This document shows, in pieces, positions 1 through 64,000 of a DNA stretch of 64,000 nucleotides. A program made the position numbers and the translations under genes. The stretch comes from Piscinibacter gummiphilus (GTDB lineage: Bacteria > Pseudomonadota > Gammaproteobacteria > Burkholderiales > Burkholderiaceae_C): contig NZ_CP136336.1 in the NCBI RefSeq assembly GCF_032681285.1, positions 2,343,001 through 2,407,000 on the forward strand, read 5' to 3'. The notes under the pieces were generated by a model that was given only the letters and a program-made list of their open reading frames with translations, ran no database searches and was not told the origin of the DNA. Position 1 is the stretch's first letter. Each line of letters starts with the position of its first letter.

Positions 1-1122
1 GAAGACGGCTATCGCTCCGACCCCGACTTCCTCTGCCGCGTGCTCGAAGCGGTGATCGACGCGGGGGCGACCACGCTCAACATCCCCGACACCGTGGGCT
101 ATGCGATCCCCGAGCTCTACGGCAACTTCATCCGCAATCTGCGTGAACGCATCCCCAACTCCGACAAGGCGATCTGGTCGGTGCATTGCCACAACGACCT
201 GGGCATGGCGGTCGCCAACTCACTGGCGGGCGTGAAGATCGGTGGTGCGCGCCAGGTGGAGTGCACCATCAACGGCCTCGGCGAACGCGCGGGCAACTGC
301 GCGCTGGAAGAGATCGTGATGGCCGTGCGCACCCGCAAGGACTACTTCGGCCTCTCGCTCGACATCGACGCGTCGCAGATCGTGCCGGCCTCGCGCCTCG
401 TCTCGCAGACCACCGGTTTCGTGGTGCAGCCCAACAAGGCCGTCGTCGGCGCCAACGCCTTCGCGCACGCCTCGGGCATCCACCAGGACGGCGTGCTCAA
501 GGCGCGCGACACCTACGAGATCATGCGTGCCGAAGACGTGGGCTGGACGGCCAACAAGATCGTGCTGGGCAAGCTCTCGGGCCGCAACGCCTTCAAGCAG
601 CGCCTGCACGAACTGGGCATCGAGATGGAGTCCGAGGCCGAGATCAACGCGGCCTTCGCCAAGTTCAAGGAGCTGGCCGACCGCAAGAGCGACATCTTCG
701 ACGAGGACATCCTCGCCCTCGTGATGGACGAGTCGGTGACCACCGAGCACGAGCACTACCGTCTGCTGGCGCTCTCTCAGCGCTCGGAGACCGGCGAGCG
801 CCCGCACGCCCGGGTGGCTTTCGCGGCCGGCGAACAAGAGTTGCATGCTGAGAGCGACGGCAATGGCCCGGTCGACGCCAGCCTCAAGGCCATCGAGACG
901 CAGGTGAAAAGCGGGGCGGAAATGCTGCTTTATTCGGTGAACGCCATCACCTCGGGCAGCACAGAATCACAGGGCGAGGTCACTGTGCGGCTTCAACACG
1001 GCGGGCGTGTCGTGAACGGTGTGGGGTCCGATCCCGACATCGTCGTTGCGTCGGCCAAAGCCTACCTTTCGGCGTTGAACAAGCTGCACAGCAAGAACGA
1101 GCGCGTGGCTGCGCAGGGGTGA
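1..1122 (+). CDS. leuA: 2-isopropylmalate synthase, 3' part (5' end outside window)
   Basis: Condenses acetyl-CoA with 2-oxoisovalerate in the first committed step of leucine synthesis (cytosol). The reading frame is open from base 1, so the start and the N-terminal part of the TIM barrel are missing; 373 codons plus stop remain. Visible are the metal-binding segment VHCHNDLG, the downstream block with GLGERAGNC, the ASGIHQDG segment of the linker, and a C-terminal regulatory domain of about 120 residues ending near SALNKL, which in this family carries leucine feedback control. A hairpin with a T-run follows the stop. The family call is secure; only the extent is incomplete. Confidence 0.96.
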
Positions 1123-1170
1123 TATTTCTCACAAACCTGACAACTCCTAGGTCTGACTTTAGGAAAAACG

Positions 1171-1200
1171 CGCAAGTTTTTGATCTTGCGAGGGTTTTTT
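1171..1200 (+). terminator. Probable rho-independent terminator of leuA
   Basis: CGCAAG (1171-1176) and CTTGCG (1185-1190) form a 6-bp stem with an 8-base loop, followed by AGGG and six T. It lies 49 bases after the leuA stop. The stem is short, and its 3' arm overlaps the putative -35 of the next gene. Confidence 0.55.
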
Positions 1201-1214
1201 CGTTGGCCTACACT
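1186..1214 (+). promoter_or_regulatory. Putative sigma-70 promoter of the PBP7-like gene
   Basis: TTGCGA (1186-1191) and TACACT (1209-1214) are separated by 17 bases, close to the sigma-70 consensus. The GTG start of the next gene is about 30 bases downstream of the -10. The -35 lies inside the leuA terminator hairpin. Confidence 0.5.
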
Positions 1215-1243
1215 CGGGCGACCGAGCGTGAAAGGTAGTTGTT

Positions 1244-2425
1244 GTGGCGCGTCTCACTCAAAAATCAGTGTCGTTGTTGTTTCGTGGCCTGGTGACCGTG
1301 GTGATTGCCGCCTGCCTGCCGTTGTCGGCCGGTGCGGCAGCCAAGCCCGCAAAGAAGCGCGCCGCGGCCGTGGCCAAGGCGCCGGTCAAGGCCAGCAAGG
1401 CCGTGGTGGTGCGTGGCGTCAAGCGCACCAGCCTTCGCACCGCCCGTGTGGTGGTGCCGGCGCGTCCCTCCTTCGGTCAGATCGCAGGCCTGCACTCCGC
1501 CGCCGATCCGCTGGACCTGAAATCAAGCGTGGCCCTGGTGATGGACCAGGACACCAACGAAGTGCTGTTCAGCAAGAACCCGCAAGCGGTCTTGCCCATT
1601 GCTTCGCTCACCAAACTCATGACCGCGCTGGTCGTCACCGAAGCCAAGCTCCCGCTGGATGAGGTGCTCACGATCAGCCAGGACGACGTGGACACCGAAA
1701 AGGGCAGCCGCTCGCGCCTGACGGTCGGCACGCAACTCACTCGCGGCGAGATGATGCATCTCGCGCTGATGTCGTCTGAAAACCGCGCTGCGCATGCGCT
1801 CGGCCGCCACTATCCGGGCGGGCTCGATGCGTTTGTCGCGGCGATGAACCGCAAGGCCATCGAACTGGGCATGCCGGCGACCCGCTACGTCGAGCCCACG
1901 GGCCTGTCGAGCCGCAACCAGTCGAGCGCACGCGATCTCGCCACGCTGGTGAAAGCCGCACACCATTACCCGCTGATCCGCGAACTCTCGACGTCGCCCG
2001 AGCATCAGGTGGCCGTCGGCCATCGCAACCTGCAGTTCCGCAACACCAACGGCCTCGTGCGAGACCCCGACTGGAACATCGGCCTGCAGAAGACGGGCTA
2101 CATCTCCGAAGCCGGCCGTTGCCTGGTGATGCAGGCGCAGATGGCCGGTCGCCAACTCATCATGGTGTTCCTCGATTCGGCCGGCAAGTATTCGCGGATT
2201 GGCGACGCCGAGCGAGTGCGCAAATGGGTCAATGAGCGCATCACTGTGGCTGCGCCGGTGCGTGCGACGCCCACGATCCCGTCGATCGTTTCTCCGATTA
2301 CGCCGGTAGTGCCAGCGGCTGCAGCACCTGCGGCAATGCCTGTGGTGCCGGCTGCCGTCGTGCTGCCCGAGCCCGCGAGCGAGAAGGCACACGAGACGCT
2401 TGAAGCACCGAAGCTCACGTCCTGA
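1244..2425 (+). CDS. pbpG: D-alanyl-D-alanine endopeptidase, PBP7-type penicillin-binding protein
   Basis: A periplasmic serine peptidase that cuts D-Ala-containing crosslinks in peptidoglycan. The 393-residue product has an N-terminal signal or anchor stretch (about residues 9-32), a Lys/Ala-rich linker, then the peptidase S11 domain. The SxxK box is SLTK at 121-124 (nucleophile Ser121), the SxN box is SEN at 178-180, and KTG is at 283-285. MSSENRAA and EPTGLS are typical of the PBP7 branch. The C-terminus is a low-complexity Ala/Pro/Val tail. The start is GTG, with AAAGG about 8 bases upstream. A strong inverted repeat follows the stop. Confidence 0.88.
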   Translation: MARLTQKSVSLLFRGLVTVVIAACLPLSAGAAAKPAKKRAAAVAKAPVKASKAVVVRGVKRTSLRTARVVVPARPSFGQIAGLHSAADPLDLKSSVALVMDQDTNEVLFSKNPQAVLPIASLTKLMTALVVTEAKLPLDEVLTISQDDVDTEKGSRSRLTVGTQLTRGEMMHLALMSSENRAAHALGRHYPGGLDAFVAAMNRKAIELGMPATRYVEPTGLSSRNQSSARDLATLVKAAHHYPLIRELSTSPEHQVAVGHRNLQFRNTNGLVRDPDWNIGLQKTGYISEAGRCLVMQAQMAGRQLIMVFLDSAGKYSRIGDAERVRKWVNERITVAAPVRATPTIPSIVSPITPVVPAAAAPAAMPVVPAAVVLPEPASEKAHETLEAPKLTS

Positions 2426-2444
2426 GTTGGCGCTGAAGTTCAAA

Positions 2445-2475
2445 CAGAAGAGCCCGGCGCTGCCGGGCTCTTCTG
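2445..2475. terminator. Bidirectional terminator between convergent pbpG and the IclR gene
   Basis: A perfect 14-bp inverted repeat: the arm CAGAAGAGCCCGGC (2445-2458), a 3-base loop GCT, and the complementary arm at 2462-2475. It sits exactly between two convergent stop codons. Short T/A-rich stretches lie on both sides, so it can serve both strands. Confidence 0.85.
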
Positions 2476-2494
2476 CTTTCAGCCGCATGGAAGC

Positions 2495-3262
2495 TCAGGC
2501 GCGGTGCCCGAGCGCCGATGAGATCTGCGACGCAGTGGCCTTCAGCCGCTCCAGCCACGCCTCTTCCAGGCGGTCGGCGGGGGCCGAGATCGACAGGCCG
2601 GCCACGAGCTTGCCTTGGTCGTCGAGGATGCCGGCGGCCATGCAGCGCACGCCCAACTCCAGCTCTTCGTCGTCGCGCGCGGTGCCGTACTGCAGCACCT
2701 TCGAGAGTTCGCGCTCCAGGTTGCCGACGTCGGTGATGCTGTTGCGAGTGTGACCAGCCAAACCCGTGCGCGTGGCGTAGGCGCGCACGCGTTGCGGATC
2801 GTCGTGCGCCAGGAAGAGCTTGCCGACGGAGGTGAGGTGCAGGGGCGCCCGGCCACCGACCGCACGGACCACCTGCATGCCCGAGCGCTCGCTGTAGGTG
2901 CGCTCGATGTAGACGATCTCGTCGCCCTGGCGCACGGAAAGGTTCACCGGCTGATGCGTCAGCTTGTGCAGCTCGCGCATCGGGCCGAGCGCGGCGTCGC
3001 GCACATCGAGTCGCGCCTTCACGAGATTGCCGAGTTCGAGCAGGCGCATACCGAGGCGGTAGCTACCGGCTTCGGGGCGATCGACATAGCGGCCAACCGT
3101 CAGGTCGTTCAGGATGCGGTGCGCGGTGGAGGGGTGCAGCCCCGTCTGCTCGCTGATGAGCTTCAGGGAGACCGGGTCCTGGTGCGAGGCCAGCAGGTCC
3201 AGCAGCGAGAACATGCGTTCCAGCACCTGGATTGCCGGCTTTTGATCCTCTTTGCTTTTCAT
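2495..3262 (-). CDS. IclR-family transcriptional regulator
   Basis: A DNA-binding regulator of about 255 residues. The N-terminal winged helix-turn-helix includes SEQTGLHPSTAHRILNDL. The C-terminal IclR effector domain (about residues 80-250) includes VGKLFLAHDD and the family-typical segment LELGVRCMAAGILDD. The effector is unknown. I prefer the internal start at 3262 (MKSKEDQ) because a GAGAA stretch lies 8 bases upstream; an in-frame ATG at 3298 has no visible ribosome-binding site and lies 8 bases from the hpnE stop. It follows hpnCDE on the same strand, so it could be co-transcribed, but a role in squalene metabolism is not shown. Confidence 0.87.
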   Translation of the reverse strand: MKSKEDQKPAIQVLERMFSLLDLLASHQDPVSLKLISEQTGLHPSTAHRILNDLTVGRYVDRPEAGSYRLGMRLLELGNLVKARLDVRDAALGPMRELHKLTHQPVNLSVRQGDEIVYIERTYSERSGMQVVRAVGGRAPLHLTSVGKLFLAHDDPQRVRAYATRTGLAGHTRNSITDVGNLERELSKVLQYGTARDDEELELGVRCMAAGILDDQGKLVAGLSISAPADRLEEAWLERLKATASQISSALGHRA

Positions 3263-3306
3263 GCGGGGATTCTCACCCGATTCGCGCGCGTTTTGCATCG
3301 CGAAAA

Positions 3307-4572
3307 TCAGACGACCATGCCAGCAGCAAGCCCGGAACGGGTGGCGCCTTCGAGCGTGGCCGGATAGGGGCCTTCGACATAGTCGCCTGCGGCCAGGAGG
3401 CCTGCCGCGATGTGCTGCGCGGGCCGGCGCAGGCCCGGCGTGCAGAGGAAGGTGGCCCGCTTTTCAGTGGTGGTGCGCAGCGGTTTCCAGTGCGGGCCGC
3501 CGAAAGCCGCTTCGGCCTGCTGCAAGGCCGCCTGCTCGACGGCGCCCATGCCCCGCGCCACCCACTCGGCCGCACCGCTGACCACGAGGGCGACGACGCC
3601 ATCGGGGCCCCCCAGCGCCCCCAGATCGAAGGCGAACTGCGCGGGACGCGCGTTGTCGCTGCGCAGCGCCATCATCGGTTGAGGCAGGCGCCGCGGTGCG
3701 GGCTGCTGTGCGTAGACCGTGACGATGGGCTCATAGCGCAGCTGGGCGGCTTGTGCCGACCACTCGGGGGCGATGGGGGCCGTCAATCGAGCGGCCTCGT
3801 TGGCGGTGCACGAGAGCACCACGGCATCGAAGCTTTCTCCATCGAGTTGCCAGCGCCCTTGGGTGTTTGCAATGCGCTCCACCCGGGTCGACAGGTGCAC
3901 CGTTGCTCCCGATGCCTTGAGCCAGCGCGCCGCCGGGGTGGGCCACAGCTCGCTCAGGCGCTGCCGTGGCAAGAGCAGGTCGGCCGAACCGGGGCCGGAG
4001 AAGAGGGCGTCTTTCAGCACCCGCAGGAAGACGCTGGCGCTCGCCTGAGGTGCCGGGGTGTTGAGGGCGGCGATGCACAGCGGGTCGAGCAGCTCGTCGC
4101 GCACCTTGGCCGGCAGGCGCGCGGTGAGTTGCGACACCGTGAGCGACGCATCGCAGCGAAAACCCCGCAGTGCCCACCCGGTCGACGCCATCAGCATGGC
4201 CTGCTTCTCGCGCCAGCCCCAGCCGGGGTAGCGCATCACCGCCGCGGCGAAGGTGATGAGGGGCGAGCCCGGTTGCAGCTGCAAGCCGGCCCCATCGGGA
4301 TAGGTGACCTTCAATGGCGTGCGCAGCAGGGCCCGGTCGAGATCGACGCCGACGAAGCGCATCAGCGACAGCGTCTGCGAATAGGCGCCGATCAGGATGT
4401 GCTGCCCGTTGTCGAGCAAGGCGTCGCCAAAGTCGACCGCGCGCGCACGGCCGCCGAGTTGCGGCGCCATCTCGAAGAGCGTGACATGGTGGCCGCGCCG
4501 CGTGGCTTCGACGGCGGCTGCGAGCCCGGCCCAACCGCCGCCCACGACGGCCACACGCCGCCCTGCGGCCAT
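3307..4572 (-). CDS. hpnE: Hydroxysqualene dehydroxylase (FAD-dependent)
   Basis: The third enzyme of the bacterial HpnCDE route, reducing hydroxysqualene to squalene. The protein (421 residues) starts with a Rossmann FAD-binding motif, VAVVGGGWAGLAAA, followed by the family's LFEMAPQLGGRAR; its C-terminal part resembles amine oxidase/phytoene desaturase flavoproteins. The ATG at 4572 overlaps the hpnD stop by one base (TGATG), indicating translational coupling; a longer in-frame start at 4608 would overlap hpnD more deeply and is less likely. Gene order hpnC-hpnD-hpnE supports the call. Squalene may feed hopanoid synthesis, though no hopene cyclase lies in the window. Confidence 0.88.
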   Translation of the reverse strand: MAAGRRVAVVGGGWAGLAAAVEATRRGHHVTLFEMAPQLGGRARAVDFGDALLDNGQHILIGAYSQTLSLMRFVGVDLDRALLRTPLKVTYPDGAGLQLQPGSPLITFAAAVMRYPGWGWREKQAMLMASTGWALRGFRCDASLTVSQLTARLPAKVRDELLDPLCIAALNTPAPQASASVFLRVLKDALFSGPGSADLLLPRQRLSELWPTPAARWLKASGATVHLSTRVERIANTQGRWQLDGESFDAVVLSCTANEAARLTAPIAPEWSAQAAQLRYEPIVTVYAQQPAPRRLPQPMMALRSDNARPAQFAFDLGALGGPDGVVALVVSGAAEWVARGMGAVEQAALQQAEAAFGGPHWKPLRTTTEKRATFLCTPGLRRPAQHIAAGLLAAGDYVEGPYPATLEGATRSGLAAGMVV

Positions 4573-5408
4573 CAACGGCCTCGCCAGTTCGTGCGTGCGG
4601 CGATCCACAGCTTGCGCACGGGCGTGAGCGAGATGCGCTGGTGCAGCACCTGGAAGCCGCCGGCCTCGATCTCGCGCAGCAGCGTGCGGTAGATGTTGGC
4701 CATCATCAGCCCCGGCTTCTGCGCCTTCCGGTCGGCCTCGGGCAGCAGGGCGAGGGCTTCGTCGTAGAGGCAGTGCGCGCGCTCGGCCTGGAATTTCATC
4801 AACGCGGTGAATCGCTCGCTGTAGCCGCGGTTGAGCACCTCGTGCGCCTTCACGTCGAAGCGCTGCAGCTCCGACACCGGCAGGTACACGCGGCCTCGCC
4901 GCGCATCGTCGCCCACGTCGCGGATGATGTTGGTGAGCTGCATCGCGAGGCCGAGCTTGTGCGCGTACTGCACGGTCGACGCTTCGGTGCGGCCGAAGAT
5001 GCTCGAGGCCACCTCGCCCACCACGCCGGCCACGAGGTGGCAGTAGCGCTCGAGGCCGGGGAAGTCGAGGTAGCGACTCTGGTCGAGGTCCATCTGGCAG
5101 CCGTCGATCACGGCGATGAGATGCTCGGCGCGGATGTCGTAGTCAGCGATGTGCGGCATCAGGGCCTTCATCGCCGGGTGGCTCGGCTGGCCGCCGAAGC
5201 TCGTGGCAACCTCTTTGCGCCACCACGCGAGCTTGGTCGCGGCGACGCCGGGGTCGTGCACCTCGTCGACCACGTCGTCCACTTCTCGGCAAAAGGCGTA
5301 GAAGGCCGTGATCGCCGCACGCCGCGGTGGCGGCAAAAAGAGGAAGGCGTAGTAGAAGCTCGACCCGCTGGCCGCTGCCTTCTGCTGCACGTATTGCTCG
5401 GGCGTCAT
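4572..5408 (-). CDS. hpnD: Presqualene diphosphate synthase
   Basis: A trans-isoprenyl diphosphate synthase (278 residues) that condenses two farnesyl diphosphates to presqualene diphosphate. It has both Asp-rich motifs of the squalene/phytoene synthase family: FCREVDDVVDE near residue 45 and NIIRDVGDD in the middle. The N-terminus MTPEQYVQQKAAASGSSFYY is typical of HpnD. The ATG at 5408 overlaps the hpnC stop by four bases (ATGA), and the stop overlaps the hpnE start, so the three genes form one coupled unit. Confidence 0.92.
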   Translation of the reverse strand: MTPEQYVQQKAAASGSSFYYAFLFLPPPRRAAITAFYAFCREVDDVVDEVHDPGVAATKLAWWRKEVATSFGGQPSHPAMKALMPHIADYDIRAEHLIAVIDGCQMDLDQSRYLDFPGLERYCHLVAGVVGEVASSIFGRTEASTVQYAHKLGLAMQLTNIIRDVGDDARRGRVYLPVSELQRFDVKAHEVLNRGYSERFTALMKFQAERAHCLYDEALALLPEADRKAQKPGLMMANIYRTLLREIEAGGFQVLHQRISLTPVRKLWIAARTNWRGR

Positions 5409-6262
5409 GGGCGCGCCTCCTGCAGCGATGAGGCGGCGCCGGGCTTCATGCGCAGGGCGCGCCAGAGCAGCAGGGGCGCGTCGTACCAGCGAAGCGTCGG
5501 GCGGAAGTGGAGGGTGTCGTGATGCAAGTGTTCGATCTTCTCCAGGATGCGCAGTCCGCCTTGCACCACCAGCCGCAGCTCCCAGCCGGCCCGGCCGGGA
5601 ATGGCGTGGACGAGCGGTGCGCCTTCCAGCATCAGCCCTCGCGCCCAGCCCACCATCTCCGCGACGAGGTGGCGCATGGCCGGCGAGTCCTCTCGGGCGA
5701 GCAGCGCGGTGAGTCGGATGCCATGCCGCGACAGGTCTGCCATCGGGATGTAAGCACGGCCGCGCGTGGTGTCGATGCTCAGGTCCTGCCAGAAGTTGAT
5801 GAGCTGCAGTGCGCTGCAAATGGCATCGGATTGCCGAAGCGAGCGCGCGTCGCGGATGTCGTAGAGGTGAAGCAGCAGGCGGCCGACGGGGTTGGCCGAG
5901 CGGCGGCAGTAGTCGAGCACGCCGGCACGGTCGGCGTACTGGTGCTGGTGCACGTCTTGTTCGAACGCGGAAATCAGGTCTTCCAGCAGGTCCAGCGGCA
6001 GTTGGTGCTGGTCGAGCGTGCGCTTGAGTGGCGTGAAGACGGCCGACCAGCGAGGCGAAGGCGCGGCGCCTTGCGCCACGGCCCGCAACTCGGCTCGATA
6101 GGCCTGCAGGGCAGCGGTCCGTTCGGCAGGGGAGGCGTCGCCTTCGTCGGCGAGGTCGTCGGCCGTGCGGGCGAACCAGTAGATCGCGGCAACGGCCGGG
6201 CGCAGCGGCGGCGGGCACAGCACCGAGGCGACCGGGAAGTTTTCGTAGTGGTCGATGCTCAT
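5405..6262 (-). CDS. hpnC: Hydroxysqualene synthase
   Basis: A squalene synthase-like enzyme of 285 residues that converts presqualene diphosphate to hydroxysqualene. Asp-rich motifs are seen as RTADDLADEGD (near residue 33) and NFWQDLSID. The N-terminus MSIDHYENFPVAS is characteristic of HpnC. It is the first gene of the hpnCDE unit. The ribosome-binding site is weak. The 176-bp gap upstream also carries the divergent promoter of the RND pump. Confidence 0.92.
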   Translation of the reverse strand: MSIDHYENFPVASVLCPPPLRPAVAAIYWFARTADDLADEGDASPAERTAALQAYRAELRAVAQGAAPSPRWSAVFTPLKRTLDQHQLPLDLLEDLISAFEQDVHQHQYADRAGVLDYCRRSANPVGRLLLHLYDIRDARSLRQSDAICSALQLINFWQDLSIDTTRGRAYIPMADLSRHGIRLTALLAREDSPAMRHLVAEMVGWARGLMLEGAPLVHAIPGRAGWELRLVVQGGLRILEKIEHLHHDTLHFRPTLRWYDAPLLLWRALRMKPGAASSLQEARP

Positions 6263-6361
6263 GAGAGGCGCGCATTGTCGCCGTGAGCGCCGCTTTTCAC
6301 GGCCTTCTGTGCCGATGTCGTCGCTCGCCGCAACCGGGCACCTGGGCCGCGCAAAAGTCGT

Positions 6362-6391
6362 TTGACAGGCCAGGGTTTGCCTGAATACATT
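6362..6391 (+). promoter_or_regulatory. Putative sigma-70 promoter of the first RND efflux operon
   Basis: TTGACA (6362-6367), a perfect -35, is followed after 18 bases by TACATT (6386-6391), a 4/6 match to the -10. The operator-like palindrome starts at the next base, so a bound repressor would block this promoter. Confidence 0.6.
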
Positions 6392-6405
6392 ACTGACCAG
6401 TCAGT
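6392..6405. promoter_or_regulatory. TetR/AcrR-type operator candidate
   Basis: A perfect inverted repeat, ACTGAC-CA-GTCAGT, just downstream of the -10 and extended by a further CAG. The TGAC-N-GTCA core is common in operators of TetR-family repressors of RND pumps. No TetR gene lies beside it; the regulator must be encoded elsewhere. Confidence 0.6.
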
Positions 6406-6438
6406 CAGTTGTGTAAATCAAGTCCCGCCGAGGCTCCC

Positions 6439-7575
6439 ATGCGTCACACCCTGCTCGTTCCGTTGCTCAGCGTGGCCGTTCTGGCCGCTTGCACCAAGGC
6501 CGAACCTGTTTCTGCGCCCGTTCGCGCCGTGCGAACGATGACGATCTCGACCGAAAGCGCGGGCGGGGCCTACGAGTACGCGGGCGAGGTGCGGGCGCGC
6601 ACCGAGTCGCGGCTGGGCTTCCGGGTGGGCGGGAAGATCGTGCGCCGTGTCGTCAACGTGGGGGACTCGGTGAAGGCCGGGCAGGTGCTGGCTCAGCTCG
6701 ACCCCCAGGACCTGAAGCTCGGGCAGGCCGCCGCACAGGCATCGCTCGTGGCGGCGCAGGCGAACCTCGACCAGACCCAGGCCGACTTCAAGCGCTTCAA
6801 GGAACTGCGCGACCAAGGCTTCATCAGCTCGGCGGAGCTCGAACGCCGCGAGACAGCGCTCAAGGCCGCACAGGCCCAGCTCGACCAGGCGCGCGCGCAA
6901 GCCAGCGTGCAAGGCAACCAGGCCGGCTACACCACCCTCGTGGCCGATGCGAACGGCGTCATCACCGGCGTCGACGCCGAGCCCGGCATGGTCGTGGCGG
7001 CCGGTGCGCCGGTGGTGCGCCTCGCGCACGATGGCCCGCGCGACGTGGTGTTCAACGTGCCGGAAGACAAGGTCAACCTGGTGAAGAGCCTGGCCGCGCA
7101 ACCTGCGCGACTGAAGGCCAGGCTGTGGGGTTCGACCGACACCTTCCCGGCGCAGATCCGCGAAGTGGCCGCCGCGGCCGACCCGGTGACCCGCACGTTC
7201 GCCGTCAAGGCCGACCTCGGGCAGACGCCCGCCACCGCCGCGGTGCGCCTGGGCCAGACGGCCACCATCGTGGCCGAACTGCCGCGCCAGGCCGGCGTGA
7301 CCAAGCTGCCGCTGTCTGCGCTGCGTGAAGCGCAGGGTGCAACCAACGTGTGGGTCGTCGACAAGGCGACCATGACCGTGGCGCTCAAGAAGGTGCAGCT
7401 GGCAGGCGCCGAGGGCAACGATGCGGTGATCACCGGCGGTGTGTCGCCGGGTGACGTGGTCGTGACTGCCGGGGTGCACGTGCTCAACCCGGGCGAGCAG
7501 GTCAAGTTCTATGCCGACCCGGGCGCACCCGCGACCGCCTCGGCCGACATCGGCACCCCCGTGGCGGTGAAGTGA
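6439..7575 (+). CDS. RND efflux periplasmic adaptor (membrane fusion) lipoprotein
   Basis: Links an inner-membrane RND pump to an outer-membrane channel. The 378-residue product begins with a lipoprotein signal ending in VAVLAAC (Cys18), followed by a barrel-sandwich/lipoyl half (RVGGKIVRRVVNVGDSVKAG), an alpha-helical hairpin with Gln/Ala-rich coiled coil (about residues 95-165), the second lipoyl half and beta-barrel domains. The ATG at 6439 is chosen because it places the lipobox correctly. The stop overlaps the permease GTG. The substrate cannot be told from sequence. No TolC gene accompanies this pair, so a channel encoded elsewhere must serve it. Confidence 0.9.
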   Translation: MRHTLLVPLLSVAVLAACTKAEPVSAPVRAVRTMTISTESAGGAYEYAGEVRARTESRLGFRVGGKIVRRVVNVGDSVKAGQVLAQLDPQDLKLGQAAAQASLVAAQANLDQTQADFKRFKELRDQGFISSAELERRETALKAAQAQLDQARAQASVQGNQAGYTTLVADANGVITGVDAEPGMVVAAGAPVVRLAHDGPRDVVFNVPEDKVNLVKSLAAQPARLKARLWGSTDTFPAQIREVAAAADPVTRTFAVKADLGQTPATAAVRLGQTATIVAELPRQAGVTKLPLSALREAQGATNVWVVDKATMTVALKKVQLAGAEGNDAVITGGVSPGDVVVTAGVHVLNPGEQVKFYADPGAPATASADIGTPVAVK

Positions 7576-10500
7576 GCGAGGCTGGCGTGAGCGATGCATC
7601 TGGCGCCGTGCGTGCGGCGCGGTTCAACATTTCCAAGTGGGCGCTGGAGCACCCGGCGCTGACACGTTATCTGCTGGTCGTCCTCATGGTGCTGGGTCTC
7701 ACGGCCTACTTCCAGCTGGGGCAGGACGAAGACCCACCGTTCACCTTCCGCGCGATGGTGGTGCGGGCCTACTGGCCCGGTGCCACCGCGCAGCAGGTGG
7801 CCGAGCAGGTGACCGACAAGCTCGAGAAGACGCTGCAGGAGGTGCCCTACGCCGACAAGATCCGCAGCTATTCCAAGCCTGGCGAGACGCTCATCATCTT
7901 CCAGCTGAAGGACTCGACGCCGCCCAAGGACGTGCAGCAGATCTGGTACACGGTGCGCAAGAAGGTCGGCGACATGCGCGGCACCTTGCCAGGCGGTGTG
8001 GCCGGGCCGTTCTTCAACGACGAGTTCGGCGATGTGTACGGCTCGATCTATGCGCTCTCGAGCGATGGGTTCAGCTACGACGAGCTCAAGGAGCACGCCG
8101 ACCAGGTGCGCCAGCGCCTGCTGAAGGTGAAGGACGTCAACAAGGTCGAAGTCTTCGGCGCGCAAGACGAGAAGATCTTCATCGAGATCTCGCAGAAGCG
8201 CCTGGCGCAGCTCGGCATCGACTTCAACGCAGTGCTCGCGCAATTGGGCCAGCAGAACGCGGTGGAGTCGGCGGGCGTCATCAATGCGCCGACCGACTAT
8301 GTGCAGGTGCGCGTGGGCGGGCAGTTCAACTCGGTCGAGCAGCTGAAGAACTTCGCGATCCGCGCCAATGGCGCCAGCCTGAAGCTCGGCGACATCGCCG
8401 AAGTCAAGCGGGCGTATGTGGACCCACCACAGGTGAAGGTGCGCCACCAGGGCAAGGAGGTGATCGCCCTCGGCATTTCGATGGCCAAGGGCGGCGACAT
8501 CATCGAGATGGGCCAGTCGCTCAAGAAGGCGACCGACGCGATCCGCGACGACCTGCCGGCCGGCATCACGATGCACCAGTTCCAGAACCAGTCGACGGTG
8601 GTCGCGCGCTCGGTCAACGAGTTCGTCGGCGTGCTGATCGAGGCCGTGGTGATCGTGCTGGCGGTGAGTTTCGTGAGCCTGGGCCTGCACTTCAAGCCGC
8701 TGCGGCTCGACTGGCGGCCGGGCTTGGTGGTGGGCATCACCATTCCGCTCGTGCTGGCCATCACCTTCGTGACCATGTTCTATTGGGGCGTGGGCCTGCA
8801 CAAGATCTCGCTCGGCTCGCTCATCATCGCGCTCGGCCTCCTGGTCGACGACGCGATCATTGCGGTCGAGATGATGGTGCGCAAGCTGGAAGAGGGCTAC
8901 GACAAGGCGCGTGCGGCCACCTTCGCGTATGACGCGACGGCGATGCCGATGCTCACCGGCACGCTCATCACGGCGGTCGGCTTCCTGCCGATCGGCTTGG
9001 CGAAATCGACGGTCGGCGAATACACCTTCGCGATCTTCGCGGTGACGGCGGCGGCGCTCCTGATCTCGTGGTTTGTCTCTGTCTACTTCGTGCCGTACCT
9101 CGGCACGGTGCTGCTCAAGACCAAGCCGCATGCCGACAGCGACCAGCCGCACGAGCTCTTCGACACGCCGTTCTACACGCGCTTCCGTGCGCTCGTCGAT
9201 TGGTGCGTCAAGCACCGCTGGATCACCATCGGCCTGACGGTGGGCACGCTGGTGCTTGGCGTTGTCGGCATGGGCAAGGTGCAGAACCAGTTCTTCCCCG
9301 ATTCGAACCGGCTCGAACTGCTGGTCGACCTGTGGCTGCCCGAAGGTTCGTCGTACAGCGCCAACGAGGCGATCACCAAGAAGGTCGAAGCGCGCCTGAT
9401 GAAGCTCGAAGGCGTCGACCACGTCACCACCTGGGTGGGCAGCGGCGTGCCGCGCTTCGCGCTCGTGCTCGACCAGATCTTCCCGCAGAGCAATGTGAGC
9501 CAGATCGTGCTGCTGCCCAAGGACCTGGCGGCGCGCGAGAAGCTGCGCCATCAGCTGCCCGAACTGCTGGCCACCGAGTTCCCCGAGGTGCGTGCCCGGC
9601 CCAAGCTCCTGCCCAACGGGCCGCCGGTGCCGTACCCGGTGCAGTTCCGCGTGGTCGGGCCGGACCCGGGCAAGGTGCGTGTCTATGCCGACGAGGTGAA
9701 GGCGATCATGCTGAAGAACCCCAACATGCGCGGCGTGAACGACAACTGGAATGAGTCGGTCAAGGTGCTGCGGCTGGAGGTCGACCAGGACAAGGCGCGG
9801 GCGCTGGGCGTGTCCAGCCAGGCCATTGCCCAGGCAGCGCGCACGCTCAACAGTGGTACGACTGTCGGCCAGTACCGTGACGGCGACAAGCTGATCGACA
9901 TCGTGCTTCGCCAGCCGCTGGAAGAGCGCAAGGCGATCACCGACTTGGCGAACGCCTATGTGCCGACGACCATCGGCCGCAGCATCCCGCTGAGCCAGGT
10001 TGCCAAGGCGAACTTCGTCTGGGAGCCGGGCGTGCTGTGGCGCGAGAACCGCGACTACGCGGCCACGGTGCAGGGTGACATCGTCGAGGGCCTGCAAGGG
10101 GCGACGGTGACGGCGCAACTCGATCCGCTCTTCGCCCCCATCCGCGCCAAGATGCCCGCCGGCTACCGCGTGGAAGTGGCCGGCGCGGTGGAGGAGAGCA
10201 GCAAAGGGCAGGGCTCGATCGCGGTCGGCGCACCGCTGATGCTTTTCATCATGTTCACGCTGCTGATGCTGCAGCTGCAGAGCTTCAGCCGCGCGATGCT
10301 GGTGTTCCTGACCGGGCCACTGGGCATCGCCGGCGTGGCGGCAGCGTTGCTGCTGCTGAACCGGCCGTTCGGCTTCGTGGCGCTCTTGGGCGTGATCGCG
10401 TTGATGGGCATGATCATGCGCAACTCGGTGATCTTGATCGACCAGATCGAGCAGGACCGCGAGCGGGGCGTGCCGACCTGGAATGCGGTGGTCGAAGCCT

Positions 10501-10733
10501 CGGTGCGGCGTTTCCGCCCGATCATCCTGACGGCCGCGGCGGCGGTGCTCGCGATGATCCCGCTGTCGCGCAGCGTGTTCTGGGGCCCGATGGCGGTGGC
10601 CATCATGGGTGGACTGATCGTCGCAACGGCACTCACGCTGCTGGCTTTGCCAGCGATGTATGCGGCCTGGTTCCGGGTGAAGTCTGCCGATCAGGAACTG
10701 CAAGGGTCCGGCAAGCTCGCCACAAGCGGCTAA
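7572..10733 (+). CDS. RND efflux transporter permease (AcrB-type)
   Basis: A proton-driven inner-membrane pump of 1053 residues, the usual length for the family, with two homologous halves each having one leading helix, a large periplasmic loop and a block of further helices. The proton-relay Asp pair is seen in LGLLVDDAIIAVEMM; the C-terminal half has LLGVIALMGMIMRNSVILIDQIEQ. The GTG at 7572 overlaps the adaptor stop (GTGA); a second GTG at 7587 is also possible. A terminator hairpin follows. The drug or lipid substrate is not predictable. Confidence 0.92.
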   Translation: MSEAGVSDASGAVRAARFNISKWALEHPALTRYLLVVLMVLGLTAYFQLGQDEDPPFTFRAMVVRAYWPGATAQQVAEQVTDKLEKTLQEVPYADKIRSYSKPGETLIIFQLKDSTPPKDVQQIWYTVRKKVGDMRGTLPGGVAGPFFNDEFGDVYGSIYALSSDGFSYDELKEHADQVRQRLLKVKDVNKVEVFGAQDEKIFIEISQKRLAQLGIDFNAVLAQLGQQNAVESAGVINAPTDYVQVRVGGQFNSVEQLKNFAIRANGASLKLGDIAEVKRAYVDPPQVKVRHQGKEVIALGISMAKGGDIIEMGQSLKKATDAIRDDLPAGITMHQFQNQSTVVARSVNEFVGVLIEAVVIVLAVSFVSLGLHFKPLRLDWRPGLVVGITIPLVLAITFVTMFYWGVGLHKISLGSLIIALGLLVDDAIIAVEMMVRKLEEGYDKARAATFAYDATAMPMLTGTLITAVGFLPIGLAKSTVGEYTFAIFAVTAAALLISWFVSVYFVPYLGTVLLKTKPHADSDQPHELFDTPFYTRFRALVDWCVKHRWITIGLTVGTLVLGVVGMGKVQNQFFPDSNRLELLVDLWLPEGSSYSANEAITKKVEARLMKLEGVDHVTTWVGSGVPRFALVLDQIFPQSNVSQIVLLPKDLAAREKLRHQLPELLATEFPEVRARPKLLPNGPPVPYPVQFRVVGPDPGKVRVYADEVKAIMLKNPNMRGVNDNWNESVKVLRLEVDQDKARALGVSSQAIAQAARTLNSGTTVGQYRDGDKLIDIVLRQPLEERKAITDLANAYVPTTIGRSIPLSQVAKANFVWEPGVLWRENRDYAATVQGDIVEGLQGATVTAQLDPLFAPIRAKMPAGYRVEVAGAVEESSKGQGSIAVGAPLMLFIMFTLLMLQLQSFSRAMLVFLTGPLGIAGVAAALLLLNRPFGFVALLGVIALMGMIMRNSVILIDQIEQDRERGVPTWNAVVEASVRRFRPIILTAAAAVLAMIPLSRSVFWGPMAVAIMGGLIVATALTLLALPAMYAAWFRVKSADQELQGSGKLATSG

Positions 10734-10764
10734 AATCCGCGGCTCCCCGAATTCGGCCGGAACA

Positions 10765-10800
10765 GTGCTGGGGTCGCTTAGGCGACCCCGATGCACTTTT
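10765..10800 (+). terminator. Rho-independent terminator of the RND operon
   Basis: GGGGTCGC (10770-10777), loop TTAG and GCGACCCC (10782-10789) form an 8-bp stem, extended by GTGC/GCAC on the outside and followed by TTTT (10797-10800). It separates the pump gene from the tRNA gene. Confidence 0.8.
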
Positions 10801-10809
10801 CAGGCACCC

Positions 10810-10896
10810 GCGCGGGTGGCGAAATTGGTAGACGCACCAGGTTTAGGTCCTGACGCCAGCAATGGTGTGCGGGTTCGAGTCCCGCCCCGCGCACCA
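10810..10896 (+). tRNA. tRNA-Leu (anticodon UAG)
   Basis: An 87-base tRNA with encoded CCA. The acceptor stem GCGCGGG pairs with CCCGCGC; the T arm is GCGGG-TTCGAGT-CCCGC. The anticodon loop TTTAGGT gives UAG, decoding CUA and other CUN codons. A long variable arm (class II) fits leucine. The outermost anticodon-stem pair is a C/A mismatch. Confidence 0.96.
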
Positions 10897-10928
10897 GCCT
10901 TATCCAAACCAGAGAGTCCGTACACATC

Positions 10929-12236
10929 ATGGCTGTCACTGTTGAAACCCTCGAAAAGCTCGAACGCCGCATCACATTGACGCTGCCGGCCGACACCATC
11001 AACAACGAGGTGCAGTCGCGCCTGAAGCGTCTCGCACGCACGGTCAAGGCGGATGGCTTTCGCCCGGGCAAGGTGCCGATGAGCGTCGTGACCCAGCGTT
11101 ATGGCTATTCCGTTCACTACGAGGTGATGAACGACAAGGTTGGCCAGGCTTTCGAGCAGGCCACCAACGAAGCCAAGCTGCGTGTGGCCGGCCAGCCCCG
11201 CATCACCGAGAAGGAAAACGCACCCGAAGGCCAGGTCGCATTCGACGCCACGTTTGAGGTCTACCCGGAAGTGAAGCTGGGTGATATTTCGACCGCCGAA
11301 GTCGAGCGCATCAGCGCCGAAGTGACCGACGCCGCGATCGACAAGACCCTCGACATCCTACGCAAGCAGCGCCGCACTTTCGCCCAGCGCGCCCAGGGCG
11401 ACGCCGCGGGTGAAGGCGACCGCGTGACGATCGACTTCGAAGGCAAGATCGACGGCGTGCCCTTTGACGGCGGCAAGGCCGAAGGCTTCCAGTTCATCAT
11501 CGGCGAAGGCCAGATGCTGGAGCAGTTCGAGAAGGCCGTGCGCGGCATGAAGGCCGGCGAATCGAAGACCTTCCCGCTGCAGTTCCCCGAGGACTACCAG
11601 GGCAAGGACGTGGCCGGCAAGGAAGCCGACTTCCTCGTCACGCTGAGCAAGATCGAAGCGCAGAACCTGCCCGAGGTGAACGAAGCCCTGGCCAAGAGCC
11701 TGGGCATCCCCGATGGCACCGTCGAGTCGCTGCGTGCCGACATCAAGAAGAACCTCGAGCGCGAAGTGAAGTTCCGGGTGCTGGCCCGCAACAAGGCCGC
11801 CGTGATGGACGCCGTGGCCAAGACCGCCGAACTCGACCTGCCGACGGCGCTGGTGGCCAACGAGACTGCCCGCATGATCGAGTCGGCCCGCGCCGACCTG
11901 AAGAAGCGCGGCATCAAGGACGCCGACAAGGCCCCGATCCCGGAAGAGATCTTCAAGCCGCAGGCCGAGCGCCGCGTGCGCCTGGGCCTGGTCGTCGCCG
12001 AACTCGTGCGCGCCAACAACCTGCAGGCCAAGCCCGAGCAGTTGCAAGCCCACATCGAGGAAATGGCGCAGAGCTACGAGAAGCCGGCCGAGGTGGTGCG
12101 CTGGTACCTGAGCGACCGTGAGCGCATGGCCGAAGTCGAAGGCGTTGTCATCGAGAACAACGTCACGGAGTTCGTGCTGGGCAAGGCCAAGGTCACCGAC
12201 AAGGCCGTGCCGTTCGATGAGCTGATGGCTGGCTGA
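10929..12236 (+). CDS. tig: Trigger factor, ribosome-associated chaperone and peptidyl-prolyl isomerase
   Basis: Binds nascent chains at the ribosome exit tunnel. The 435-residue protein has the three expected parts: an N-terminal ribosome-binding domain with the signature GFRPGKVP (near residue 43), an FKBP-type PPIase domain (about 160-245, with [10 protein letters not shown] and [13 protein letters not shown]), and a C-terminal chaperone domain. It precedes clpP-clpX-lon, the classic proteostasis order of proteobacteria, but a terminator separates it from clpP. Confidence 0.97.
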
Positions 12237-12258
12237 TCGGGCTTTCAGCCAGAAGGAG

Positions 12259-12297
12259 AGGGCGCCAGCCGGCACGGCGAGGCGCCCTTTGTTTTTC
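12259..12297 (+). terminator. Rho-independent terminator after tig
   Basis: AGGGCGCC (12259-12266) pairs with GGCGCCCT (12281-12288) across a 14-base loop, followed by TTGTTTTT. It lies 22 bases after the tig stop. Confidence 0.8.
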
Positions 12298-12324
12298 CAT
12301 CGATCGCATTTCTGTCGTGTCTCT

Positions 12325-12352
12325 CTTGAGGCGACATAATCAAGCCCAACCT
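12325..12352 (+). promoter_or_regulatory. Weak candidate heat-shock (sigma-32) promoter of clpP
   Basis: CTTGAGG (12325-12331), 13 bases, then CCCAACCT (12345-12352) partly match the RpoH consensus. The overlapping CATAAT (12335-12340) could instead be a sigma-70 -10. Low confidence from sequence alone. Confidence 0.3.
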
Positions 12353-12382
12353 GTAGGCATCACTTCTGAAGGACGCACACGC

Positions 12383-13006
12383 ATGAGCGCGCTGGACACT
12401 CTGGGTTTGGGCATGGTGCCCATGGTCATCGAACAGTCGGGACGCGGCGAGCGTGCCTACGACATCTACAGCCGCCTGCTGCGCGAGCGCATCGTGTTCC
12501 TGGTCGGCCCGGTCAATGATCAGACGGCCAGCATCGTCGTGGCCCAGCTGCTCTTTCTCGAGAGCGAAAACCCCGACAAGGACATCCACTTCTACATCAA
12601 CTCGCCTGGCGGCTCGGTGACGGCCGGCATGTCGATTTTCGACACGATGGAGTTCATCAAGCCCGATGTGTCGACCATGTGCGTGGGCATGGCGGCGAGC
12701 ATGGGCTCTTTCCTGCTGATGGCGGGCGCCAAGGGCAAGCGTTTTGCGCTGCCGAACGCCCGGGTCATGATCCACCAGCCTTCGGGCGGTGCGCAGGGCC
12801 AGGCCACCGACATCGAGATCCACGCCCGCGAGATCCTCAAGACCCGCGAGCAGCTCAACCGCATCTACGCCGAGCGCACCGGCCAGCCCATCGAGAAGAT
12901 CCGCGCCGACATGGAACGCGACTTCTTCATGGACCCCGAAGAGGCCAAGAACTACGGCCTGATCGACCAGGTGCTCAACAAGCGCGCCGGGCCGGCCACC
13001 AGCTGA
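12383..13006 (+). CDS. clpP: ATP-dependent Clp protease proteolytic subunit
   Basis: The serine peptidase chamber that works with ClpX or ClpA. The catalytic triad is Ser106 (GMAASMGS), His131 ([12 protein letters not shown]) and Asp180 (ERDFFM). At 207 residues it has the usual length. The ATG at 12383 has AAGGA 9 bases upstream, so it is preferred over the in-frame ATG at 12317. It lies directly upstream of clpX with a hairpin in between. Confidence 0.97.
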
Positions 13007-13043
13007 CGCGCAAACACGGGGCCAAGACCCGTAACTGCAATCG

Positions 13044-13080
13044 AAACGGGGCCTTTTTTACCGCCAAGGCCCCGTTTTCT
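13044..13080 (+). terminator. Hairpin terminator/attenuator between clpP and clpX
   Basis: A 12-bp stem (13044-13055 with 13066-13077) around a 10-base loop, with a T-rich 3' flank. It could terminate part of the clpP transcripts or protect the 3' end; clpX follows 55 bases later. Confidence 0.7.
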
Positions 13081-13132
13081 TTTGCTCTATCATCCCAACC
13101 AGCCTCTTCCACGCCTCGTGCGCCCCACTTAA

Positions 13133-14401
<1,269 letters not shown>

Positions 14402-14453
14402 CGCCCCTCTGAGACTGAGGATCCTGAATAGCCTGTGCCTATCGGGCAGGTGT

Positions 14454-14481
14454 CTTGCAATTGATTCCTCGGGCCTTATGT
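14454..14481 (+). promoter_or_regulatory. Candidate heat-shock (RpoH) promoter of lon
   Basis: CTTGCAA (14454-14460) and CCTTATGT (14474-14481), 13 bases apart, match the RpoH pattern CTTGAAA-N13-17-CCCCATNT at 6 of 7 and 6 of 7 defined positions. It lies 23 bases before the lon start. lon is a known RpoH target in E. coli. Confidence 0.5.
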
Positions 14482-14504
14482 GGGCCTGAGAAAGAGAGGT
14501 TCCT

Positions 14505-16931
<2,427 letters not shown>

Positions 16932-16941
16932 GTTGAAAGCG

Positions 16942-16970
16942 GCTCCGGTCTTGCAGGCCGGAGCTTTTTT
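16942..16970 (+). terminator. Rho-independent terminator of lon
   Basis: GCTCCGG (16942-16948) pairs with CCGGAGC (16958-16964), followed by six T. Confidence 0.85.
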
Positions 16971-17022
16971 CATTTATACTTTCAGCTTCGGTTGATTCAA
17001 GCAATTGAGTTGATCGGAACAC

Positions 17023-17098
17023 GCGGGATTAGCTCAGTTGGTAGAGCGATACCTTGCCAAGGTATAGGTCGAGAGTTCGAGCCTCTTATCCCGCTCCA
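17023..17098 (+). tRNA. tRNA-Gly (anticodon GCC)
   Basis: A 76-base cloverleaf with encoded CCA. The acceptor GCGGGAT pairs with ATCCCGC; the D arm contains AGCTCAGTTGGTAGAGC; the anticodon loop CTTGCCAAG gives GCC; the T arm contains GTTCGAG. Confidence 0.97.
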
Positions 17099-17103
17099 AA
17101 TTC

Positions 17104-17130
17104 AAAAGGGAAGCTTCGGCTTCCCTTTTT
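17104..17130 (+). terminator. Terminator hairpin between tRNA-Gly and tRNA-Cys
   Basis: An 11-bp stem (17104-17114 with 17119-17129) closed by a TTCG tetraloop and ending in a T-run. Confidence 0.75.
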
Positions 17131-17167
17131 GCCAAGGCGCCCAATGCCTTCGGCCGCAACAGTCAAC

Positions 17168-17241
17168 GGCGCGGTAGCAAAGCGGTTATGCACCGGATTG
17201 CAAATCCGTGTAGGTCGGTTCGACTCCGGCCCGCGCCTCCA
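17168..17241 (+). tRNA. tRNA-Cys (anticodon GCA)
   Basis: A 74-base cloverleaf with encoded CCA. The acceptor GGCGCGG pairs with CCGCGCC; the anticodon loop ATTGCAAAT gives GCA; the T arm is GGTTCGACTCC. The short variable loop fits Cys. Confidence 0.97.
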
Positions 17242-17263
17242 GACACTTCGGCGCAGCCAAAGA

Positions 17264-17290
17264 AAAACGCCCCGTCTATCGGGGCGTTTT
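17264..17290. terminator. Terminator after tRNA-Cys
   Basis: An 11-bp stem AAAACGCCCCG / CGGGGCGTTTT around the loop TCTAT. It is symmetric, so it may also stop transcription of the facing minus-strand gene. Confidence 0.85.
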
Positions 17291-17314
17291 GCATTTCGTG
17301 GCGCGCTCAAGCCG

Positions 17315-17932
17315 TCATTCAAACGCCTGCACGGCAACCAGCTTGCCATTGCCCGGCTCGAACTCGCAGCGGTAGTTGAACTGCACGAGGTTCATGCCCG
17401 GCGCGCGCTGCACAGCGCCGATGCCTTCGAGGCTGGCGCGGCCACCAGGCGCCGGGCGCAACTGGCGCGAATCGGAGCCGAAAGCGATGCGGCCCACGCG
17501 CGGATGCTTGCTCTTCAGCGTGGCGGCCACGGCGGTTTCACATGCTTCGGGCGACACGCTCATCAGGTCGGGTTGCCATTCCTTGCCTTCGCTCGCGCGC
17601 AGGCCGCCAGCGTCGCGGAACACGATGCCCGAGGTCGCGCCTGTCTTGCTGTTGTAGGCACAGCCGTAGGTGAAGGGCGCCGATGCACCGACCGAGTTGC
17701 GGTAGCGGCCCGCCCCCTTCACGTCGGTCTCTTCGCCGGTCGTGGGCGACAGCATGCGCTTGTCTTTCTGGAACTGAACATCGCTCGCGTCACGGCCGCG
17801 CATCTCCTTGATGGTTTCGGTGACGGCGGCCTCGCAACTCTCGGCAGCCTTGGCCGCATCAGCCGGTGTGGCGGCGTGCGCGACCGAGCTGCACACGAGA
17901 GCGATGGCAGGGAAGAGGAGGGTGGTTTTCAT
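17315..17932 (-). CDS. Exported protein with two tandem copies of an unnamed domain
   Basis: Family not recognised. The 205-residue product starts with a clear Sec signal (MKTTLLFPAIALVCSSVAHA, cleavage after residue 20). The mature part is an internal duplication: residues 31-100 and 129-200 share the pattern C-x-x-x-V...R-x-L-x-P...G-x-G...F-x-Y-x-C. Each copy has one cysteine at its start and one in the F-x-Y-x-C segment (33/91 and 131/189), exactly 58 residues apart in both, which suggests a disulfide in each domain. The ATG at 17932 is chosen because it begins the signal peptide. It is divergent from the MurA-like gene. Confidence 0.7.
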   Translation of the reverse strand: MKTTLLFPAIALVCSSVAHAATPADAAKAAESCEAAVTETIKEMRGRDASDVQFQKDKRMLSPTTGEETDVKGAGRYRNSVGASAPFTYGCAYNSKTGATSGIVFRDAGGLRASEGKEWQPDLMSVSPEACETAVAATLKSKHPRVGRIAFGSDSRQLRPAPGGRASLEGIGAVQRAPGMNLVQFNYRCEFEPGNGKLVAVQAFE

Positions 17933-18144
17933 CGGATGAACTGCTGAAAGCAACTGGCTGGCATGGTGTCGTGTTTTGCCGGCAGCGGCAAGAGAACGAG
18001 CCCTGAGCGTTTTGAGCGCCGACATGGGCTCTGGTTCACCCAGTCTTCACACAAGGGCTCGCGGCTTCATCGCAGCTTCCCATGCACACGGGATGCTCTC
18101 GCGCATGCCGCCACGTCGGGCGGTGCCAACCGGAGTTGAGAACC

Positions 18145-19455
18145 GTGAGTGCCTCTTCCCACCTCATCGTTCACGGCGGCATGCCGCTGTCGGGCCGCAT
18201 CGAACCGTCGGCCAACAAGAACGCGGTGCTGCCGATCCTCTGCGCGACCTTGCTGACCCGCCAGCCGGTGCATCTGCGCGGCGTGCCCGACATCACCGAC
18301 GTGCGCAAGATCCTGCAGTTCTTCGAATCCATCGGCAGCGAGGTGCATGCCGACATGGCGCGGGGCATCGTCGGCCTGTACCACCGGCACAGCGTGTTCG
18401 ATGCGCGCCGCCACCGCCTGCCGCTGGAGATGCGCTCGTCCATCATGCTGGTGCCGCCCCTGCTCGCTCGCTTCGGCGAGGCGCGCATCGAAGACGAGGT
18501 GAAAGGCTGCACGCTCGGGGTGCGCGAGATCGACCCGCACGTGGAGACCTTGCGCCATTTCGGCGCCCACATCGAGCCGGGCGAAGACGGCTTCGCCGTG
18601 CGTTGCGACGGCCCCTTGCGCGCCACCGAACACTGGCTCGACTACGCCTCCGTCACCACCACCGAAAACTTCGTGCTGTGCGCCGCGCTTGCAGGCGGCC
18701 GCTCGGTGCTGACGAATGCCGCCTGCGAGCCGCACGTGCAGGAGTTCTGCGAGTTCATGTGCCGCCTCGGCGCCCACATCGAAGGCATCGGCACCTCCCG
18801 CCTCGTGATCGAGGGCGTCGATGCCCTGGGCGGCACCGAGTTCAGGTTTGCCGAAGACTTCCACGAGGTGACGACCTTCCTCGCGCTCGGTGCGATCACG
18901 GGCGGTGAGGTGACGGTGCGCAACTCGCGGCCCGAGCACTTTCCTCTCATCGACCGCAGCCTCGCGAAGTTCGGTGTGCATGTCACGCACCGCGACGGCT
19001 GGTCACATGCGCGGGTGCAGGGCGGCTTGAAGGTGGCCGAGCCCTTCACCCGCAACATGCTGCAGAAGATCGAGGCGGCGCCCTGGCCCTACCTGCCGGT
19101 CGACCTGCTGCCGATCTTCATGGCGCTGGGCGTGCGCGCCGAGGGCAGCGCAATGTTCTGGAACAAGGTCTACGACGGCGCGATGGGCTGGACGTCGGAG
19201 CTGTCGAAGTTCGGGGCGCACGTGTTCCTGTCCGACCCGCACCGCGCCATCAGCTTCGGCGGACGGCCGCTGGCACCGGCGCAGGTCGACAGCCCCTACA
19301 TCATCCGCGTTGCGATCGCTTTGCTGATGGTGGCGGCGAGCATCGAAGGCCGCTCGGTGATCCGCCACGCGGCGCCCATTCGGCGCGCCCACCCCCGCTT
19401 CGTCGAGAACCTCTGCGCGCTCGGCGCACGCATCGAATGGACCGAGCGGCCCTGA
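18145..19455 (+). CDS. UDP-N-acetylglucosamine 1-carboxyvinyltransferase family protein, divergent MurA
   Basis: MurA-type enzymes transfer enolpyruvate to UDP-GlcNAc in peptidoglycan synthesis. This 436-residue protein has the EPSP-synthase double-dome fold markers: SANKNAVLPIL (Lys25), EMRSSIMLVPPLLARFG (Arg97) and a catalytic-loop Cys122 in KGCTLGVREIDPH, where canonical MurA has GGCAIGARPVDLH. LPVDLLPIF corresponds to the acidic residue of PTDMQ. The C-terminal DRG block is replaced by IRRAHPRF. It may be a second MurA or a related transferase. The GTG at 18145 has GGAG nine bases upstream; an earlier ATG at 18082 lacks family homology. Confidence 0.8.
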   Translation: MSASSHLIVHGGMPLSGRIEPSANKNAVLPILCATLLTRQPVHLRGVPDITDVRKILQFFESIGSEVHADMARGIVGLYHRHSVFDARRHRLPLEMRSSIMLVPPLLARFGEARIEDEVKGCTLGVREIDPHVETLRHFGAHIEPGEDGFAVRCDGPLRATEHWLDYASVTTTENFVLCAALAGGRSVLTNAACEPHVQEFCEFMCRLGAHIEGIGTSRLVIEGVDALGGTEFRFAEDFHEVTTFLALGAITGGEVTVRNSRPEHFPLIDRSLAKFGVHVTHRDGWSHARVQGGLKVAEPFTRNMLQKIEAAPWPYLPVDLLPIFMALGVRAEGSAMFWNKVYDGAMGWTSELSKFGAHVFLSDPHRAISFGGRPLAPAQVDSPYIIRVAIALLMVAASIEGRSVIRHAAPIRRAHPRFVENLCALGARIEWTERP

Positions 19456-19458
19456 GGC

Positions 19459-20514
19459 TCAGCGCCGCGGCGCGAGACGCAGCGTCTCGCCGATGGCGAT
19501 GGTGTGGAAGGCATCGTCTCCAAGACCACGCGCCGCGCGCACTTCCTTCAACACCCTTGGCGGCTCGTCGAGCGGCTCGTCGGTGAGCGCGAAGGTGCCC
19601 CAGTGCACGCCCAGCGAGCGCTTGGCGCCGAGGTCGATGTGGATCTTCACCGCCTCTTCCACGTTGACGTGCTGGGCGGACATGAACCAGCGCGGCTCAT
19701 AGGCCCCGATGGGCAGCAGGGCGATGTCGAAGCCACCGCCGCGGGCCGCGTCCTGGCGATGGGCGAGGTGCTCGCGGATGTCGGTGAAGTCGCGCGAGTA
19801 GGCCGTGTCGCCGGCATAGAAGAGATGGCAATCGTCGGCCAGTACCGCGAAGCCACCCCAGAGCGTGGCCATCCGGTCGTCGAGCCCTCGTGCCGACCAG
19901 TGCTGTGCGGGCAGCAGCATCACGTCCACCTCGCGGCCATCGTGCTGCAGGCGGTGCGTGTCCCACCAGTCGAGTTCGACCGCATGGTGCACACCTCGCG
20001 TGGCGAGCCAGGGCTTCAGGCCGAGTGGCACCACGAAGAGCGGCGGCCCTCCGGCTTGCCGGTTCAGCGTGTCGACCGAGGCGCCATCGAGGTGGTCGTA
20101 GTGGTTGTGCGAGACCAGCACCAGATCGATGCGCGGCAAGGCCTCGAGGGCCACACCCGGTGCCTGGTGCCGCTTCGGCCCGACGAACGACACGGGGGAG
20201 GCGCGCATCGAGAAGATGGGGTCGGTGAGCAGCGTGAGGCCGCCAATCTGCGCCAGCACCGTGGCGTGGCCGATCCAGGTGACGGCCGGCTTCATCTGGC
20301 GTCGCGCGAGCGCGTTGCGCTGGAGGAAATCCAGATCGGCGGGCACTTGCGGAATCGGCTCGCGTGGCGGCTTGGGCAACCCGTGGCGCGTCGCATCGAA
20401 GCGCCATCGCAGGACTTCGGCCAGTGTCTTGGGTGCGAAGTCGGTGTGCCGGTTCTGAAAGCCCTCGGGCCGGTGATGCGGCTTGCTGGGGTCGTAGTAA
20501 GGATTCTTCGGCAT
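19459..20514 (-). CDS. Metallo-beta-lactamase-fold hydrolase, NAPE-PLD/UlaG-like
   Basis: A 351-residue cytosolic metallohydrolase. The metal motif HxHxDH is seen as SHNHYDHLDG, with WIGHATVLAQIGG before it and FYAGDTAYS plus GVHWGTFAL after it, as in N-acyl-phosphatidylethanolamine phospholipase D-like enzymes. No signal peptide is seen. The substrate is unknown. The ATG at 20514 (MPKNPYYDPSKPHH) fits the family N-terminus. The gene is convergent with the MurA-like gene (3 bp between stops) and divergent from gspA. Confidence 0.83.
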   Translation of the reverse strand: MPKNPYYDPSKPHHRPEGFQNRHTDFAPKTLAEVLRWRFDATRHGLPKPPREPIPQVPADLDFLQRNALARRQMKPAVTWIGHATVLAQIGGLTLLTDPIFSMRASPVSFVGPKRHQAPGVALEALPRIDLVLVSHNHYDHLDGASVDTLNRQAGGPPLFVVPLGLKPWLATRGVHHAVELDWWDTHRLQHDGREVDVMLLPAQHWSARGLDDRMATLWGGFAVLADDCHLFYAGDTAYSRDFTDIREHLAHRQDAARGGGFDIALLPIGAYEPRWFMSAQHVNVEEAVKIHIDLGAKRSLGVHWGTFALTDEPLDEPPRVLKEVRAARGLGDDAFHTIAIGETLRLAPRR

Positions 20515-20587
20515 GGTGGTGTGCGAGCCGGGCCAGCATAGCCCAAGCATCCGAGGGGGCATCGCGGGGGATAGACTCGCGGCCACG

Positions 20588-22252
20588 ATGTACGCCAAAT
20601 TCTTCGGCCTGCGGCAGGAACCGTTTTCCATTGCCCCCGATCCCCGCTATCTCTTCATGAGCGAGCGGCACCGCGAGGCGCTGGCGCATCTGCTGTACGG
20701 CCTGCGCGGCGGTGGTGGCTTCGTGCTGCTCACGGGCGAGATCGGGGCAGGCAAGACTACGGTGTGCCGCTGTTTCCTGGAGCAGATCCCCAAGCGCTGC
20801 AACGTCGCCTACATCTTCAACCCCAAGCTCACCGTGATCGAACTCCTGCGCACGGTGTGCGAGGAGTTCCGCATCCCGCTCGACGCGGAGCGCCCGCGCG
20901 GCGAGAGCGTCAAGGAATACCTCGACCCGATCAACGAGTTCCTGCTCAAGACGCACGCCGTCGGGCAGAACAACGTGCTCATCATCGACGAGGCGCAGAA
21001 CCTCTCGCCGGAGGTGCTGGAGCAACTGCGCCTCCTGACCAACCTCGAGACCAGCGAACGCAAGCTGCTGCAGATCATCCTCATCGGCCAGCCCGAGTTG
21101 CGCGACATGCTCGCGCGGCCCGAGCTCGAGCAGCTCGCACAGCGCGTGATCGCGCGGTACCACCTGAAGGCGCTCAGCGAGAGCGAGACGGTGCAGTACA
21201 TCCGCCATCGCCTCGGCGTGGCGGGCCTGAGCGGCATGGTGCCGTTCGACCGCGCGGCGCGCAAACGCATCCATGAGCTGTCGCGAGGCGTGCCGCGCCG
21301 CATCAACCTGCTGTGCGACCGCTCCCTGCTCGGCGCGTATGCAGAAGGCCGCTCGCGGGTGAACCGCGAGATGGTCGACCATGCCTCGGCCGAAGTCTTC
21401 GGCGAGGCCGAACGCCCGCTCGCGGCGGCCGTGAGTGGCATCAACCGCAAGCCGGTGTATGCCGCCGCGGCCGGGCTGCTGGTGGGGGCGCTGCTTTTCG
21501 GCGTGGTGAGCTGGGTGCGCGACGGTGGCGCGGGCAAGACCGCTGCGGCCGCGGCGGCGTCCGCCGTGCCCGCGAAGGCGGCGATCGCAGCCACCGTGGC
21601 ATCGCAGCCGGCCACTGCGGCGTCTGCCGTGAAGCCGGCTGCCACGCTCACGCTCGACGGCCTGCGCAGCGAGACCCAGGCCCTGCGCGAGCTCGCCGCC
21701 GCGTGGAAGACGCCCTTGGCCGAGACCGACCCGTGCAGCACCGCCGCGCGCCAGCAGCTGCAGTGCTTCAAGAGCGATGACGGCGGCCTCGCGATGCTGC
21801 GCGCGCTCGACCGCCCCGGCGTGCTCACCGTCTACGACGACGCAGGCAAGCCGGTTTACGTGCTGCTGATGTCGCTGGCGGCCGACAGCGCCACCCTGCG
21901 CGGGGCCGGTGGGGCGACGCAGACCGTGCTGCTCTCGGCGCTGGCCAAATCCTGGCGGGGCGAGTTCGCCACCTTGTGGCGCACGCCTCCGGCGTACATC
22001 GGACGCGTGCCGGTGGGCCAGAACGGGCCGGTGGTCGACTGGGTGGCGCAACAGGTCGCGCGTGCACAGGGCGAAGCCTTGCCCACCACGCCGGGAACGC
22101 TGGATGCTGCATTGCAGGAGCGCATCGCGAATTTCCAGCTGGCACATGGCCTCAAGCCCGACGGTCGGGTGGGGCCGATCACGCTGATGCACCTCAACCG
22201 GGTCGCAGGGGTCGACGAGCCCCGGCTGCTGACCACCGTGGCGTCGAACTGA
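20588..22252 (+). CDS. gspA: General secretion pathway ATPase GspA/ExeA
   Basis: An inner-membrane ATPase that, with GspB, helps place the type II secretin through peptidoglycan. The 554-residue protein begins MYAKFFGLRQEPFSIAPDPR, has Walker A GEIGAGKTT (50-58), Walker B VLIIDEAQNL, one transmembrane helix (about residues 283-302), an Ala-rich linker, and a C-terminal peptidoglycan-binding domain (LQERIANFQLAHGLKPDG). The ATG at 20588 is preferred. gspB follows 10 bases later; no other T2SS genes are in the window. Confidence 0.9.
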   Translation: MYAKFFGLRQEPFSIAPDPRYLFMSERHREALAHLLYGLRGGGGFVLLTGEIGAGKTTVCRCFLEQIPKRCNVAYIFNPKLTVIELLRTVCEEFRIPLDAERPRGESVKEYLDPINEFLLKTHAVGQNNVLIIDEAQNLSPEVLEQLRLLTNLETSERKLLQIILIGQPELRDMLARPELEQLAQRVIARYHLKALSESETVQYIRHRLGVAGLSGMVPFDRAARKRIHELSRGVPRRINLLCDRSLLGAYAEGRSRVNREMVDHASAEVFGEAERPLAAAVSGINRKPVYAAAAGLLVGALLFGVVSWVRDGGAGKTAAAAAASAVPAKAAIAATVASQPATAASAVKPAATLTLDGLRSETQALRELAAAWKTPLAETDPCSTAARQQLQCFKSDDGGLAMLRALDRPGVLTVYDDAGKPVYVLLMSLAADSATLRGAGGATQTVLLSALAKSWRGEFATLWRTPPAYIGRVPVGQNGPVVDWVAQQVARAQGEALPTTPGTLDAALQERIANFQLAHGLKPDGRVGPITLMHLNRVAGVDEPRLLTTVASN

Positions 22253-22262
22253 AAGGCGGGCG

Positions 22263-22970
22263 ATGTCTTACATCCTTGATGCGCTGCGCAGGGCCGATTC
22301 GGAGCGGGAGCGTGGGGCCGTGCCCAGCCTGCACAGCAAGCAGATCGCCCCCGGCGTGGCCGATGGCGATGACGGCGACGAGCCGGCCGGCCGCTCGGTG
22401 CAGCCACTGTGGTGGGCCGTGGGGGGCCTGTCGCTCGCCCTGGTGGGCATGGCCGCCTGGCTGGTGCTCGGGCGCTCGGGCGCGGAGCCCGAACCGATGC
22501 GCGCGGCACTGCCGGTAGCCCAAGCCCCAGTCCTGCCCGCGCCACCGCCCGCACCCCAAGCGCAGCAACCTGCCCCCGAGCCCGTGGCTGCGCAGCCAGC
22601 ACCGGTTGAACCCAAGAGCGTCCCGGTCTCACCACCGCCCGCACCGGCGCCTGCGCGAGTCGCAGCAGCACCCAAGCCTGCAGAGAAGCCGGCAGACAAG
22701 CCGGTGGCCGCAGCCCCCGCGGCACTCCGCGACGAAGACACGCCGGTGCCCTCGATCTCCGAGCTGCCCGATGACATCCGCCGGCAACTGCCCACGCTCT
22801 CGGTCAGCGGGGCCAGCTACTCCAAGAACCCGGCGAGCCGCATGCTCATCCTGAACGGACAGGTGTTCAAGGAAGGCGACAAGGTCGCCAACGACCTGGT
22901 GCTGGAGCAGATTCGGCTGAAGAGTGCCGTGCTCTCGTTCAAGGGGCGGCGCTACAGCGTCAGTTTCTGA
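22263..22970 (+). CDS. gspB: General secretion pathway protein GspB
   Basis: Partner of GspA. The 235-residue protein has the family N-terminus MSYILDALRRADSERERG, a single transmembrane helix (about residues 49-70), a long Pro/Ala-rich periplasmic linker, and the C-terminal GspB domain (SELPDDIRRQLPTLSVSGASYS to the end). It is co-directional with gspA at a 10-base gap. Confidence 0.9.
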   Translation: MSYILDALRRADSERERGAVPSLHSKQIAPGVADGDDGDEPAGRSVQPLWWAVGGLSLALVGMAAWLVLGRSGAEPEPMRAALPVAQAPVLPAPPPAPQAQQPAPEPVAAQPAPVEPKSVPVSPPPAPAPARVAAAPKPAEKPADKPVAAAPAALRDEDTPVPSISELPDDIRRQLPTLSVSGASYSKNPASRMLILNGQVFKEGDKVANDLVLEQIRLKSAVLSFKGRRYSVSF

Positions 22971-23005
22971 AGGCTTGCCGACCTAGAATCCGCTGCCTAC
23001 GGCCA

Positions 23006-23092
23006 GCCGGCGTGGCGAAATCGGTAGACGCAAGGGACTTAAAATCCCTGCTCCTCAAGGAGGTGCGGGTTCGAGTCCCGCCGCCGGCACCA
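23006..23092 (+). tRNA. tRNA-Leu (anticodon UAA)
   Basis: An 87-base class II tRNA with encoded CCA. The acceptor GCCGGCG pairs with CGCCGGC; the anticodon stem-loop AGGGA-CTTAAAA-TCCCT gives UAA; there is a long variable arm (GCTCCTCAAGGAGGT) and the T arm GCGGGTTCGAGTCCCGC. Confidence 0.97.
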
Positions 23093-23159
23093 CGAACGTA
23101 GAGCGTTCGAGCCCTGCACACCCGCTGCACAGCGCTCACGCTTCACATCACCCCCCGCC

Positions 23160-23573
23160 TCAACTCCGCTTGCTGCGCCCGACCGGGCTCGGCGGCTTGA
23201 CGCGCGCGAAGGCCTTGCGGTCTTGCGCGCTCTTGTCCCACTGGCGGGCGATGCTGCCGCAGACCAGGTCGCATAAGGCGTACACCGACTCGTCGGCGAT
23301 GCGGTAGTAGACCGCGTTGCCGCGGCTTTCCCGTGCCACCAGGCCGTGCTTCATCAGCAGCGCGAGGTGGCGCGAGATGTTGGCCGAGGTGTAGCCGCAG
23401 GCCGTGGCCATCTCGCCGACGTTGTGTTCGCCGCCGCGCAGCAGATTGAGGATCTGCAGACGCGTCGGCTCCGACAGCGCCTGGAAGTACGCGGCGACCT
23501 GCGCCAACGCCTCGGGAGTCAAACCTTGCATGCTCGGGCACAGAAGTGTGGAGGGTGGCGAATCATGCCTCAT
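23160..23573 (-). CDS. ArsR/SmtB-family repressor of the RND-thioredoxin-SQR operon
   Basis: A winged-helix regulator of 137 residues (123 if it starts at the ATG at 23531). The HTH segment is VGEMATACGYTSANISRHL, followed by the wing GLVARESRGNAVYYRI. Candidate sensing cysteines are Cys59, in the recognition region, and Cys101/Cys105 in the last helix (ALCDLVC). The ArsR metal motif ELCVCDL is absent, and the Cys of the persulfide sensors BigR/SqrR in helix 2 is replaced (ILNLL). It is divergent from the operon. Given the operon content, a sulfur signal is more likely than a metal, but this is inference. Confidence 0.87.
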   Translation of the reverse strand: MRHDSPPSTLLCPSMQGLTPEALAQVAAYFQALSEPTRLQILNLLRGGEHNVGEMATACGYTSANISRHLALLMKHGLVARESRGNAVYYRIADESVYALCDLVCGSIARQWDKSAQDRKAFARVKPPSPVGRSKRS

Positions 23574-23615
23574 CGATGCACCTTTTGATGTCGTGTGGCT
23601 ACTTGACTATTTAAC

Positions 23616-23629
23616 TACTTGCGCAAATA
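23616..23629. promoter_or_regulatory. Candidate ArsR-family operator
   Basis: TACTTGCGCAAATA is a near-perfect 14-bp palindrome (core TTGCGCAA) in the 84-bp gap between the divergent arsR-like gene and the RND operon. It lies in an A/T-rich island unusual for this genome, flanked by ACTTGA (23601-23606) and TCAAGT (23637-23642). Confidence 0.5.
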
Positions 23630-23657
23630 CTATCATTCAAGTGAACCGGAGCAAACC

Positions 23658-24719
23658 ATGACGGCATCAGGCATGAAGCACATTTCGACGCGCACGGCGC
23701 TCATCGCCGGCCCGCTGGCATGGGCGATCGGCCTTGCCTTCGCTGCGAGTGCTTCGGTGGCGGCTCCGGCCGAGCTGGCCACTGTCCAGGTGGCCGCCGC
23801 CTCGGGCGCGCAGGCCAACGCCTTCGACGGCGTGGTGGAGGCCGTGCGCCAGACCGTCATCGCCGCCCAGGTGCCGGGTGCGGTGGTGGCCGTGCAGGTG
23901 AAGGCCGGCGAGCGGGTGAAGGCCGGTCAGGTGCTGCTGCGCCTCGACGCGCGCGCCGCCGAGCAGCAGGCCGCTGCCGCCGCCGCGCAGGTGCAGGCCG
24001 CGCATGCCGCGCAGGAGGCCGCCACCCGCGAGTTCGAGCGCCAGAAGCAGCTCTTCCAGCAGAACTACATCAGCCAGGCCGCGCTCGAGCGCGCCGAGTC
24101 GCAGCACAAGTCGGCGCAGGCGCAGGCCGCCGCGCAGCTGGCCTCGGCGGGTGCCGCCCGCACCGAGTCGGGCTTCTACACGGTGAAGGCGCCGTATGAC
24201 GGCATCGTCTCCGAGGTGTCGGTGGTGCTCGGCGACATGGCCATGCCCGGCCGCGCGCTCGTGACGGTGTACGACCCGGCGCAGCTGCGCGTCACGGCCT
24301 CGGTGCCGCAGACCGCCGCGCCCGAGCCGGGTGCCACGCCGCTCATCGAAGTGCCGGGCACCGCGCCCGCGCGGATCACGCCGCTGCGCTGGCAGCTCCT
24401 GCCGTCGGTCGACGCGGCCACGCACACGGTGCAGCTGCGGCTCGAGCTGCCGCCGGGCACGGCCTTGTCGCCGGGCATGTTCGCCCGTGCCTGGCTGCCG
24501 GTGCGCGGCGAGGCGGGGCAGCGCATCGCGGTGCCGGCGAGCGCGGTCGTGCGCCGCGCCGAGCTGACCGGCGTCTACGTGATCGGTACCGATGGCCGCG
24601 CGCTCCTGCGCCAGGTGCGCCTGGGGCCGGTCAACGGCAACCAGGTCGAGGTGCTCTCGGGCCTCAAGGCCGGGGAGCGTGTGGCGCTGGACGCGCAGTC
24701 TGCGGCGAAGGGGCGCTGA
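23658..24719 (+). CDS. RND efflux periplasmic adaptor of the sulfur-linked operon
   Basis: A membrane fusion protein of 353 residues. It has an N-terminal signal or anchor (about residues 10-37), the lipoyl half-motif GAVVAVQVKAGERVKAGQVL, an Ala/Gln-rich helical hairpin (about 95-160), and the second lipoyl half YDGIVSEVSVVLGDMAMPG. No lipobox is seen. The ATG at 23658 is preceded by GGAG at 6 bases. One base separates its stop from the permease GTG. It is the first gene of the operon facing the ArsR-like repressor. Confidence 0.88.
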   Translation: MTASGMKHISTRTALIAGPLAWAIGLAFAASASVAAPAELATVQVAAASGAQANAFDGVVEAVRQTVIAAQVPGAVVAVQVKAGERVKAGQVLLRLDARAAEQQAAAAAAQVQAAHAAQEAATREFERQKQLFQQNYISQAALERAESQHKSAQAQAAAQLASAGAARTESGFYTVKAPYDGIVSEVSVVLGDMAMPGRALVTVYDPAQLRVTASVPQTAAPEPGATPLIEVPGTAPARITPLRWQLLPSVDAATHTVQLRLELPPGTALSPGMFARAWLPVRGEAGQRIAVPASAVVRRAELTGVYVIGTDGRALLRQVRLGPVNGNQVEVLSGLKAGERVALDAQSAAKGR

Positions 24720-24720
24720 G

Positions 24721-27700
24721 GTGAACGTCTCCGGTCGCATCGCGCGCTTCTTCCAGTCGGCGCAGATCACGCCGCTGCTGGCCCTGGTGGCGCTGCTGCT
24801 GGGGGCCTTCGCGGTGATGGTCACGCCGCGCGAGGAGGAGCCTCAGATCAACGTCACGATGGCCAATGTGCTGATCCCGTTCCCGGGTGCGTCGGTGGCC
24901 GACGTGGAGCAGATGGTGGCCACGCCGGCCGAGCAGGTGCTGTCGCAGATCGCCGGCACCGAGCACGTGATGAGCGTGTCGCGCCCTGGCCTCGCGGTCA
25001 TCACCGTGCAGTTCAAGGTGGGCGTGCCGCGCACCGAGGCGCTGGTGCGGCTCTATGACACCGTGCATGCCAACGCCGACTGGCTGCCGCGCGGCCTGGG
25101 CGCGGGCGAGCCCATCGTCAAGCCCAAGGGCATCGACGACGTGCCCATCGTCACGCTCACGTTCTACGCGAAAGACGCCGACACCGGTGCCGCCGACCTG
25201 GAGCGAGTGGCGCACACGCTGGAGGCCGAGCTCAAGCGGGTGCCCGGCACGCGCACGGTCTCGACCGTCGGCGGCCCGGGCCGCGCGGTGCGCGTGGAGA
25301 TCGACCCGGCGCGCCTGGCCGGGGCCGGCGTCACCGTGGCCGAGCTGCGCCAGGCGCTGCAATCGGCCAACCTCGGCACGCCGGTGGGCGAGCTGCTGGG
25401 CGGCGACCGCTCGGTGGCGCTGGAGGCCGGCCCGTTCCTGCGCGATGCACGCGACGTGGGCTCGCTCGTGGTGAGCGTGCGCAATGGCAAGCCGGTCTTC
25501 CTGCAAGACGTGGCGCGTGTGGCCGACGGCCCGCTGCCGCCGCAGCGCTATGTGTGGCATGGCACGAAGGAGGGCGACTCACCCGCGGTCACCATCGCCA
25601 TCACCAAGAAGCCCGGCGAGAACGCGATCAGCGTCGCCGATGCGGTGATGCAGCGCGTGCAGGCCGCGCGCAACACGCTGATCCCCGCCAACGTGATGGT
25701 GGCCGAGACGCGCAACTACGGCGCCACCGCCAACGACAAGGCGATGAAGCTGATCCAGAAGCTGCTCTTCGCCACGGCTTCCGTGGTGGCGCTCGTCTTC
25801 GTGGCGCTCGGCCGCCGAGAGGCCGCCATCGTGGGCAGCGCGGTGATCCTCACGCTCACGGTGACGCTCTTCGCCTCGTGGGCCTGGGGCTTCACGCTGA
25901 ACCGGGTGTCGCTCTTCGCGCTGATCTTCTCCATCGGCATCCTGGTCGACGACGCCATCGTGGTGGTGGAGAACATCCACCGCCACATGGCGCTGCACCC
26001 CGACAAGACGCTCGCCGAGCTGATCCCTGGTGCCGTCGACGAGGTGGGCGGCCCCACCATCCTTGCCACGCTCACGGTGATCGCGGCCTTGCTGCCGATG
26101 GCCTTCGTGAGCGGCCTCATGGGCCCGTACATGAGCCCCATCCCCATCAACGCGAGCATGGGCATGCTGTTGTCGCTGGCCATCGCTTTCGTCGTCACGC
26201 CGTGGCTCGCCCGGTTGTGGATGAAGCACACCGGCCATGCACATCAAGAGCCCAAGGGGCTGGCCGCCAAGCTCGGCCCGCTGTTCGACCGCATCTTCCG
26301 CCCGCTGCTCGACGCCCGGCAAGGGGGCCGCAACCGCAAGCTGCTCGGCCTCGCGGTGGCCGGCCTGATCGCCATCTCGCTCGTGCTCCCCGCCGTGGGC
26401 CTGGTGGTGCTCAAGATGCTGCCCTTCGACAACAAGTCGGAGTTCCAGGTCATCGTCGACATGCCGGCCGGCACGCCGCTCGAGCGCACCGCCGCCGTGC
26501 TGCGCGAGCTGGGCGCCCATGTAGCCGCGCAGCCCGAGGTCACCGACTACCAGGCCTATGCCGGCACCGCCGCGCCCATCAACTTCAACGGCCTCGTGCG
26601 CCAGTACGACCTGCGCTCGGGTGGCGAGGTGGGTGACCTGCAGGTCAATCTCGTCGACAAGCACCACCGCAGCGAGCAGAGCCACGCCATCGCCACGCGC
26701 CTGCGCCCCGCGCTGCAGCAGATCGGCCAGCGCCACGGCGCCAACGTGAAGGTGGTGGAAGTGCCGCCCGGCCCGCCGGTGCTCTCGCCCATCGTGGCCG
26801 AGGTCTACGGCCCCGAGGCGCAGGGTCGTCGCGAGGTGGCGCAGGCCGTGCGCAAGGTGTTCGAGCAGACCGCCGGTGTGGTCGACGTCGACGACTCCGG
26901 CATCGCCGATGCGCCGCGCAAGCTGCTGCTCGTCGACCGCCGCAAGGCCGCGATGCTCGGCGTGCCGCAGGCCGCCATCGTGAGCACGCTGCGCGCGGGA
27001 CTGGCCGGCGAGGCCGCGGCCTACCTGCACGACCAGAGCAAGTACCCCGCAGCCGCCACGATCCAGCTGCCCGCCGAAAGCCACGGCGACCTCAACGCGC
27101 TCCTGCAACTCGGCGTGCGCGGTGCGGCGGGGCAGGTCGTGCCCATCCGCGAGCTGGTGACGGTGAGCGACACGCTGCGCGAGCAGCCCATCCACCACAA
27201 GGACGGCCTGCCGGTGCACTACGTGGTGGGCGACATGGCGGGCGCGGTCGACAGCCCGCTCTACGGCATGTTCAAGATGCGCAGCGCCCTGGCGCAGGTG
27301 AAGACGCCGGGCGGCGGCACGCTCGGCGAGACCTTCATCCGCCAGCCCACCGACCCCTGGCGCGACTACGCCCTCAAGTGGGACGGCGAATGGCAGATCA
27401 CCTACGAGACCTTCCGCGACATGGGCGCCGCCTATGCCGTGGGCCTGGTGCTCATCTACCTGCTGGTGGTGGCGCAGTTCGGCTCGTACCTCACGCCCCT
27501 CATCATCATGGCGCCCATCCCGCTCACCATCGTCGGCGTGATGCCGGGCCATGCGCTGCTGGGCGCGCCGTTCACCGCCACCAGCATGATCGGCATGATC
27601 GCGCTGGCCGGCATCATCGTGCGCAACTCCATCCTGCTGGTCGACTTCATCCGGCTGCAGGTCGCGCAGGGCATGCCGCTCGAAGAGGCCGTGGTGCGCT

Positions 27701-27933
27701 CGGCCGCCACCCGCGCGCAGCCCATCCTGCTCACGGGCCTGGCCGCCATGCTGGGCGCCTTCTTCATCCTCGACGACCCGATCTTCAACGGGCTCGCCAT
27801 CTCGCTGATCTTCGGCATCTTCGTCAGCACGGTGCTCACGCTCGTCGTGATCCCGCTGCTGTATTTCGTGGCCTACCGGCGCCAGAGCGTGCCGCAGCCG
27901 TCTCCACTTTCAACTGAAGGAGCCCCGTCATGA
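24721..27933 (+). CDS. RND efflux permease of the sulfur-linked operon
   Basis: A proton-driven inner-membrane transporter of 1070 residues. The N-terminus NVSGRIARFFQSAQITPLLALVALLLG leads into the first helix. The proton-relay motif is SIGILVDDAIVVVENIHRHM. The C-terminal half has IGMIALAGIIVRNSILLVDFI and a last helix near residue 1045. The GTG at 24721 is the only start that keeps the family N-terminus; an upstream ATG at 24592 would run through the adaptor gene in another frame. The stop overlaps the next ATG (ATGA). Not a CusA/CzcA-type metal pump by its motifs; the substrate is unknown. Confidence 0.9.
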   Translation: MNVSGRIARFFQSAQITPLLALVALLLGAFAVMVTPREEEPQINVTMANVLIPFPGASVADVEQMVATPAEQVLSQIAGTEHVMSVSRPGLAVITVQFKVGVPRTEALVRLYDTVHANADWLPRGLGAGEPIVKPKGIDDVPIVTLTFYAKDADTGAADLERVAHTLEAELKRVPGTRTVSTVGGPGRAVRVEIDPARLAGAGVTVAELRQALQSANLGTPVGELLGGDRSVALEAGPFLRDARDVGSLVVSVRNGKPVFLQDVARVADGPLPPQRYVWHGTKEGDSPAVTIAITKKPGENAISVADAVMQRVQAARNTLIPANVMVAETRNYGATANDKAMKLIQKLLFATASVVALVFVALGRREAAIVGSAVILTLTVTLFASWAWGFTLNRVSLFALIFSIGILVDDAIVVVENIHRHMALHPDKTLAELIPGAVDEVGGPTILATLTVIAALLPMAFVSGLMGPYMSPIPINASMGMLLSLAIAFVVTPWLARLWMKHTGHAHQEPKGLAAKLGPLFDRIFRPLLDARQGGRNRKLLGLAVAGLIAISLVLPAVGLVVLKMLPFDNKSEFQVIVDMPAGTPLERTAAVLRELGAHVAAQPEVTDYQAYAGTAAPINFNGLVRQYDLRSGGEVGDLQVNLVDKHHRSEQSHAIATRLRPALQQIGQRHGANVKVVEVPPGPPVLSPIVAEVYGPEAQGRREVAQAVRKVFEQTAGVVDVDDSGIADAPRKLLLVDRRKAAMLGVPQAAIVSTLRAGLAGEAAAYLHDQSKYPAAATIQLPAESHGDLNALLQLGVRGAAGQVVPIRELVTVSDTLREQPIHHKDGLPVHYVVGDMAGAVDSPLYGMFKMRSALAQVKTPGGGTLGETFIRQPTDPWRDYALKWDGEWQITYETFRDMGAAYAVGLVLIYLLVVAQFGSYLTPLIIMAPIPLTIVGVMPGHALLGAPFTATSMIGMIALAGIIVRNSILLVDFIRLQVAQGMPLEEAVVRSAATRAQPILLTGLAAMLGAFFILDDPIFNGLAISLIFGIFVSTVLTLVVIPLLYFVAYRRQSVPQPSPLSTEGAPS

Positions 27934-28139
27934 CCTCATGGCAACTCGTCCGCCTGTTCGCAGGCAGTTTCATCCTCCTGTCGCTCGCGCTCGGCGTGCC
28001 CGGCAGCATGCTCTTCGTGAGTACCTGGTGGCTCGCGTTCACCGCCTTCGTGGGCGTGAACCTGCTGCAGAGCTCGATCACGCGCTGGTGCCCGCTCGAG
28101 ATCATCCTGCGCAAGCTGGGCGTGCCCGCGGGCTGCTGA
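27930..28139 (+). CDS. DUF2892 small inner-membrane protein, YgaP-like transmembrane domain
   Basis: A 69-residue protein with two membrane helices (about 5-24 and 28-47) and the segment RWCPLEIILRKLG, a variant of the family C-terminal CP motif. In YgaP this domain is fused to a rhodanese (sulfurtransferase), which fits the sulfur theme of the operon. Here it stands alone, with Cys54 and the terminal Cys69. Its ATG overlaps the permease stop by four bases. Confidence 0.82.
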   Translation: MTSWQLVRLFAGSFILLSLALGVPGSMLFVSTWWLAFTAFVGVNLLQSSITRWCPLEIILRKLGVPAGC

Positions 28140-28154
28140 TCGCCGGAGCCTGCC

Positions 28155-28591
28155 ATGCAACTCGTCTGCCCCACCTGCGGCACGAAGAACCGCGTGCCCG
28201 ACCAACGCCTCGCCGATGCGCCGATCTGCGGCCGATGCAGCACCGAGCTGATGGCCACCAAGCCTGTCGCGCTCAGCGACGAGCGCTTTCCAGGCTTCAT
28301 CGAAGGCACCGAGCTGCCGGTGCTGGTCGACTTCTGGGCGGCCTGGTGCGGTCCGTGCCGCATGATGGCGCCGCAGTTCGAGCAGGCCGCGGCGCAGATG
28401 CCGAACGTGCGCTTCGCCAAGGTCGACACCGAGGCCGCACCGCAGGCGAGCGTGCGCCAGCGCATCCGCAGCATCCCGACGATGGTGCTCTACCACCGCG
28501 GGGTGGAGGTGGCGCGCCAGAGCGGCGCCATGGCGGCGCGCGACATCCAGCGCTGGGTGCAGTCGCAGCTCGCCGCGGCCGGAGCGGCGTC

Positions 28592-28595
<4 letters not shown>
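28155..28595 (+). CDS. trxC: Thioredoxin 2
   Basis: A cytosolic dithiol reductase of 146 residues. An N-terminal zinc ribbon (Cys5, Cys8, Cys25, Cys28) precedes a thioredoxin fold with the active site WCGPC (Cys65, Cys68) and the cis-proline segment RSIPT. GGAG precedes the ATG, and the stop overlaps the next gene's ATG. In this operon it probably reduces protein or glutathione persulfides. Confidence 0.93.
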
Positions 28596-31287
<2,692 letters not shown>

Positions 31288-31391
31288 CGCGGGTCAGTCG
31301 GCGGTGCGGGTTTTGCCGGCAAGGGGCGGCACGCCGGTTGCTGGTGGGTTAAAAACTGTTTCAAGGATCTGCGCCCATCCTCCTGCCTGCC

Positions 31392-33059
31392 ATGCTCAAG
31401 CCCGCCTTCCTGCTCCTCTTGTGGCTCGCGACCGCGGCGCTGTCGCCGGCCGGGGCAGCCCCCGCCGGCGGCAAGCAGACGGTGTGCACCGTCACCGTCA
31501 ACTCGCCCGACGAGAAAGAGGTGTTCCGGCGCTACCTGCCGGCCTCGAAGTACGAGTTCGTCGAACTCGTCGAGCGTGGGCGCTCCGACTGGCTGGCCTC
31601 GTCGTGCCGCGCCGCCACCCGCTGCGACGTGCTGGTGGTGTCGGGGCATTTCGACGGCGACAACGAATTCTTTTCCGACCAGCTCGACGTGCACGAGTTC
31701 GTGACCGTCTCCGAGCTGGAGCGCGCCTCGTGCAGCGCCTCGTGCCCGAGCCTCTTCTCGCAGTTGAAGGAGGTCTATCTCTTCGGCTGCAACACGCTCA
31801 GCCGCCACGCGCAGAGCAGCGCTTCGGCCGAGGCGGTGCACGAGTCGGTGCGGCAGCGGCGCTCGCTCGGCGAGGCCAACGCCGAACTCAAGCTGCTCGG
31901 CGACGCCGGCCACGGCCAGAGCAGCCGCGACCGCATGCGCCAGCTCTTTGCCGGCGTGCCGGTCATCTACGGCTTTTCCTCCACCGCGCCGCTCGGGCCC
32001 ATCGCGGCCGACACGCTCGAGCGCCACCTGCGCCAGCGCAAGCCCAAGATCGGCACCGGCCGCGCCGACCCGGCGCTGCTGCGCGCCTTCTCGGTGTTCT
32101 CGCTCGCCTCGGCCCCTGGCGCCAAGCGTGGCGAGGCGGCCATGGCCGACCGCGGCGACATGTGCCGCTTCGCCGACGAACGCGTGCCGGTGGCCGGCAA
32201 GCTCGACTTCGTGCACCAGCTCATGCGCCGCCCCGACGGCAGCGCCATGCGCTACCTCGACCGCATCCAGCGCCTGGCCGGCTCGCTCGACGAGAAGACC
32301 CGCGCACAGCCCGCCGTGGCACGCGAGCTGTCCGAGATCGCCCACGACAGCGCCACCCGCGAGCGCTTTCTCGCCAGCCAGCGCGAAGCCGCCCAGGCTC
32401 CCACCCGCGTGCGCCTGGTGAACCTCGCGCGCAACCTCGGCTGGCTCGACGACGACCAGCGCTGGCAGGAACTCGCGCTCATGCTGGGCGAACTGCAGGC
32501 GCGCAAGACGGTCGGCATCTCCGAGATCGATCTCGCCTGCCGTCTCAACGAAGACGGTGAACTCGATGGCGCCTTCTCGCGCCGCGTGGTGTCGGGCGGT
32601 GCGGCCGACACCGTGGCCCATGCCGCAATGCGCGCCTGCCTCGGCAGCAACGAGGGCCGTGCGCAGACGCTCGACGCGCTGGCCAGCGCCCGCGAGGCCG
32701 ACGTGCAGGCCGCCCAGGCCTACCTGCGGCGCCGGCCCATCGCCGATGTGGCCGAGTTGCGGCGGCTCACGCAGCGCATCGTGGAGATGCCGGCCGGCGA
32801 CGCCCAGGTGCGTGCGCTCGAAGTGGTGGGGCGGCACTACGTGTCCGACCGCGAGGTGCTGATGAAACTCTCGGAGCAGTACGCGAAGACGCCCTCTGTG
32901 GAGGTGCAGAACGCCATCGCCGGTGTGCTCATCCGCGCCGACCGCCGCGCCATCGACGCCGCCGAGCTGCGGCAGGTGCTCTCGCAGCACCGCAAGCGCC
33001 CGGCTGGCCGCGGCGGCGAGATGGTGGACGCGCTGTTGTCGCGACTCGAGAACGGCTGA
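31392..33059 (+). CDS. Exported protein with caspase/CHAT-like His-Cys signature, copy 1
   Basis: Family not recognised. 555 residues with a Sec signal (about 1-22). The first 140 mature residues show two hydrophobic strands that end in candidate catalytic residues, CDVLVVSGHFD (His86) and EVYLFGCNT (Cys133), 47 residues apart. That strand-His and strand-Cys layout is the hallmark of clan CD cysteine peptidases (caspase, CHAT, gingipain). Six further cysteines (32, 72, 78, 114, 118 and others) suggest disulfides. A conserved YGFSSTAPLGP block follows, and the C-terminal half is helical with possible HEAT-like repeats. The next gene is a paralogue. Peptidase activity is inference. Confidence 0.6.
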   Translation: MLKPAFLLLLWLATAALSPAGAAPAGGKQTVCTVTVNSPDEKEVFRRYLPASKYEFVELVERGRSDWLASSCRAATRCDVLVVSGHFDGDNEFFSDQLDVHEFVTVSELERASCSASCPSLFSQLKEVYLFGCNTLSRHAQSSASAEAVHESVRQRRSLGEANAELKLLGDAGHGQSSRDRMRQLFAGVPVIYGFSSTAPLGPIAADTLERHLRQRKPKIGTGRADPALLRAFSVFSLASAPGAKRGEAAMADRGDMCRFADERVPVAGKLDFVHQLMRRPDGSAMRYLDRIQRLAGSLDEKTRAQPAVARELSEIAHDSATRERFLASQREAAQAPTRVRLVNLARNLGWLDDDQRWQELALMLGELQARKTVGISEIDLACRLNEDGELDGAFSRRVVSGGAADTVAHAAMRACLGSNEGRAQTLDALASAREADVQAAQAYLRRRPIADVAELRRLTQRIVEMPAGDAQVRALEVVGRHYVSDREVLMKLSEQYAKTPSVEVQNAIAGVLIRADRRAIDAAELRQVLSQHRKRPAGRGGEMVDALLSRLENG

Positions 33060-33139
33060 ACGCCGCTGGGTGAGCAAAGCGCACGAAGATTCGGTTACAT
33101 CTGCCCCGCGGGCGCGCATGCCGTGGAAAACTCGCGGGC

Positions 33140-34822
33140 ATGCTGTACCCCCTCGCCGTGCTCCGCGGCCTGCCCCGCGCTGGCGCTCTGCTGCTGTCGG
33201 CCCTGGCGGCCGTGCTGCCCCACGCAGCCCGCGCCGAGCCCAAGACGGTCTGCACCATCACGATCAACTCGTCCGACGAGCGTGAAAGCTTCAAGCGCCA
33301 CCTGCCGGCGGGTGACTACCGCTTCGTGGAGCTGGTGCAGAGCAACCAGCCCGACTGGTTCGCCAACGCCTGCCGCAGCGGCGTGCAGTGCGATGCGCTC
33401 GTCATCTCGGGGCATTTCGACGACGGCACCGAGTTCTACACCGACCGCCTCGGCGACCGCGACAACCTCCCGGTGACCGAGCTGGAGCGTGCGTCGTGCA
33501 GCAACTCGTGCGACGGCGTGCTCGCGCATGTGAAGGAGGTCTACCTCTTCGGCTGCAACACGCTGAAGGACGACCCGCGCCACGTGGCGGAAGGCGAGGT
33601 GCTGCGCAGCCTCACGCGCGCCGGCCACACGCCCACCGATGCCGAACGTGTGGCCGCCGCGCTCAACGTGAAATACGGCCAGAGCAACCGCGACCGCCTG
33701 CGCACCATTTTCAAGGACGTGCCGCTGCTCTACGGCTTTGCCTCCAAGGCGCCGCTCGGCCGTTACGCCGGCCCGCTGATGGATCGCTATTTCCAGTCGG
33801 CCCCGGTGGGCGAGGTGGCCGGTGGCCGCGCCAGCCCGACGCTGCTGCAGCTCTTCGGCCCGACCTCGATGGTGTCCACGCGCGGCATCGACGCATCGGA
33901 AGCCCGCAGCGGCTACCGCGAAGACATGTGCCGCTTCACCGACACCCGCACCTCGGATGCCGCCAAGGTCGAATCGTTGCACGCCATGCTGCGCCGCAGC
34001 CCCGCCGAGTCGCGCATGTTCCTCGACCACCTGGAGCGCTTTGCTGCCAGCGTGGGGCCCGAGAAGCGCCGCCAGCCCGAGGTGGCTGCCGCGCTGGAGC
34101 GCATCCGCCGCGACGACGGCACCCGCACCCGCTTCCTCGAACTCGCCCGCGATGCCGACCGCGCCAGCGCGCAGACCCGCATGATGGCGCTCGCCCACGG
34201 CCTGGGCTGGCTCAGCGCCGAAGAGCAGCAGGCCGAATTCGTCCGCATGGTGGCCACGCGCATGTCGCGCGGCACGCTGGGGCTGCATGAGGTCGACCAC
34301 ATCTGCACCAAGGTGGCGGCGCAGGAGGCGCCGCTCGCGCCGAACGTGCTCGCCCTCGGCGGCGCACGGCCCGACAACGTGGCGCACTCGGCGGCACTCG
34401 CCTGCCTGGGCGACCGTCCCGGCCACGAACGCACGCTGCGCGCCCTCACGAGCGCGAGCGACAACGACGTGGCGGTGGCGCAGGTCTACCTGCGGCACCG
34501 GCCGCTGGCCGACGTGGCGGAAGTGCGGGCCATCGCGGCCGGCATCGGCCGCATGACGTCGCCAGCAGCGCAGACACGCGCCCTCGAAACCCTGGCCAAG
34601 CAGCGCCTGGCCGATGCGCAGAGCCTGCAGGCGATCGCGCGGCTCTTCCCGGCGGCGCGCTCGCTCGACGTTCAGCGCGCCATCGCGGGCATCCTCATCC
34701 GCTCCGACTACCGCCAGCTCGGCACCAGCGAACTCGCGCGCACGCTGCGCCAGCACCGCCTGCGTTCACCGGGCGGGCGCGACGTCATCGATGTGTTGAT
34801 CCATCTGCTGCAGACGGCGTAA
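33140..34822 (+). CDS. Exported protein with caspase/CHAT-like His-Cys signature, copy 2
   Basis: Tandem paralogue of the preceding gene, 560 residues, with a signal peptide (about 1-32). It repeats the key blocks: CDALVISGHFD (His92) and EVYLFGCNT (Cys139), again 47 residues apart; ELERASCSNSC; YGFASKAPLG; MCRFTDTRT; and the helical C-terminus with VQRAIAGILIRSDYR. The two copies match along most of their length, so the pair arose by duplication. The 80-bp gap between them contains TTACATCT, a possible -10, so copy 2 may have its own promoter. Its 3' end overlaps the convergent antiporter gene by 38 bases. Confidence 0.6.
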   Translation: MLYPLAVLRGLPRAGALLLSALAAVLPHAARAEPKTVCTITINSSDERESFKRHLPAGDYRFVELVQSNQPDWFANACRSGVQCDALVISGHFDDGTEFYTDRLGDRDNLPVTELERASCSNSCDGVLAHVKEVYLFGCNTLKDDPRHVAEGEVLRSLTRAGHTPTDAERVAAALNVKYGQSNRDRLRTIFKDVPLLYGFASKAPLGRYAGPLMDRYFQSAPVGEVAGGRASPTLLQLFGPTSMVSTRGIDASEARSGYREDMCRFTDTRTSDAAKVESLHAMLRRSPAESRMFLDHLERFAASVGPEKRRQPEVAAALERIRRDDGTRTRFLELARDADRASAQTRMMALAHGLGWLSAEEQQAEFVRMVATRMSRGTLGLHEVDHICTKVAAQEAPLAPNVLALGGARPDNVAHSAALACLGDRPGHERTLRALTSASDNDVAVAQVYLRHRPLADVAEVRAIAAGIGRMTSPAAQTRALETLAKQRLADAQSLQAIARLFPAARSLDVQRAIAGILIRSDYRQLGTSELARTLRQHRLRSPGGRDVIDVLIHLLQTA

Positions 34823-36053
34823 CGCCGGGCTGCGGCGCGGCATCGTCCACCGGCCGCGCCTCGCCGCACAGGCGCAAGGCATAGGCCACGAGTGGCGGGC
34901 CGAACGTCTCGAAGACGGCCACGGCTGCCAGCACCACCGCACCCACCTGCGCGCCGAGTTCGGGCACCAGCCCGGCCGTCGATTGCACAAGGCCGATCGC
35001 GAGCCCCGCCATCGGCAGCAGCATCAGGCTCACCGCCGTCGAGCGGCGGTGCGCGAAACCGAACGCCCGCCCGCAGGCATACACGGCCACCGCCTTGGCG
35101 AGGCAGCGCATCAGCACGAAGCCGAGGGCCGCCGGGGCATGTTCCACCAGGTCCGACAGGTGCAGGTTCGCGCCGGCCACCACGAAGAGGATCACGAAGA
35201 ACACGTCGCCCCCGCCGCCGAACTCCACCCGCGTGAGCCGCGAGCGGCCTTGCAGCCAGCGGCACACGATGCCCAGCGCGAGCGCGGTGAAGAGGGTCGA
35301 CACGCGCAAGGCCACCGCCAGACCGAGCGAGAGCATCACCGCGCCCACCAGCAACGCGAAGCGCAAGTGCTGCTCGTTGCGGCGTGTCTGCCGCGCGATG
35401 CGCGTGGTGACGAAGCCGACACCGAGCGCGACGATCACCGCGCCTACCAGCTGATACGCCGGCAGCGCCAGTGCCGCCAGCGGCTCGAAGCGTGCGCTCT
35501 CCAGGGCGAGCGGCAGCGTCATCGAATACAGCACGAAGGCCAGCACGTTGTTGATCGCCACCAGCGACATGGCGGCCTTGATCGTGGGGCCGCGCGCGTG
35601 CAGCTCGTCGGCCACGTGGATCAGGACGGAGGGCGATGACGACACCGCAATCGCCGCCACCAGCGTGGCCACCGTGTGCGAGGCGCCGAGCAGGTGCATC
35701 AGCCCGAGGATGGCGGCAAAGGTGGCGAGGCTTTCCACCAGGCTCGTGATGAGCAAGCGGCGGTCGTGCACCACCGCCCACGGGTGCAGCGCCGCGCCCA
35801 GGCGAAAGAGGATGAGCCCGAGCGCGATGTCGACCAGCACGCGCGCCCCGTCGAGTGTGCTCTGCGGCAGCAGGCCAATGCCGCTCGGCCCGATCACGAG
35901 GCCGCAGGCCATGAAGCCGGTGATGGTGGGCAGCCAGCGCACGCGTGCGGCAAGCAGCCCGCCCAGCGTGCCGAAGGCGAGCAGCACGCCGAAGGCGATC
36001 ATGAGATTGCTCTCGGGCCAGCCGGTGGGCAGGAAATCGACGATGGAATGCAT
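34785..36053 (-). CDS. CPA2-family cation:proton antiporter, KefB-like without TrkA-N domain
   Basis: An integral inner-membrane protein of 422 residues with about 12 hydrophobic helices. Family blocks include TITGFMACGLVIGPSGIG and FRLGAALHPWAVVHDR in the N-terminal half and FFVILFVVAGANLHL in the C-terminal half. KefB/C proteins have an additional C-terminal nucleotide-binding domain; here the protein ends after the last helix. The transported ion (Na+ or K+) is unknown. The ATG at 36053 (MHSIVDFLP) is chosen because the upstream extension is not membrane-like. It lies 103 bp after phaC on the same strand. Confidence 0.83.
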   Translation of the reverse strand: MHSIVDFLPTGWPESNLMIAFGVLLAFGTLGGLLAARVRWLPTITGFMACGLVIGPSGIGLLPQSTLDGARVLVDIALGLILFRLGAALHPWAVVHDRRLLITSLVESLATFAAILGLMHLLGASHTVATLVAAIAVSSSPSVLIHVADELHARGPTIKAAMSLVAINNVLAFVLYSMTLPLALESARFEPLAALALPAYQLVGAVIVALGVGFVTTRIARQTRRNEQHLRFALLVGAVMLSLGLAVALRVSTLFTALALGIVCRWLQGRSRLTRVEFGGGGDVFFVILFVVAGANLHLSDLVEHAPAALGFVLMRCLAKAVAVYACGRAFGFAHRRSTAVSLMLLPMAGLAIGLVQSTAGLVPELGAQVGAVVLAAVAVFETFGPPLVAYALRLCGEARPVDDAAPQPGVTPSAADGSTHR

Positions 36054-36156
36054 GCGGGGATGGGCTGCCGAGGCCAAAGGCGCGGCGGGCGATCTTAGGG
36101 CACGGCCCCAAAGACCTTCCACGCCGGCCACACTCCGCCTGACGCGGTCGGCGCGT

Positions 36157-37953
36157 TCAGCGCTCCAGCACGTAGAGGCCCGGGGCCCGCTCCGTCGGCG
36201 CGGTGCGCCCTGCGCCCAGCGACGGCGGCGCGCGGCGGCGCCCGGAGTGCTGGCCGAGCCAGGCGGCCCAGGCCGTCCACCACGACCCAGGTGTCAAGGG
36301 CGTCGCGGCCAGCCACTCGTCGGGTGTCAGCAGCGGGTCGGTGGCCTGCCGGGTGTGCAGGCGGTAGCTCGACGGCACCGGGTTGCCAGGCGGGTTGACG
36401 ATGCCCACGTTGTGGCCGCCGGCGGTGAGCACGAAGGTCTGCTCGGCGTCGCACAGGGCGTTCAGCTTGTAGACCGAGCGCCACGGCGCGACGTGGTCCT
36501 GCACCGTGCCCACGTTGAAGACGGGCACGCGGATGTCCGACAGGTGCACCGGCGCGCCCTGCACCCGCCACTCGCCGCGGGCGAGTGCGTTGTGCAGGAA
36601 GAGGCCCTGCAGGTACTCCATGTGCATGCGGTAGGGCAGGCGGGTGCCGTCGGCATTCCAGGCCATGAGGTCGCTGATCGACTCGCGCTCGCCGAGCAGG
36701 TGGCTGCGCAGCCGGTGCGACCACACCAGGTCGTTGGAGCGCAGCAGCTGGAAGGTGGCGCGCATCTGGCGCTTGTCGAGGTAGCCGCGCCGTGCCATGA
36801 GGCGCTCGAGGAAGGCGACCTGCGCCTCGTCGACGAAGAGCGCCAATTCGCCGGGCTCGGTGAAGTCGGTCTGCGCAGCCATCAGCGTCACGGTCTTGAG
36901 CGGCGCGAGCCGGGCATGCGTGCGACCCTGCCGCCCCATCCACGCCGCCACGGTGGACAGCAAGGTGCCCCCGAGGCAGTAGCCCGCGGCGTGCACCGAG
37001 GCGCCGGGCACGATGCGCGAGATCTCCTGCAGCGCCTCGAGCACGCCCAGGCGGGCGTAGTCGTCCATGCCGAGGTCGCGGTCGTCGCTGCCGGGGTTCT
37101 TCCACGAGATTGCGAATACGGTGAAGCCTTGCGCCACGAGAAATCGCACCATCGAATTTGAGGGCGACAGGTCGAGCACGTAGTACTTCATGATCCACGC
37201 CGACACCAGCAGCACCGGCTCGGGGTGGACGGTGGGCGTGGTGGGCTCGTACTGGATCAGCTCCATGAGCCGGTTGCGGAAGACCACGCGGCCCGGCGTG
37301 ATGGCCACCTCAACACCCGGCTTGTAGCGCTCGGCGCCGAGCGGAGGCAGGTCGGCCACCTCGCGGCGCAGGTCGTCGAGGGCGTGCTGCGCGCCGGCCC
37401 ACAGGTTGAGGCCGGCCTGTTCGGCAGTGCGCTTGAGCACGACGGGATTGGTGCTCACGAAGTTCGATGGCGCCACCATGTCGAGCCATTGCCGTGCAGC
37501 GAAGCTCACCATGTCTTCGTGGTGGCGCGTGATGCCGGGCACGCCGGTCGTGGCGTGGTGCCACCAGCGTTGCCACAGATGAAAGCTCTGCGCGAGGCCC
37601 CGGTAGGGCATCTGCTGCCAGGCCGGGTCGGCGAAGCGCTTGTCCTGCGGCAACGGGTCGATCACCTTCCGGCCGTGCCACACCGACCAGATGTCGGCCG
37701 CCACCTGCGCTGCCTCGCGCGCCAGTTCCGTCTGCTTGGCGGGCGACGCGGCGAGGTTGGTCCACCAGTCGAAGAAGGCGCCCAATGCGGTGGTCGGCGC
37801 CACGGTGGTGGGGAAGGGGCTGTCGAGGGGCCAGGTCCGGTCGATCGGCGGGGTGGGCGCGGCGGCGTCGGTCGCGCGGGCGGCGGCCTCGCGAAGCCAG
37901 GGGCTGTCGCGCCGCTCGCGCAGGCCGGGCCAGGGGGGAGAAGCGGTCGTCAT
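36157..37953 (-). CDS. phaC: Poly(3-hydroxyalkanoate) polymerase, class I-like
   Basis: Polymerises hydroxyacyl-CoA into PHA storage granules. The 598-residue protein has the N-terminal PhaC domain (WWTNLAASPAKQ) and an alpha/beta-hydrolase domain with the lipase-like box GYCLGG (Cys326 nucleophile), a catalytic Asp in VGTVQDHVAPW and a His in AGGHNVGIVNPPG. SWKNPG is also typical. The start overlaps the stop of the acyl-CoA synthetase/GNAT gene (ATGA), so it belongs to the usp-acs-phaC unit instead of a phaCAB operon. Confidence 0.9.
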   Translation of the reverse strand: MTTASPPWPGLRERRDSPWLREAAARATDAAAPTPPIDRTWPLDSPFPTTVAPTTALGAFFDWWTNLAASPAKQTELAREAAQVAADIWSVWHGRKVIDPLPQDKRFADPAWQQMPYRGLAQSFHLWQRWWHHATTGVPGITRHHEDMVSFAARQWLDMVAPSNFVSTNPVVLKRTAEQAGLNLWAGAQHALDDLRREVADLPPLGAERYKPGVEVAITPGRVVFRNRLMELIQYEPTTPTVHPEPVLLVSAWIMKYYVLDLSPSNSMVRFLVAQGFTVFAISWKNPGSDDRDLGMDDYARLGVLEALQEISRIVPGASVHAAGYCLGGTLLSTVAAWMGRQGRTHARLAPLKTVTLMAAQTDFTEPGELALFVDEAQVAFLERLMARRGYLDKRQMRATFQLLRSNDLVWSHRLRSHLLGERESISDLMAWNADGTRLPYRMHMEYLQGLFLHNALARGEWRVQGAPVHLSDIRVPVFNVGTVQDHVAPWRSVYKLNALCDAEQTFVLTAGGHNVGIVNPPGNPVPSSYRLHTRQATDPLLTPDEWLAATPLTPGSWWTAWAAWLGQHSGRRRAPPSLGAGRTAPTERAPGLYVLER

Positions 37954-40625
37954 GTGGCGGTGGGCAAGGGTTGAAGCGGCAGCACCAGGCGCAGGCTGCC
38001 GGGGTCACGCCAGCCCTCGTCGCGCACGAAGCCGCGCTCGTGCGCCAGGTCGCGCATGGCGCTGTTGTCGTGCAGCACGAGAGCCACGAGGCGCTGCGTG
38101 CCGCGCGCCACGAGGTAGTCGGTGAGCCGGTCCATCAAGAGCGTGCCCAGGCCCTGGCCCTTGAGGTCGGAGCGCACGACGACACCGAGCTCGGCGTCGA
38201 CGTTGTCGGGGTCGCAGGCGGCCCGTGCCACGCCCAGGATCTCGGGCGTGCCGGCGCCATGTGCATCGATGGCGACGAAGGCCATCTCGCGGTCGTAGTC
38301 GATCTGCGTGAGCCGCCCGAGTTCGCTCGGTGGCAGCTCGCGCCGTGTGCTGAAGAAGCGGAAGCGCAGGTCTTCCGGCGACAGGCTCGCCACGAAGGTG
38401 GCGTGGATCGCGGCATCCTCGGGCCGGATGGGGCGCAGCTCCAGCGTGCGGCCGTGCCAGGTGACACGCGTGGCCAGCCCCGCGGGGTAGGGCGCGATCG
38501 CGAAGCGCGCCGCACCGGCCACGGGCGCGGCGCTCAGGCGCACGCGGGCATCGAGGGCGATGGCGCCGTCGGCGTCGGCCCACAGCGGGTTGATGTCGAG
38601 TTCGGCGATCTCCGGCAGATCGGCCAGCAGGCGCGAGACGGCCACCAGCACATCGCAGATCGCATCGAGCTTCGCGGGCGGGTGGTCGCGGTAGCCGGCG
38701 AGCAGCCGGGCCACGCGGGTGCGCGAGATCAGGTCGCGCGCCAGCACGCGGTTGAGCGGCGGCAGCGCGAGTGCGCGGTCGGCCATGACCTCGACTGCCG
38801 TGCCGCCCTGGCCGAAGAGGATGACAGGGCCGAACACCGGGTCGACGCTCGCACCGATGATGAGCTCCTGCGCATGCGGGCGCGCCACCATCGGCTGCAC
38901 GGTGAAGCCTTCGAGCTGCGCGTCGGGGCGCTTCGCGCGGATGGTGTCGAGCATCTGCCGCGCGGCGGCGCGCAACTCGTCGGCATTGCGCAGCCCGAGG
39001 CGCACGCCGCCCACGTCGGACTTGTGCGACAGCTGCGGCGAGAGGATCTTGAGCGCCACCGGGAAACCCAGGCGCGAGGCTTCGTCCACCGCGGCCTGCG
39101 GATCGGGGGGCACCGCCACCGTCTCGACCACGCCGATGCCGTAGGCGCGCATGAGCGCTTTCGCCGAGGCCTCGTCGAGCATCAGCTGAGACTGCTCGAT
39201 CGCTTTCGCGACGATGGCCCGCGCGGTCTCCAGGGCGGGCTCGGCAACCCCATTGACGGCGGGCGCTTCGAGCAGCAGCGCCTGGTTGCGGCGGTAGGTG
39301 CCGAGCATCGCGAAGGCGGCGACCGCCTGCTCGGGCGTGGCGTAGTCGGCGATGCCGGCTTCTTCGAAGACGCGCCGCGCGGGCAACACCGCATCGTCGC
39401 CAAGCCAGCACGAGAGCAGCCGGCCGCTCGCCTTCTGCGCCACCGGCAGGCAGGCACGGGCGATGTCGTCGCTGCGCACGATGGCGGTGGGGGCGTGGAT
39501 GAAGAGCAGCGCGCCGGCGTCGCGCGTGGCGAGCAGGCAATTGAGCGTGTCGACATAACGCTGAACAGGTGCGTCTCCGATGATGTCCACCGGGTTGTGG
39601 CGCGACCAGGTGGCCGGCAGTTTCTCGTCGAGCGCGGCCAGCAGGGAAGGGCTCAGGTTGGCCAGGCGCACGCCTGACCGCTCGGCGGCGTCGGCTGCCA
39701 TCACGCCGGCACCGCCGCCGTTGGTGACGATGGTGAGTTCGTCGTCCTGGTTGTGGCCGAAGCGGGTGAGCGTCTCGGCGGCGACGAAGAGTTCCTGCAG
39801 GGTGTCGACCCGCAGCATGCCGGCGCGGCGGATCGCCGCGTCGTACACGAGGTCGGAGCCGGCGAGCGCGCCGGTGTGGGAAGCCGCCGCGGCCGCACCC
39901 CGCGCGCCGCGGCCGGCCTTCACCACCACCACCGGCTTGTTGCGCGCGGCGGCGCGTGCGGCCGACATGAACTTGCGCGTCGACTCCACCGACTCGATGT
40001 ACAGCAGGATGGAGCGCGTGTGCGGGTCGCTCGCCAGGTGGTCGAGCAGGTCGCCGAAGTCGACGTCGGCGTGGTCGCCGAGCGAGATCATGTGCGAGAA
40101 GCCGATGCCGCGCGGGCGCGCCCAGTCGAGCACGGCCGTGACCAGCGCCCCCGACTGCGAGACGAAGGCGAGGCTGCCGGCCCGTGCGTCGACGTGCGCG
40201 AAGCTCGCGTTGAGCCCGATGCGTGGCGACAGCAGGCCGAGGCAGTTGGGGCCCAGCACGCGCAGCAGGTAAGGCCGCGCGTTCGCGAGCATGGCCTGGC
40301 GTGTGTCGCGGTCGAGCCCGGCGGTCATCACGATGGCCGCGCGCGTGCCCAGGCGGCCGAGTTCTTCGATCAGGCCGGGCACGGTGGCGGCCGGCGTGCA
40401 GATGACGGCGAGGTCGGGCGGGGCGGGCAGGTCTTCGACGCGTGCGAAGACGGGCGTGTCGCCGAGCGTGCGGTGCTTCGGGTTCACCGGCCACACCGGG
40501 CCCGCGAACGCGCCGCCCTGGAGGTTGTTCCAGACGGTGGCACCCACGCTCGCCGGCCGCCCGGAGGCACCGATGACGGCAACGGACCGGGGCTCCAGCA
40601 GGCGGTCGAGGTGGCGGATGCTCAT
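37950..40625 (-). CDS. ADP-forming acyl-CoA synthetase fused to GNAT acetyltransferase (Pat/YfiQ-like)
   Basis: 891 residues. Domains in order: CoA-binding Rossmann domain (RSVAVIGASGRPASVG near residue 12), succinyl-CoA-ligase-like domains with the phospho-His segment ASHTGALAGSD, an ATP-grasp domain (about 480-690), and a C-terminal GNAT domain (about 720-880, with ELGVVVRSDLKGQGLGTLLMD as acetyl-CoA-binding loop). In Pat/YfiQ proteins the ligase part is degenerate and the GNAT acetylates AMP-forming acetyl-CoA synthetase; here the His motif is present, so ligase activity cannot be excluded. It lies between usp (10-base gap) and phaC (4-base overlap). Confidence 0.88.
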   Translation of the reverse strand: MSIRHLDRLLEPRSVAVIGASGRPASVGATVWNNLQGGAFAGPVWPVNPKHRTLGDTPVFARVEDLPAPPDLAVICTPAATVPGLIEELGRLGTRAAIVMTAGLDRDTRQAMLANARPYLLRVLGPNCLGLLSPRIGLNASFAHVDARAGSLAFVSQSGALVTAVLDWARPRGIGFSHMISLGDHADVDFGDLLDHLASDPHTRSILLYIESVESTRKFMSAARAAARNKPVVVVKAGRGARGAAAAASHTGALAGSDLVYDAAIRRAGMLRVDTLQELFVAAETLTRFGHNQDDELTIVTNGGGAGVMAADAAERSGVRLANLSPSLLAALDEKLPATWSRHNPVDIIGDAPVQRYVDTLNCLLATRDAGALLFIHAPTAIVRSDDIARACLPVAQKASGRLLSCWLGDDAVLPARRVFEEAGIADYATPEQAVAAFAMLGTYRRNQALLLEAPAVNGVAEPALETARAIVAKAIEQSQLMLDEASAKALMRAYGIGVVETVAVPPDPQAAVDEASRLGFPVALKILSPQLSHKSDVGGVRLGLRNADELRAAARQMLDTIRAKRPDAQLEGFTVQPMVARPHAQELIIGASVDPVFGPVILFGQGGTAVEVMADRALALPPLNRVLARDLISRTRVARLLAGYRDHPPAKLDAICDVLVAVSRLLADLPEIAELDINPLWADADGAIALDARVRLSAAPVAGAARFAIAPYPAGLATRVTWHGRTLELRPIRPEDAAIHATFVASLSPEDLRFRFFSTRRELPPSELGRLTQIDYDREMAFVAIDAHGAGTPEILGVARAACDPDNVDAELGVVVRSDLKGQGLGTLLMDRLTDYLVARGTQRLVALVLHDNSAMRDLAHERGFVRDEGWRDPGSLRLVLPLQPLPTAT

Positions 40626-40635
40626 CGTTGGGACG

Positions 40636-41478
40636 TTAGCGCGACATCAGTACCGGCACGGTCATCGTGGCCAGCACGCCGCGTGTCGCGCCGCCGAGCA
40701 GGCGCTCCGTCCAGCGGGTGTGCCCGTAGCCGCCCATCACGAGGAGATCGGTGTCGAGATCGGCCGTGCGGGAGAGGATCGCGTCGGCGATCGGCGCCGA
40801 GGCCACTTCGTTGCGCACCGTGGCGGTGACGCCGTGGCGGGCCAGCCATTCGCGCAGGGCTTCGAGTTCCGCGTTGGGCGTCGTGTCGGCGAGCAGGCCG
40901 TTTTCGCGCCAGGCCGCCACGTCGACGCGGCGCGCCTTGCGCAGGAAGGGCAGGGCATCGGCGATGGCGCGGTCGGCCTCGCGGCTGCCGTCCCAGGCGA
41001 CGAGGGCGTTCTGGAACGGGGCCTCCACCGTGCCGGCATAGGGAATCAGCAGCGTGGGCCGCGCGTTGAAGAGCACCAGGCGCTCGACCACCGCGCGCCG
41101 CATCGTGTAGCCCGTCTCGGCCGGGTCGGGCTGGGTGAGCACGATGAGGTCGTGGCTGTGTGCCTCTCGCAGCAGGGCGTCGGCCGGCTCGGCCTCGAGC
41201 ACGACCGAGCGGCAGGCGCTGAGCTTGGCGGCCACGCAGGCGGCGTCGAAGGCCTGCGCGGCGGCACGGGCACGGTCGCCCAGCTCGGCCTGTGCCGCCT
41301 CGGCCAGCTCGGTGACCACGGTGGCGGCCTCGACCGAGATCGGCAGCTCCACGAGCCCGGTGGGGGCCACGCCGGTGAGGTGGGCCTCGAAGTTGCGGGC
41401 GAGGTCGATCGCCACCTTGACGCGCGCGGCGCACAAGGGGTCGTCGTCGAGCAGGACGAGCAGGCTGCGGTAGGTCAT
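40636..41478 (-). CDS. Tandem-domain universal stress protein
   Basis: 280 residues with two UspA folds: 1-145 (MTYRSLLVLLDDDPL) and 150-280, the second ending with the ATP-binding signature LLVMGGYGHTRWTERLLGGATRG. The first copy lacks that glycine motif. A strong AGGAGA site precedes the ATG at 41478. It is the first gene of the usp-acs/GNAT-phaC operon. An FNR/ANR-like box is centred 74 bases upstream. Two-domain Usps of this kind belong to the anaerobic regulon in several proteobacteria. Confidence 0.9.
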   Translation of the reverse strand: MTYRSLLVLLDDDPLCAARVKVAIDLARNFEAHLTGVAPTGLVELPISVEAATVVTELAEAAQAELGDRARAAAQAFDAACVAAKLSACRSVVLEAEPADALLREAHSHDLIVLTQPDPAETGYTMRRAVVERLVLFNARPTLLIPYAGTVEAPFQNALVAWDGSREADRAIADALPFLRKARRVDVAAWRENGLLADTTPNAELEALREWLARHGVTATVRNEVASAPIADAILSRTADLDTDLLVMGGYGHTRWTERLLGGATRGVLATMTVPVLMSR

Positions 41479-41545
41479 GGTGATCTCCTGGCGAGGGTGG
41501 GCGGGTGTGGTGTGCAGAGGTTCACACGCTGCTGTGCCCGCGGGC

Positions 41546-41559
41546 TTGCGCGGGATCAA
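41546..41559. promoter_or_regulatory. FNR/ANR-like box between usp and the UbiB-like gene
   Basis: TTGCG-CGGG-ATCAA matches TTGAT-N4-ATCAA at 8 of 10 positions. Its centre is 74.5 bases from the start codon of each of the two divergent genes. Confidence 0.55.
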
Positions 41560-41626
41560 GTTCGCGGCAGTGGCGCGGCCCGCGGCCGGTGGCGAGGCGG
41601 TGCACACAGGCCCTAGACTCGCCCGC

Positions 41627-43330
41627 ATGAATGACCGCGCCATGTCAGGCAGCACGCTTTCGAGGCCACGCGAGCTGGCCCGCCTGCAGGAGATCGTGGC
41701 GGTGCTCGTGCGCCATGGCCTCGGCGACGCCGTGCGCCGCATGGGCTGGGCCGACCTGCTCGAAAAAGCCGGCCAGCTCGTGCACTGGACGAGCGCCGCC
41801 GAGCTGGCCCGCCTCTCGCCGCCGCTGCAGGTGCGGCGTGCGCTGGAAGAACTCGGGCCGACTTTCGTGAAGCTGGGGCAGATCCTCGCTGGGCGGGCCG
41901 ACCTCTTCGGCCCCGAGTGGATCGCCGAATTCGAGAAGCTGCACAGCCGCGTGCCGGCGGTGCCCTTCGAGGCCCTGCACGACCAGCTGGTGGAAGACCT
42001 GGGCGGCGAGCCGGGGGAGGTCTTCGCCTCGTTCGACCCCACGCCGCTGGCTGCCGCGTCGATTGCGCAGGTGCACCGCGCGCGCCTGCACGACGGCGCC
42101 GAGGTGGTGGTGAAGGTGCGCCGCCCCGGCATCCGCCCCGTCATCGAGGCCGACCTGCGCCTGCTGGAGCGGCTGGCGTCGATCGCGGCCAGCCGCTGGC
42201 CCGACCTTCAGCCCTACCGGCCGGTGGCGCTGGTGCAGGAGTTCGGCCGCTCGCTGCGGCGCGAGCTCGACCTGGCCAACGAATGCCGGCAGGCCGAGCG
42301 CATCGCCGCCAACTTTGCCGAGCGGCCCGAGATCGTGATTCCCAAGGTGTATTGGGAGTGGACGCACGAGCGCGTCAACGTGCAGCAGCTGATCGACGGC
42401 CTGCCCGGCGATGCGCTGGAACGCGCCGATGGCGAAGGCCTCGACCGCAAGCTGCTCGCCAAGCGCGGCGCGCAGGCGGTGATGAAGATGGTGGTGGAAG
42501 ACGGCCTCTTCCACGCCGACCCGCACCCCGGCAACGTCTTTTACCTCAGCGGCAACCGCATTGCCTTCATCGACTTCGGCATGGTGGGGCGGCTCTCGGC
42601 GCAGCGCCGCGACGAGTTGCTCAAGCTCATGCTCGGCCTGGTGCAGCGAGACGCCGCGGCCGTGAGCGACGTGTTGCTCGAATGGGCCGATGGCAGTGCC
42701 GAAGAAGAAGCCCAGCTGAACGGCGACATCGAAGCCTTCGTCGATGCCTACCACGGCGTGCCGCTCGCGCGCCTGAGCTTGGCCGACATGCTGGCCGACG
42801 TGACCGGCATCCTGAGGCGCCACCGGCTGGGCCTGCCGTCCGACCTGGCCTTGCTCATCAAGGCCTTCGTGACGGTCGAAGGCATGGGGCGCGGCCTCGA
42901 CCCCGACTTCCACATGGCGGCCGAGGCGTTGCCGCTCCTCAGGCGGGCGCTGCGCGCGCGCTACCGCCCGCAGGCCATCGTGCGGCGCAGCTGGCAGTCG
43001 ATCAACCGGCTGGCTGGCCTGCTCGCGGCCATGCCCGACGACCTGGCGCGCCTGCTGCGAAACGTGCGGCATGGTGGCGTGCAAGTGCACATCGAGGTCA
43101 AGCACCTGGAGCGTGTGGGCGACCAGCTCGACCGGGCGGCCAGCCGCCTCACCGTGGGGCTGGTGGTGGCGGCGCTGATCGTCGGCTCGTCCATCGTGAT
43201 GACGGTGCAGGGCGGGCCGAAGCTCTTCGGCCTGCCGGCGTTCGGCCTCATCGGCTTCGTGGGCGCGTGCGTGGGCGCGGTGTGGCTGCTGCGCTCCATC
43301 TCGCGCAGCGGGCGGCACGACGGCAAGTAG
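41627..43330 (+). CDS. UbiB/ABC1-family atypical kinase
   Basis: A membrane-linked protein kinase-like ATPase of 567 residues. Family motifs: the KxGQ loop in TFVKLGQILAGRADL, the Ala-rich loop AAASIAQVHRA in place of a Gly-rich loop, VVVKVRRPGI (ATP Lys), FHADPHPGNVF (catalytic) and FIDFGMVG (metal-binding DFG). Two hydrophobic helices at the C-terminus (about 505-525 and 532-555) anchor it. It may act in ubiquinone synthesis, but bona fide ubiB normally sits with ubiE/ubiJ, so this is probably a paralogue. The ATG at 41627 is preferred; the ATG at 41642 is possible. Confidence 0.87.
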   Translation: MNDRAMSGSTLSRPRELARLQEIVAVLVRHGLGDAVRRMGWADLLEKAGQLVHWTSAAELARLSPPLQVRRALEELGPTFVKLGQILAGRADLFGPEWIAEFEKLHSRVPAVPFEALHDQLVEDLGGEPGEVFASFDPTPLAAASIAQVHRARLHDGAEVVVKVRRPGIRPVIEADLRLLERLASIAASRWPDLQPYRPVALVQEFGRSLRRELDLANECRQAERIAANFAERPEIVIPKVYWEWTHERVNVQQLIDGLPGDALERADGEGLDRKLLAKRGAQAVMKMVVEDGLFHADPHPGNVFYLSGNRIAFIDFGMVGRLSAQRRDELLKLMLGLVQRDAAAVSDVLLEWADGSAEEEAQLNGDIEAFVDAYHGVPLARLSLADMLADVTGILRRHRLGLPSDLALLIKAFVTVEGMGRGLDPDFHMAAEALPLLRRALRARYRPQAIVRRSWQSINRLAGLLAAMPDDLARLLRNVRHGGVQVHIEVKHLERVGDQLDRAASRLTVGLVVAALIVGSSIVMTVQGGPKLFGLPAFGLIGFVGACVGAVWLLRSISRSGRHDGK

Positions 43331-43351
43331 TCGCCGCCGCCCGGGCGTGCT

Positions 43352-43792
43352 TCAAGACTGCTCGCGCGGCGGCGGCACCACCAGCACCGGGACCGTGGTG
43401 CTTGCCAGCACCCGCGCCACCACCGAGCCGAGCGCGAGCTGGCCCGCGGGGCTGTGCCCGCGCGAACCCATGACGATCAGGTCGGCACGCCAACGCGTGG
43501 CCTGCTCGACGACCACCTCGGCTGCCGGCCCTTCGCGGTGCAGGTACTCGGCCTGGATGCCGTGGTGGTCGAGGAAGGTGCGCACCGGGCGGAACACCTC
43601 GTTGGCTTCGGTCGTGTAGCGCGTCTCGATCTGCTTCTCGTCGAGCAGCAGGCGCAGGCCATTCGGCAGTGGCGTCTGCGCGTGCAGCACTGCAAAGCGA
43701 TGCTGCGGCGAGAGCCACTCCGGGTGGGCACCGAGCCAGGCCAGCATGTGGCGGCTGAAGGAGCTGTCGTCGACAGCGAGCAGGATGTTCAT
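43352..43792 (-). CDS. Universal stress protein, single domain
   Basis: 146 residues, one UspA fold: MNILLAVDDSSFSRHMLAWL at the N-terminus and the ATP-binding loop IVMGSRGHSPAGQLALGSV at 110-128, so probably ATP-binding. It is convergent with the UbiB-like gene and has an FNR/ANR-like box centred 69 bases before its ATG with a well-placed -10 (TACCTT on the minus strand, 43827-43832). Confidence 0.9.
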   Translation of the reverse strand: MNILLAVDDSSFSRHMLAWLGAHPEWLSPQHRFAVLHAQTPLPNGLRLLLDEKQIETRYTTEANEVFRPVRTFLDHHGIQAEYLHREGPAAEVVVEQATRWRADLIVMGSRGHSPAGQLALGSVVARVLASTTVPVLVVPPPREQS

Positions 43793-43854
43793 GGACGAGA
43801 CTCCGTTGCAAGACCGTGGAGGCTCAAAGGTAGGTCGACTCCTGCGGTGGGAGC

Positions 43855-43868
43855 TTGATGCGGCGCAA
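43855..43868. promoter_or_regulatory. FNR/ANR-like box upstream of the single-domain usp
   Basis: TTGAT-GCGG-CGCAA matches TTGAT-N4-ATCAA at 8 of 10 positions. On the minus strand a TACCTT -10 is centred 32 bases downstream, the spacing of class II FNR promoters. Confidence 0.6.
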
Positions 43869-43891
43869 ACCTCGACAGGCGCGGCGGCTCG

Positions 43892-44905
43892 TCAGGGCAC
43901 CAGCACTGCCGCGCCGTCGAACGTGCCCCTGCGCAGTGCATCGAGCGCCTCGTTGGCCCCGTCGAGGGGATACGCCGTGGTGTGCGAGCGCACCGGATGC
44001 TGGCGCACGAAGTCGAAGAACTCCTTCGCGTCGGCACGCGTGAGGTTGGCCACCGAGCGCACTTCGCGCTCGCCCCAGAGCAGCGAATAGGGGAAGGCGG
44101 GGATGTCGCTCATGTGGATGCCGGCGCAGACCACGCGGCCACCGCGCCGCACCCGTGAGAGCGCCAGCGGCACCAGCGCCCCGTCGGGCGCGAAGAGGAT
44201 GGCGGCATCGAGCGCATCGGGCGGCGCGGCGTCGGTGCTGCCGGCCCATTCGACTCCCAGCGAGAGCGCAAAGGCCTGGCGTGCGGTGTCGCCGGGGCGG
44301 GTCATGGCGAAGACACGCCGCCCCTGGGCCTTGGCCACCTGCGCAATGAGATGGGCCGACGCGCCGAAGCCGTAGAGCCCGATCACGCGCGCGTCATCGC
44401 CCGCAGCCTTGAGTGCACGCCAGCCGATCAGCCCGGCGCACAGCAGCGGTGCGGTCTCGACCGGGTCGCCCTCGGGCGGCAGCGGGATGCAGAAGCTGGC
44501 GTGGGCGAGCGCGTGCGAGGCGTAGCCGCCATCGCGGCCGTGGCCGGTGAAGACGGCACGCGCGCAGAGGTTCTCGCGGCCACGCCGGCAGTCGTCGCAC
44601 TCGCCGCAGGCCCAACCGAGCCACGGCACGCCCACATGATCGCCGGCCTGCCAGCCCGTCACGCCGTCGCCGAGGGCCGCGACCGTGGCCACGATCTCGT
44701 GGCCCGGCACGACACAGGCGCACGTCGGTGCGAGCTCGCCATCGGCGATGTGCAGGTCGGTGCGGCACACGCCGCACGCCAGCACTTTCAGCAGCAGCTC
44801 GCCCCGGCCCGGGCGGGGCACCGGGCACTCGACGAGTTCGAGCGGCCGACCGCTGCCGCGCCAGCGCATGGCGCGCATCGTGGCCGTGGCCGGGGCTTCG
44901 GTCAC
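43892..44905 (-). CDS. Zinc-dependent alcohol dehydrogenase, AdhP-like
   Basis: An NAD(P)-dependent medium-chain dehydrogenase, 337 residues from the GTG at 44905. Catalytic zinc ligands are Cys47 (CGVCRTDLH) and His69-Glu70 (PGHE); structural zinc is held by Cys100, Cys103, Cys106 and Cys114 (CGECDDCRRGRENLC). The cofactor loop is GLYGFGASAHL. The GTG overlaps the hsp20 stop (GTGA), implying coupling; an ATG at 44878 would give 328 residues. It is co-transcribed with hsp20 and likely shares its FNR-like control. Confidence 0.9.
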   Translation of the reverse strand: MTEAPATATMRAMRWRGSGRPLELVECPVPRPGRGELLLKVLACGVCRTDLHIADGELAPTCACVVPGHEIVATVAALGDGVTGWQAGDHVGVPWLGWACGECDDCRRGRENLCARAVFTGHGRDGGYASHALAHASFCIPLPPEGDPVETAPLLCAGLIGWRALKAAGDDARVIGLYGFGASAHLIAQVAKAQGRRVFAMTRPGDTARQAFALSLGVEWAGSTDAAPPDALDAAILFAPDGALVPLALSRVRRGGRVVCAGIHMSDIPAFPYSLLWGEREVRSVANLTRADAKEFFDFVRQHPVRSHTTAYPLDGANEALDALRRGTFDGAAVLVP

Positions 44906-45321
44906 TTGATGGCGATGGTGCGGCTGCCGCTGCCTTCGAGTTTGGGCAGCGTGAGCTTGAGCACGCCGTCTTCGAATTTGGCCGCGACCTCCTTCGCGTC
45001 GACTTCGTGCTCCAGCGCGAAGCCACGTGACACCATGCCGGTGTAGGTCTCGCTCAGCAACACGCGCTTGCCTTGCTTCTCTTCCTTCTCGCGCTTGATC
45101 TCGGCGCTGATGGACACGAAGTTGTGGTTGACGTTGACCTTGATGTCTTCCTTGCGCGCACCGGGGATCTCGGCCCGCACTTCGTATTGCTTGTCGGTCT
45201 CGGTGACATCGATGCGGATGTCGTTGGGCAGGCCTTCGGGCAGGCGCAGGGCGCGGGGAAAGCCGCGGAAGAAGTCGGGGAAGAAATCGTTCATTCGCTC
45301 GATGCGGGTCAGTGCATTCAT
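44902..45321 (-). CDS. Small heat-shock protein Hsp20
   Basis: An ATP-independent holdase of 139 residues. The alpha-crystallin domain spans about 33-135 (DIRIDVTETDKQYEVRAEIP to FEDGVLKLTLPK) and ends in a short tail with the I-x-I motif TIAIK. A strong AGGAGA site precedes the ATG at 45321. An FNR/ANR-like box and an AAAGAT -10 lie upstream. The alcohol dehydrogenase gene overlaps its 3' end. Confidence 0.93.
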   Translation of the reverse strand: MNALTRIERMNDFFPDFFRGFPRALRLPEGLPNDIRIDVTETDKQYEVRAEIPGARKEDIKVNVNHNFVSISAEIKREKEEKQGKRVLLSETYTGMVSRGFALEHEVDAKEVAAKFEDGVLKLTLPKLEGSGSRTIAIK

Positions 45322-45409
45322 CGTGCTCTCCTGGATTGAAGGATGTCTGCGCGGGCTGGGCACAGCCCTGCAGGGGCCCCGATCTTTCGGCAACTCCGGC
45401 GTCAGGAGA

Positions 45410-45423
45410 TTGCGCTTCGTCAA
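45410..45423. promoter_or_regulatory. FNR/ANR-like box upstream of hsp20
   Basis: TTGCG-CTTC-GTCAA matches the consensus at 7 of 10 positions, with TTG and CAA cores intact. On the minus strand AAAGAT (45382-45387) is centred 32 bases downstream, the class II spacing. It could also affect the divergent L,D-transpeptidase gene. Confidence 0.55.
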
Positions 45424-45503
45424 GGCAGCGTGGGGTGCGCGATCGCCGGCCGGCTTGATGCCGGGCAAGCGTGGTGCCGCGTGTCTGCGCGACAGTGCCG
45501 CGC

Positions 45504-46307
45504 ATGGGAACGAACCCGTCTTCGTGCGTGGCACGCTGCCGTCGTGTCGTCGCCGCGCTCTTGATCGCGTGGCTGCCGGCGCTGGCGGCCGTGGCCGCGG
45601 ACGCTCCACTTCGAAGCGACTTCGCCGTGTCGGTGCCGAGGGCGCTCGACCCGCCCGAGATCGTGGTCGCCACCTACGGCGTGCTGCTCGACGATGCGCT
45701 CGCCAAGCACGACCTCGTGCTGCTGCGCGAGCAGTTCGTGCTGCTGGTCGACCGCGCGCCGGCCGTGCAGGCGGCGTTGGTGCTCTGGGGTTCCAGCACG
45801 ACGGGGTGGTCACTCGTCGGCGCCGCGCCGGTCTCCACCGGCCTGCCGGGGCGCTTCGAGCATTTCACGACGCCGCTCGGGGTCTTCGAGCACTCGCTCG
45901 CCAACCCGGACTTCCGCGCCGAAGGCACGCGCAACGAGTTCGGCATCCGCGGCTATGGCCGTCGCGGCATGCGTGTGTTCGATTTCGGCTGGGTGGCCGC
46001 GCCCAAAGGCTGGGGCGACCGTGCATGGAGCACGATGCGCCTGCAGGTGCACGCCACCGACCCCGACGTGCTGGAGCCGCGCCTCGGCACGGCGCAGTCG
46101 AAAGGCTGCATACGCATCCCGGCTGCGCTCAACGAGTTCATCGACGTCAACGGCGTGCTCGATGCCGACTACGACGAAGCGCTCGACGCCGGCCGCACGC
46201 TGTGGGTGCTGCGACCCGACCGGCGCCGCCACGCCGCCGCCGGCCGCTGGCTGGTGGTGATCGACTCGGAGGCGCTGGCGCGGCCGGCCTGGGCCATGCC
46301 GCCGTGA
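45504..46307 (+). CDS. L,D-transpeptidase (YkuD domain) family protein
   Basis: An exported peptidoglycan crosslinking-type enzyme of 267 residues. A signal peptide (about 8-31, LLIAWLPALAAVAA) is followed by a YkuD domain; the active-site block is HATDPDVLEPRLG...SKGCIRIP with the nucleophilic Cys in SKGC. The usual second His is in that same stretch. The ATG at 45504 fits the signal peptide; a GTG at 45471 is possible. It is divergent from hsp20 and convergent with the P-type ATPase gene (7 bp). Confidence 0.78.
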   Translation: MGTNPSSCVARCRRVVAALLIAWLPALAAVAADAPLRSDFAVSVPRALDPPEIVVATYGVLLDDALAKHDLVLLREQFVLLVDRAPAVQAALVLWGSSTTGWSLVGAAPVSTGLPGRFEHFTTPLGVFEHSLANPDFRAEGTRNEFGIRGYGRRGMRVFDFGWVAAPKGWGDRAWSTMRLQVHATDPDVLEPRLGTAQSKGCIRIPAALNEFIDVNGVLDADYDEALDAGRTLWVLRPDRRRHAAAGRWLVVIDSEALARPAWAMPP

Positions 46308-46314
46308 ACGCGCG

Positions 46315-48906
46315 TCAGGGCGGCACCTTGGCGAGCCCAAAACGCTTGACGAGCTCGGTGCTCGCCGCATACGCCACGACGATGCCCGCCACCGCAGCCG
46401 ACACGCCGAGTGGCAGCGGCACGAACCCCAGCCATGCCGCCAGCGGCCCGGTGTAGGGCAGCGCGAGCGCCACGAGCGCGACAGCGAGCAGCGCGCCGCT
46501 CAACATCGGCGCCGGCGGGCTCGTCCACGCCGGCTCGCGCGAGCGCAATACCACCACCACCGCCAGCTCGGTGAGCAGCGACACCTGGAACCATGCCGTG
46601 CGGAACACGGCCTCGTCGGCCGCCAGCACCCACAGCAGCACCGCGAAGGTGATCAGGTCGAAGACCGAACTGGTGAGCCCGAAGACGAGCATGAAGCGCC
46701 GCAGCGAGGCCATCTTCCAGGCGCGCGGGCGGCGCAGCTGAGACGCTTCGACCCGGTCGGTCGACAAGGCCATCGCCGGCAGGTCCGACAGGAAGTTGTT
46801 GAGCAGGATTTGCGTGGCGGTGAGCGGCAGGAAGGGCAGGAAGGGCGTGGCCAGCGCCATGCTGACCATGTTGCCGAAGTTTGCGCTGATGGTGAGCGAG
46901 ATGTATTTCAGCGTGTTGGCGAAGGTGCGCCGGCCTTCTTCCACTCCGCGGCAGAGCACGCCGAGGTCGGGCTGCAAGAGCACGATGTCGGCGCTCTCGC
47001 GCGCGACGTCGACCGCTTGGTCGACCGAGATGCCCACGTCGGCCGCGTGCAGGGCCGGCGCGTCGTTGATGCCGTCGCCGAGGAAGCCCACCGCATGCCG
47101 CGTGCGCTGCAAGGCGCGCACGATGCGCTCCTTCTGCGACGGGTCGACCTCCACGAAGAGATCGGTGCGCGGCGCGAGGTGCCACAGCGACTCGTCGCGC
47201 AGGCCGGCGATGGCCTCGCCGGTGAGCATGGCTTTGGGGTCGAGCCCCACCTGCTGGGCGACATGCGCCGCCACATGGCGGTTGTCGCCGGTGATCATCT
47301 TCACGCGCACGCCGTGGCGCCGCAACTGTTGCAGCGCCTGGGTGGCACTCGGCTTGGGCGGGTCCGAGAAACTCAGGAAACCCTGCAGCGTGAGGCCTTG
47401 TTCGTCGGCGGGCGTCACCTTGTCCTGCTCGATGTGGCGGGTGGCGAGGGCGAGCACGCGCAGCCCGCTCTCGCCCTGGGCCTGCACGAAGCCGTCGAGC
47501 CGGGTGCGCCAGGCGCCATCGAGCGCCACCGGGCCGTCGGCTGCCGCCACATGGCTGCAACAGTCGAGCACCTGGGCCACCGCGCCTTTCACCACCATCC
47601 AGCGCGTGCCGTCGCGCTCGTCGCAGGCCACGATGGTGAGGCGCTTGCGCACGAAGTCGTAGGGGATCTCGTCGACCTTGCGCCAGCCGGCGGTGCCGAG
47701 CGAGTGCGTTTCGCCGGCACGCACGAGCGCTGCATCGAGCGGGTTCTCGATGCCGGTCTCGAAGGCGGCGTTGAGATACGCCCATTGCAGCACCTGCGGC
47801 GAGGGCTGGCCCTGCGGGTCGACGGCCGCATCGAGCGTCATCTCGCCCTGGGTGAGCGTGCCGGTCTTGTCGGTGCACAGCACGTTCATGCCGCCCAGGT
47901 CTTCGATCGCCTCCAGCCGGCGCACGAGCACGCCTTGCGCCGCGAGCTTGCGCGTGCCGCGCGCGAGCATCACGCTCACGATGGCCGGCAGCAGCTCGGG
48001 TGACAGGCCCACCGCCAGCGCCACCGCGAAGAGCAATGAGTCGATCAGCGGGCGGCCGAGCCACTGGTTCATCGCCAGCACCGCGATCACCACCACGAAC
48101 ATCACCCGCAGCAGCATCTCGCCGAAGCGGCGCGTGCCAAGGGCGAAGCGGGTTTCGGGCTCGCGCAGTCGCAGGCCCGAGGCCAGCTCGCCGAGCACCG
48201 TGCGCTCGCCGGTCTGCGTGATGAGCACCGTGGCCGAGCCACTGCGCACCGAGCTGCCGAGGAAGACGCTGTTGGTCCGTTCGCGCAGGGCGGCGCCGGC
48301 CGCGAGGGGGCCGGCGTGTTTCTCCACCGGAAAGGTCTCGCCGGTGAGGCTCGCCTCGGTGACGAGGAAGTCGCGCGCTTCGAGCACCACGCCATCGGCC
48401 GGCACCAGGTTGCCGGCGCTCAGCTCGACCACGTCGCCCGCCACCAGCTCGCGTGCGGGCAGGCGCGTGGGGGTGCCGTCGCGCCAGGTGCGTGCGGTGA
48501 GCGCCAGGCGCTTGCGCAGGCTCTCCACCGCCTGCGAGGCGCGCAGCTCCTGCCAGAACCCGAGCGCCGCGCTGCCGGTGACGATGGCGAGGATGGTGGC
48601 CGCATCGGCCCAGCTCGTGAGCAGCGCCGAGATGGCGCCGCCGATGACGAGGATCAGCACCAGCGGGCTCGACACCTGGCGCAACGCCAGCCGCCAGATG
48701 GCCACGCTGGTGCGCTCGTCGATGGCATTCGGGCCGTGCTGCTGCAAGCGGGCCCGCGCCTCGGCGCTGCCGAGGCCGCTGCGGCGGCTTGCGTGGCGTT
48801 GCAGCAGTTCGTCGGCGGGCAGGCTCCAGTCGGGCCGGTTGGCGGTTGAGGGCGCCGACGGGTTCGCGTGGGGATGCATTTGTTGTCGCATGTCACGTTC
48901 GGGCAC
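46315..48906 (-). CDS. P-type ATPase, MgtA/MgtB-like magnesium importer
   Basis: An inner-membrane cation ATPase of 863 residues. It has the phosphorylation motif DKTGTLT (Asp346), the actuator TGE loop (188-190), and the ion-site helix LSPELLPAIVSVML (301-314), close to the MgtA/PMA-like subfamily. The hinge motif is GDGINDAPAL, and about ten membrane helices are predicted. The cytosolic N-terminus is extended. Import of Mg2+ is inferred from the subfamily; no Mg-sensing leader is visible in the short upstream gap. A PmrA/QseB-like box lies in that gap. Confidence 0.87.
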   Translation of the reverse strand: MPERDMRQQMHPHANPSAPSTANRPDWSLPADELLQRHASRRSGLGSAEARARLQQHGPNAIDERTSVAIWRLALRQVSSPLVLILVIGGAISALLTSWADAATILAIVTGSAALGFWQELRASQAVESLRKRLALTARTWRDGTPTRLPARELVAGDVVELSAGNLVPADGVVLEARDFLVTEASLTGETFPVEKHAGPLAAGAALRERTNSVFLGSSVRSGSATVLITQTGERTVLGELASGLRLREPETRFALGTRRFGEMLLRVMFVVVIAVLAMNQWLGRPLIDSLLFAVALAVGLSPELLPAIVSVMLARGTRKLAAQGVLVRRLEAIEDLGGMNVLCTDKTGTLTQGEMTLDAAVDPQGQPSPQVLQWAYLNAAFETGIENPLDAALVRAGETHSLGTAGWRKVDEIPYDFVRKRLTIVACDERDGTRWMVVKGAVAQVLDCCSHVAAADGPVALDGAWRTRLDGFVQAQGESGLRVLALATRHIEQDKVTPADEQGLTLQGFLSFSDPPKPSATQALQQLRRHGVRVKMITGDNRHVAAHVAQQVGLDPKAMLTGEAIAGLRDESLWHLAPRTDLFVEVDPSQKERIVRALQRTRHAVGFLGDGINDAPALHAADVGISVDQAVDVARESADIVLLQPDLGVLCRGVEEGRRTFANTLKYISLTISANFGNMVSMALATPFLPFLPLTATQILLNNFLSDLPAMALSTDRVEASQLRRPRAWKMASLRRFMLVFGLTSSVFDLITFAVLLWVLAADEAVFRTAWFQVSLLTELAVVVVLRSREPAWTSPPAPMLSGALLAVALVALALPYTGPLAAWLGFVPLPLGVSAAVAGIVVAYAASTELVKRFGLAKVPP

Positions 48907-48933
48907 AAGAGGCTCGCCGGCCCCTGCGAGTCA

Positions 48934-48950
48934 CTTAAGCGGCCGTTAAA
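48934..48950 (+). promoter_or_regulatory. PmrA/QseB-like response-regulator box
   Basis: CTTAAG-CGGCC-GTTAAA is a direct repeat of YTTAAn hexamers with a 5-base spacer (11-base period), the PmrA-box layout (CTTAAT-N5-CTTAAT), 9 of 12 positions matching. It lies 59 bases before the T_hemolysin-like start and 28 bases from the ATPase start on the other strand. No clear -10 is seen. Confidence 0.45.
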
Positions 48951-49008
48951 CGAGCCGGCCGACCATGCCGGTCAGCAAGGCGATCCCTTGCGCCACCGAC
49001 CACCCATC

Positions 49009-49665
49009 ATGCATGCGCGACGCTTACACCACGCTTCAAACGAGACGCACACCTGCCGTCTGGAACTGCACGCACCGGCCTCACCGCGACGCGCGGCGGT
49101 GGAGGCCCTGATCCGCAACGTGTACGACCGCCGCTACGGCGCGCAGCCGCCGGCCTTCACGCCGGTGCTGGCGAGCCTGTCGGGCGCGCACGGCGTGGTG
49201 GCCGCAGCCGGCTACCGCGCAGCACGCGACGAGCCGCTCTTCCTCGAACGCTACCTCGGCCGACCCATCGAACATTGCCTGCCCCAGACAGCCGGCGAGC
49301 ACGTGCCCCGCGCGCAGATCGTGGAAGTGGGGCACCTTGCCACCACGCGTGCCGGAGAAGGGCGCCGCCTCATCCACTGCCTCACCCAGCACCTGGTGGA
49401 CGAGGGCTACACCTGGGTGGTGAGCACCGTCACGCGCGAGTTGCGGGCGCTCTTCCTGCGCCTGGGCATCACGCCGCTTGCGCTCGGTGCCGCCGACCCG
49501 CACAAGCTCGGTGACGAGCGCCACCACTGGGGCCGCTACTACGAACACGAGCCGGTGATCCTCGCCGGCCACCTGCCGCAGGCGATCAGCCGGCTCGACG
49601 GGGCGCACCGTCGAAGCGCCTCCGACGAGCCGCTGCCATTCTTCACGCCGGAGGGCCAGCCATGA
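49009..49665 (+). CDS. Thermostable-hemolysin family protein, GNAT/LuxI-like
   Basis: 218 residues, T_hemolysin (delta-VPH) family. Despite the name there is no signal peptide, membrane segment or toxin motif. The layout recalls GNAT and LuxI acyl-transferases: RNVYDRRYG (near 37), then VEVGHLATTRAGEGRRLIHCL (Glu107 where LuxI has its WE-x-x-R glutamate), then VVSTVTRELRALFLRLGITPLALG. It may bind an acyl or aminoacyl donor. The ATG at 49009 is chosen from the family N-terminus. The stop overlaps the next ATG (ATGA). It opens a four-gene coupled operon. Confidence 0.75.
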   Translation: MHARRLHHASNETHTCRLELHAPASPRRAAVEALIRNVYDRRYGAQPPAFTPVLASLSGAHGVVAAAGYRAARDEPLFLERYLGRPIEHCLPQTAGEHVPRAQIVEVGHLATTRAGEGRRLIHCLTQHLVDEGYTWVVSTVTRELRALFLRLGITPLALGAADPHKLGDERHHWGRYYEHEPVILAGHLPQAISRLDGAHRRSASDEPLPFFTPEGQP

Positions 49666-51092
49666 ACGTGGGTGCCGATCACTGGGCCCTCGAAGACGAG
49701 CGCGTGCGATGGACCGGCGCGCAGCTCGACGAAGCCATCGCCGCCTGCGCTGCGCAGTTGCAGGCGCGCAGCATCGAAGGGCGGCTCGCGACGCTGCTCG
49801 ACAACTCGGCCGCGTGGGTCGTGCTCGACCGCGCCTGCGTGCGCACCGGGCTCGTGCACGTGCCGCTGCCGGCCTTCTTCACGCCTGAGCAGGTGCAGCA
49901 TGCGCTCGTCACCGCGGGCGTGGGCACGCTCGTCACCGAAGTGGACGCGGAGGCCGCCGACACCTTCGCCGTGGCCGGCCGCCACCTGCGCCTTGCGCGC
50001 CACGCCGCAGCGGCGGTGCCGCTCCCGGCGGGCACCGCGAAGGTCACCTTCACGTCGGGCACCACCGGCGCGCCCAAGGGCGTGTGCCTGAGCGAAGCGG
50101 CCATGCAGCGTGTGGGCCTGGGCCTGGCCGAGCGCCTGCAGCCGCTTGGCATCACGCGCCACCTGTGTGCCTTGCCGCTGCCGGTGCTGCTGGAGAACAT
50201 CGCTGGCGTGCTGGCGCCCTTCGCTGCCGGGGCCACCTGCATCGTGCGGCCGCTGCGCGAGCTGGGCCTCACCGGCTCGTCGAGCTTCGACCCCGCCGCC
50301 TTCGACCGCGCGGTGCGCCTGCACCAGCCGCACAGCCTGGTGCTGCTGCCGCAGATGCTGCGCGCCTGGGCCGGCTGGCTGCACGCCACGCGCCAGCGCG
50401 CACCGGAAGCGTTGCGCTTCGTGGCGGTGGGCGGCGCGGCCGTCGGCCCCAAGCTGCTGGCGCTGGCGCGCGCGGTGGGGCTGCCAGCCTACGAAGGCTA
50501 CGGCCTCTCGGAAGCGGCCTCGGTGCAGACGCTCAACCTGCCCGGCGCCGACAAGCCCGGCAGCGCCGGCCGGCCGTTGCCGCACGCGCAACTGCGCATC
50601 GGCGCAGGCGGCGAGGTCGAGGTCACGGGCTCGCTGTATCTCGGCTACGTGGGTGGCCCGGCCATGACCGACGCGTGGGTGGCGACGGGCGACCTCGCCT
50701 CGATCGACCCCGACGGCTTCCTGCACCTGCAGGGCCGCCGCAAGCACGTGCTCATCACCGCCTTCGGCCGCAACGTGTCGCCCGAGTGGGTGGAGACGGT
50801 GCTGCGCGACGAGCCCGCCGTGCTGCAGGCGGTGGTCTTCGGCGAGGGCGAGCCGCAGCTCTGGGCCGTGCTGTGGCCGGTCGACCCGCGTGCCGACGAC
50901 GCCGCGCTCGACCGCGCCGTGGCCGCTGCCAACGCCACGCTGCCCGACTACGCGCGCATCGGCCGCTGGGTGCGAGGCGCCGCGCCGTTCGATGCGGCCT
51001 CGGGTTTCGCCACCGCCAACGGTCGCCCGCGGCGCGATGCCATCGAGCAGCGCCACGCCTCTTCTTCACAGCTTTCGAACCAACCGACATGA
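49662..51092 (+). CDS. AMP-dependent acyl/aryl-CoA or carboxylate ligase
   Basis: An ANL-superfamily adenylating enzyme of 476 residues, shorter than acetyl-CoA synthetases. Motifs: P-loop TFTSGTTGAPKGV, YEGYGLSEAA (A5), WVATGDLASIDPDGFLHLQGR (A7/A8) and the hinge-Lys region KHVLITAFGRNVSPEWVE. A C-terminal catalytic Lys is not obvious (the tail has NGRPRRDAIEQ), so its second half-reaction may be unusual or the product may remain an acyl-adenylate. It overlaps both neighbours by four bases. Confidence 0.88.
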   Translation: MNVGADHWALEDERVRWTGAQLDEAIAACAAQLQARSIEGRLATLLDNSAAWVVLDRACVRTGLVHVPLPAFFTPEQVQHALVTAGVGTLVTEVDAEAADTFAVAGRHLRLARHAAAAVPLPAGTAKVTFTSGTTGAPKGVCLSEAAMQRVGLGLAERLQPLGITRHLCALPLPVLLENIAGVLAPFAAGATCIVRPLRELGLTGSSSFDPAAFDRAVRLHQPHSLVLLPQMLRAWAGWLHATRQRAPEALRFVAVGGAAVGPKLLALARAVGLPAYEGYGLSEAASVQTLNLPGADKPGSAGRPLPHAQLRIGAGGEVEVTGSLYLGYVGGPAMTDAWVATGDLASIDPDGFLHLQGRRKHVLITAFGRNVSPEWVETVLRDEPAVLQAVVFGEGEPQLWAVLWPVDPRADDAALDRAVAAANATLPDYARIGRWVRGAAPFDAASGFATANGRPRRDAIEQRHASSSQLSNQPT

Positions 51093-51757
51093 GCTTCTAC
51101 GAACGACTCGCCGCCGACACGGCCGCTGCCCGCAACACCCTGCTGGCCGCACCCATCATCCAGGGCTGCCTGAAGGCCGAGGTGTCGCTGCCGAGCTACC
51201 TCGCCTTCCTCACCCAGGCCTATCACCACGTGCGGCACACCGTGCCGCTGCTCGAAGCCTGCCGCGCCGCGCTGCCGCCGCGCCTCGAGTGGATGCGCGC
51301 CGCCTTCGACGAATACATCGCCGAAGAGGCCGGCCACGACGAGTGGATCCTCGACGACATCCGCGCCGCCGGGGGCGATGCCGAAGCGGTGCGCCACGGC
51401 GAGCCGGGCCACGCGACCGAGGTGATGGTGGCCTATGCCTACGACGCCATCGCGCGCCGACACCCGCTGATGTTCCTCGGCATGGTCTACGTGCTCGAAG
51501 GCACGAGCGTGTCGCTTGCGCTCGCCGCGGCCGACCAGATCCAGCAGGCGCTCGGCCTGCCCGACAACGCCTTCAGCTACCTGCGCTCGCACGGCACGCT
51601 CGACCGCGAGCATGTGGACCACTACGCGATGCTCGTCGACGGCCTCGACGATGAAACCGACCGCGCCGCGGTGGTGCACGCCGCCAACGCCTTCTTCAAG
51701 CTCTACGGCGACGTGTTCCGCAGCCTGCCGATGCCGCGTGCCGAGGTGGTGGCATGA
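51089..51757 (+). CDS. Haem-oxygenase-like diiron oxidase/oxygenase (TenA/UndA-like)
   Basis: A 222-residue all-helical protein. Candidate iron ligands follow the UndA pattern: Glu80 and His83 (AEEAGHDEW, E-x2-H), Glu137 (YVLEGTS) and His175 or His178 (DREHVDHY). TenA-type active-site cysteines are not seen at the usual position. Members of this superfamily oxidatively cleave, desaturate or hydroxylate small or acyl substrates. It is the third gene of the coupled operon, with ATGA overlaps on both sides; the substrate is likely a product of the adjacent ligase. Confidence 0.82.
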   Translation: MSFYERLAADTAAARNTLLAAPIIQGCLKAEVSLPSYLAFLTQAYHHVRHTVPLLEACRAALPPRLEWMRAAFDEYIAEEAGHDEWILDDIRAAGGDAEAVRHGEPGHATEVMVAYAYDAIARRHPLMFLGMVYVLEGTSVSLALAAADQIQQALGLPDNAFSYLRSHGTLDREHVDHYAMLVDGLDDETDRAAVVHAANAFFKLYGDVFRSLPMPRAEVVA

Positions 51758-52563
51758 AGGCCGGCGAGGCGCGCGTGCTGCTCACGGGCGCTGCGGGCGG
51801 CATCGGCCGCGCCGTGGCCGCACGGCTCGTGCGCTCGGGCGCCTCGGTGATGCTGGTGGGGCGCTCGGCGGCACGGCTCGCGAGCCTCGCGCGTGAACTC
51901 GCCGCTTCGGTCGGGGCCGACCCCACCGACGAGAAGCGCCTCGCCTGGCGCGTGGCCGACCTCACCGACCCCAAGGCCCTCGCGCAGCTGGCCGGCGATG
52001 CCGCCCAGTGGCACTGCAACGTGCTCGTGCACGGCGCGGGCGTGCCCGCGTTTGGCCCCATCGCCGAGCTGGAGGCCGCGCACCTCAACACGCTCGTGGC
52101 GACCAACCTTATCGCGCCCATCCTGCTCACGCAGGCGCTGCTGCCCCACCTGCGCACGCGCACGAAGGCGCAGGTGATCTGCATCGGCTCGGCACTCGGC
52201 CGCCTCGGCCTGCCGGGCTTTGCCGCCTACAGTGCCACCAAGTTCGGCCTGCGTGGCTTTGCCGAGGCGCTGCGCCGCGAGCTGGCCGGCACGCCGGTGC
52301 GCGTGCAGTACCTCGGCCCGCGCAGCACGCAGACCAACTTCAACGACGCCCGCGCCGAGGCCTACGCGCGCGACACCGGCGCCACGCTCGACACGCCCGA
52401 ACGTGTGGCCGACGCGCTGCTCGCACTGCTGGAAAGCGAGCGGGCCGAACGCTACGTGGGCTTCCCCGAAGTGATCGCGGTGCGCCTGAACGGCCTCGCG
52501 AGTTCGTGGCTCGACGGTGCGTTCCGCAAGCACCGCGACAGCCTTCAACCCCGCAACCGATAG
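51754..52563 (+). CDS. Short-chain dehydrogenase/reductase
   Basis: An NAD(P)-dependent oxidoreductase of 269 residues with a classical SDR fold. The cofactor motif is TGAAGGIG (11-18), the active site is Ser146, Tyr159 and Lys163 (YSATK), and HGAG stands for the NNAG motif. GRS after beta-2 suggests NADPH preference. It is the fourth gene, overlapping the diiron oxidase stop by four bases. It would reduce or oxidise a carbonyl intermediate of the pathway. Confidence 0.9.
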   Translation: MKAGEARVLLTGAAGGIGRAVAARLVRSGASVMLVGRSAARLASLARELAASVGADPTDEKRLAWRVADLTDPKALAQLAGDAAQWHCNVLVHGAGVPAFGPIAELEAAHLNTLVATNLIAPILLTQALLPHLRTRTKAQVICIGSALGRLGLPGFAAYSATKFGLRGFAEALRRELAGTPVRVQYLGPRSTQTNFNDARAEAYARDTGATLDTPERVADALLALLESERAERYVGFPEVIAVRLNGLASSWLDGAFRKHRDSLQPRNR

Positions 52564-52574
52564 AGAGTGACCTC

Positions 52575-53234
52575 ATGGACAAACTGACCTTCGGCGCCAT
52601 GGGCGCCTTCGCCCTGTGCCTCCTGATGACGATGGCGCCCACGCGCGCCGCCACCGCCGGGCCGGTGGAAGACGGCGTGGCCGAGATCCAGCGCGAGTGG
52701 GCGCAGATCCGCTACCAGCGCCCGCCCGCCGAGCGGGTGCGCCTCTTCGAAGATCTGGCCGCGAAGGCACACCGCCTGAGCGAGGCGCAGCCGCAGCGCA
52801 GCGAGCCGCTGGTGTGGGAAGGCATCGTGGTCAGTTCGCTGGCCGGCGAGAAGGGCGGCCTCGGCGCGCTCGGCCTCGTGAAGAAGGCCAAGTCGCTCTA
52901 CGAAGACGCGATCCGCATCGAAGGCAGCGTGCTCGAAGGCTCGGCCTACAACAGCCTGGGCGTCCTGTACTACAAGGTGCCTGGCTGGCCCATCGGCTTC
53001 GGCGACAAGGCCAAGGCGCGCGAGCTGCTGCAAAAGGCGCTCTCGATCAGCCCGAACGGCATCGACGCCAACTACTTCTACGGCGAGTACCTCGTCGAGA
53101 CCGGCCGCCGCGGTGACGCCGTGGCCTACCTCGAGCGTGCACTGGCCGCACCCGCACGCCCTGGCCGCCAGGTGGCCGACGAAGGCCGCCGCGCCGAGGC
53201 CCGCGAACTGCTCGAACGCGCCCGTGCCCATTGA
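52575..53234 (+). CDS. Exported TPR-repeat protein
   Basis: 219 residues with a signal peptide (about 1-26). Tetratricopeptide-like repeats are seen as AKSLYEDAIRIEGSVLEGSAYNSLG... and AKARELLQKALSISPNGIDANYFYGEYL, ending with a helix YLERALAAPA. The pattern resembles TatT-type TPR proteins. It is 11 bases after the SDR gene and likely in the same transcript. It may be a periplasmic scaffold for the operon's product or sensor; this is inference. Confidence 0.8.
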   Translation: MDKLTFGAMGAFALCLLMTMAPTRAATAGPVEDGVAEIQREWAQIRYQRPPAERVRLFEDLAAKAHRLSEAQPQRSEPLVWEGIVVSSLAGEKGGLGALGLVKKAKSLYEDAIRIEGSVLEGSAYNSLGVLYYKVPGWPIGFGDKAKARELLQKALSISPNGIDANYFYGEYLVETGRRGDAVAYLERALAAPARPGRQVADEGRRAEARELLERARAH

Positions 53235-53239
53235 CGTGC

Positions 53240-53262
53240 GAGGCCCGCTCGGCGCGGGCCTC
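53240..53262 (+). terminator. GC-rich hairpin between TPR gene and response regulator
   Basis: GAGGCCCGC (53240-53248), loop TCGGC, GCGGGCCTC (53254-53262). A perfect 9-bp stem but no T-run, so it is a weak terminator or attenuator at best. TACACT (53267-53272) right after it could be a -10 for the two-component genes. Confidence 0.4.
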
Positions 53263-53303
53263 TGCTTACACTGCGCCTCGCGAGGACTCTCTGCGAGGTG
53301 AGC

Positions 53304-53984
53304 ATGCGTGTGCTGGTGGTGGAAGACGACGGCCCGCTCGGCGAGGCGCTGGCCGAGGGCCTGCGCCAGATCGGCCATGCGGTCGACTGGTTCACCACCG
53401 GCGCCGAGGCCGACAACGCGCTCGGTGTGGCACCGTATGACGCCATCGTGCTCGACCTCGGCCTGCCCGGGCGCGACGGCCTGTCGTGGCTGGCCGAGTG
53501 GCGGCGGCGCGCCATCGCGGTGCCGGTGCTCGTGCTGACGGCGCGCGACGCGGTCGAGCAGCGCATCGAGGGCCTGGACACCGGCGCCGACGACTACCTC
53601 GTCAAGCCCATCACCATCGACGAACTCGGCGCCCGCCTGCGCGCGCTCGGCCGCCGCGCTGCCGGGGGCCGCGCGCAATCGGTGTGGCAGCACGGGGCGC
53701 TGTCGTTCAACGCGTCGTCGCGTGCCGTCGAGTGGTGCGGCCGGCCGGTCGAGCTCACGGCGCGCGAGACGGCGGTGCTGGAGGTGCTGATGTCGAACCC
53801 GCACCGTGTGCTGTCGAAGGCGGCGATGCTGGAGAAGCTCTACGACTGGTCGCGCAACGAACCCGAGGGAAACTCGCTGGAGGTGCACATCCACCACCTG
53901 CGGCGCAAGCTCGGCCCATCGGTCGTGCGCACGGTGCGCGGCGTGGGCTACGCCCTGGGCACGGCCGAGCCCGAAGCGCCATGA
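53304..53984 (+). CDS. OmpR-family response regulator, QseB/PmrA-like
   Basis: 226 residues. The receiver domain has the acidic pocket Glu7-Asp8-Asp9, phospho-acceptor Asp51 (DLGLPGRDG) and Lys101 (YLVKP). The winged-helix output domain is at about 130-222 (ELTARETAVLEVLMSNPHRVLSK...VRTVRGVGYAL). The ATG at 53304 is preferred over the in-frame GTG at 53298. The stop overlaps the kinase ATG. A PmrA/QseB-type box in front of the T_hemolysin operon could be its target. Confidence 0.92.
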   Translation: MRVLVVEDDGPLGEALAEGLRQIGHAVDWFTTGAEADNALGVAPYDAIVLDLGLPGRDGLSWLAEWRRRAIAVPVLVLTARDAVEQRIEGLDTGADDYLVKPITIDELGARLRALGRRAAGGRAQSVWQHGALSFNASSRAVEWCGRPVELTARETAVLEVLMSNPHRVLSKAAMLEKLYDWSRNEPEGNSLEVHIHHLRRKLGPSVVRTVRGVGYALGTAEPEAP

Positions 53985-55342
53985 CGCTGCAGCGCCGCCT
54001 GCTTGTCTACCTGATGCTGTGCGCGCCGCTCGTGTGGGTGGTCGCCTTCGCGATCTCGTTCGACCGGGCGCGCGACGAGGTCGATGAACTCTTCGACACC
54101 GAACTCATCCGCCTCGTGCGCCAGGTGCACGCGCTGCTGCCGCCCGATGGCGATGCGAGCCGGGTCTCGTTCGGCGAGCTGCCCAAGATGCCGAAGACCG
54201 GCGACGCGAGCAGCGGCGCCGCGGAGATGAACGACTTCGCCATCGCCGTGTGGGACCGCACCGGCCGCCGCGTGCTCGACCATGACGGCAACGGCCTCGA
54301 GCACAAGCCCGGGCGCAACGGCTTCGTCAATGAGACCCACGGCGGCGAGGTGTGGCGCGTGTACTACCTGAGCTCCGCCTCGGGCGCGTGGCACGTGGCC
54401 GCGGGCCAGCTCGACCATGAGCGCGACGAGCTGGTGTACGACGTCACGCTGAGCCAGCTCTTCCCCTGGATCGTGATGCTGCCGGTGCTGATCGGCGCGA
54501 TGGCCTGGGCGGTGCGGCGGGCGCTCGCGCCCATGCAGCACCTGGCCTACCAGATCGGACACCGTGGCGCCGACGACCTCACGCCCATCGCCACCGAGCG
54601 CCAGCCCGGCGAGCTGCTGCCGCTGCTCGACGCGATGAACGGCCTCTTCAAGCGGGTGGCTGACGTGCTCGCGCGCGAGCGCCGCTTCACCGGCGATGCC
54701 GCGCACGAGCTGCGCACGCCGCTTGCAGCGCTGCGGGCGCAGTGGGATGTGGTGCGCCGCGCGGCGCCCGGCCCGTCTCGTGCACACGCCGAGGAGCGGC
54801 TGGCCTCGGGGCTCGACCGCATGGACCGGCTCGTGGCCCAGCTGCTGATGCTTGCGCGGGTGGAGTCGGTGCGCCCCGGCAGTGCCGCCCCCGCGAAGGA
54901 CGAGATCAACTGGCGCAGCATCGTCGAAGAGGTGGTGGCCGACTGCCTGCCGCTCGCCGAGCGGCGCCACATCGAGATCGTTTGCGAGTGGCCGCCCGAC
55001 GACCGGCGCGCGCTGCCGATGCTCGGCAGCAGGCCGCTGCTGGCGGTGATGCTGCGCAACCTGCTCGACAACGCGGTGCGCTACGCGACCGGACACACCA
55101 CGGTCAGCATCCGCTTCACCGAAACCGGCCTCACCGTCGACAACGACGCTGCGGCGATCCCGCCCGAGCACTTCGCGCGGCTCGGCGAGCGGTTCCACCG
55201 CGTCGAGGGCCAGGCCGAGTCGGGCAGCGGCCTCGGCATCTCGATTGCGAGCCGCATCGCGGCGCTGCACGGCCTGGTCGTGGCGGTGGGCCCGCAGCCG
55301 GGCGGGCGGGGCTTCTGCGCCAGGGTGCAGTTCGCGCCCTGA
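53981..55342 (+). CDS. Sensor histidine kinase, QseC/PmrB-like
   Basis: 453 residues. Two membrane helices (about 8-27 and 160-180) enclose a periplasmic sensor of about 130 residues; then HAMP-like and HisKA domains with His242 (AAHELRTPLAALRAQ), and a HATPase domain (NLLDNAVRYA, SGSGLGISIA). The ATG at 53981 overlaps the response-regulator stop by four bases. The sensor domain shows no obvious ligand motif. Confidence 0.92.
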   Translation: MTLQRRLLVYLMLCAPLVWVVAFAISFDRARDEVDELFDTELIRLVRQVHALLPPDGDASRVSFGELPKMPKTGDASSGAAEMNDFAIAVWDRTGRRVLDHDGNGLEHKPGRNGFVNETHGGEVWRVYYLSSASGAWHVAAGQLDHERDELVYDVTLSQLFPWIVMLPVLIGAMAWAVRRALAPMQHLAYQIGHRGADDLTPIATERQPGELLPLLDAMNGLFKRVADVLARERRFTGDAAHELRTPLAALRAQWDVVRRAAPGPSRAHAEERLASGLDRMDRLVAQLLMLARVESVRPGSAAPAKDEINWRSIVEEVVADCLPLAERRHIEIVCEWPPDDRRALPMLGSRPLLAVMLRNLLDNAVRYATGHTTVSIRFTETGLTVDNDAAAIPPEHFARLGERFHRVEGQAESGSGLGISIASRIAALHGLVVAVGPQPGGRGFCARVQFAP

Positions 55343-55352
55343 GCGCGCGGCC

Positions 55353-55366
55353 TTGATCTGGGTCAC
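55353..55366. promoter_or_regulatory. FNR/ANR-like box upstream of the second DUF2892 gene
   Basis: TTGAT-CTGG-GTCAC matches TTGAT-N4-ATCAA at 8 of 10 positions. A possible -10, CATGCT (55388-55393), is centred 31 bases downstream. The start codon is 58 bases after the box. Confidence 0.5.
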
Positions 55367-55424
55367 GGGCTTGCGCCTCAGGCGGCGCATGCTGGGTGTC
55401 TCTCAGCTTGCAAGGAGATCGAAC

Positions 55425-55616
55425 ATGACCCGCAACGAAGGAAACATCGACCGCGCCGTGCGTGCCCTGGCCGGTGTGGGGCTCATCGGCGCCACTGTGG
55501 CCGGCATCATCGGCCCGTGGGGCTGGATCGGCGTGGTGCCGCTCGTCACCGCGGCGCTTGGCTGGTGCCCGCTCTACAGCGCCCTGGGCATCAACACTTG
55601 CAGCCTCGGGAAGTAG
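55425..55616 (+). CDS. DUF2892 small membrane protein, YgaP-like
   Basis: 63 residues with two hydrophobic helices (about 14-33 and 36-50): RALAGVGLIGATVAGIIGPW and VVPLVTAALGWCPLYSALGI. The family's CPLY motif is present, and a Cys also sits in INTCSLGK. AGGAG precedes the ATG at 7 bases. It stands alone between the histidine kinase and a convergent gene. These proteins often appear with sulfur or redox stress genes; the function is unknown. Confidence 0.85.
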   Translation: MTRNEGNIDRAVRALAGVGLIGATVAGIIGPWGWIGVVPLVTAALGWCPLYSALGINTCSLGK

Positions 55617-55621
55617 CGCCT

Positions 55622-56581
55622 CTAGCGGGTGCCGGGCGCGGCATGCTGCCGCAGCCACGGCACGAGAAAGGCCTCGGAAAACCGTGCGAGGCCCTGGCGG
55701 TTGAGGTGGTCGGAGTCGAAATACAGCGTCGCGTCGTCGATGCTGCGTGACTGGTCCTGCACCTCGGCGCCGGTGCGTAGTGCCAGGGCCGCAAGCGCCG
55801 CGTCGAAGGCACCTTCGTCGGGGAGCTGGCGGCGAAAGCCCGCCGGCAGCGGCATCTTGAGCAGGTGCAGCGTCATGCCGTGGGCGCGTGCGGTGCCGAG
55901 GAGCCTGGCCAGCTCGTCCATGTAGCGCGTGAGCGCGTCTTCCGGTGTGCCTTGCGGGTACAGGTAGGCGATGCGCTTTCGCGTGGCCGTGGCCGATGCG
56001 CGCGCCGAGCGGTCGAACTGCGCCTCGCCTTCCCACGCATCGGGTTCGAAACGGTTGCGGTTGTTGATCTTCGAGAAGCCGGTCGTGTAGTCGAGGAGCG
56101 CCCGTGGGTCGACCCCGTCTTCGGCCACGTGGCGGGCGAGGCTTGCGGCCAGCGAGGCACGCCAGGGGGTGCGGGCGAGCAGCTTCGCATCGGCGAGGCG
56201 GTCTTCGTTCCAGGTGCGCGAGTAGAAGGCGAACGAATCGACCACATACAGCAGGTGGCGTGCGCGGTGGCCCGACTGCAGGTAGTGCTCGAACACCCAG
56301 CGGTTGTAGAGCGGCCCGGTGCCGGGGCCGGCGAGCTGAACGAGGCGCTGGCCCGTGGCCTGTTCGAGCGATTCGTTGACGCCGGCGAAGCCGAGCGGCA
56401 TGGCGTGCGAGGCGCCCAGCACCACCCAGTCGGCCGTGCCCGGCGGCAGCTGCTCGACCCTGAACACGGGGTTGCTGTGGCCCTGGCGCTGCAGCAGCTG
56501 CTCGGCCGCTGCGTAGAGCGCGAGGTACAGCAGCAGGCCAATGGTGCAGAAGAGCAGAGCCGGGCGCCACAAGGTCTTCAT
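55622..56581 (-). CDS. SGNH/AlgJ-like membrane-anchored protein, MBOAT partner
   Basis: 319 residues. One N-terminal membrane helix (about 8-27) anchors a periplasmic domain with a block-I-like nucleophile Ser58 (WVVLGASHA) and a C-terminal D-x-x-H-like block (YFDSDHLNRQGL), the AlgJ/AlgX/SGNH acylesterase layout. It follows the MBOAT gene (8 bp), a pairing used to O-acylate surface polysaccharides. The acceptor is unknown. Confidence 0.78.
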   Translation of the reverse strand: MKTLWRPALLFCTIGLLLYLALYAAAEQLLQRQGHSNPVFRVEQLPPGTADWVVLGASHAMPLGFAGVNESLEQATGQRLVQLAGPGTGPLYNRWVFEHYLQSGHRARHLLYVVDSFAFYSRTWNEDRLADAKLLARTPWRASLAASLARHVAEDGVDPRALLDYTTGFSKINNRNRFEPDAWEGEAQFDRSARASATATRKRIAYLYPQGTPEDALTRYMDELARLLGTARAHGMTLHLLKMPLPAGFRRQLPDEGAFDAALAALALRTGAEVQDQSRSIDDATLYFDSDHLNRQGLARFSEAFLVPWLRQHAAPGTR

Positions 56582-56588
56582 CGCAGGC

Positions 56589-58034
56589 TCAGAACTGCAT
56601 GTAGATGAATTCGCGCGACTGCCAGCGCCCGCCGAGGAGCAGCGCCGCGATGGCGAGGTAGCACACGCCCCAGCGCAGCGCGGTCGGTGCGGCACGCAGC
56701 CGCTCGAAGAGGCTCCGGCGTTCATCGACGAGCTCGACGATCAGGAGCCCGGCGATCAGCGCGGCCCCGAGCTTGTGGTCGGCACCGAAGGGGTAGCTCA
56801 TCGCGAGGCCGGGCAACTCGGGCAGTTGCGTGGCGATGCGCTTGAGCACGAGCCACGCTTCCTCGATCGTCTTCGCGCGGAAGAACACCCAGCTCACCAG
56901 CACGAGGTGGAAGGTGAGCAGCACGCGCAGCGTCGCCCACCCGAGGCTGCCGGCCGCTCGCGGAAGCGCGCGCGCGAGCCGCTGCCACAGCGGGCGGGTG
57001 GCGACGCCGCCCCACAGGTAGGCGCCGTTGAGCGCACCCCAGACGAGAAAGGTCCAGCCCACGCCGTAGCCGAGCCCCGCATGCCAGAGGCCGCTCGCCA
57101 GAAACACGATCATCAGGTTGAGGTAGTGCCGCACCCGGCCGGCGCGGCTGCCGCCGAGCGGCAGGTACAGGTAGTCGCGGAACCAGCGGCCGAGCGAGAT
57201 GTGCCAGCGTTCGCCCCAGAACTCGGCCGTGCTGCGCGCGAGGTAGGGTCGGCGGAAGTTCTCGATCAGCGGCAGGCCGAAGAGCATCGAGATGCCGATG
57301 GCCATGTCGGTGTAGCCGGAGAAGTCGCAGTAGATCTGGAAGGCGAAGAAATACACGCTCACCAGCAGGTCGACGGGCGAGGCGTAGGCCGCGATGCCGA
57401 AGGTCTTGTCGACGAAGGGCGCAAGGTTGTCGGCGATCAGCACCTTCTTGACCAGGCCCCACAACAGGAGCTGCAGACCGTGGACTGCGAGTTCCGGGCT
57501 TGGGCTCAGGCCCTCGCGCACGCGCGGCAGGAAGGCGGTGGCGCGCTCGATCGGCCCGGCCAGCACCTTCGGGAAGTGCGCAAGGTAGAGCGCGAGCTCG
57601 CCGGGGCCGGCAGGGTGCAGGCGGCGCGCGTAGGTGTCGATCAAGAGGCTCGCGGCTGAAAACGCATAGAAGGAATAGCCCGCCGGCGAGGCGAGGCCGA
57701 GCCGCGGCAGTGCCGCCCCTTCGACGAGCCGCTCGATCTCGCCGGCCGCGAAGTCGTAGAACTTGAGGGCCGCAAGCGACCCCAGCACGGTGGTGAGCCC
57801 GAGCACGAGCCAGGCCGAGCGTGCCGCGGCCTGTGCACGCGCCAGCGCCTGGGTGCACACGAGCACGACGGCGGTCACGCCGCCGAGGTACAGCAGGTTC
57901 GCGGGCTTTGCAAAGCCATAGAAGACCCAGCTCGCCAGCAGCAGCACCGCCCAGCGCCGGTCGGCCCGCACGAGCCCGAAGCACACCAGCGTGAGCGGCA
58001 GGAAGAGCAGGAATTCGAGCGAGGTGAAGAGCAT
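56589..58034 (-). CDS. MBOAT-family membrane O-acyltransferase, AlgI/DltB-like
   Basis: 481 residues, about ten membrane helices. Family blocks are FWGERWHISLGRWFRDYLYLPLGGS and the invariant His in SGLWHAGLG. It moves acyl groups across the membrane for O-acylation of a surface polymer. It sits 30 bp downstream of the cytochrome genes and 8 bp before the SGNH partner, so it may share their transcript, though the function looks separate. Confidence 0.9.
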   Translation of the reverse strand: MLFTSLEFLLFLPLTLVCFGLVRADRRWAVLLLASWVFYGFAKPANLLYLGGVTAVVLVCTQALARAQAAARSAWLVLGLTTVLGSLAALKFYDFAAGEIERLVEGAALPRLGLASPAGYSFYAFSAASLLIDTYARRLHPAGPGELALYLAHFPKVLAGPIERATAFLPRVREGLSPSPELAVHGLQLLLWGLVKKVLIADNLAPFVDKTFGIAAYASPVDLLVSVYFFAFQIYCDFSGYTDMAIGISMLFGLPLIENFRRPYLARSTAEFWGERWHISLGRWFRDYLYLPLGGSRAGRVRHYLNLMIVFLASGLWHAGLGYGVGWTFLVWGALNGAYLWGGVATRPLWQRLARALPRAAGSLGWATLRVLLTFHLVLVSWVFFRAKTIEEAWLVLKRIATQLPELPGLAMSYPFGADHKLGAALIAGLLIVELVDERRSLFERLRAAPTALRWGVCYLAIAALLLGGRWQSREFIYMQF

Positions 58035-58064
58035 GGCCGGGCCTCGCGCCGGGGCGCACGCGTC

Positions 58065-58664
58065 TCAGTAGGTCGCGCCCCCGGCTCGCAACTCTTCGGG
58101 CACATCGTCGATGGGGATGCCGCCGTTGATCACGAGGTAGTTCGCCAGTGCCTCGCGCTGGTCGGGCTTGAGCTTGATCTGCACGTGGCTCGGCTTGCCC
58201 ATCGTCCCGAGCCATGCCTCCTTGGTGCGCTTCTGGGTGATGACAACGGTGATGATGTGGCAGCCCTGGCAGTAGTTGAGCGCGAAGTCGCGCCCGTCGG
58301 GCGGCAGGGCCTTCGCCCAATTGGCCTGCGAGGGCGGCGACGGCGCCTTGAGGCCGGATTGCGGCATGTTGGCGGCGAGGTAGTCGGCCAGCGTGCGCAC
58401 CTGTTGCTCGTCGAGCTTCTGCAGGCCGGCGATGGCCTTGTCGTGGCCGCGCAGGTAGGCCACCCACTCGTCGCGGCTCTTCTTGCCCGAGAGCACGGCG
58501 TTGAGTTCGGCGTCTGCCGGCCGGCTGCCGAAGACGCGGGCGAAGAGGGTGCGGCCGCCGTCGGGGATGAAGTCGAAGACGTCAGCCGCCAGCGCGAAGA
58601 GCGGCAGCGCGAAGAGCGGCAGCGCGAGGGCCAGTGCGGCGGCGGCGCGAGCGGTGGGTTTCAC
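58065..58664 (-). CDS. Exported monohaem c-type cytochrome, copy A
   Basis: 199 residues with a Sec signal (about 1-27). One haem site, CQGCH (Cys132, Cys135, His136), with a Met in EAWLGTMGKPSH as a possible axial ligand. The N-terminal half (GGRTLFARVFGSRPADAEL...LADYLAANMP) resembles the haem half but lacks CxxCH, as if one of two ancestral haem domains had lost its cofactor. It is a paralogue of the next gene upstream, sharing GGRTL, PxDGR, CQxCH, TQxR and DDVPxxLR. Probable periplasmic electron carrier for the adjacent E1/MtrAB genes. Confidence 0.85.
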   Translation of the reverse strand: MKPTARAAAALALALPLFALPLFALAADVFDFIPDGGRTLFARVFGSRPADAELNAVLSGKKSRDEWVAYLRGHDKAIAGLQKLDEQQVRTLADYLAANMPQSGLKAPSPPSQANWAKALPPDGRDFALNYCQGCHIITVVITQKRTKEAWLGTMGKPSHVQIKLKPDQREALANYLVINGGIPIDDVPEELRAGGATY

Positions 58665-58701
58665 GGCGGTTCTCCTCGCGGTTCGTGTGGCTTCGCTGCG
58701 C

Positions 58702-59286
58702 TCAGAAGCGCAGGTCCTTCGGTACGTCGTCGGTGTTCATCGGCATGTTGATCGCGGAGTAGCGCGCGAACTCCTCGCGCTCCTGCGGCGTCATCTTCAG
58801 CTCGCGGTGGAAGGGCGAGAGGAACATGTTTCGCCAGCCCTGCACGTCGCGCCGCTGGGTGAGGTGGCTGGAATAGAGCGAGTGGCAGAACTGGCACTGC
58901 TGCCAGGCGAGTTCACGGCCGTCGCGCGGCAGCACGTCTGCGAGCTTGCCCGGCTGGAGCGAGGCGAGGGCCTTCTCGGGCAGCGGCATGTTGACGCTCA
59001 GGTAGGCCGCAAGCGTGGCCTTCTCGCGCGCGCCAGCCGGCACCGCGCGCCCGGCGACGAAGGCCTCCCACTGCGCGTCGGTGTTGCGGCTCGACGCGAT
59101 GCGGCGGAACTCGTCGACGCCCGGTTGTGCGCCGAGCGATTCGAGCAGTAGCGTGCGGCCGCCCTTGGGCATGAAACGCTCGTCTTCGCCCTGGGCGTTG
59201 GCGACGGCGAAGGTGATGAACGCGAGGATCAGCCCGAGTGCAAGCCACCCCAGCACGCGCATGCCGAAGAGACGCCCTGTTCTCAC
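58702..59286 (-). CDS. Exported monohaem c-type cytochrome, copy B
   Basis: 194 residues from the GTG at 59286, which overlaps the stop of the zinc-ribbon gene (GTGA); an ATG at 59262 (MRVLGWLALG) would begin right at the hydrophobic signal/anchor (about 10-29). One haem site CQFCH (Cys131-His135). The same degenerate N-terminal half as copy A is present (GGRTLLLESLGAQPGVDEF...LAAYLSVNMP). The tandem copies are 37 bp apart. Confidence 0.85.
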   Translation of the reverse strand: MRTGRLFGMRVLGWLALGLILAFITFAVANAQGEDERFMPKGGRTLLLESLGAQPGVDEFRRIASSRNTDAQWEAFVAGRAVPAGAREKATLAAYLSVNMPLPEKALASLQPGKLADVLPRDGRELAWQQCQFCHSLYSSHLTQRRDVQGWRNMFLSPFHRELKMTPQEREEFARYSAINMPMNTDDVPKDLRF

Positions 59287-59594
59287 GACACGTTCCTGAC
59301 GGCCGGCGCTTCGCCGTAGTCGAACACCGCCACCTCGACGGTGCGCACCGCCTGCTCGGCGGGAAAGCCGCCACCCCGCAGGATGTCCAGGCCGATGGCG
59401 GTGCGGTCGTCGTAGAACTGGTCGCCGCAGCGCTCGCACACGAGTGCCGGGATGCCTTCCACCACGACCAGGCGATCGTCATGCCAGAAGGCCGAGCGCA
59501 CGCGGCTGGCGTGCACCTCGGCGCTGCCGCACGACATGCAGCGAAACGAGGGCGCGGCTTCGCCTTCGGGTTCGAACGGGAGTTGCATCTCCAT
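59283..59594 (-). CDS. YgiT-type zinc-ribbon protein
   Basis: 103 residues. Two CxxC pairs (Cys19/Cys22 in FRCMSCGS and Cys53/Cys56 in VCERCGDQF) form a zinc ribbon as in YgiT/MqsA N-termini. No HTH domain follows, and no MqsR toxin is adjacent, so a toxin-antitoxin role is unlikely. It is 4 bp from the E1 beta stop and overlaps the cytochrome B start. Possible role: regulator or assembly factor of this unit. Confidence 0.8.
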   Translation of the reverse strand: MEMQLPFEPEGEAAPSFRCMSCGSAEVHASRVRSAFWHDDRLVVVEGIPALVCERCGDQFYDDRTAIGLDILRGGGFPAEQAVRTVEVAVFDYGEAPAVRNVS

Positions 59595-59598
59595 CGGC

Positions 59599-60570
59599 TC
59601 ACCCCACCAGCTTCTTGGCCGCGTTGACGATGTGGGTGGCGTTCGGGCGCATCCAGAGGAACATCTCGGGCGATGCCGGGGGCGCCGCGTCGGGGAAGGC
59701 CACGCGGTTGAAGCGTGCGCCGTTCACGTTCTCGGCCACACGCGCGATGACCTCGGCGCCGGGGCACAGCGTGTAGTACGACTGGTCCACGGTGAGCAGC
59801 CGCTTGGTCTTCTGCACCGACTTCACGAGCGTCTCGGTGTCCATCGGCTTCAGGCTGCGCAGGTCGATCACCTCGACCTTCATGCCCTGCTTCTTCAGTT
59901 GCTCGGCGGCATCGAGCACCTCGGGCATGCCGCCGCCCGAGCCGACGATGGTGATGTCGCTGCCGGTCGAGCGCACCGCGGCCTTGTCGAGCGGCACGGT
60001 GTACTGCTCGTCGGGCACCTCGTCGACCAGTTCGCGCAGGCCAGCGGCGTAGAGGAAGCACACCGGGTTCGGGTCGCGGATGGCCGAGACCATCATGCCC
60101 TTGGCGTCGTACGGCGTCGACGGCACCACCGTCTTCACGCCGGGGATGTGGGCGTAGTAGGTGTCGATTTCGTAGTCGGAGTGCTGGCCCGCGAAGCCGG
60201 GCGTCTGCCCGGTCATCTCGAGGATGAAGACCACCGGCATCGAGGCCACGCCGCCGGTCATCCCGCGCAGCTTGCCCACGTGGTTCTGGATGATCTGGAA
60301 GCACATGCAGTTGCCCTGGTAGGGGATGTAGGTCACGGCCTTGCTGCCGGCCAGGCCCGCCCCGAGGGTGGCCGCGGCCATCCACATCTCGTCGATGCCG
60401 GTGTTGACCACGCGGTTGCGGCCGAACTCCTTCTCGAGGTTGATGACGGGCTTGCCGGGGTTGGACGAAACGGGCGGCGTCAATTCGAAGATCCAGACCA
60501 TCGCCGGGTCCTGTCGCATTTCGTACTGCACCGCCTCGAGGACGGAATACATGAAGCTCTTGCGTGCCAT
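59599..60570 (-). CDS. 2-oxoacid dehydrogenase E1 beta-like subunit (transketolase C-terminal type)
   Basis: 323 residues. It has the pyrimidine-binding TPP domain with the catalytic Glu61 (NTGIDEMWM), His130 in FAGQHSDYE, then a transketolase C-terminal domain (ITIVGSGGGMPEVLDAAEQL, VEVIDLRSLKPMD). The segment canonical for GxRPVxE is replaced by GSKAVTYIPYQGN, so it is divergent from PDH/BCKDH E1 beta. It lacks a signal peptide of its own. It is 12 bp downstream of the E1 alpha stop, with an AGGAGA site. Forms an alpha2beta2 enzyme with E1 alpha, probably co-exported. Confidence 0.88.
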   Translation of the reverse strand: MARKSFMYSVLEAVQYEMRQDPAMVWIFELTPPVSSNPGKPVINLEKEFGRNRVVNTGIDEMWMAAATLGAGLAGSKAVTYIPYQGNCMCFQIIQNHVGKLRGMTGGVASMPVVFILEMTGQTPGFAGQHSDYEIDTYYAHIPGVKTVVPSTPYDAKGMMVSAIRDPNPVCFLYAAGLRELVDEVPDEQYTVPLDKAAVRSTGSDITIVGSGGGMPEVLDAAEQLKKQGMKVEVIDLRSLKPMDTETLVKSVQKTKRLLTVDQSYYTLCPGAEVIARVAENVNGARFNRVAFPDAAPPASPEMFLWMRPNATHIVNAAKKLVG

Positions 60571-60582
60571 GGTGTTGTCTCC

Positions 60583-61809
60583 TCAACCGAATTGGCGGGC
60601 CGCCACCGAGCCGGTGGTGTACACGTGCTTGAGCCCGTCTTCGGGCTTGCAGAAGGGTTGCTGGTCGGCCCACGCGAAGGCGTCGATGGCCTCCTGCTTG
60701 GCCGCCGCCTCGATGCGGTCGGCGCGTGCGCGGTCGAGCACACCCCAGCTGATGAGCACGTTGCGGCAGATGTCGACCGGGTCGCGCTGCATCCACTCGC
60801 GCACCTCGCGCTCGGGGCGGAAGGTCGAGATCGCCAGCGGGTCGTAGCCGAACGCGCCCAGCTCGCCCGGCTTGGCACCGGGCGCTCCCCAGTGGTTGTA
60901 GTAGCGGTAGGTCTTGGCTTCGATGAGCGTCGGCCCTTCGCCGGCACGGGCGCGGTCGACGGCGGTCTTGGCGGCGTTGTAGACCTGGAACACGTCCTGC
61001 CCATCGACCACCACGCCGGGGATGCGGTAGGTGCGCGCCGCATCGGCGATGTCCTTCATCGGGCACGAGTACGAGTAGTGCGCGTACTGGTGGTAGAGGT
61101 TGTTCTCCAGCACGTAGATGAAGGGCAGCTTGAGCAGCGCGGCGTTGTTGAGCGCGGCGTGGAAGTGCGGCGTGGCGTAGGTGCCGTCGCCTGCGAACAC
61201 CACCGACACCTGCTTGCTGCCGCGCGCCTTGAAGGCGAAGGCCGAGCCGGTGGCGATCACATGGCCGGGGCCGATCATGCCGTCGGCGCCGATGAAGCCG
61301 CAGCTCTTGTCCGACAGGTGCATCTCGCCGCCGTAGCCGCCGTTGAGGCCGGTGGCGCGGAAGTCGTTCTCCGCAGCCATCTTCTTCATGTCCACGCCCT
61401 TGGCGATGGCGTGGCCGGTCGGGCGGTGCGAGCTGTAGACGAAGTCGACCTGGTCGAACGAACCCTTGTTGTTGAGCGCGGAGCACACGCCCACGGCCAC
61501 CGCTTCCTGGCCCGCGTAGAAGTGGTTGTAGCCGCGGTACTTGGTGTCGGTGAGCATCTTGTCGACCATGGTCCGCTCGTGCCAGCGGATGCGCACGATG
61601 TCGGTGTACATCTGGACCAGCTTGTCGCCGGGCAGGTCCTTCGCCCAGTAGCCGATCTCCTGCGCCCACGCGCTCTTGTTCAGCAGCGATACCGCGGCGC
61701 CTGCGCCGGCCACGGCCTTGAAGAAGCCGCGTCGATTCGAAGGCAGCAAGCCTTCGGCGGAGGGAGGCGCGTCGTGCGGCGCCCCCGTGGGGGTGGTGGC
61801 ATCTGTCAT
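60583..61809 (-). CDS. 2-oxoacid dehydrogenase E1 alpha-like subunit with twin-arginine signal
   Basis: 408 residues. The N-terminus carries a Tat signal: SNRRGFFK (Arg26-Arg27), a weakly hydrophobic stretch AVAGAGAAVSLL and the cleavage motif AWA-QE near residue 49. The mature part is a TPP-binding E1 alpha: HRPTGHAIAKG (His128, His133), NGGYGGEMHL, GDG (207-209) ... ENN (235-237). No E2, E3 or lipoyl gene is nearby. A strong AGGAGA site lies before the ATG at 61809, and an FNR-like box is centred 80 bases upstream. I infer a periplasmic TPP dehydrogenase feeding electrons to the adjacent cytochromes. The substrate is unknown (a 2-oxoacid or acetoin-like compound). Confidence 0.88.
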   Translation of the reverse strand: MTDATTPTGAPHDAPPSAEGLLPSNRRGFFKAVAGAGAAVSLLNKSAWAQEIGYWAKDLPGDKLVQMYTDIVRIRWHERTMVDKMLTDTKYRGYNHFYAGQEAVAVGVCSALNNKGSFDQVDFVYSSHRPTGHAIAKGVDMKKMAAENDFRATGLNGGYGGEMHLSDKSCGFIGADGMIGPGHVIATGSAFAFKARGSKQVSVVFAGDGTYATPHFHAALNNAALLKLPFIYVLENNLYHQYAHYSYSCPMKDIADAARTYRIPGVVVDGQDVFQVYNAAKTAVDRARAGEGPTLIEAKTYRYYNHWGAPGAKPGELGAFGYDPLAISTFRPEREVREWMQRDPVDICRNVLISWGVLDRARADRIEAAAKQEAIDAFAWADQQPFCKPEDGLKHVYTTGSVAARQFG

Positions 61810-61881
61810 GTTTCGTCTCCTGCGTTCCCACACAACGTGGTGCTTGTGCGGGCCATCGTGTGCTTCGCAGCGCAGGCCGTG

Positions 61882-61895
61882 TTGACGAATCGCAA
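61882..61895. promoter_or_regulatory. FNR/ANR-like box upstream of the E1 alpha gene
   Basis: TTGAC-GAAT-CGCAA matches the consensus at 7 of 10 positions with TTG and CAA intact. It lies in the only gap (94 bp) of the minus-strand run, between the MtrB-like stop and the E1 alpha start. CACGAT on the minus strand (61855-61860) could serve as -10. Confidence 0.5.
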
Positions 61896-61903
61896 TGCGC
61901 CGT

Positions 61904-63928
61904 TCAGCGCCAGGGCAGGGTATAGCGAAGACCGATGGAAGCGGCTTCTTGCCGCGGTGCAGCAAGCAACCTGCTGCCGTCGGCATAGGGGAAGGAGATG
62001 TTGGCGCAGCCGTATGCCCAGTCGTTCCAGCGGGTGTGGCTGTAGCGCAGGTCGAGCCGCCAGTGCGCCTGCTCGCCGGCCTTGCCGCGTGCGAAGAGCG
62101 CCAGCGTGCGCTGCCGCAGCCGCACGTCGGGCAGGCCGCCGCTTGCGGCGAGCAGCTCGGCGTCGCCGAGGCCTGCGGTGGTGTCGAGCGTCTGCCGGTA
62201 GCGGCTCAGGTCGTCGGCGAACGAGAGCGCCGCGCCGATCTGCAGCCGCTCGTGCGGCTGCCCGGTGAGGCCGACGCCGGCCTGCGTGCTGCGGTTGTCG
62301 AACACGATGGCGGCGGCCGAGGGCCGCGACTGCGGCAGGCGCTGGGTGGCGTGCGACACGTTGGCATCGAGCCGCCAGTTCGCCGGCAATGCGTAGTCGA
62401 CGTCGAGCCCGATCCAGCGTGTGTTGGCGCCGTGCAGCCCGTAGGGGCTGGGCGAGCTGTAGCGGTCGCGCCCTGCGCGGGCCGACACGCTCAGGTGCAG
62501 GCGGCTGTCGGCCTGCCAGTCGGTCGAGAGCTGCACTTCGTCGCGGTCTCGGTCGGCCAGCGTGGGCATGAAGATGCCGGTGGCGAAACCGGTCGACGGG
62601 TCGGCGGGGTTGGTGACCTCGGTGACGCCTGCGCCGCTGTTGTCGCGCAGCCAATTGGAGCCGCTGCGCCGCGCGTGCAGCAGCGTGAGCGCGGCGCCTA
62701 GGCCGTCGTCCACCTGCTGCCGCGCGCTTGCGCGCAGCGTGGTCTCGCGCGTGTGCTGGCGCAGCGCGGTGGTGCCGGCGATGGCCGCCGTGGAAGTGAA
62801 GACGCCGCGGTCGATGGCTTCATGCTCGAGCGACAGCGAACCTTGCCGCGTGCGGTCGAGCTGGTAGAGCGCCTGCACGCGGGCACGGTCGGTCTGGTGC
62901 GGCAGGCGGCGGTTGGTGAACTGCGTGGCGCCTTCCACGTGATAGGCGGCGAGCGGTGTGCGGTCGTCGCGCTCGCGCCGGCTCAGCTCGCCGTTGATCG
63001 AGAGGCGTGGCAGCGGCCGCGAGGTGAGCCTCACCAGCAGGTGGGTGGTGACCGTCTCGCCGCCGAGATCGGTCACGCCTGCGGGTGCGCCAGGGAGCCC
63101 CGCGTCGGCGAACGACTGGCGTTGTGTGACCTGCTCGCGCGCGAGCTTTGCGGCCACGCGGGTGTGGCGGTTGAACGCGTAGCTGCCGGTGAGGTCGAGG
63201 TGGTGCGCGTTGCTGTCGGGGGGCAGTGCGATGGGCTGCTGCAGTTGCGACTGCAGGCCCGCGGCGAGCGGCACGAGCGTGCCGGTGGCGTTGTAGAGCG
63301 CGGCGGGCACCGAGGGCACGAGCGTGTCGTGCAGGTTGCGGAAGTACGAGCCGTGGTAGCCGCCCGACAACTGCCACTGCGGCCCGGCATAGGCCAGGCG
63401 CGCTTCGAGCTGCGTGTGCTCGTCGTGCAGCGGCTCGGGCAGCAGCAGCACCGCCCAGCCGCTTTCGCCCGCGCCGGGGGGTGCGCATCCGCCATCGGCG
63501 CTCGTGGGGCAGCTGACGCCGCGGCCGGTGAGCCGGTTGCCGGTGCGGCGCCCGTGCGAGAGGTCGAGGTCGAGGCGCAGGCGCGAGCTGATCGCCTTGT
63601 CGAGATGCAGGCCGAGTTCGGTGCGGCGGATGTGCAGGTCGACTTCCTGCAGGTCGGGCGCAGTCGAGACCTGCGGTTGGGTCGTGCCACCGTTCACCAC
63701 CGGGCTGCTCAGGCGTTGCAAGGGCGGCTGTCGCGTGGCGTCGCGCAGCCGCAGCATCGCCTTCCAGTCGCCCGGCTGCGTGGCGCCGAGCTCGACCTCA
63801 CGTTGCTGCTGCAGCGTGCCACCGCTGGCCTGCACGCTCGCGCTCGTTTGGGGGTCGTCATCGGCATGCACGGCCTGGCCGTCGATCGCCAGCAGCGCGA
63901 TCACGCCTGCGCGCAGCAGCCGGCTCAT
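61904..63928 (-). CDS. MtrB/PioB-family outer-membrane beta-barrel protein
   Basis: 674 residues with a signal peptide (about 1-22). The rest is a long series of alternating polar/hydrophobic strands ending in a terminal aromatic-rich strand (ASIGLRYTLPWR), as in MtrB/PioB/MtoB barrels that sheath a multihaem cytochrome across the outer membrane. Length fits the family (about 650-750). The Shewanella MtrB N-terminal CxxC is absent; two cysteines occur in GVSCPTSADGGCAPP. Its ATG overlaps the stop of the multihaem cytochrome gene upstream (ATGA), the usual mtrA-mtrB order. Confidence 0.85.
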   Translation of the reverse strand: MSRLLRAGVIALLAIDGQAVHADDDPQTSASVQASGGTLQQQREVELGATQPGDWKAMLRLRDATRQPPLQRLSSPVVNGGTTQPQVSTAPDLQEVDLHIRRTELGLHLDKAISSRLRLDLDLSHGRRTGNRLTGRGVSCPTSADGGCAPPGAGESGWAVLLLPEPLHDEHTQLEARLAYAGPQWQLSGGYHGSYFRNLHDTLVPSVPAALYNATGTLVPLAAGLQSQLQQPIALPPDSNAHHLDLTGSYAFNRHTRVAAKLAREQVTQRQSFADAGLPGAPAGVTDLGGETVTTHLLVRLTSRPLPRLSINGELSRRERDDRTPLAAYHVEGATQFTNRRLPHQTDRARVQALYQLDRTRQGSLSLEHEAIDRGVFTSTAAIAGTTALRQHTRETTLRASARQQVDDGLGAALTLLHARRSGSNWLRDNSGAGVTEVTNPADPSTGFATGIFMPTLADRDRDEVQLSTDWQADSRLHLSVSARAGRDRYSSPSPYGLHGANTRWIGLDVDYALPANWRLDANVSHATQRLPQSRPSAAAIVFDNRSTQAGVGLTGQPHERLQIGAALSFADDLSRYRQTLDTTAGLGDAELLAASGGLPDVRLRQRTLALFARGKAGEQAHWRLDLRYSHTRWNDWAYGCANISFPYADGSRLLAAPRQEAASIGLRYTLPWR

Positions 63929-64000
63929 CGCAGCAGCAGCGGCCCGGCCGCCGGGTTGTTGCTGCCGTGGATCTGCACGTGGCAGTTCATGCAGCTGCGG
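63925..64000 (-). CDS. MtrA/DmsE-type multihaem c-type cytochrome, C-terminal end only
   Basis: Only the last 24 codons are in the window: RSCMNCHVQIHGSNNPAAG... with one haem-binding CMNCH. The ending C-x-N-C-H-x-x-I-H-G-S-N-x-P is typical of the last haem of decahaem MtrA/DmsE/PioA proteins. The stop overlaps the MtrB-like ATG by four bases. Haem number cannot be counted here; the rest lies beyond base 64000. Confidence 0.75.
   Translation of the reverse strand, partial: RSCMNCHVQIHGSNNPAAGPLLLR

Follow-up and report, generated by a model that had tools for sequence, protein, structure and literature searches.

The window analysed here, a stretch of 64,000 nucleotides from Piscinibacter gummiphilus, carries a cluster of seven genes that is real and conserved, and whose function we infer from sequence: it may encode an exported 2-oxoacid dehydrogenase that works without E2 and E3, with cytochromes c as the electron acceptor and pyruvate as the likeliest substrate, a reading that we hold to be moderately probable. 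The genes follow the order E1 alpha (with a twin-arginine, Tat, leader), E1 beta, zinc ribbon, two monoheme cytochromes c, DltB-like MBOAT, and DltD-like SGNH; E1 alpha stands first, and the six genes downstream of it share its strand, separated from one another by 4 to 37 bp. All seven genes occur in the same order and on the same strand in 44 of the 44 related loci with enough contig downstream. Counted gene by gene, in cluster order, the presence downstream of E1 alpha is 54/54, 52/52, 52/52, 50/50, 47/47 (MBOAT), and 44/44 (SGNH).

The E1 alpha gene occupies positions 60583..61809 of the minus strand and encodes 408 aa in an intact frame with an ATG start, as the preliminary description had placed it. 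The longest frame over the gene begins further upstream, at 61986, and measures 467 aa; a Shine–Dalgarno-like stretch, AGGAGA, is seen by eye 6 nt 5' of the ATG. The protein matches PF00676 (E1 dehydrogenase family; E 3.9e-56, 190.7 bits, best stretch 86–306) and solved E1 alphas (1um9_A, 3.3e-32; 2ozl_A, human PDH, 4.4e-30). Its TPP-binding motifs GDG...NN are intact, as described earlier: GDG (207–209) and ENN (235–237), together with H306, are invariant in 17 aligned members. The E1_dh domain with these motifs, and a beta partner whose catalytic residues are conserved, place the pair among the alpha/beta-type 2-oxoacid dehydrogenase E1 enzymes; the kept residues of both subunits presumably have the catalytic roles that we assign to them. 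The alpha subunit scores below the curated cut-offs of the pyruvate dehydrogenase models, with 233.2 bits against 393.85 for TIGR03182 and 179.7 against 411.35 for TIGR03181. Its homologues are named pyruvate dehydrogenase E1 or acetoin:DCPIP oxidoreductase in the databases, names that conceal the apparently exported nature of the enzyme.

The first 49 residues of E1 alpha (61663..61809, minus strand) form a Tat leader. Residues 24–31, encoded at 61717–61740, read SNRRGFFK and are followed by AVAGAGAAVSLLNKSAWA|QE, with a weakly hydrophobic h-region and cleavage predicted by eye at AWA|Q; a motif of the S/T-R-R-x-F-L-K type, a weak h-region, and an A-x-A site give the sequence the form of a Tat substrate. 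The preliminary description had reported this signal, and conservation confirms it. RR is present within the first 60 residues in 119 of the 120 best homologues (the best 120 of 5061 at E <=1e-20, among 8000 candidates), the sole exception being a shortened database protein, P0077, that begins at about residue 67, past the leader. A contig scan yielded 57 loci, 55 of which represent the family of leader-bearing E1 alpha; 3 of these 55 are cut by contig ends before the leader region, and all 52 that hold it have RR, an arbitrary residue, and a hydrophobic one. A strict Tat score requires, besides this pattern, an uncharged hydrophobic 13-residue window. Of the 52 loci, 44 pass it, as do 107 of the 120 homologues; in a set of 65 locus rows, in which the window's own gene appears 3 times and 7 rows repeat contig loci, 53 pass. 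The score is reached by none of the 31 ordinary E1 alphas, which are rows of low identity, and by 20 of 6000 N-termini after shuffling. Across 17 diverse members, invariance within the first 30 residues is confined to M1, R26, R27, and F29. Among the related loci, none has the same neighbours with an E1 alpha devoid of RR, and none has a start after residue 50.

The second gene (59599..60570, minus strand) encodes the E1 beta subunit of 323 aa, which matches PF02780 (1.3e-29), PF02779 (2.5e-15), and the PDH E1 beta 3duf_B (2.2e-50); E61 and H130 are invariant in the aligned members. The subunit has no leader of its own in the window or elsewhere in the 54 loci; the one flag raised, in L011, is an artefact that an internal stop produces in the scoring. 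In that locus (L011, 9972–10943, from a Devosia metagenome bin) the stop lies within a conserved stretch near the start of the E1 beta gene and reflects a sequencing error or decay. The third gene (59283..59594, minus strand) encodes a YgiT-type zinc-ribbon protein of 103 aa with no leader seen (TIGR03831, 46.5 bits at a cut-off of 20.2); two CxxC are conserved in 8 aligned members, and the protein perhaps has a role in maturation.

Two small cytochromes c follow, both on the minus strand: cytochrome c A (58702..59262, ATG start by eye) and its paralogue, cytochrome c B (58065..58664). Each has one CxxCH and a Sec-type leader, as monoheme cytochromes c should; the leaders are judged by eye and the heme attachment is predicted. 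In cytochrome c A, CQFCH and a second His are invariant in 14 aligned members. Neither protein has a good match to any known family: no Pfam or NCBIfam family is matched by A, and a Foldseek search with B gives no match at E 0.001 or better.

The last two genes encode an MBOAT acyltransferase (56589..58034, minus strand; PF03062, 9.3e-26), assigned to the DltB type by a sequence profile that finds DltB (8jem_A, 3.9e-31), and an SGNH protein with an N-terminal membrane helix (55622..56581, minus strand). The latter has the SGNH fold with Ser and Asp-x-x-His of the DltD/AlgJ-type acyltransferases, its catalytic residues being invariant. The cluster core contains no DltA or DltC and hence does not make up a Dlt pathway. 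Just past the cluster, on the opposite strand (53298–55342, plus), are a response regulator (PF00072/PF00486) and a sensor kinase (PF02518), not conserved beside most relatives; further on (48868–52563, plus), a thermostable-hemolysin-family protein (PF12261), an AMP-binding enzyme, and an SDR oxidoreductase stand in a row, possibly as a small biosynthetic cluster.

A search for a linked E2 with tblastn, using the genome's own two E2 loci, and with a lipoyl motif that recognises both E2s of the P. gummiphilus genome found none in the 55 loci (926,323 bases). The nearer of the two E2 genes of this genome lies about 49 kb from the cluster, beside a 986-aa E1 frame. A dedicated lipoyl E2 partner, as expected for a 2-oxoacid dehydrogenase complex, is absent at the cluster, and an E2 could be encoded, unlinked, elsewhere.

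A periplasmic location of E1 alpha, proposed in the preliminary description, would follow from the Tat leader. To that description the analysis adds the leaderless beta subunit, the MBOAT/SGNH pair, and the FNR-type boxes. Both the leader and the location are supported by RR kept in two clades whose E1 alphas are 37% identical, by the strict linkage of both leader-bearing cytochromes c, by TatC, which indicates Tat machinery in the P. gummiphilus genome (E 2.1e-68), and by the lack of a linked E2; from these sequence features we strongly infer that the E1 alpha of the window is exported to the periplasm via Tat.

The second of these clades is represented by a divergent cluster in the genome G705, a single locus from which the gene order of the clade is known, and this order is the same as in the window. 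Identities to the window proteins are 37% for E1 alpha, 44% for E1 beta, 38% for the zinc ribbon, 48% for MBOAT, and 43% for SGNH; two small frames, examined by eye, each have one CxxCH and a leader. The E1 alpha of G705 carries its own Tat leader (GLSRRSFLQ...ARA), and a relaxed score assigns a Tat-like leader to 113 of its best 120 homologues; the remaining 7 are shortened proteins of 332–372 aa. In a 61-row tree, 33 leader-bearing rows from both clades fall on one side of a branch and 28 ordinary E1 alphas on the other (support 100/98); another tree separates 62 from 30 rows (support 100/100). Both trees carry long-branch warnings. A single gain of the Tat leader by E1 alpha is the simplest reading.

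Loci with the cluster are found in Alphaproteobacteria and Betaproteobacteria, and the distribution is patchy: one of 11 genomes of the genus and one of 274 of the class, each time the P. gummiphilus genome of the window. In one alphaproteobacterial family, 7 of 248 genomes have the E1 alpha at a cut-off of 1e-80; the cytochrome profile matches the same 7, and the SGNH profile matches these 7 and one more, G705. The divergent E1 alpha of G705 is missing from the count because the cut-off excluded it, and it was located through its SGNH gene. We regard this family as Rhodobacteraceae-like, since each of the 7 proteins is identical, across the tree columns, to that of a named locus. Among the matches listed for a 398-genome sample of the phylum, the clade appears only in the window's own genome, the others having <=45% identity; the divergent E1 alpha, used as a query at 1e-70, retrieves only the window's own E1 alpha from this sample. 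Plasmid transfer was considered and rejected: 9 plasmid records match, every one at <60% identity, and at 1e-60 the divergent clade has no match among plasmid records.

Upstream of E1 alpha, a box of the form TTGA-N6-TCAA, which we take to be a site of the FNR/FixK/DNR type, recurs across the family. The exact box is present within 260 bp upstream in 23 of 51 loci, versus 0.2% of 2040 dinucleotide shuffles, and TTGAT-N4-ATCAA with at most one mismatch in 20 of 51 loci, versus 0.7% of shuffles. The window has an FNR-type box with one mismatch (TTGACGAATCGCAA, 61882..61895), 72 bp before the start of E1 alpha; alone it is weak evidence, because boxes with at most one mismatch turn up in 6.7% of shuffles of such regions. 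Recurring neighbours of the cluster encode Crp/Fnr regulators, universal stress proteins, Hsp20, DUF2267, and nitroreductases; together with the boxes, they fit low oxygen or stress.

Other neighbours occur in part of the family and point to acetyl chemistry there. In 7 of 55 loci, an acetate--CoA ligase is encoded no more than about 2.4 kb from the cluster (all 7 exceed the NCBIfam cut-off). A carrier-protein-family frame occurs in 6 of 55; the two of these frames that were tested score above the Pfam cut-off and below the NCBIfam cut-offs. In two loci (L004, 4295–7027; L017, 18588–21158), large proteins that combine carrier, AMP-binding, and acyltransferase domains are encoded near the cluster. 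In two others a dodecin gene, Pfam-tested in L033, stands just before acetate--CoA ligase and carrier genes (L033, 7574–7789; L049, 7347–7613).

Directly upstream of E1 alpha, the minus strand of the window (61904–63928, continuing on the adjoining L112, 426–5227) encodes an MtrB/PioB-type porin and MtrA-like and MtrC/OmcA-like multiheme cytochromes, then BON-domain and universal stress proteins. To judge by sequence, these Mtr genes form a putative extracellular electron conduit. As a component of the system the Mtr genes were rejected: an MtrB match is found in none of the 55 related loci with the flanks examined, so that the adjacency is a feature of the P. gummiphilus genome. Ramlibacter lithotrophicus also has the cluster, and its strain RBP-2 is reported to express mtrCAB (PMC8805035).

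In the mechanism that we favour, E1 alpha and E1 beta would take up TPP-Mg and fold in the cytoplasm, from which the folded E1 would leave through Tat on the leader of alpha, with beta probably co-exported as a hitchhiker. In the periplasm, the enzyme would decarboxylate a 2-oxo acid; pyruvate is the likeliest one, as suggested by the enzyme family and the neighbours in 7 loci. The two small cytochromes c may then oxidise hydroxyalkyl-TPP one electron at a time and pass the electrons to the respiratory chain, and the acyl group would be released as the acid (acetate) or passed on by the MBOAT/SGNH pair to some component of the envelope. Control of the FNR type suggests operation at low oxygen or under stress. 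An acetoin:DCPIP oxidoreductase has been assayed with TPP, and E1 can give electrons to the dye (PMC4275255). Periplasmic, cytochrome-coupled oxidative decarboxylation is favoured because cytochromes c that replace the dye outside the membrane need no new chemistry. Against it counts the size of the E1 tetramer, which would make a large Tat cargo.

The MBOAT/SGNH pair is kept as strictly as the cytochromes and is unexplained by oxidation alone; it would either consume the acyl product or modify something that the enzyme needs. Here lies the basis of an alternative that we consider tentative and unlikely, respiration-driven acylation of the envelope outside the cytoplasm: the periplasmic TPP enzyme, oxidised by the cytochromes c, would turn a 2-oxo acid into an activated acyl group, which the DltD-like SGNH transferase and MBOAT would transfer to a glycan or lipid, with no need for CoA, lipoate, or NAD. 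The presence of MBOAT in 47/47 and SGNH in 44/44 loci with room, the occurrence of both in the divergent cluster, their likeness to DltB and DltD, and the invariant SGNH catalytic residues speak in its favour. We know, however, of no transfer of an acyl group from acyl-TPP to an SGNH enzyme; known MBOAT systems draw it from cytoplasmic CoA or a carrier protein, and the acetate--CoA ligase and carrier-family frames that adjoin some clusters would suit this ordinary route.

It is doubtful, and to us distinctly improbable, that the exported E1 is no oxidase at all. It would then act as a periplasmic TPP decarboxylase or carboligase, with the cytochromes serving a separate step of the same pathway. 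TPP enzymes of the E1 fold also do non-oxidative chemistry, and the path of electrons from E1 to the cytochromes is putative; yet in both clades E1 keeps the two cytochromes c at their place in the gene order, and E1-family enzymes give electrons to acceptors (PMC4275255). A non-functional leader on an ordinary cytoplasmic E1, to which the start of P0077 past the leader, the leaderless E1 beta, and the two E2 genes of the genome would be agreeable, is very hard to reconcile with the invariance of M1, R26, R27, and F29 alone among the first 30 residues of 17 diverse members, with a leader kept at 37% identity and found in 0 of 31 control E1 alphas, and with the lack of E2 in the related loci.

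The putative exported oxidase resembles the heterotetrameric E1 of pyruvate, acetoin, and branched-chain 2-oxoacid dehydrogenases (PF00676 with PF02779/PF02780) in fold, alpha and beta subunits, TPP motif, and catalytic Glu and His, and differs from it in the Tat leader, the linked cytochromes c, the lack of a linked E2 and probably of a linked E3, its own branch, and scores under both PDH E1 alpha cut-offs. With periplasmic dehydrogenases that have cytochrome c subunits, e.g., sulfite dehydrogenase SorAB, it shares, as predicted here, an exported catalytic subunit and small cytochrome c acceptors; the catalyst here is a TPP enzyme, whereas that of SorAB is a molybdenum one, and cytochrome c B, which is weakly SorB-like, scores below the curated cut-off and was rejected as a SorB. 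The acyl export pairs DltB/DltD, AlgI/AlgJ, and PatA/PatB likewise combine MBOAT with a membrane-anchored SGNH; here, however, the pair is fixed to E1 and cytochromes, and DltA/DltC are missing from the core. PoxB, a pyruvate:quinone oxidoreductase, is a flavoenzyme that belongs to a different TPP family and sits on the cytoplasmic side, where it converts pyruvate to acetate without E2/E3 and passes the electrons to the respiratory chain; the cluster enzyme would do likewise, but with cytochromes and in the periplasm. Literature searches, which largely covered papers outside subscription, uncovered no description of an exported E1 or of the seven-gene cluster. The components are of known kinds; their combination is apparently undescribed.

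Generally, the well-known 2-oxoacid dehydrogenases are intracellular and depend on E2/E3, CoA, and NAD. If the reading of the cluster as an exported, cytochrome-coupled dehydrogenase is true, the range of compounds oxidised directly in the periplasm would extend to 2-oxo acids, and Tat would count a TPP enzyme among its cargoes. Central metabolism would thereby be linked to respiration at low oxygen and, in the P. gummiphilus genome, perhaps to extracellular electron transfer.
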